In this document: in pieces, positions 1 to 22,785 of the stretch
How the letters are laid out: every line of letters begins with the position of its first letter
Numbering within the stretch: position 1 is the first letter of the stretch
IMG/VR virus record: IMGVR_UViG_3300044675_004223
Location: 1-22,785 of that record
DNA length: 22,785 nucleotides
Direction: 5' to 3' (one strand)
Origin: a virus
The notes under the pieces: model-generated
What the model was told of the DNA's origin: nothing
The model's input: the letters and a program-made list of their open reading frames with translations, nothing else
The model's database searches: none
Translations under genes and position numbers: made by a program

Positions 1-607
1 TATACGGAGTATAATTAATGATATGGTCAATTATTTTATCATACACTTTAATATCATAATTATCATTAAGACGATACGTTGGAAGATTGATAAAATAATA
101 AGTATTATCAAATTTTTTCATTTTTGTATCGTCTAATAATATTTGACGATTTAAAATTAATTTGCGATCAGATGAAACATTAGAGTGATTATTATAAATG
201 ATAGTATTGTTATCATATATTGTATTTTTAAATATGTGTACAATAGTTTTGTCAAATGCAACATTATGCGTTAAACTATTATATTCATTAAAATATAAAT
301 TGTTGTAATTATTTATTCCATATAATTTATTAAAAAAATAATTATATTGAAAGATATTTCGATTATCTGGAAAACCATTTTCTTTGTATATCGAAGACAT
401 TACCTTAAATGATATATTGTCTTCAATATTGTTGAGAGTATAATAATCCGTATTTTGAAAAATATCACAAATATTACTACTAACATAAAATTTACTGTAT
501 GTATTAGTATAGTACAAAAAAAACAACATACCAATTATAGACTCGGTATAACATAGCTGATTCTTAATAGTTTCTGTAAAAATATTATAGTTTGAAGAAG
601 TTAACAT
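1..607 (-). CDS. Unrecognised protein, partial (continues past left edge)
   Basis: Translating the minus strand from an ATG at 607 gives an uninterrupted reading frame of about 202 codons that is still open at base 1, so the 3' end is missing. It begins MLTSSNYNIF and is rich in Asn, Tyr, Ile and Phe, with a short hydrophobic run near residues 24-32 (IIGMLFFLYY) that is too short and weak to call a membrane helix. A later stretch contains YYFINLPTYRL. I recognise no catalytic motif. The start overlaps the end of the radical SAM gene by 23 nt, and the sequence just before the ATG is purine-rich (GGAAAAG about 6 nt upstream), the nearest thing to a ribosome binding site in the left cassette. 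Order, strand and composition put it in the same transcription unit as the radical SAM gene. It could be another glycan-related enzyme, but that is only guilt by association. Confidence 0.7.
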   Translation of the reverse strand, partial: MLTSSNYNIFTETIKNQLCYTESIIGMLFFLYYTNTYSKFYVSSNICDIFQNTDYYTLNNIEDNISFKVMSSIYKENGFPDNRNIFQYNYFFNKLYGINNYNNLYFNEYNSLTHNVAFDKTIVHIFKNTIYDNNTIIYNNHSNVSSDRKLILNRQILLDDTKMKKFDNTYYFINLPTYRLNDNYDIKVYDKIIDHIINYTPY

Positions 608-1478
608 ATTCTTTTCCAACTTTTTCTCCATTTATATTACATTTATTACACACCTTAAGATATCTATTGCCTTCTTTAAGATTTCTTCTATACATATTTA
701 AAAAATCAGATGTCCATATTTCTTCAAGGCTATGAATATTAATGTTCAAATTAGTTTTTGATAGTTTGAACCAATCTTCACAACAAACAATTATATCTCC
801 ATTCCAATCAATAAAAAGTTTATAAAATGGCAAATAGCATTTGTTAGTTTTATATTCTACAATTTTATCTTCATTGAATTTAACTGCCCCTGCTCTATTT
901 GTAAAACCTTTAAAGTTATCGGAATGATAATAACTTTTTCTTAATGTGTATGTATTACTATCATAATTTTTAAATAATTCTAAAAATTTATTTAAACTAT
1001 TATCTCCATCATATACACTAACAATAATATGATTTATTCCACTGTCGTAAATATCTTTAATTAAATTGCTATTAAGTTTATCTCCATTTGTATTAAGTTC
1101 AATTGTTTGAATCTGAGGATTTTCACTACTAATAATGTTGACTAAATTTAAGAAATTTTTAGTTAATAATGGCTCGCCATTTCCAGACCAACCAATTCTA
1201 TTTTTATAATTATTAATCTTAAGTTGTGTAGAAATATTTCTAACAGTTTCTTCAGATATATGAAGATTTTGATTTGGATATACTGAGGCGTCGCTTCTGG
1301 GACAAAAATGACATGTTCTATTACACAATTCTGTGGGGTTAATTGTGATTGATTGTAGCGCATTTAGCGGAAGCAATTCAAAATTTTCAGAATATTGTGT
1401 TTGCTTTTTACGCAATTCTATAATATCATTTTTATTTTCTGCTATCATTATAGTATATATATTATATGAAAATATCAA
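585..1478 (-). CDS. Radical SAM enzyme with SPASM-like C-terminus
   Basis: The N-terminal half carries the radical SAM cluster motif CNRTCHFC (Cys52, Cys56, Cys59), which holds the 4Fe-4S cluster that cleaves S-adenosylmethionine. It is followed by the SAM-binding loop GNGEP at 99-103, a variant of the usual GGEP. The C-terminal region has CYLPFYKLFIDWNGD, then CC (Cys232, Cys233) and CNKC (Cys277, Cys280). This is the pattern of a short SPASM domain holding an auxiliary Fe-S cluster, as in enzymes that modify peptides or sugars. The substrate cannot be read from the sequence. At 297 aa it is compact but appears complete. The longest frame starts at 1478 and overlaps the divergent plus-strand oxygenase gene by 13 nt. 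A second Met at residue 11 (start at 1448, MIAENKND) removes that overlap and may be the true start. No Shine-Dalgarno is seen at either. Neighbouring oxygenase and glycosyltransferase genes suggest a modification pathway. Confidence 0.88.
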   Translation of the reverse strand: MIFSYNIYTIMIAENKNDIIELRKKQTQYSENFELLPLNALQSITINPTELCNRTCHFCPRSDASVYPNQNLHISEETVRNISTQLKINNYKNRIGWSGNGEPLLTKNFLNLVNIISSENPQIQTIELNTNGDKLNSNLIKDIYDSGINHIIVSVYDGDNSLNKFLELFKNYDSNTYTLRKSYYHSDNFKGFTNRAGAVKFNEDKIVEYKTNKCYLPFYKLFIDWNGDIIVCCEDWFKLSKTNLNINIHSLEEIWTSDFLNMYRRNLKEGNRYLKVCNKCNINGEKVGKEYVNFFKL

Positions 1479-2050
1479 ATATTATATGTGATAATTATCC
1501 ATTTAATCATTACTCATTTTCTGATGTTTTTTGTGAAAATGAATTACAACAAATTGAGGATATAGATTTATTTAAACATTCAGCAAAATTAAATGGTGAA
1601 CGAGCATCAAATACTAATAGATTTTTTGCAAATGAAGAAAATAGAAAAACTCATAATGTCATAGATCGCATTGTAAACTATTTTTCTAATATCGAAACAA
1701 TATCACATTTTGAAAACGAATCTGGTAGGAAAATTTCTGGTAATTATTTGCGAATTGAATTTATTGCAGATACTGAATCATCATGGTTAAGACCGCATGT
1801 TGATATAGATGAAAAGATAATGTCAATGATGATATATTTAAATACTACCGATGAAAATCACAATATTGGTACATCAATATATGATAACAACAAAAAATTA
1901 GTAAAAACTGTTCCTTATTTACATAACACTGGGTTTTATTTTTATCCTAGTCACAATACCTGGCACGGTTTAGAGCCAATAAAAATAAAAACTAGTAGAA
2001 AAGCAATAATGATAAATTATTGTACTTTTAAAACGGAGTTTAAATTATAA
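1466..2050 (+). CDS. 2-oxoglutarate/Fe(II)-dependent oxygenase
   Basis: This 194-aa protein has the facial triad of the 2OG-Fe(II) oxygenase superfamily: HVD at 111-113 (His111, Asp113), a distal His167 in TWHGLEP, and Arg178 in SRKAIMINY, which would bind the 2-oxoglutarate carboxylate. The strand context (YLRIEFI before and MMIYLN after the HxD motif) fits the prolyl-4-hydroxylase-like double-stranded beta-helix. Such enzymes hydroxylate proteins or small molecules, and they are common in marine T4-like phages, often beside structural genes, with mostly unknown substrates. It is the only plus-strand gene in the window. Its 3' end overlaps the convergent 309-aa gene by 11 nt, and its 5' end abuts or overlaps the divergent radical SAM gene. 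Its promoter must therefore lie in or beside the roughly 17-nt A/T tract before the ATG, or transcription must come through from the left. No Shine-Dalgarno is visible. Confidence 0.88.
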   Translation: MKISNIICDNYPFNHYSFSDVFCENELQQIEDIDLFKHSAKLNGERASNTNRFFANEENRKTHNVIDRIVNYFSNIETISHFENESGRKISGNYLRIEFIADTESSWLRPHVDIDEKIMSMMIYLNTTDENHNIGTSIYDNNKKLVKTVPYLHNTGFYFYPSHNTWHGLEPIKIKTSRKAIMINYCTFKTEFKL

Positions 2051-2969
2051 CAATATTATATTTAAAATAATTTACTAACGTATCAAATGTCGGCCCTTGC
2101 ATTATTCCAGGTTGCAATAATTTAATTGTATTAAAAATATTTCTAACTTCTGGAAATTCGCCTACTAAATTATCAAAAGATTGAAAATTAGTAAAACTAC
2201 AATTTATCATATCATAATAGGTATCATTAGAAGAACCTATCGTTTTAGAATAGTTTGTTCTACAATATCGAGGACGGGATTCATATGTTAAATTTTCAAG
2301 CTTATTAATACTATTATATTTAGTAGTAAAATGCTCTAATATTTCATGATTTCCTGACACAAAAAATAAACGAGAAAATGGGTGCTGTCTAAGTTTATTT
2401 TCTATCATATAATCCCAGAAAGCATATGCAAGTTGTTTGTTTTCATGGATGCTTATAAGATTAAACGATAAAATATTATCATTAATTTTATCAAATAATA
2501 TATTTGGATTACTGTCTATAACTAACTTTACTGGAGATATATTGTGCAATTCAGTACTACTGTATGTATTATATACTAATACATTAGGTTTGTGTAATGG
2601 AATATTTTCAATAAATTTTCGAGCATGACGGCGATCAGCTTGAGTCCAGTCTGCGTCATAAAAATGAGTATCACTTAAATTTAAATCTAGTAAAAATTGT
2701 TTTTTTATTAAACATTTAAGTTTAGCAGAGAAAATTATAGGACCCAATTCTAAATAATTTTCTTTTAAAATAAATTGTCGATAATTATCATCTATCACTA
2801 TAAATTGAGCAATAGTATCAAATTTTTTTAATATCTCTAAATGTGTTTCTGGTATAAAAAATGTTAAACTAAAATTATTTTTTATACAATAATCGTTTAA
2901 AATTAATAAATTGGCTAAATTTAAACTTAACCCAAGAGGTTTAGTAAATATGATATTATGATAACTCAT
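2040..2969 (-). CDS. Putative glycosyltransferase, weakly fucosyltransferase-like
   Basis: A 309-aa protein in a glycan-type neighbourhood. The C-terminal half has an order of elements that resembles GT-B fucosyltransferases of the NodZ/O-FucT/GT11 type. A beta strand with ISIHEN (around 173-178) stands where those enzymes have a H-x-R motif. It is followed by HPFSRLFFVSGNHEILEHF (196-214), like the FFLATDD-type strand, and then YYDMINCSFTNF (251-262), like the D-x-L-x-L-S-x-C segment. The key Arg of the HxR motif is not present, so activity or even family membership is uncertain. No signal peptide or membrane segment is seen. The start overlaps the GT29-like gene by 14 nt, implying translational coupling; the end overlaps the convergent oxygenase gene by 11 nt. 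It could instead be an unrelated enzyme or a degenerate transferase. Confidence 0.5.
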   Translation of the reverse strand: MSYHNIIFTKPLGLSLNLANLLILNDYCIKNNFSLTFFIPETHLEILKKFDTIAQFIVIDDNYRQFILKENYLELGPIIFSAKLKCLIKKQFLLDLNLSDTHFYDADWTQADRRHARKFIENIPLHKPNVLVYNTYSSTELHNISPVKLVIDSNPNILFDKINDNILSFNLISIHENKQLAYAFWDYMIENKLRQHPFSRLFFVSGNHEILEHFTTKYNSINKLENLTYESRPRYCRTNYSKTIGSSNDTYYDMINCSFTNFQSFDNLVGEFPEVRNIFNTIKLLQPGIMQGPTFDTLVNYFKYNIVII

Positions 2970-3537
2970 AGATTTTATTATTAATAATCAATTTTTTTAC
3001 ACATAAATTTTCATATATGTATGGATGACAATTTCCAATATTTCTATTGTGATCAGGATTAAAATAATAACCAGATTTAAAAAAATCAAACCCGTGTATA
3101 AAAATTTTTGATTGTGGAAATAATTTTAATACCAAAAATATTGTTCTAAACCCAAGTGAAAAATTATTATTACACAAATCTATACTTTGTGATAAATTAG
3201 TTTTAAAAAAATTCGTTATCTCAATATCATCATTTCTTGTATGCGTATAGATAATATTTTCTTTATTTATATCAATTGGCACAATTATTCTAGTATTATC
3301 ATGTAAATCATAGTGATTTACCAAAATTAGTTTTTTATTCTTATCATTCTCCCTAATATTATAGTATATTGTTGATAAAATATCAGTTTTATTTCCAATA
3401 TATTCCTCAAAACCATCAATATTATATTTTCCAATTCTTATTACAGTACCAAATTGATCTATTTTATTTCCTAATTTTTTTTTTATTATTTCGCAAGAAT
3501 TACCTATTATTAAAATATCTTTAGAATTATCATTCAT
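2956..3537 (-). CDS. GT29-family (sialyltransferase-like) glycosyltransferase
   Basis: This 193-aa protein shows, in order, the hallmarks of family 29 glycosyltransferases. An L-motif-like nucleotide-sugar region (8-53) opens with ILIIGNS and continues through FGTVIRIGKY to GFEEYIGNKTDI. An S-motif-like region (126-153) contains FSLGFRTIFLVLKLFP and KIFIHGFDFF. A VS-motif-like H-x4-E follows at His171 to Glu176 (HPYIYE), where the His is the expected catalytic base. Known family members transfer sialic acid from CMP-sialic acid, but bacterial and viral relatives may use other donors, so the donor is not proven. There is no signal anchor, unlike Golgi enzymes, so it should act in the host cytoplasm. 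It is shorter than animal enzymes but covers the catalytic core. Its ATG overlaps the stop of the 197-aa gene upstream in a TAATG junction, so the two are probably translated together; it overlaps the next gene by 14 nt. Confidence 0.75.
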   Translation of the reverse strand: MNDNSKDILIIGNSCEIIKKKLGNKIDQFGTVIRIGKYNIDGFEEYIGNKTDILSTIYYNIRENDKNKKLILVNHYDLHDNTRIIVPIDINKENIIYTHTRNDDIEITNFFKTNLSQSIDLCNNNFSLGFRTIFLVLKLFPQSKIFIHGFDFFKSGYYFNPDHNRNIGNCHPYIYENLCVKKLIINNKIYELS

Positions 3538-4130
3538 TAAAAGGCATTAAATAATTTTTGAAACGGAGAAGGGTTTAATAATGTAGGCCATTTTGTCATC
3601 ATGCTTTCTACTGTTTTAGGCATACATTGTGGTTGAAGGAACTCTTCAACATTAGTTTGTAAATCAGTTTTAGTTGAATTAATTTCTGAAATAATAGTCG
3701 CATCAGTTTCAGCAAAGATTAATTCTTCTAATGTGGTAATCGCTTTTTTATACTCAACTTCGATTAAATTTTTATATGAATCCAATAGTGTGTTAAATTC
3801 AACTTCGTTTATGCTTTTAACATTATTTAACTTTAATAATTTTACTAGTTTTAAATCATAATATGGTTGAATTATGCTTTGTAGTTTAAATAAATAAGAT
3901 TTTTCAGACTGTGTTAATTTATCATCATTTTTGATAGAAGTTAAAATCTTTAAAGTCCGATCATATGATTCATATGTAAATTTACTAATAGAATATACCT
4001 CATTTTTCGAAACAGTCATTTCTGAATCAGTTAAAATGTCTATAAAAACATAATTTTCAAGATTTTCTGTTATAGTTCTACCACGATATAAAATATCTCC
4101 ATTTTCGTTATTGATTTCTATGAAGTGCAT
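3537..4130 (-). CDS. Hypothetical protein directly downstream of the tail fibre
   Basis: A 197-aa protein that I do not recognise. Residues 1-60 look like a small beta domain (MHFIEINNENGDILYRGRTI); the middle, about 60-165, is predicted by eye to be mainly helical with alternating charged and hydrophobic residues; and the end contains CMPKTVESMMTKWPTLLNPS followed by a short hydrophobic tail. It starts 12 nt after the fibre gene ends and shares a TAATG stop/start with the GT29-like gene. Position directly after a fibre gene is typical of fibre-assembly chaperones or of proteins that bind the fibre tip, but no sequence motif supports either. No Shine-Dalgarno precedes the ATG. The base composition shifts to very A+T-rich from here leftward. 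Confidence 0.8.
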   Translation of the reverse strand: MHFIEINNENGDILYRGRTITENLENYVFIDILTDSEMTVSKNEVYSISKFTYESYDRTLKILTSIKNDDKLTQSEKSYLFKLQSIIQPYYDLKLVKLLKLNNVKSINEVEFNTLLDSYKNLIEVEYKKAITTLEELIFAETDATIISEINSTKTDLQTNVEEFLQPQCMPKTVESMMTKWPTLLNPSPFQKLFNAF

Positions 4131-4142
4131 AATATGTATTAA

Positions 4143-7100
4143 TTAAAAGGTGGATGAGTTTTGCTTGCTTTTTCCATGTAGAAATTGTGGCGTGGACATG
4201 GGATTTTTTGTTTTTCCACTGTGTAAATCTCGTATATAAATTAACCAAGTAGGCCCCCCAGGATAGTCAGCGGCATAATAGCCAGTATCTAGATTTGAAA
4301 GAAGTCGCGTCCTCACAGTATCATTTCCGGTGGGATACATTTCTTTTGAACCTACCCAAGCCCCGTTCCAACCAAATATTTCAACTTGAATAGCATAGTT
4401 TGTGCCATTCGAAAGAAAACCTGCAGCAGCTAAATTTGTTAATTGGATGTCAACATAACCGTCGTTACCAACCATATAGTTGGCTCTAGAGTTGCCACCA
4501 AAAGCTGATTCATTGACTGTCCACATTGTTCCAGTAGGCAAGAAAAATCTATTTGGATAATTGTTTGCATAACTAGCAGTAGCAGCGTTACCTGTACACG
4601 ACCCAGATGAGCCAGTAACATTACCAGTAACATTACCAGTCACATTGCCTACAACATTTCCATTCCAACCAGTGCTTCTAAATGTTCCAACTGTTACAGC
4701 ATTACAGCGCACATTCATTATACCATCAGACGCCCAGGTAAAACCTGTGTCTTGTGCACCATCAGAATTAAACATAATGCCGGCATCAGAGAGACGAATA
4801 ACACTACTAAATGTTTTTATTCCTCCAATAGTTTGAGCTCCAGTTGTATACACTCCACTTGTTACTGACCCAGCAGAAGTTGCATAATTGACATTAAAGT
4901 TTGATGGGTCGTATACATAATGATCAACACCATCATCTCCTCCCCATAACCATTTTGGTTGTCCAGCTTTTCCAGACCAATTAAATGTCATAGCAGTTCC
5001 ATTGCCACCTCCACGAGATAGTGTTGATGCCTTTGTTGCCAATGTGGCGCTAGCGGCGTTACCAGTGCACGATCCAGAAGAACCAGATACATTTCCAGAC
5101 AAGTTTCCAATAAACGAGGTCGCGACTACAGTTCCGTCGACTTCTAGTTTACGTGTTGGGTTTGGCACGCCAATTCCAATATTACCATTTTCTAATATTC
5201 TAAATTGAGTAGTAGTATCAATTCCAGGATTCGTTTGAATAGTACTACTTTGTATTTCAAAATATCTTTTATTTGTCCTAGACCCATATATAGACCAATA
5301 CGCTCCAACCTCAGTGTCTTGAAAGTGAATTTGATTTTCTCCAATAGAAACACTTCTATTTTGTGTTGTACCAGAAGATACTGCCAATGGAAAATTTGGA
5401 GAAGTTATATTAATTCCAACTTTATTTGCAAAGTTCCATGTAGGACCAAGTAAACTTAATTTTGCTGGTGTAATTGCGCCATTTGCAACTGTTGTAGCAG
5501 AAGCAGCCGTTCCGCTTATACTAATGCCCCAAGTTCCTTCTGCTCCGCCACCAGTTTTTGTCGGGGCGTTTGCTGCTTGTATCTCAGAACTTAATTTAGA
5601 AATTACAAATGCAGTAGTTGCAATTTGTGTGTCGTTGCTATTTACGCCAGGCTCTGGAACTTTTGGGGTTCCTGTAAAGGTTGGACTTGCAAGCGGCGCA
5701 CCTCCAAGAGCAGACAGCGCCATTGCTGCGGTAGTTGCTCCAGTTCCTCCCTTTGAGATTGGAAGTGTGCTGTTTATAGTGTCAGCAATTGCAGCTTCAG
5801 TAATACGTCCAGTTATTAGTCCAGTAGTTGAATTAATGCTTAAACGAGGAGTGGTTATAGATCCAGCTGCGTTGTGTATATAAAAATCTCCGACAGAATC
5901 CCCTTTACTACTTTGACCAAAATACCAATCTCCAGTTTGTATTACTGCTCTACGATTTGCAGTACTAATTTGCGGTATTACTATTTTTTTATCTGCAGCA
6001 AGTGTGAGATTCCCTTCCACCTTTAATGATTTTTCAGAACCATCAAACGTTGCAACTATTCCTTTTCGGCCATCATAGATAATTGTGTCTATTGCAGTTG
6101 CAGTGTCTGCAGTTTTTCCAGAATGTGCTAGTTTAAGTGTACCATTTGATAATACAGTATCGCCAGTTATTTTTATATTTGGAGTCTCTAAAACAATACT
6201 GGTGTCTGCGGTACCAGAGGTTGTCGCCTTTCCGGTCACATCTCCAGTTAATGGTCCAGAAAACGCAGTTGCTGTAACTGTGCCGCTAACATGTAACCGC
6301 GAACTTGGAATATCATTTATACCTAGGCCAATACCAATATTTCCAGTGTCTCCTCTTACAACAAGTCTATTAGTACTATTAGTTCTTAAAATTATATTAC
6401 CAGTAGCTTTATTTTCAAGTGTAAAATTTGATCCAGTTCCAGAATTTGAAATTCCAGCATGGCCACTTAGTCCAGATGCTTTATATATATGAAGACCATC
6501 AGTATTATACGTTGCAGTATTTGATGTCGGCGTCCAATTTCCATTATGACTGCGCAATACGATGTTTGTGCTGTCATCGGCAGTGCGATTTCCGCCAACA
6601 ATTAAATAATAATCTTCAGGTATGCTAGTGCCTAGTTTAAAATATGTTTGTTTTGGTGCATAATCACCAACAGCATTTATGAGTTGAATTGCAGAATCAC
6701 TACTTGGTATATTAGTACTAACAAATCCACCCGTAACTTCTAATGTACCAGGAATCGTAACTTTTCCATCTTTATTAATGTTTAATCTGAGGGTGTCGTT
6801 AATTTTAAAATCAATCGAGCCATTTTCTCCCTGTGAAAATACAGTTTTTCCAGCACCAAAGTTTGAAAATGTTAAATTACCACTAGAATCGCGTATAATT
6901 GTTGATGTAGGATCAGTACTAGAACCTGTTCCAATAGAAGAGGCTGTATATAGCTTTATTGCACTATTCCCAGATGCAATTCGTCCAGCACCAACATCTA
7001 CAATTGCTTCAGTCGCTCCAATTCCATGTCCAGCAACAATATTAGAATTAGCTCTAAGAGTAGATGTAAATAATGACTCTCCAACTACAGTAAGTTCATC

Positions 7101-7841
7101 TGTAGATTTTGGTAAATAATTAAATGCGCCGCCAACAACTATTGTATCATTATTAAATATTTGTAGTGGAATAATATCTGTGTTAGACACTGCAAGCGTT
7201 CCACGTCTAACATATAATTTACTAGCACCACTTTCTATATTCCACGATGCTGACCCTGAAGACGTTGAAGTTAATCTATAATACGGAGTAGCATCACTCA
7301 ACAATACATTTTTTGCACGCAGACTGTTAGTAACGTTTAATCCATTGCCATCTATATTTGCAGATTCTATTGAATTAACTAAAAATGATATTTTATTAGC
7401 AGTGTCAACAGCTAATCTAATGGCTGCGCTCTTATTATAAATTGTTAATTCACTATTTAAACCACTACCACGAGTAATAGATGCTGTGTCTGTTCCTACA
7501 CCACTGCTTGCAGCAGTTCTAAAAATTAAAGCTGATGCTCCATCACTAATGCGTGTGTGTCCAATGTATGCATTTATATTTCCTCCCCTCGCATATCCAA
7601 ATCGAGTATCGTTGCCATTTGTATTAAAAGTTCCATCTAAATCCCAATATGGACCACCTTGAGACAATTTTGGTGGCGTAATGGCCTTATCTGCTATATA
7701 TCGCGTAATTAAACCATCATTTATAACTTTGATAGTACCATTTGTTTTTTTACGCCAAGTATTAAATGTATCAATTGATGTTACTCCATCAGCAACAATA
7801 TTAATAAATGGCGTGTGTTGATCGGTATCAGAGATTGGCAT
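4143..7841 (-). CDS. Tail fibre / adhesin protein
   Basis: A 1232-aa fibrous protein, probably a trimeric receptor-binding fibre attached to the baseplate. The N-terminus (about 1-60) has FNTWRKKTNGTIKVIND followed by ITPPKLSQGGPYWDLDG, a type of opening common to fibres of marine T4-like phages and probably the attachment part. The body is low-complexity, Ser/Thr/Gly/Asn-rich beta repeats. It includes two copies of a NIGIG...LHVSGTV/KLEVDGTV block (about 500 and 888), a tail-collar-type segment ISKGGTGATTAAMALSALGG (696-715) leading to TQIATTAFV, a second TPAKLSLLGPTWNF block (about 791), and two SSGSCTGNAA segments (about 918 and 1079). The last 135 residues (from about 1098) are non-repetitive and probably form the distal tip. 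I see no S74-type chaperone domain with its catalytic Ser/Lys. A TATAAATA late box lies 6 nt before the ATG; there is no Shine-Dalgarno. It could be a side fibre or a long-fibre equivalent. Confidence 0.85.
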   Translation of the reverse strand: MPISDTDQHTPFINIVADGVTSIDTFNTWRKKTNGTIKVINDGLITRYIADKAITPPKLSQGGPYWDLDGTFNTNGNDTRFGYARGGNINAYIGHTRISDGASALIFRTAASSGVGTDTASITRGSGLNSELTIYNKSAAIRLAVDTANKISFLVNSIESANIDGNGLNVTNSLRAKNVLLSDATPYYRLTSTSSGSASWNIESGASKLYVRRGTLAVSNTDIIPLQIFNNDTIVVGGAFNYLPKSTDELTVVGESLFTSTLRANSNIVAGHGIGATEAIVDVGAGRIASGNSAIKLYTASSIGTGSSTDPTSTIIRDSSGNLTFSNFGAGKTVFSQGENGSIDFKINDTLRLNINKDGKVTIPGTLEVTGGFVSTNIPSSDSAIQLINAVGDYAPKQTYFKLGTSIPEDYYLIVGGNRTADDSTNIVLRSHNGNWTPTSNTATYNTDGLHIYKASGLSGHAGISNSGTGSNFTLENKATGNIILRTNSTNRLVVRGDTGNIGIGLGINDIPSSRLHVSGTVTATAFSGPLTGDVTGKATTSGTADTSIVLETPNIKITGDTVLSNGTLKLAHSGKTADTATAIDTIIYDGRKGIVATFDGSEKSLKVEGNLTLAADKKIVIPQISTANRRAVIQTGDWYFGQSSKGDSVGDFYIHNAAGSITTPRLSINSTTGLITGRITEAAIADTINSTLPISKGGTGATTAAMALSALGGAPLASPTFTGTPKVPEPGVNSNDTQIATTAFVISKLSSEIQAANAPTKTGGGAEGTWGISISGTAASATTVANGAITPAKLSLLGPTWNFANKVGINITSPNFPLAVSSGTTQNRSVSIGENQIHFQDTEVGAYWSIYGSRTNKRYFEIQSSTIQTNPGIDTTTQFRILENGNIGIGVPNPTRKLEVDGTVVATSFIGNLSGNVSGSSGSCTGNAASATLATKASTLSRGGGNGTAMTFNWSGKAGQPKWLWGGDDGVDHYVYDPSNFNVNYATSAGSVTSGVYTTGAQTIGGIKTFSSVIRLSDAGIMFNSDGAQDTGFTWASDGIMNVRCNAVTVGTFRSTGWNGNVVGNVTGNVTGNVTGSSGSCTGNAATASYANNYPNRFFLPTGTMWTVNESAFGGNSRANYMVGNDGYVDIQLTNLAAAGFLSNGTNYAIQVEIFGWNGAWVGSKEMYPTGNDTVRTRLLSNLDTGYYAADYPGGPTWLIYIRDLHSGKTKNPMSTPQFLHGKSKQNSSTF
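4612..4659 (-). repeat. 12-bp tandem repeat (about 4 copies) inside fibre gene
   Basis: On the plus strand, two identical 12-mers (ccagtaacatta) are followed by two diverged copies (ccagtcacattg, cctacaacattt). They encode repeated GNVT/GNVV units near residue 1062-1077 of the fibre. In-frame copy changes here would lengthen or shorten the fibre shaft just before the last SSGSCTGNAA segment and the tip. Confidence 0.8.
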
Positions 7842-7847
7842 ATACGA

Positions 7848-7855
7848 TATTTATA
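7848..7855 (-). promoter_or_regulatory. Candidate T4-type late promoter box for the fibre gene
   Basis: The minus strand reads TATAAATA, identical to the T4 late-promoter -10 element recognised by the gp55 sigma factor with gp33 and the sliding clamp. It overlaps the TAA stop of the 73-aa gene and ends 6 nt before the fibre ATG. With T4 spacing the transcript would start at about 7842, one base before the start codon. The assignment rests on an exact match and its placement; start-site data would be needed to confirm it. Confidence 0.55.
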
Positions 7856-8072
7856 ATAATTTTTTAAGGTCGTCAATTTGAGATTGCAATGATTTACATG
7901 TTTCTTTTAATTCTGATAATTCATTTTGAAATGCGACTCGTTCTTCTTGCATTCTTTTTTGACGCATTCTACGACGAATAGCATGTTGCTGTGCAGTCTT
8001 ATCAATATTTATTAATGCGCCAGTGTGTAAATCACGCTCAAATTTTGGATTATCAATTACTTTGGCTCTCAT
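7851..8072 (-). CDS. Small coiled-coil protein
   Basis: A 73-aa protein. The N-terminal part has FERDLHTGALINID, a motif I associate from memory with small proteins of unknown function found in T4-like phages (typically L-x-R-D-x-x-T-G-A-I-x-N). A strongly basic patch follows (RRRMRQKRMQEER, 33-45), and residues 46-73 show heptad spacing of Leu and Ile (FQNELSEL...SQIDDLKKLL) that predicts a coiled coil. It lies between the large DUF4815-type gene (5-nt gap) and the fibre gene (9-nt gap) and is surely co-transcribed with the virion genes. A structural or assembly adaptor role is plausible but unproven. No Shine-Dalgarno is visible. Confidence 0.8.
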   Translation of the reverse strand: MRAKVIDNPKFERDLHTGALINIDKTAQQHAIRRRMRQKRMQEERVAFQNELSELKETCKSLQSQIDDLKKLL

Positions 8073-8077
8073 AATAT

Positions 8078-11000
8078 TTAAACCGTTGCTATAGCTCTAA
8101 AATCTTTAACTGTTGGTATTTCAACAATATTATTAGACGTTAAAACCATCTTTATTTGAAATGTTCCAAATAGAGATGCTGGATCATATGTATAATGAAC
8201 TTCATTGTACTTTGTATTATCAGAATTTACTGATATAGTTTGTTTAGCATTATTTGGTGTTAATAACGTCCATGCATCATCATATATATTTGTGTCATCA
8301 CCAGCATATGTTAATGTTCTAATATACACTCGTATATCAGATGTTCCAGATGGTCGATTTGCAGCAATATAGATATCAATTCTGTCTGCTCCAAAGTCTA
8401 ATGTAACCGGGCGTGTTATATATCGCGCAAGAGCTTTACCACCTTTAGCTAAAAGTTCAGTATCAGACCCTCCAGTAAATAGATCAGTTGTACTATTAAT
8501 TATTTGTTGAACTGCAATTAATGAGTTTCTAGTTATATCAATAACAGGTGATATTGATGAATCTTTAGTAGTAATTGTAGTAGTTAAACTGCATGGCGCG
8601 CCATTGCCAAATATATTATTATTTGTAGTAACCAAACCAGTTGGTATAACAGTGTCTTCATTTGTAGTAAGAATGAGTGGTTGCGTTGTTTGGTTATTAA
8701 TTACCAACTCATTTTTTAATGTAGTTTGATCAAACGTTAATGCATTTTGAGCACAATTGATCAATGAAAAACTTCTAGTATAGAGTGCCACTGATGCTGT
8801 AGCAGTAGTTCCACCAGATCCAGTCGGTGGAGGAGCTATAGTTATACTTGGTGTTGATATATATCCTGCCCCGCGATCAGTAAACACTATTTTTGTAACT
8901 TTGCCAGTCACAGTATCAATTTGTGCAGTTGCAGTTGCTTGACGAGAAGCAAATGGTATATTAGATGTCGGTGGAGCAGCTATAGTTACAAGCGGTGCTG
9001 AGGTATATTTTGAACCGCCATTTGTAATAGTAACTTTATCAATTGACGTTGGAATGACTCCATTAAATTTAGTAATGCCAGCAGAAGTTGTAAATTTTGC
9101 TCTTCGAATAGTAAATTTTAAATCTTTAGTTTGGTGTGCAGTCCATGTAGCAGCATTAGAACTTGTAAAAAATACACCAAGATATTCTTGTTTTGTGTAT
9201 TGCAAACCAGTCGTAACGTCTCGTTTATTTGGACCAAGTTCTGCTATCCAATTACGATATTCTGGGTCCGGAGACTCAATGACAAATGCATATTCACCAT
9301 CAGCTTGTAGATATACTGGATTTTTAAATGTAAATGTTGTAGCGGCTGATGCGTTTGAACTAACATTGACCCTAGAGGCTGGGACTGATACTCTTGAATA
9401 TGGTACAATTTTTTGTGTTGGATATCCATTTTCAGTTGGCACAACATAGATACTAACTGGCGCGTATGTACTTTTATTTGAGAAATACAAATCAATTGAT
9501 GTCAAGAATAATCCTTCTTTGTATGTGCGAGAGTCAATTATAAATGACTGCGCAAGTGGATCATACCAATTACCAAATGTAGTAACAGTATTTGTTGTAG
9601 TAGTTGTTCTGTTTTCTGTTACTGGTGTAACTGTAAATTCGGGAGTAGTGACTGACAGTATAGTTTCTTGTTTTGTCTGCAATAATCCACTTGCAGAATA
9701 TGCACTCATTCCATATGTTACTGCACTCTCAGTATTTCTTTCAGAAGCAGTGAGCTTAAATTCTTTTTCACCTGTTCTAAATCTTAAATATTCATTATTT
9801 GGCACTATAAATTGCCCCCAAACTTCGCCTTCATCATTTGATTGAAGTTGAGTTCCAAATGTTTGAAATCCTTGAGCAAGTAATGTGGAATTTGGAGTTG
9901 GAAATTTATCTGGTGTAATATTATTTACAATAAATGGTGGTGAAGGAACTCCATTTGGAAATACACCTGATGTCCAGGCTGTTTCATTTGTTATTGGAGC
10001 TACATAGGCATTTACATTAATGCCATCAAAATATGCATACAATTTTGTATTTGGTTTAAACGAGTGTCCTCTAAAATAGACACGACGTCCTCTCATAAAC
10101 GGTATAATATTAATGTCTACGACATACTCACCCAAACTTTTATCTACTGTAGTACTTCCAAGGGTAGTAAATGTTCCAGTACGCTGAAGATTTGATGTAG
10201 TTTGAACTTCAGATACAGTTTTATCTCTTACACCTTGTGAACTTTTTTCAGCTCGTTTAGTAGTAGTTGAACTTAATGTTTTAGATGTACTTGATGTAAC
10301 TTTCCAATCACCCCAATCATAACCAAGCAAATCTGGCATTGCTTCGGTTAACTCTTGTGCTGCAACAAATGCGCTATCATCCTTAACAATTCTGTCTGGT
10401 AGTGTTTCAGTGTCTTTCCAGTTATCACTTGATGGAAATAATTCTATTGTTCCAACAGTCTGAGCATAAACATATGGTTGAACACTTATATCATCAATTG
10501 CAACAAGTTGTTCAAATAGAGTTTCTTCTGTATAGTTCAATGTTATTATGTCTTTATGGACTTTTATATTGCTGCTATTAGCGTTTCCACTATACTCGAG
10601 ATCAAACATGTGAGTACGAAATCTAGGGCGCAATATGCCATTAACTTTATCAGTACTGCATTGATATTCTTTAGAAGACGAGTCTCCCATACTATGATTT
10701 AAGAAACTATCAACAATAATTCCATTTTTTTCTCTTTCATTATCATCAACATCATATATAGATTTTTCTGATGCAGATCTTTCTAATAGAGATAATGATG
10801 TATAATATTCTAGATTACCAATTCGCTTGTCTAGATTAGCAATATCACGCATTGTATATCTGCGATTGTCTACATAAGTAACATTAATTTTACTTGGATC
10901 AGCTGTGTATGCTGGAACATCTAATATATACAGACACATAGCATTTGCAGGTGTCGGCGGTTCTACAGGTTGTAATCCAGGTATGCCGTTAATTACACTA

Positions 11001-13534
11001 AATGCATTATTTGAATTTACTACAACCTTATCAATTCTAGGAAGATAATATCTAGCACTCGCTCTAAATGTTGAATTTGGATTTGGTAATAATCTATTAG
11101 ACACCGTTACGCCATTTAATAAATCTGGTCTAAAATCTAAAGTGTCGCGTAAACTTATGTTATTAACAGTTGGTATATATTGACGAGCGACGCCAGAATA
11201 TGAATTTGGAGAAAAATATCGTAATGCTCCTCCTCCACTTCTACTAAAATATCTGTATGTAATCGCAAATGTACCACTTAATTCACCAGTACCAGTATAT
11301 TGAATTTTACTATTGGTATAATGAGTATCACGACGTCCAGTGTCTGAAATTGTAAACATTGTTGTAACGTCATAATTTACACCAGAACGCGTGTTAATAA
11401 CTGATATTATTTCAACGATATCAGTTATTGGTAAAGTAAATATATTATTAACGGCGTTAGAAAAATCTAAATTTGCAGTTGTAGTAGTTAATATTTTTCT
11501 AGCAGCTGGGGTGTTTGTTTCAACTGCTGCTATTACTGAATATGCCTGTCCACTAGTTAAACCTGTAATTGTAGCACTTTTTCCATCAGACGAAAGCGTA
11601 ATTGGTGTAGTGATTCTACTTCCATTCACATAAACAATAAATGATGCTGCATCGTCAAATGTTTCATTTAATTCACTGCCTACAGAAATAGAAAGAGTCG
11701 TTCCAGATGTTGTGCCATTATAATATCGATATGCGCCAACTGTTGCTCCTGTTACGCCAGTAGTAGGATCACATTCTTCATATGGCAGTGCATATATTAA
11801 AGTATTATTTGATATTTCACTTAAACCAACGGTAGTATCAATATTAAATGTAAAGTCTCCAACTTTAATACTTTGTATATTAGCAGTTGTTTTACCACTA
11901 TTCAATTGTATATTATAAACATACAATTGAAAATTATTTCCTGGCAAAGCTTCAAATGATTTAACATAACACGAGCCTATTACACTTCCTCCGCCGTTAA
12001 TAGCATCTCGTAATTCATATATTCTAGACAGGGTACTAATTGGCGGTAGAGCAGACCCATACATTGTACCAATAAAATAATTACCGGAACTTAAATTTAA
12101 TGACAGCGGAACTGTTTCACGTGTTCGTGATTTTGGCGTTTCAATATTATATGATGAATGCAAATGAACGCGATATCCATCTACATATCCAGCACTTGGC
12201 TCTAGTGTAGTTACAAATGATCCCTTTGCTTTGTTGATAGCAGTTAATTTGTCTGCATCAGTTGAACCTGTGCCATAATAAATTTCATAACCAGGTATTA
12301 AATCTAGATCGTCATATGTGTACAGACCCTTTATATGAGCAACTTCAGTAACAACTGCACCAATTACTGCAGATGATAGAGCACTTGTAGCTATAAATTC
12401 TGTGCCAACTTTTACCAATGCTGCATTTGGTACTCCTGCAGCTAACCATTGTGCAGTGTTTGATCCAGTCCCAAGATTTTCAATACGATAACGATTGCCT
12501 GCAGTCATTAAACGACCTGGCAATTTTTGACCATTATACAAATCAGTGACTTTAATTGGAAATGGATTTACTGTATAGTTACCAGATTCCTCTTGTGTTC
12601 GCAACGCAAGTGTTTTATCAATTTGGGTATACAAATATTCTGGACTATTTGGATTAATTGATTCTGATAGTCTTGAATTTTGTACTTCTCCAATTTTTAC
12701 ATATTGAATTGTATTATCACGATTATTCCAATCTGTTGTAGTAATCCAATTTAATTGTAAATCAATTTGATAGCGATCTGCGCCAGGAGCAGTATAGTTT
12801 AAACTACCAGCACTGTTGTCTACTAAAGTTTCATCTTCAGTATAAGAAATTATATTTTCATACACTCGATATGAAATAACGCCTGTTAAAACTTCAGATT
12901 CTGCTGAGTGATCAACAAATAAATTTTGAAGTGGAAGCGCAACAAATGAACCATTTACATAAAATATACCAGAATCAGTTGATATTATTGACGCATAACC
13001 ATTTACGCTATCATCAGTTAATATGCCGGTTACAGAATAGCCAGCCAATTCTGGTGCTTTTTCAACATTTATTTCAAATTCAAAACTTGTTGTAATATTA
13101 TATTCAAATCGCGTGAGATCATTATCACCAGTGTTTAAATATTTTACATAAAATCTTACTTTTTCAGGCTCACCTGTTTCTTCTTCAATATCCTTATAGC
13201 CAAGTACTTTTGCAATTAAATTATTGCTTTTTATAGAAGTTATATTTTCTAATATTGTAGTTTTAGGCAAATTTTCATCTAGTGTTAATGTAAAATCTAT
13301 GCTGTCTACAATAGGAACAAAGTTAACCTTACAACCCAATACTGCACGATCTTCACTGTATATGCTACTGCCCAAACGATTAATTTGGTCTTGCAACATA
13401 CTTTGCAATTGGTTTAATTCTCTTACCTGTACGCTATAACCAGGTTTAAAAAGAATTTTTAGATAATTTTTATCACTTACTCGATTTAGAGTGTAATCAT
13501 CATAATAATCAGTGTTGTATGTCGTAATTGGCAT
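8078..13534 (-). CDS. Large DUF4815-type baseplate/tail structural protein (gp9/gp10 position)
   Basis: An 1818-aa virion protein. The N-terminus (about 5-75) with YYDDYTLNRVSDKNYLKILF then PGYSVQVRELNQLQSMLQDQ is characteristic of DUF4815-containing proteins of marine T4-like phages. Further conserved-looking segments are SLRDTLDFRPDLL (about 794-806), YDWGDWKVTSS (1072-1082), and EYVVDINIIPFMRGRRVYF then KPNTKLYAYFDG (1136-1171), which match the usual body of these proteins. Residues about 1340-1480 form a jelly-roll-like region with PVYLQADGEYAFVIES. Residues about 1500-1585 hold two NGGSKYTSAP/RGAGYISTP repeats. A fibronectin-type stretch may lie near 610-675. In T4 this map position (after gene 8) holds genes 9 and 10, which connect the wedge to long and short fibres, so an equivalent role is likely. 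It is very large for such a protein. No Shine-Dalgarno precedes the ATG; a TATAAATT box is 8 nt upstream. Confidence 0.88.
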   Translation of the reverse strand: MPITTYNTDYYDDYTLNRVSDKNYLKILFKPGYSVQVRELNQLQSMLQDQINRLGSSIYSEDRAVLGCKVNFVPIVDSIDFTLTLDENLPKTTILENITSIKSNNLIAKVLGYKDIEEETGEPEKVRFYVKYLNTGDNDLTRFEYNITTSFEFEINVEKAPELAGYSVTGILTDDSVNGYASIISTDSGIFYVNGSFVALPLQNLFVDHSAESEVLTGVISYRVYENIISYTEDETLVDNSAGSLNYTAPGADRYQIDLQLNWITTTDWNNRDNTIQYVKIGEVQNSRLSESINPNSPEYLYTQIDKTLALRTQEESGNYTVNPFPIKVTDLYNGQKLPGRLMTAGNRYRIENLGTGSNTAQWLAAGVPNAALVKVGTEFIATSALSSAVIGAVVTEVAHIKGLYTYDDLDLIPGYEIYYGTGSTDADKLTAINKAKGSFVTTLEPSAGYVDGYRVHLHSSYNIETPKSRTRETVPLSLNLSSGNYFIGTMYGSALPPISTLSRIYELRDAINGGGSVIGSCYVKSFEALPGNNFQLYVYNIQLNSGKTTANIQSIKVGDFTFNIDTTVGLSEISNNTLIYALPYEECDPTTGVTGATVGAYRYYNGTTSGTTLSISVGSELNETFDDAASFIVYVNGSRITTPITLSSDGKSATITGLTSGQAYSVIAAVETNTPAARKILTTTTANLDFSNAVNNIFTLPITDIVEIISVINTRSGVNYDVTTMFTISDTGRRDTHYTNSKIQYTGTGELSGTFAITYRYFSRSGGGALRYFSPNSYSGVARQYIPTVNNISLRDTLDFRPDLLNGVTVSNRLLPNPNSTFRASARYYLPRIDKVVVNSNNAFSVINGIPGLQPVEPPTPANAMCLYILDVPAYTADPSKINVTYVDNRRYTMRDIANLDKRIGNLEYYTSLSLLERSASEKSIYDVDDNEREKNGIIVDSFLNHSMGDSSSKEYQCSTDKVNGILRPRFRTHMFDLEYSGNANSSNIKVHKDIITLNYTEETLFEQLVAIDDISVQPYVYAQTVGTIELFPSSDNWKDTETLPDRIVKDDSAFVAAQELTEAMPDLLGYDWGDWKVTSSTSKTLSSTTTKRAEKSSQGVRDKTVSEVQTTSNLQRTGTFTTLGSTTVDKSLGEYVVDINIIPFMRGRRVYFRGHSFKPNTKLYAYFDGINVNAYVAPITNETAWTSGVFPNGVPSPPFIVNNITPDKFPTPNSTLLAQGFQTFGTQLQSNDEGEVWGQFIVPNNEYLRFRTGEKEFKLTASERNTESAVTYGMSAYSASGLLQTKQETILSVTTPEFTVTPVTENRTTTTTNTVTTFGNWYDPLAQSFIIDSRTYKEGLFLTSIDLYFSNKSTYAPVSIYVVPTENGYPTQKIVPYSRVSVPASRVNVSSNASAATTFTFKNPVYLQADGEYAFVIESPDPEYRNWIAELGPNKRDVTTGLQYTKQEYLGVFFTSSNAATWTAHQTKDLKFTIRRAKFTTSAGITKFNGVIPTSIDKVTITNGGSKYTSAPLVTIAAPPTSNIPFASRQATATAQIDTVTGKVTKIVFTDRGAGYISTPSITIAPPPTGSGGTTATASVALYTRSFSLINCAQNALTFDQTTLKNELVINNQTTQPLILTTNEDTVIPTGLVTTNNNIFGNGAPCSLTTTITTKDSSISPVIDITRNSLIAVQQIINSTTDLFTGGSDTELLAKGGKALARYITRPVTLDFGADRIDIYIAANRPSGTSDIRVYIRTLTYAGDDTNIYDDAWTLLTPNNAKQTISVNSDNTKYNEVHYTYDPASLFGTFQIKMVLTSNNIVEIPTVKDFRAIATV

Positions 13535-13542
13535 TATATTAT

Positions 13543-13550
13543 AATTTATA
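13543..13550 (-). promoter_or_regulatory. Weak candidate late promoter box for the DUF4815-type gene
   Basis: The minus strand reads TATAAATT, one base off the T4 late consensus. It overlaps the gp8 stop codon and ends 8 nt before the next ATG. The placement parallels the two exact boxes at 7848 and 15069, but near matches are common in DNA this A+T-rich. Confidence 0.25.
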
Positions 13551-15063
13551 GTTGAATAATAATTTTAAGTTCTTCAGCTTGCTGTGGTGTTCGAACAATA
13601 GGTTTACGATTTTCTGTAAACACAACTTCTCCAGTGCTATGAGTATATTCGCCAGAATTCAATTCATACTCAAGTTGTTCTGTAACATTACCAACAAGTA
13701 TATAACCAGTTGATGGTATATATCCAAACCCACTGGAATAACATTGATGAAAATATAAACGTTTTTCGTTAGAGTCTAAATCAATTGATACTAAATCGGC
13801 ATAACCAATTATTGGATTTGGTACGGATAAACCAGATTGCACAAGTCTAATTGGTAAACCTGAAATATCAGCAGGCAGACTGTTTATATCTTGATCTATG
13901 ACAAAATAACGAAGAGCTCTTAATGTATTTGGAGGAGATTGTCCTAAAATGCTGTCCCAACTTGGGTTTCTAACAACTGAAATTTGACGATATGGAGTAA
14001 AGAAAGTATCATCAGTATTATCTTCTAATTTTGAGTATAGACCCATATACCATCCAGGAAAATCTTTGCTCGGTTGATAACCAAATCCATCATATGGAGA
14101 AATATGCGGAACAATTAATGCGCCACTTCCACCACCATTAACAATTTGAATACTCGCGCTAATAATACGGCTATTATTAGAATCGGATAATAGTGTTGCT
14201 ATAGTTTGCTGACTGCCAAAAGTTAAATCCGTAATAACACCATTTGTAGTTACACCATTTACGGTTACATTTGTAACTGTTGGTATTAATTGAAAATTAC
14301 TAGCTAATGTATACACAGTTTCATCAGCAGTATTTGTTGAATTACGACGGCGAATACTAATAAACAATGATGGCGGACTGGTTATACTATATCCACTTCC
14401 TCCATTAACTATTGTAAATCCGTAAATTTTACCACCAAAATTATTTCTACACAGAGTTATTGTGCTCGGTTCAGCACCACGCTGAACTAAATTTTGTTTA
14501 TGAATTTGTGTAAAACTACTGCTATTAACGGTTTCATCAAGATTTATATAGTCTTGAATATACGCCCACGTATATCCATCAGCAGTATTGGTTTGCGCAC
14601 CATATGTGCTAAGAGTTGGTGCCACAGTACTTGGCGCGAGGTTTCCATTGACATCTTTACCAGCTCTTATGCACAAATAAATTGGCTTATTTGTAGCAGA
14701 TTCGTTTATTACATAGCATGGCAGCGCTTCGTCAGAATCACTATAAAAACATGTTTCATCATACGGGTTGTATGCTTTATATTTGTTTCCAGATTTCCAT
14801 GCAACCCGTGGTATTGCAGCACTAATATCACCTGGTTTAATTTTAATTAGAGATGTAAGATTGTGTAATACTTCAAGATCATCTGCCGGAGTCCCCTTTG
14901 GAATTGGTACGCTAAATGTAGTTGAACTCTCTATAGATCCGCTAGAATTTGGCTCCCACGGATTAGATTTGCCAATTCCTATATAATAAGGAGTAGTTTG
15001 CATGTCTGAGTCAAGTAGATCACGCATTTTTCTTCTAAATGTTTCAGTAATGATTGCTGCCAT
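13546..15063 (-). CDS. 8: Baseplate wedge protein gp8
   Basis: A 505-aa homologue of T4 gp8 (334 aa), a dimeric component of the baseplate wedge that binds gp7 and gp6. Matching segments in the same order are YYIGIGKSNPWEP (26-38; T4 has YITFGRSEPW), AAIPRVAW (82-89; T4 VIPRRDW), ADGYTWAYI (161-169; T4 GDGYVWEYL), YRQISVVRNP (358-367; T4 FRQISIITNP) and TGEVVFTENRKPIV at the end (T4 SGEMIYMENRPPII). The extra length is partly an insertion of about 120 residues (roughly 205-325) containing IVNGGSGYSITSPPS and IVNGGGSG, a repeat type also found in the neighbouring DUF4815-type protein, and partly an extended region around 380-460. It lies 11 nt upstream of the next gene and 28 nt downstream of gp7, with an exact late-promoter box 5 nt before its ATG and no Shine-Dalgarno. 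Confidence 0.93.
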   Translation of the reverse strand: MAAIITETFRRKMRDLLDSDMQTTPYYIGIGKSNPWEPNSSGSIESSTTFSVPIPKGTPADDLEVLHNLTSLIKIKPGDISAAIPRVAWKSGNKYKAYNPYDETCFYSDSDEALPCYVINESATNKPIYLCIRAGKDVNGNLAPSTVAPTLSTYGAQTNTADGYTWAYIQDYINLDETVNSSSFTQIHKQNLVQRGAEPSTITLCRNNFGGKIYGFTIVNGGSGYSITSPPSLFISIRRRNSTNTADETVYTLASNFQLIPTVTNVTVNGVTTNGVITDLTFGSQQTIATLLSDSNNSRIISASIQIVNGGGSGALIVPHISPYDGFGYQPSKDFPGWYMGLYSKLEDNTDDTFFTPYRQISVVRNPSWDSILGQSPPNTLRALRYFVIDQDINSLPADISGLPIRLVQSGLSVPNPIIGYADLVSIDLDSNEKRLYFHQCYSSGFGYIPSTGYILVGNVTEQLEYELNSGEYTHSTGEVVFTENRKPIVRTPQQAEELKIIIQL

Positions 15064-15068
15064 GGTAT

Positions 15069-15076
15069 TATTTATA
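15069..15076 (-). promoter_or_regulatory. Candidate T4-type late promoter box for gp8
   Basis: The minus strand reads TATAAATA, an exact match to the T4 late-promoter element, in the 28-nt gap between gp7 and gp8. It ends 5 nt before the gp8 ATG. With T4 spacing the transcript would begin at the A of the start codon, giving a leaderless mRNA. This gap also contains an A8 tract upstream of the box on the same strand. Confidence 0.55.
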
Positions 15077-15091
15077 TATTTTTTTTAATAT

Positions 15092-18000
15092 TTATTGGAT
15101 TGTTATGCTATGTGTATAACCAATAATTGGTCCAGTTATACTTCCAGTTCTTATTGCTACAGCAAATTTTTCTGAAGCTTCAGTTATTCCATCAGACTTA
15201 ATTTGTAATGTGAATGATCCAGAGTTAGATGTTATAACAAATGATCCTGTAGGATTGTTTATATCTGCCTGAGAAGTAGTTGTATAATATAGAGCAGTTG
15301 TATCTCTAACACCAATAGTATTTATTGTAAAAGTTAATGAACCACCTTCAGAAACAACATTCGTCGGCGTTGAAGATGACACATACAAACTTCTAAGTGT
15401 CTGTGTTATATTTGTTGGAAAATTTAATATTTTAGACATTGATTGACTTGTTGTAAGTCTAAAATATTCATCTGGTGTAAGATTTAAGAGACCATTACAT
15501 AAACTTTGACCGTCTGATATATTTACATGACCATTGCTTCCACTCTCTCCTACTACAATAATATCTCCACTCGCATTTAAAGACACTGAATATCCATTTT
15601 TATAAGGATATACACTGCCATATATATCATTTCCCAATTGAAACCATCGAGAATCAATTGTGTTATATTCATATACTTTAGAATGTCCTGCGACGTGATT
15701 AGGAGCTCCAAACGCCACCCGAGAACCGGATGCATTCATTGAAATACTCCATCCACCATTTCCATCAGAAAGTTCGCCATCAATGTCTTGTCCAACTTGT
15801 GTCCATGCGCCAGAAATATAGTCATATACACGAACAAGGCCACGATCTACTCTATTACTCGGTGCACCAATAAAATCTGAATATGGTATACCAACTGCAA
15901 CTCGTGAGCCAGAAGAATTTATTGATACAGCTGAGCCAGATTTATCGCCAGCAACTGTTCCATCAATATCATTTCCAAGTTTTGTCCATGTGCCTGAAAT
16001 ATATTCATAAATTCGAACATGACCAGCGTCGCCATTACCATTTGACGGCGCGCCAATTATTATTCGATTTCCAGCATCATTTAATGCTATACTAGTTCCA
16101 GCATGGTCATAAGAAGCTTCACCGAGTATTTCAGATCCAACTAATGTCCATGTAGATGTGCCAACATTATAGTCATAAATGCGGGTTGAACCATTATCAA
16201 TTAATCCGCCACCACTAAAATATGGAACGCCAACTGCAATTCGTGAGCCAGAAGAATTTATTGATGTTGCTGTTCCAGATTTATCGCCAGCAACTGTTCC
16301 ATCAATATCATTTCCAAGTTGTGACCATAATTCATTTGAATATTCATAGATTCTTACATGACCTGTATCGCCACTACCATTTGACGGCGCACCAATTATT
16401 AAACGATCACCAACAGAGTTAAATGCTATACTAGTTCCACTATAATCATTTAGTGCTTCGCCAATTATTGGATTTCCAAGTTGTGACCATTTTTGTGTAG
16501 TAGAATTATAGTCATACACAGTTACACGACCAATATCAATTGCAGTGTTGCCTGTTGTATAATCATTGTATGGCGATGAGACCGCAATTCGTGTTCCAGC
16601 ATCATTGGTTGCTACGCAATAACCAAAATAATCATCAGTTGTAGAACCAATTAAATCTTGACCGCGCTGTATCCATGTTTTTGATGTAGAATTATATGAA
16701 TACACTCGTGCAGCCCCAGAACTTTTATATTCAACATCATCAGACTCATCAATGTCATCGCCTAAAAATTTAAGATAGTCTGCATCTTTTCCTCTTATAT
16801 ATTTTGAATTTACTTGAATATTAAGATATACATACAACATGCGTACCATGTTTCGTGTATACACTATTTCTCCCGCATCATCGCGTAAAGTAAATGTTTT
16901 CCCAAGGTCATCAAGCATTTTTACAAAGATGAGAAGTATAATATTTCTATCAATGCCACGACCATACTGAGAACGTGGTGTGTGTTGACCACGACCACTT
17001 ATAACATCAACTAATCCTTCTGGTAATTTTGCTGGATTTTTAATTAAATCACGAATTCTTGGAGGAATATAGTCAAAGTTACCATAGATATATTGTATAT
17101 GCTGAATCCAATCGTTTTCTGCAAAATCTATAACCTCTAATAAAGAAAATAATTCATAACCAGAAGGATGACAAAAACCAATATATTCATCTCTCCAGTC
17201 TATTGCTTGTAGTTGTGTTTTTATTTCATAACTATGCGTTTGCCAATAATAACTGTCTTGAAGACGATAATCATCAGACAAAAATCCTTTACGCTTAGAA
17301 GCTACCCATCTAATATCGTCTGGAGTAGCTATAACTTGTACTTCGTCAATATAATTAAAATCTCCTGTCGTATTTGGAAACCAAGTTTGAACCTCATATG
17401 GGTGTGTTGGTGTTTGCGCTAAAAATGTTACAGATCCAGTTATAGGTGTATTTTCAAATGTAGAAGTATCAACTATAATAAATGTATCATTTTCATATAG
17501 TGCTGTTGACACTGCAACAACAGTAAAAACGCCATCAGAAGCGTTTAATGCGCCAGAAAAATTTAAATATAGTTGTGATCCAACGGTATAATTATGATTT
17601 GCGCATGTTATTGTAACGGTGTTTCCTATTTTAGAATATGTTCCAGACAATGTTGGTTGTTCTGCTTCATAATAAACAGTAATTACTGGTTCTGTAGTAG
17701 ATGCCTCATAGTTATCGCTATCAGCAATATCAATATATTCTAGTGTACTGTATGCATAATCAAAATTTACTCCACCCGATGGAGTAGTAATATATGAATA
17801 TCTATAGCCACTCACAAGACTTTCATTAAAAATATCATATACTGTCCAAACATCGCGTTGAACCCCATCTATATTTTTTCTAATTTTTCCGATACGAGTT
17901 GTGCGGTCAGAAGAAAATGAATTATTTAATGCATTAATATTATAGACATGCACAGATCCAGCAGCATTAAAACTTTTAATTGCAGTTGTTCCAGATGGCC

Positions 18001-20737
18001 ATGTTGCTAGCCATGGGTATGGTTCATTTCCAAGATTTGCGGATTGTGATGATCCACCATTTATCCATTTCCATCGCGTGCCATCATAAGATATAGTTTG
18101 AGATCCATTTGTGTATGATGGTTTATTATTAACTGTAGCTGTTCGGTTAAATGTTGTAGTAGAACGAATTGCTTTAGTTTCGTCAATATCATATGGTATG
18201 CCATAAATGAGTTTATTTCCGGTTAAATCAAAGCAAAGACTGTATCCTTGATACAAGTCGTATGTTTTATTTTCAAGAGTGTCCCATGTTTGAATCCACA
18301 TATCACGAGACGTACTAAATTCATATATGTGAATATAGCTGTATGTGTCTATGTCTGCATCGCCAAACGAAATTTCTCTGCCTGGAGCGCTTAGCGCTAA
18401 ACGTGTTCCATCATCATTTAATGAAACTTTATAACCAAATAAACTTTCGACATAACTGCCATACAGTGGCATTTTTCCATATGCATTCCAGTATTGCCCT
18501 TTCCAAATATGAGAAACTACACAACCAACATTTATTTGAGAAGATGTTCGGGTTCCGGCCCTGTATGGTGCACCGCCAACTACAACATTACCATCTCCAC
18601 TTAAAGCAAGACTGTATCCATATCTTTCACCTGCAAATTTTGTGCCATACAAAGAAGTGTTGTCGGCTAATTTCCATTGTTGACTAAAATCGTTATCATA
18701 GTCATAGACATCTATTTTTCCGCATTTACCTATTTTACCAAGTGATGCTCCTGGAGTGCCAATTGCAAGTCGATTTCCGGTATTATTAAATGCTAATGCC
18801 CAACCAAAATTTTCTCCATTTATTAAATTTAATATTTTACCTTTTCCAGTATTATTTGGTAATAGTGTACCAGTTCCATTATTTTTAAATGTTAATGCAG
18901 ACCCGCCAACACTAGTTGAAATTTTAAATGTATGTGTTGTTTTGTTAACAACATAATATATTTGTTTGGCGTTTACTCCATCAACATCTCTAATTATATT
19001 AAAAATAACTTCGTCACCATTATTAAATCCGTGATTATTTAACGTGACAATATCGCCAGCATCAGTAAATGTAACGGACCGCAATTCATTTTCTTCTAAT
19101 GGAAATATTCCATGCGGTTGCCAACTTTGCTTATGCGAATATAGATTGCCTGTACCATTTGTAACAAAATCAATTGCTGTTCCTCCAGCTTTTAGTGCAA
19201 TTTGAAAATCATTTGTAGTTTTATTAATTACAAAATAAATTTGTTCAGGGACAACTCCAGATGTGTCTACTATATCTTTAAATGATACTCTGTCTCCATT
19301 TTCAAAACCATGAGAGCTTAATGTAATTTTGTTTGTAGAGTCAACAAATGATATTGGTCTCCATACAAGTGGATTGTCTTTATATTTGTAAGTTGTGACA
19401 TAGTCTAAATTAGTTCCACCAGTATGATTAGTAGAACTAATTGCAATTGAATCACCATTTTTATTAAATGCAATTGCATGTCCAAATATGGCAATGTCAT
19501 CTCCAAATGAAGAGTTTCCATAAAACACAAGATCAACTGTTTTGTCAGTGGCGTTATTTCCCTTTTTAGCTAATGCCCAACTTGATGTTGTCGTATTATA
19601 TTCATATAATAAAACCCTACCGCTGTATGATCCTGAACTAAAACCCGGTTCACTAACTAATAGTTTTGTTCCGGTGTAGTCAAATGTCATAGCATGACCA
19701 AACTTTTTATATACTATTAAATTTGCTGTTGCTGTCCCACTCGTGCTAAATGTAATTGGCGTTGCACCAGGAGTGTGTGTTATTTTAAAATTATTTGTTG
19801 TTTTATTTGCGACATAATATATTTGTTCTGCAACTACGCCAGTAGTATTTACTACATCTGTAAACGAAATTTCATCGCCATTATTAAGGCCATGAGCATT
19901 TAATGTAACTGTATCAGACGCGTCAACAAATGAAATTGCGCGAGATGTTGCGGCTTGACCAGTTAGTGTTGATCCTATTTGAGTCCAAGTTGAAGTTAAA
20001 GAAGTGTATTTGTATGTTCTAACATTTCCCTTTCTATCTGCTATAGCAAGTACGGACCCATTTCCACTTATTATAGTATTATTGCCTAAATATGTGTTTG
20101 TAGTTGACCCCCGTAAAGTATTTCCTATTTTTGTAGTTGTATACTCAATAGGAACAATTTTTCCTATATTTTCATATAATTTTAAATCATCATTATACTC
20201 ATATTGACCATACACTCGTTTATCAGTGTTATCATTTAATTCAATAAATTTTTTGATGTCTAGTGTTGTGCCATCATCTAATGTAATTGTTTTTAACGAA
20301 AAATTTACATACTTTCCTTCTCCGTCTGATGCACCTAAAACATTATCTTTTGGATAATAGATATCAATGTCTTCTCCATAAAATAATTTAAAAAATAATT
20401 TTGTGCCTTCTTCTGTTCCGCGAAGTTTATAATAATTACTAATTATTTTTAGCAGTCGTTCTCTATCAATTAATAGCGATTGCGGAATATATTTTGCAAT
20501 TAATAATTCAATTTCATCTAGATATTTTTCAGTTGCATAATCAATATCTTTATTTTGTCTAATTGCAGCAATTTCTCTAGATGGATTTCCATCTAAATTC
20601 ATATAGTCATAATAGTCTTCAAGAAACTTAACAAGCGAATCTGCATTTAAATCATTTGCATTTGGTTCAGGCAAAAGTTCTTTTACCTGAATGCTTTGCA
20701 TGTTTCGCGGCCTAGAATTAGCGACACTTAAAATCAT
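15092..20737 (-). CDS. 7: Enlarged baseplate wedge protein gp7 with beta-propellers and Calx-beta domain
   Basis: An 1881-aa protein in the gp7 map position (T4 gp7 is 1032 aa). Residues about 30-135 (SLVKFLEDYYDYMN, ...RLLKIISNYYKLRGTEEGTK, LFYGEDIDIYYP) resemble the T4 gp7 region that reads ARFFESRSYDFYSTKGIE and FLFKVLYNEEVEIEIE. Residues about 1150-1205 (QDSYYWQTHSYEIKTQL, WRDEYIGFCHPSGYELFSLL) resemble the T4 segment SYYVMKIKSNLP...IRFVHPVGFGFIAI. Between them lie a first FG-GAP-like propeller (about 204-855, roughly seven blades by eye), three E1-FCCH-like modules (about 263-345, 460-536, 552-625) and another such module near 1020-1107. After the core comes a seven-blade propeller (about 1340-1745; repeats like GHVRIYEY...W..LGNDIDG...) and a Calx-beta-like domain (about 1783-1881, with VSEGGSLTFTI and GITEASEKFAV). 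The T4 gp7 N-terminal region is not recognisable at the N-terminus here. It starts 5 nt after gp6 and has no clear Shine-Dalgarno. Confidence 0.85.
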   Translation of the reverse strand: MILSVANSRPRNMQSIQVKELLPEPNANDLNADSLVKFLEDYYDYMNLDGNPSREIAAIRQNKDIDYATEKYLDEIELLIAKYIPQSLLIDRERLLKIISNYYKLRGTEEGTKLFFKLFYGEDIDIYYPKDNVLGASDGEGKYVNFSLKTITLDDGTTLDIKKFIELNDNTDKRVYGQYEYNDDLKLYENIGKIVPIEYTTTKIGNTLRGSTTNTYLGNNTIISGNGSVLAIADRKGNVRTYKYTSLTSTWTQIGSTLTGQAATSRAISFVDASDTVTLNAHGLNNGDEISFTDVVNTTGVVAEQIYYVANKTTNNFKITHTPGATPITFSTSGTATANLIVYKKFGHAMTFDYTGTKLLVSEPGFSSGSYSGRVLLYEYNTTTSSWALAKKGNNATDKTVDLVFYGNSSFGDDIAIFGHAIAFNKNGDSIAISSTNHTGGTNLDYVTTYKYKDNPLVWRPISFVDSTNKITLSSHGFENGDRVSFKDIVDTSGVVPEQIYFVINKTTNDFQIALKAGGTAIDFVTNGTGNLYSHKQSWQPHGIFPLEENELRSVTFTDAGDIVTLNNHGFNNGDEVIFNIIRDVDGVNAKQIYYVVNKTTHTFKISTSVGGSALTFKNNGTGTLLPNNTGKGKILNLINGENFGWALAFNNTGNRLAIGTPGASLGKIGKCGKIDVYDYDNDFSQQWKLADNTSLYGTKFAGERYGYSLALSGDGNVVVGGAPYRAGTRTSSQINVGCVVSHIWKGQYWNAYGKMPLYGSYVESLFGYKVSLNDDGTRLALSAPGREISFGDADIDTYSYIHIYEFSTSRDMWIQTWDTLENKTYDLYQGYSLCFDLTGNKLIYGIPYDIDETKAIRSTTTFNRTATVNNKPSYTNGSQTISYDGTRWKWINGGSSQSANLGNEPYPWLATWPSGTTAIKSFNAAGSVHVYNINALNNSFSSDRTTRIGKIRKNIDGVQRDVWTVYDIFNESLVSGYRYSYITTPSGGVNFDYAYSTLEYIDIADSDNYEASTTEPVITVYYEAEQPTLSGTYSKIGNTVTITCANHNYTVGSQLYLNFSGALNASDGVFTVVAVSTALYENDTFIIVDTSTFENTPITGSVTFLAQTPTHPYEVQTWFPNTTGDFNYIDEVQVIATPDDIRWVASKRKGFLSDDYRLQDSYYWQTHSYEIKTQLQAIDWRDEYIGFCHPSGYELFSLLEVIDFAENDWIQHIQYIYGNFDYIPPRIRDLIKNPAKLPEGLVDVISGRGQHTPRSQYGRGIDRNIILLIFVKMLDDLGKTFTLRDDAGEIVYTRNMVRMLYVYLNIQVNSKYIRGKDADYLKFLGDDIDESDDVEYKSSGAARVYSYNSTSKTWIQRGQDLIGSTTDDYFGYCVATNDAGTRIAVSSPYNDYTTGNTAIDIGRVTVYDYNSTTQKWSQLGNPIIGEALNDYSGTSIAFNSVGDRLIIGAPSNGSGDTGHVRIYEYSNELWSQLGNDIDGTVAGDKSGTATSINSSGSRIAVGVPYFSGGGLIDNGSTRIYDYNVGTSTWTLVGSEILGEASYDHAGTSIALNDAGNRIIIGAPSNGNGDAGHVRIYEYISGTWTKLGNDIDGTVAGDKSGSAVSINSSGSRVAVGIPYSDFIGAPSNRVDRGLVRVYDYISGAWTQVGQDIDGELSDGNGGWSISMNASGSRVAFGAPNHVAGHSKVYEYNTIDSRWFQLGNDIYGSVYPYKNGYSVSLNASGDIIVVGESGSNGHVNISDGQSLCNGLLNLTPDEYFRLTTSQSMSKILNFPTNITQTLRSLYVSSSTPTNVVSEGGSLTFTINTIGVRDTTALYYTTTSQADINNPTGSFVITSNSGSFTLQIKSDGITEASEKFAVAIRTGSITGPIIGYTHSITIQ
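15857..16534 (-). repeat. Tandem 339-bp duplication of a two-blade propeller unit in gp7
   Basis: Two consecutive 113-codon units (about residues 1402-1514 and 1515-1627) each encode two propeller blades. At 15903-15981 and 16242-16320 the DNA copies differ at only about five of 79 positions, at an offset of exactly 339 bp. A second shared stretch (gacggcgc then ccaattatta) occurs at 16044 and 16383 with the same offset. Protein copies share NDIDGTVAGDKSG, INSSGSR and GAPSNG. The near identity in parts of the unit points to a recent duplication or to gene conversion between the copies. Confidence 0.85.
18863..19945 (-). repeat. Three E1-FCCH-like modules inserted in first gp7 propeller
   Basis: Residues about 265-345, 461-536 and 552-625 of gp7 share the pattern ISFVDA..D.VTLN.HG.NNGDE..F, then (E/K)QIY(Y/F)V.NKTT..F.I, then a Gly-Thr-Gly end. 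This pattern resembles the ubiquitin-activating-enzyme FCCH-type module that annotation tools report in cyanophage structural proteins. The first two sit between propeller strands; the second and third are nearly adjacent. Confidence 0.7.
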
Positions 20738-20742
20738 AATAA

Positions 20743-22638
20743 TTAGCGTTCTCGTTTAAATGGAACATAAGAGGATGCATTTGCCATACCACCAGTCGCA
20801 ATGACATCAACGTCGGCAGTCACAAACAGTCTATTTGTATCAATTTGTATAATTTGATTTCTTTCAGGAACAATATCATTTGAAAGTGGTATAACTTCAA
20901 TAGTCATATCGAGTGTTGATGCAGTAGGTAATGTATCTATTACTGCAATACCAGTAGTTAAATCAATATAACCAACATTTGAATTAATTTTTATTTCTTT
21001 ACCATCAGTTGTATTATAATACGTGTATAATATACGACGCTTTGAATTTGTTGGATCGGCAACATCACCAATAAATACTATATTTCCATTATACGAATAG
21101 CCACTCGAATATACTATTGTACGATTATCATCAACATCTAGTGGCGCACCAAAATCTATGGTACGAGACTCTAATTTGTTTGGGTTATTTGTAAATGTTT
21201 GTGTTAAATATACTCTAAGATGCCCGCTTACAATAGAAGGATCTTGTATAATTACATTGGATAGTAGAGTTGAATATGTAAATACTTTTTCAAATGATTC
21301 TAAAGACGAATCACTATAGGCAATTACATAGGATTTTATTTTTTCCTCAAGCTCAGCTCTACTCAAATTTGTAATATTTCTATTATATTTTAACAATACA
21401 TCAATTGAAAGTTTAATGTAATTTGGATCAACTATTACTGGTTGGACTGTTAAAATAGATCGAGGTTGTAATACTGAATATAAAAATGTGCGATCTTCTT
21501 CAGTTATATAGTTGCCATCTTTAGGTTTAACTGATATAAACACCTTTCCATAACTTACTGGTATATTATTTTCTCCACCCCAAACAGAAATAGTTTCAGC
21601 GCGAGGAAATTCATTTTTAATAATAGTTGTATAGTCATTTATCGTAACTGCACGATTTTGAGCAACATATGTAAGTGGAGCATTAAAACGTATGCTGTCT
21701 AATGATTCCTTTGTCGTTCCACCGTCAGCAGCATATTTTTTACCAACTTCATCTACAAATAATGTTATTAGTGGAGACGCTGAAGTATTTTCTGATATGT
21801 CATTTACACCAATATTTCCAACATAGTTAAAAATATTGCATCCATTAGCAGATGGACCATTTGTGACAAAATATTCAATTTCTATTATACTTAAATTATT
21901 TGGTCTTTTGCCAAATCGTCCATCACCAAAACTTATTTCATATTTTCCTAATGAATTTTCTTGTATAAAATATAGTGCACTCTCAGCACTGGCTAAATCA
22001 AATGATTCAAATCTATTATAGACGGTATAATTATTAGCGTCACCATTTGCATAGACCTTTACAGAAATTTTAGAAATGTCAACATTTGAATTATCAATTA
22101 TATATGATGGATATTGTAATGCAGAATTAACTTGAAATTTTTCATAACGATACACACCTTGATATATGTGTATTGTTCCAATATATCTATTTTTTGTTTC
22201 ATCATAGTATAATTGAAAAGATTCAACGGTACTAAAAATATGAGTTACTCCATCTAATACACTAGAAAATTGTGTGCCTTTTGGAAGTATTAGGAATTTT
22301 TTTTGCACTGAACCAACTTTGGGGCTAAATGCAACATCAACTACTGCTTTTGGCGCAGTAAAACTATTAGGTACATATCCTAATAGTCGTGCATTTGAAA
22401 CTACGCTAGAACGCAATTGCGCAGTGTCCAAGAAAGTTTCATTAATACTCATATGCGCAAGCATTGAGTTAAAATGAGTATTGTAAGCTAATACATCTAA
22501 TATTGTATTAAGACCCGATCCTTCAAAATTCCAATCTTTAAATGGTGAGTCATCGCGTTTAAAGTATGTAATTAGATTTGATTTTATTTTATCAAAATCT
22601 AATTCTGAAACGTTGATTGATCGTTGTATAATTGGCAT
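20743..22638 (-). CDS. 6: Baseplate wedge protein gp6
   Basis: A 631-aa homologue of T4 gp6 (660 aa), which forms the inner ring of the baseplate and joins wedges around the hub. The N-terminal region matches T4 closely in layout: FDKIKSNLITYF (15-26), FEGSGLNTILDVLAYNTHFN (38-57; T4 FEGSRLNVLCDLLAYNTLYI) and LRSSVVSNARLLGYVP (75-90; T4 LRSSVVQAAQDNGYLP). A Baseplate_J-like region follows around 310-360 with ADGGTTKESLDSIRFNAP and QNRAVTINDYTTI. The length is close to T4 and nothing appears inserted, in contrast to gp7 and gp8. The start lies 1 nt after the gp25 stop codon ends, so translation of the two is probably coupled; an AGAGAG sequence 14 nt upstream is too distant to be a good ribosome binding site. 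Confidence 0.95.
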   Translation of the reverse strand: MPIIQRSINVSELDFDKIKSNLITYFKRDDSPFKDWNFEGSGLNTILDVLAYNTHFNSMLAHMSINETFLDTAQLRSSVVSNARLLGYVPNSFTAPKAVVDVAFSPKVGSVQKKFLILPKGTQFSSVLDGVTHIFSTVESFQLYYDETKNRYIGTIHIYQGVYRYEKFQVNSALQYPSYIIDNSNVDISKISVKVYANGDANNYTVYNRFESFDLASAESALYFIQENSLGKYEISFGDGRFGKRPNNLSIIEIEYFVTNGPSANGCNIFNYVGNIGVNDISENTSASPLITLFVDEVGKKYAADGGTTKESLDSIRFNAPLTYVAQNRAVTINDYTTIIKNEFPRAETISVWGGENNIPVSYGKVFISVKPKDGNYITEEDRTFLYSVLQPRSILTVQPVIVDPNYIKLSIDVLLKYNRNITNLSRAELEEKIKSYVIAYSDSSLESFEKVFTYSTLLSNVIIQDPSIVSGHLRVYLTQTFTNNPNKLESRTIDFGAPLDVDDNRTIVYSSGYSYNGNIVFIGDVADPTNSKRRILYTYYNTTDGKEIKINSNVGYIDLTTGIAVIDTLPTASTLDMTIEVIPLSNDIVPERNQIIQIDTNRLFVTADVDVIATGGMANASSYVPFKRER

Positions 22639-22639
22639 T

Positions 22640-22785
22640 TTAGCGTAATCTCTCTATATAAAAAACAGTTTGTTCCGAAACATCATATGATGTTTCATAT
22701 ATTATAGTTATTTTATAATCATTACTATTATAATCGGTGTCTTCTACTGATACATCAAATTTATTAATTCGTGGTTCATAATCTC
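22640..22785 (-). CDS. 25: Baseplate wedge protein gp25, C-terminal part (truncated by window edge)
   Basis: The last 47 codons and stop of a gene entering from the right edge. The fragment begins DYEPRINKFDVSVED, and the EPRI motif within a beta strand is the signature of the GPW/gp25 lysozyme-like baseplate family. It ends VFYIERLR. gp25 of T4 (132 aa) sits at the vertex of the wedge core bundle with gp6 and gp53 and belongs to the conserved sheath-initiator set shared with other contractile systems. The order gp25-gp6-gp7-gp8 is the T4 order and supports the call. The N-terminal two thirds lie outside the window. Confidence 0.85.
   Translation of the reverse strand, partial: DYEPRINKFDVSVEDTDYNSNDYKITIIYETSYDVSEQTVFYIERLR

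Follow-up and report, generated by a model that had tools for sequence, protein, structure and literature searches.

A putative glycan-building gene cassette beside the tail fibre of T4-like viruses

The window, a stretch of viral DNA of 22,785 nucleotides, begins with a conserved set of soluble enzymes, which is inherited as a unit and lies directly downstream of a fibre or tail gene and the gene U. We read positions 1-4130 as the fibre-proximal part of a mobile, exchangeable glycan-building cassette of T4-like viruses, in which a sugar would be tailored and then attached by enzymes of the GT29, GT-B and GT8 types; we give this reading a probability of roughly 60%. Judged from gene content, the sugar is probably a CMP-activated ulosonate. 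The fibre is the favoured acceptor, with a host surface glycan as a strong rival.

Gene content and layout of the locus

All six open reading frames of positions 1-4130 were confirmed at the coordinates in Table 1, and the higher A+T content noticed in the preliminary description was confirmed as well (G+C 23.8% in 1-4130 vs. 34.6% in the virion genes, 4143-22638). The view of the region as one six-gene cassette held only in part. The 2OG gene is on the opposite strand, so that a single operon of all six is excluded; gene A is cut, and U is probably a companion of the fibre and no part of the enzyme set. The likely start of rSAM1 is ATG 1448, while its mechanically called frame begins at TTG 1478, and the 2OG gene, with a likely start at 1466, stands head to head with it. 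A promoter was also sought for the reversed 2OG gene, without success. Values of dN/dS were 0.06-0.2 for the radical SAM, 2OG and GT29 genes and 0.25-0.53 for the other genes, indicating that the cassette genes are real. No likely membrane segment was found in the cassette proteins. The gp6 homologue has 34.8% identity to that of Melnitz (Kyanoviridae). The related contigs are fragments, and a search of them for gp6 found none.

Table 1. Features of the locus and the basis of their assignment
Feature	Positions	Strand	Basis or remark
Gene A	2..631	-	Contig end cuts gene; relatives 326-338 aa
rSAM1, radical SAM / SPASM-twitch, BtrN-like	585..1448	-	PF04055, PF13186, BtrN profile
Gap between divergent rSAM1 and 2OG start codons	1449..1465	.	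17 bp
2OG-Fe(II) oxygenase, P4H-like	1466..2050	+	PF13640, PDB 9ei6
T309, putative GT-B-like glycosyltransferase, fucosyltransferase-like fold	2040..2969	-	AlphaFold model and Foldseek
Compact GT29 (sialyltransferase-type) glycosyltransferase, 193 aa	2956..3537	-	PF00777, AF2 model
U197, fibre-associated, possibly fibre chaperone	3537..4130	-	Position directly after fibre/tail gene
Codons of U C-terminal motif WPTLLNPSPF	3561..3590	-	Sole conserved U block, 15 lineages
Tail-fibre-like gene, 1232 aa, upstream of cassette	4143..7841	-	phrog_7032 tail fibre 3.2e-6
TATAAATA, T4 late-promoter consensus	7848..7855	-	14 nt before fibre start

U evolves fast, and its C-terminal motif is nearly the only part conserved across the 15 lineages. 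In its strict form the motif gave 44 ORF hits at cassette loci, and it was absent from 1.47 Mb of other loci. Searches of U in Pfam and PHROGs returned scattered weak matches, none of them convincing; the protein is possibly a fibre chaperone. A related version, WPAILLPAP, was found in a U-like gene of a similar cassette that lacks orthologues of GT29 and 2OG; fibre companions in general may thus carry such a motif. This weakens the motif as an acceptor, and it is kept as a candidate. In eight loci, 14 of 36 late-type octamers sit 9-22 nt before a start, where 0.33 would be expected. The octamer TATAAATA precedes the fibre and other, mostly virion, genes and none of the cassette genes.

Conservation, linkage and exchange of the gene set

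Close rSAM1 orthologues were defined by at least 56% identity among IMG/VR contigs, and lineages were set apart at less than 95% nucleotide identity. Such an orthologue was present in 18 contigs, representing 14 lineages besides the window, and every one of these contigs has U, GT29, T, the reversed 2OG gene and GT8. The co-occurrence for which the preliminary description proposed to search was thus present throughout, and the genes were kept together although the flanking virion genes and the fibre type differ. Radical SAM homologues of 41% identity or less were without the gene set, and GT8 relatives below 48% occur alone as well. The cassette directly follows a fibre or tail gene and U in 15 of 15 lineages. 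Member order is rearranged in three lineages with no members lost, and rSAM1 and 2OG stand head to head in every relative. In the five relatives looked at, only 13 to about 90 bp separate the two, and in some lineages an extra gene lies between them. In virion genes the window is closer to lineage L009 (64%, 56-59%) than to L003 (27-39%, 41%), whereas in rSAM1/2OG it is closer to L003 (85/86%) than to L009 (62/69%). Identities so at odds with the virion genes suggest that rSAM1 and 2OG are exchanged together. The observations support a module.

The cassette is larger in relatives than the preliminary description had it. Besides GT8 and a second radical SAM gene, fuller copies have a PLP aminotransferase (HisC/CobD-like), a CMP-Kdo synthetase (KdsB) and a HAD phosphatase. 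KdsB scored 229.9 and 247.7 bits, above the subfamily cut-off of 193, and HAD and class I/II aminotransferase genes occur alongside it. Since KdsB is present in only two of the nine records searched, we infer the CMP-Kdo step for the window. The same slot in L048 holds a different cassette with epimerase, PIG-L, DegT, RmlD-like, aminotransferase and BtrN-like genes. A bacterial origin of the cassette was considered and rejected, as nine alphaproteobacterial 2OG relatives (28-39% identity) were without matching neighbours in the reference set. With a fibre neighbour and an alternative cassette in the same slot, the locus fits the picture of a host recognition cluster, a variable island that holds the tail-fibre genes of a T4-like myovirus.

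Predicted enzymes and proposed pathway

The radical SAM/SPASM and 2OG calls of the preliminary description, and GT29 for one of its two transferase-like genes, all passed Pfam cut-offs. rSAM1 matched PF04055 (1e-11) and PF13186 (5e-10). Its nearest solved relative is BtrN of butirosin biosynthesis (4m7t; 3.9e-17 with the sequence and 1.6e-32 with the family profile, the runner-up reaching 2e-8), an enzyme that oxidises an aminocyclitol alcohol (PMC9012708). The two proteins share the domain layout, with a CxxxCxxC core and a single four-Cys auxiliary cluster of BtrN type. The auxiliary cysteines are residues 169/187/232/235 in BtrN and 204/222/267/270 in rSAM1, with 18/45/3 spacing in both, and BtrN R152 aligns with R185 of rSAM1; C42/C46/C49, R185, C204, C222, C267 and C270 are invariant in ten homologues. 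We predict a BtrN-like dehydrogenase oxidising a sugar or cyclitol alcohol, keeping in mind that sequence clustering is a poor guide to function in the SPASM/twitch family (PMC6231123), that rSAM1 and BtrN are distant in sequence, and that the substrate of BtrN is an antibiotic aminocyclitol, while that of rSAM1 is only predicted. A peptide-maturation (RiPP) role of rSAM1 was rejected: at 287 aa, with the core starting near residue 34, the protein leaves no space for an RRE domain, its nearest relative is BtrN, and peptide maturase models scored far below cut-off.

The 2OG protein passed the cut-off of PF13640 (2OG-FeII_Oxy_3, 7.4e-7) and bears only a weak relation to solved proteins, such as PDB 9ei6 (9.9e-6). 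The HxD...H iron triad (H111, D113, H167) and R178, the Arg for 2OG, are invariant in 12 sequences comprising phage and alphaproteobacterial homologues.

GT29 exceeded the gathering score of PF00777 (3.2e-9; 37.0 vs. 23 bits), as did its relatives in L009 and DLP_6. The ten best structure matches of its AF2 model (pLDDT 70) were all GT29, with ST3Gal1 (2wml; E 1.7e-6, prob 1.00, TMq 0.61) on top and ST8SiaIII and ST6GalNAc2 among the others. The phage protein shares with these sialyltransferases the fold, the L motif and S/VS-like motifs, while being soluble and of 193 aa as opposed to about 270-300 aa; L-, S- and VS-like motifs are conserved in eight relatives. GT29 is predicted to transfer a CMP-activated sugar, for which the linkage to KdsB in two relatives speaks indirectly; this could be another CMP-sugar than a Kdo-like one.

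The second transferase of the preliminary description, T309, had no match by sequence in Pfam, PHROG or the PDB sequence profile search, and its AF2 model of moderate confidence (pLDDT 72.6, pTM 0.75) resembles GT-B glycosyltransferases. Foldseek matched FUT1 (5koe, prob 0.98) and NodZ (3siw, prob 0.80); most top PDB matches were GT-B, with E values of 2e-3 or worse, and a phage fucosyltransferase was matched in the viral library (4.7e-4). Gene A, with relatives in L003, L009, L014 and L019, had no match in Pfam, PHROG or PDB. Its profile matched that of the T family in hhalign (E 6e-7, prob 92), so gene A is possibly a second, distant GT-B-like protein of that family. The GT29 fold, the GT-B-like model of T309 and the presence of GT8 all speak for glycosyl transfer as an activity of the region.

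In the pathway that we propose, HAD and KdsB would supply a CMP-activated ulosonic (Kdo-like) sugar, phage-made in fuller copies and otherwise host-made. Like BtrN, rSAM1 would turn a hydroxyl of a sugar into a carbonyl by oxidation, the aminotransferase could aminate this carbonyl, and the 2OG enzyme would hydroxylate the same sugar. GT29 would transfer the CMP-sugar, while building or extending the remaining glycan would fall to the GT-B and GT8 enzymes. We are less sure that the fibre-strand enzymes are made late, along with the fibre, and that the glycan is placed on the fibre or on a tail protein next to it. With rSAM1, 2OG and GT8 as a constant core, exchange of the variable transferases T, A and GT29 would change the sugar coat of the virion, and thereby adsorption or shielding. 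A narrower version, in which the BtrN-like and 2OG enzymes make a new CMP-activated ulosonic sugar and GT29 puts it on the fibre or on WPTLLNPSP of U, is speculative and rather improbable. A search of the literature on Kdo8N and phage KdoO gave nothing useful.

Target of the pathway and comparison with known systems

The same sugar chemistry could instead be directed at a host surface polysaccharide (LPS O-chain or core), for example as a superinfection block; this is a possibility of some weight, though we hold it to be the less probable one. CMP-Kdo is a normal LPS precursor, which counts for a host target. The opposite-strand genes (2OG, rSAM2, KdsB, HAD) have no late-type octamer and may thus be expressed early, as would suit host modification. 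Host O-chain modification by GT8 enzymes is favoured by the authors on the pelagimyophage host recognition cluster (PMC7029224), and the host surface also by those on cyanophage cell-wall genes (PMC9602691). Against it stand the position after a fibre or tail gene in every lineage and the fact that the genes preceded by late-type octamers all lie outside the cassette and are mostly virion genes; moreover, no flippase, ligase, polymerase or membrane protein was seen at cassette loci, and late expression would be too late for exclusion.

It is unlikely that the oxidative enzymes alter residues of the U motif or the fibre, which the transferases then glycosylate. PF13640 and 9ei6 are P4H-like, and the U motif, conserved in 15 lineages, is found only with this cassette, both in keeping with protein modification; the U-like WPAILLPAP speaks against it. 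The preliminary description had the oxidative chemistry prepare residues or sugars; the sugar part is supported, while oxidation of fibre residues became less likely because rSAM1 is nearest to BtrN rather than to peptide maturases, has no room for an RRE, and fuller cassettes hold sugar-biosynthesis genes. Equally improbable is a group of unrelated auxiliary genes, each with its own role and together merely by shared descent of the slot. The contigs are indeed related and relatives of single enzymes stand alone, but rSAM1 and 2OG share an exchange history unlike that of the virion genes, rearrangement was without loss of members, and the genes are under purifying selection. DNA hypermodification, with a base hydroxylated by 2OG and glycosylated by the transferases like in TET-like phages or T4, is very improbable: FolE-/QueE-like (preQ0-type) ORFs were seen near the cassette in L007, L014 and L117 by reading translations, but for 2OG only PF13640 passes its cut-off, with no TET/JBP match, so a TET-like enzyme was rejected, the linkage is to the fibre and not to replication genes, and we know of no DNA-modification role for GT29, BtrN-like, KdsB, DegT or PIG-L chemistry.

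As to precedents, the preliminary description knew of no phage pathway with exactly this set. Fibre-region cassettes of T4-like phages with glycosyltransferases and radical SAM enzymes have been published (PMC7029224, PMC2853527), while the fixed set appears undescribed. The pelagimyophage/cyanomyophage host recognition cluster is likewise a hypervariable island with tail-fibre genes, glycosyltransferases (mostly GT8) and radical SAM gene cassettes gained and lost between relatives. It is a variable mix, whereas the set of the window is fixed in order and strand in 15 lineages, and the covered portion of that paper does not name GT29, 2OG and GT-B as a unit (PMC7029224). Campylobacter phages CP220/CPt10 (PMC2853527) and WX1 share a radical SAM module exchangeable among T4-like phages. 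The WX1 module is found near tail genes, and a class I/II aminotransferase, a short one, and an amidinotransferase are encoded close to its BtrN-like enzyme (32% to rSAM1); the stretch covered has no GT29, and 2OG and KdsB are not annotated there. The BtrN-like genes noted in Campylobacter phages in 2010 were read only as presumed host-metabolism genes, boosting the host metabolism (PMC2853527). Synechococcus phage S-SCSM2R has GT8-like (45%), KdsB, KdsA and 2OG genes in one cluster, and an aminotransferase and rSAM close to the long tail fibre; unlike in the window, its sugar genes are spread over two loci, and no GT29 was found among the proteins scanned.

In aquatic T4-like phages the variable regions commonly hold genes for radical SAM, 2OG and glycosyltransferase enzymes, which tend to be classed as auxiliary metabolism. 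A set that stays constant beside the fibre in 15 lineages, and can be swapped for another sugar cassette in that slot, leads to a testable idea, that of exchangeable glycan cassettes beside the adhesin. With the fibre as acceptor, a chemical layer would be added to host recognition; with the host as acceptor, a surface-remodelling pathway would be identified, and either target would give a role to the phage BtrN-like radical SAM genes. If the narrower version, with a new sugar placed by GT29 on the fibre or on U, is true, the cassette would be an exchangeable coat system of T4-like viruses, a dedicated pathway of fibre protein glycosylation and, to our knowledge, the first case of a phage virion decorated by combined radical SAM and 2OG chemistry.

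Gene layout and enzyme families

The window is part of the genome of a T4-like myovirus: the gp6 homologue at 20743-22638 had its best match in Methylophilales phage Melnitz (Kyanoviridae), at 34.8%. A protein of 1881 aa encoded at 15092-20737 has internal repeats (self-similar stretches in tblastn); it is probably a repeat-domain protein of the baseplate or of a fibre. The G+C content was 23.8% in the cassette region 1-4130 versus 34.6% in the virion genes.

Cassette genes and the adjoining fibre gene in the window
Feature	Position	Strand	Basis
A, truncated gene of unknown type	2-631	-	
rSAM1, radical SAM/SPASM	585-1448	-	Pfam
2OG oxygenase	1466-2050	+	Pfam
T, 309-aa protein	2040-2969	-	
GT29-type enzyme	2956-3537	-	Pfam
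U	3537-4130	-	
Fibre gene, upstream of U	4143-7841	-	

Radical SAM, SPASM, 2OG and GT29 domains all scored above the curated Pfam cut-offs, and no likely membrane segment was found in any cassette protein. The radical SAM family profile matched BtrN at 1.6e-32 and the next solved protein at 2e-8. All three core cysteines are conserved, as are BtrN Arg152 and the four auxiliary-cluster cysteines, whose spacing equals that in BtrN. BtrN performs a two-electron oxidation of an aminocyclitol alcohol (PMC9012708). In the 2OG enzyme the HxD...H...R set, common to alphaproteobacterial relatives, is intact. The best PDB matches of the GT29 model (pLDDT 70) were sialyltransferases. The T model (pLDDT 73) resembled GT-B enzymes, including plant FUT1 and NodZ, as well as a phage fucosyltransferase, which is moderate evidence for a GT-B-like protein; A may be a distant relative within the same family. 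U is strongly divergent, and nearly all residues invariant across the window and 14 relatives lie in WP[TS]L[LI]NPSP[FY] near the C-terminus (window 3561-3590), with the counterpart WPAILLPAP in a related cassette lacking GT29 and 2OG orthologues. All six genes are maintained, as their dN/dS values show: 0.06-0.2 (radical SAM, 2OG, GT29) and 0.25-0.53 (T, A, U). The 2OG and rSAM1 genes stand head to head with likely start codons 17 bp apart (1449-1465), which leaves no space for separate promoters.

Conservation of the gene set among related viruses

IMG/VR was scanned with single proteins and alignments, followed by profile searches across every ORF of the loci. The co-occurrence in other virus contigs that the preliminary description had looked to as support for a pathway was found: every one of the 18 contigs whose rSAM1 orthologue reached at least 56% identity carried U, GT29, T, 2OG and a further transferase, GT8, and 2OG was reversed in each. 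The window stops short of the expected GT8 position. Clustered at 95% nucleotide identity over rSAM1, these contigs represent 14 lineages, to which the window adds a fifteenth, although the contigs may share one ancestral locus, are mostly fragmentary and came from a search seeded by cassette genes. U directly followed a fibre or tail gene in 15 of 15 lineages, and the types of that gene were several. Three lineages have GT29 after rSAM1, an inserted aminotransferase and a duplicated T, with the core complete in each. The genes rSAM1, 2OG and GT8 form the conserved core, and T, A, U and GT29 the variable part. More distant homologues, of radical SAM at no more than 41% and of GT8 below 48%, occurred without the set. 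The window is closer to locus L009 in virion genes and to L003 in rSAM1 and 2OG, and this conflict suggests that the latter pair passed between phages as one unit.

Several further features were noted at these loci. A 2OG fragment in L007 (6267-6401; 76-89% identity to intact copies) adjoins a second T and a second radical SAM gene and is a remnant of a duplicated T/2OG/rSAM module. In many lineages a further gene, encoding about 180-190 aa and oriented like 2OG, lies between 2OG and rSAM1 (L117:9425-9967, L123:8548-9126, L014:9481-10017); it gave no Pfam match, and by eye its product is similar to a dual-specificity phosphatase whose CX5R loop is degenerate. Eleven other contigs (L066, L069, L078, L083, L092, L097, L099-L101, L106, L109) carry distant GT8 relatives (about 42-46%) with a 2OG homologue (117-128 bits) approximately 3-4 kb upstream, suggesting a GT8-2OG link wider than the cassette. 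Genes of preQ0 type (FolE- and QueE-like) near the cassette in L007, L014 and L117 suggest deazaguanine DNA modification in those viruses.

Proposed sugar pathway and probable acceptor

GT29 enzymes take CMP-sugars, and the product of KdsB is CMP-Kdo, which makes the two compatible. In bacteria, amination of Kdo at C8 and its 2OG-dependent hydroxylation are both known. The fuller copies L009 and L007 add a class I/II aminotransferase, KdsB (above the subfamily cut-off; two of nine records) and a HAD phosphatase. In contig L048 (3300024248_000398, 8154-20052) another cassette occupies the same slot behind fibre-like and U-like genes, with GT8, two further transferases, an epimerase, an aminotransferase, a PIG-L deacetylase, a DegT aminotransferase, an RmlD-like reductase and two radical SAM genes, of which one is BtrN-like. 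The cassette also has a 369-aa ORF of amidinotransferase-like appearance, which had no Pfam match. This alternative set is plain sugar biosynthesis, which argues for a glycan slot.

In the best-supported reading, with each step drawn from family membership, the cassette would produce an unusual sugar and attach it to an acceptor. The radical SAM enzyme would oxidise the sugar, with optional amination thereafter, the 2OG enzyme would hydroxylate it, KdsB would perform CMP activation, GT29 would transfer the product, and the GT-B and GT8 enzymes would extend the glycan.

As acceptor we place the virion somewhat above the host. Of 36 occurrences of the T4 late-promoter consensus TATAAATA, 14 stood 9-22 nt upstream of a start codon against 0.33 expected, though this expectation disregards local base composition and the spacing to ATG is oddly short for a promoter. 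One copy lies 14 nt before the fibre start and none was found before the cassette genes, suggesting that the fibre-strand genes are read together with the fibre. This favours a virion acceptor and is weighed lightly. The opposite-strand genes have no recognisable late promoter, which would fit action on a host surface glycan, ranked somewhat lower; host O-chain modification is also favoured in published accounts of similar islands (PMC7029224).

Glycosyltransferase and radical SAM cassettes in the tail-fibre region of T4-like phages are already known (PMC7029224, PMC2853527). Synechococcus phage S-SCSM2R has a related gene pair near tail genes, an aminotransferase adjoining a radical SAM gene; Campylobacter phage WX1 has a related pair near tail genes, and in Stenotrophomonas phage DLP_6 GT8 adjoins GT29. 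As far as the searchable literature shows, the constant set of GT29, GT-B, 2OG, BtrN-like and GT8 genes, with its fixed geometry and link to U, is undescribed. Through this cassette the role of radical SAM genes in phages can be tested.
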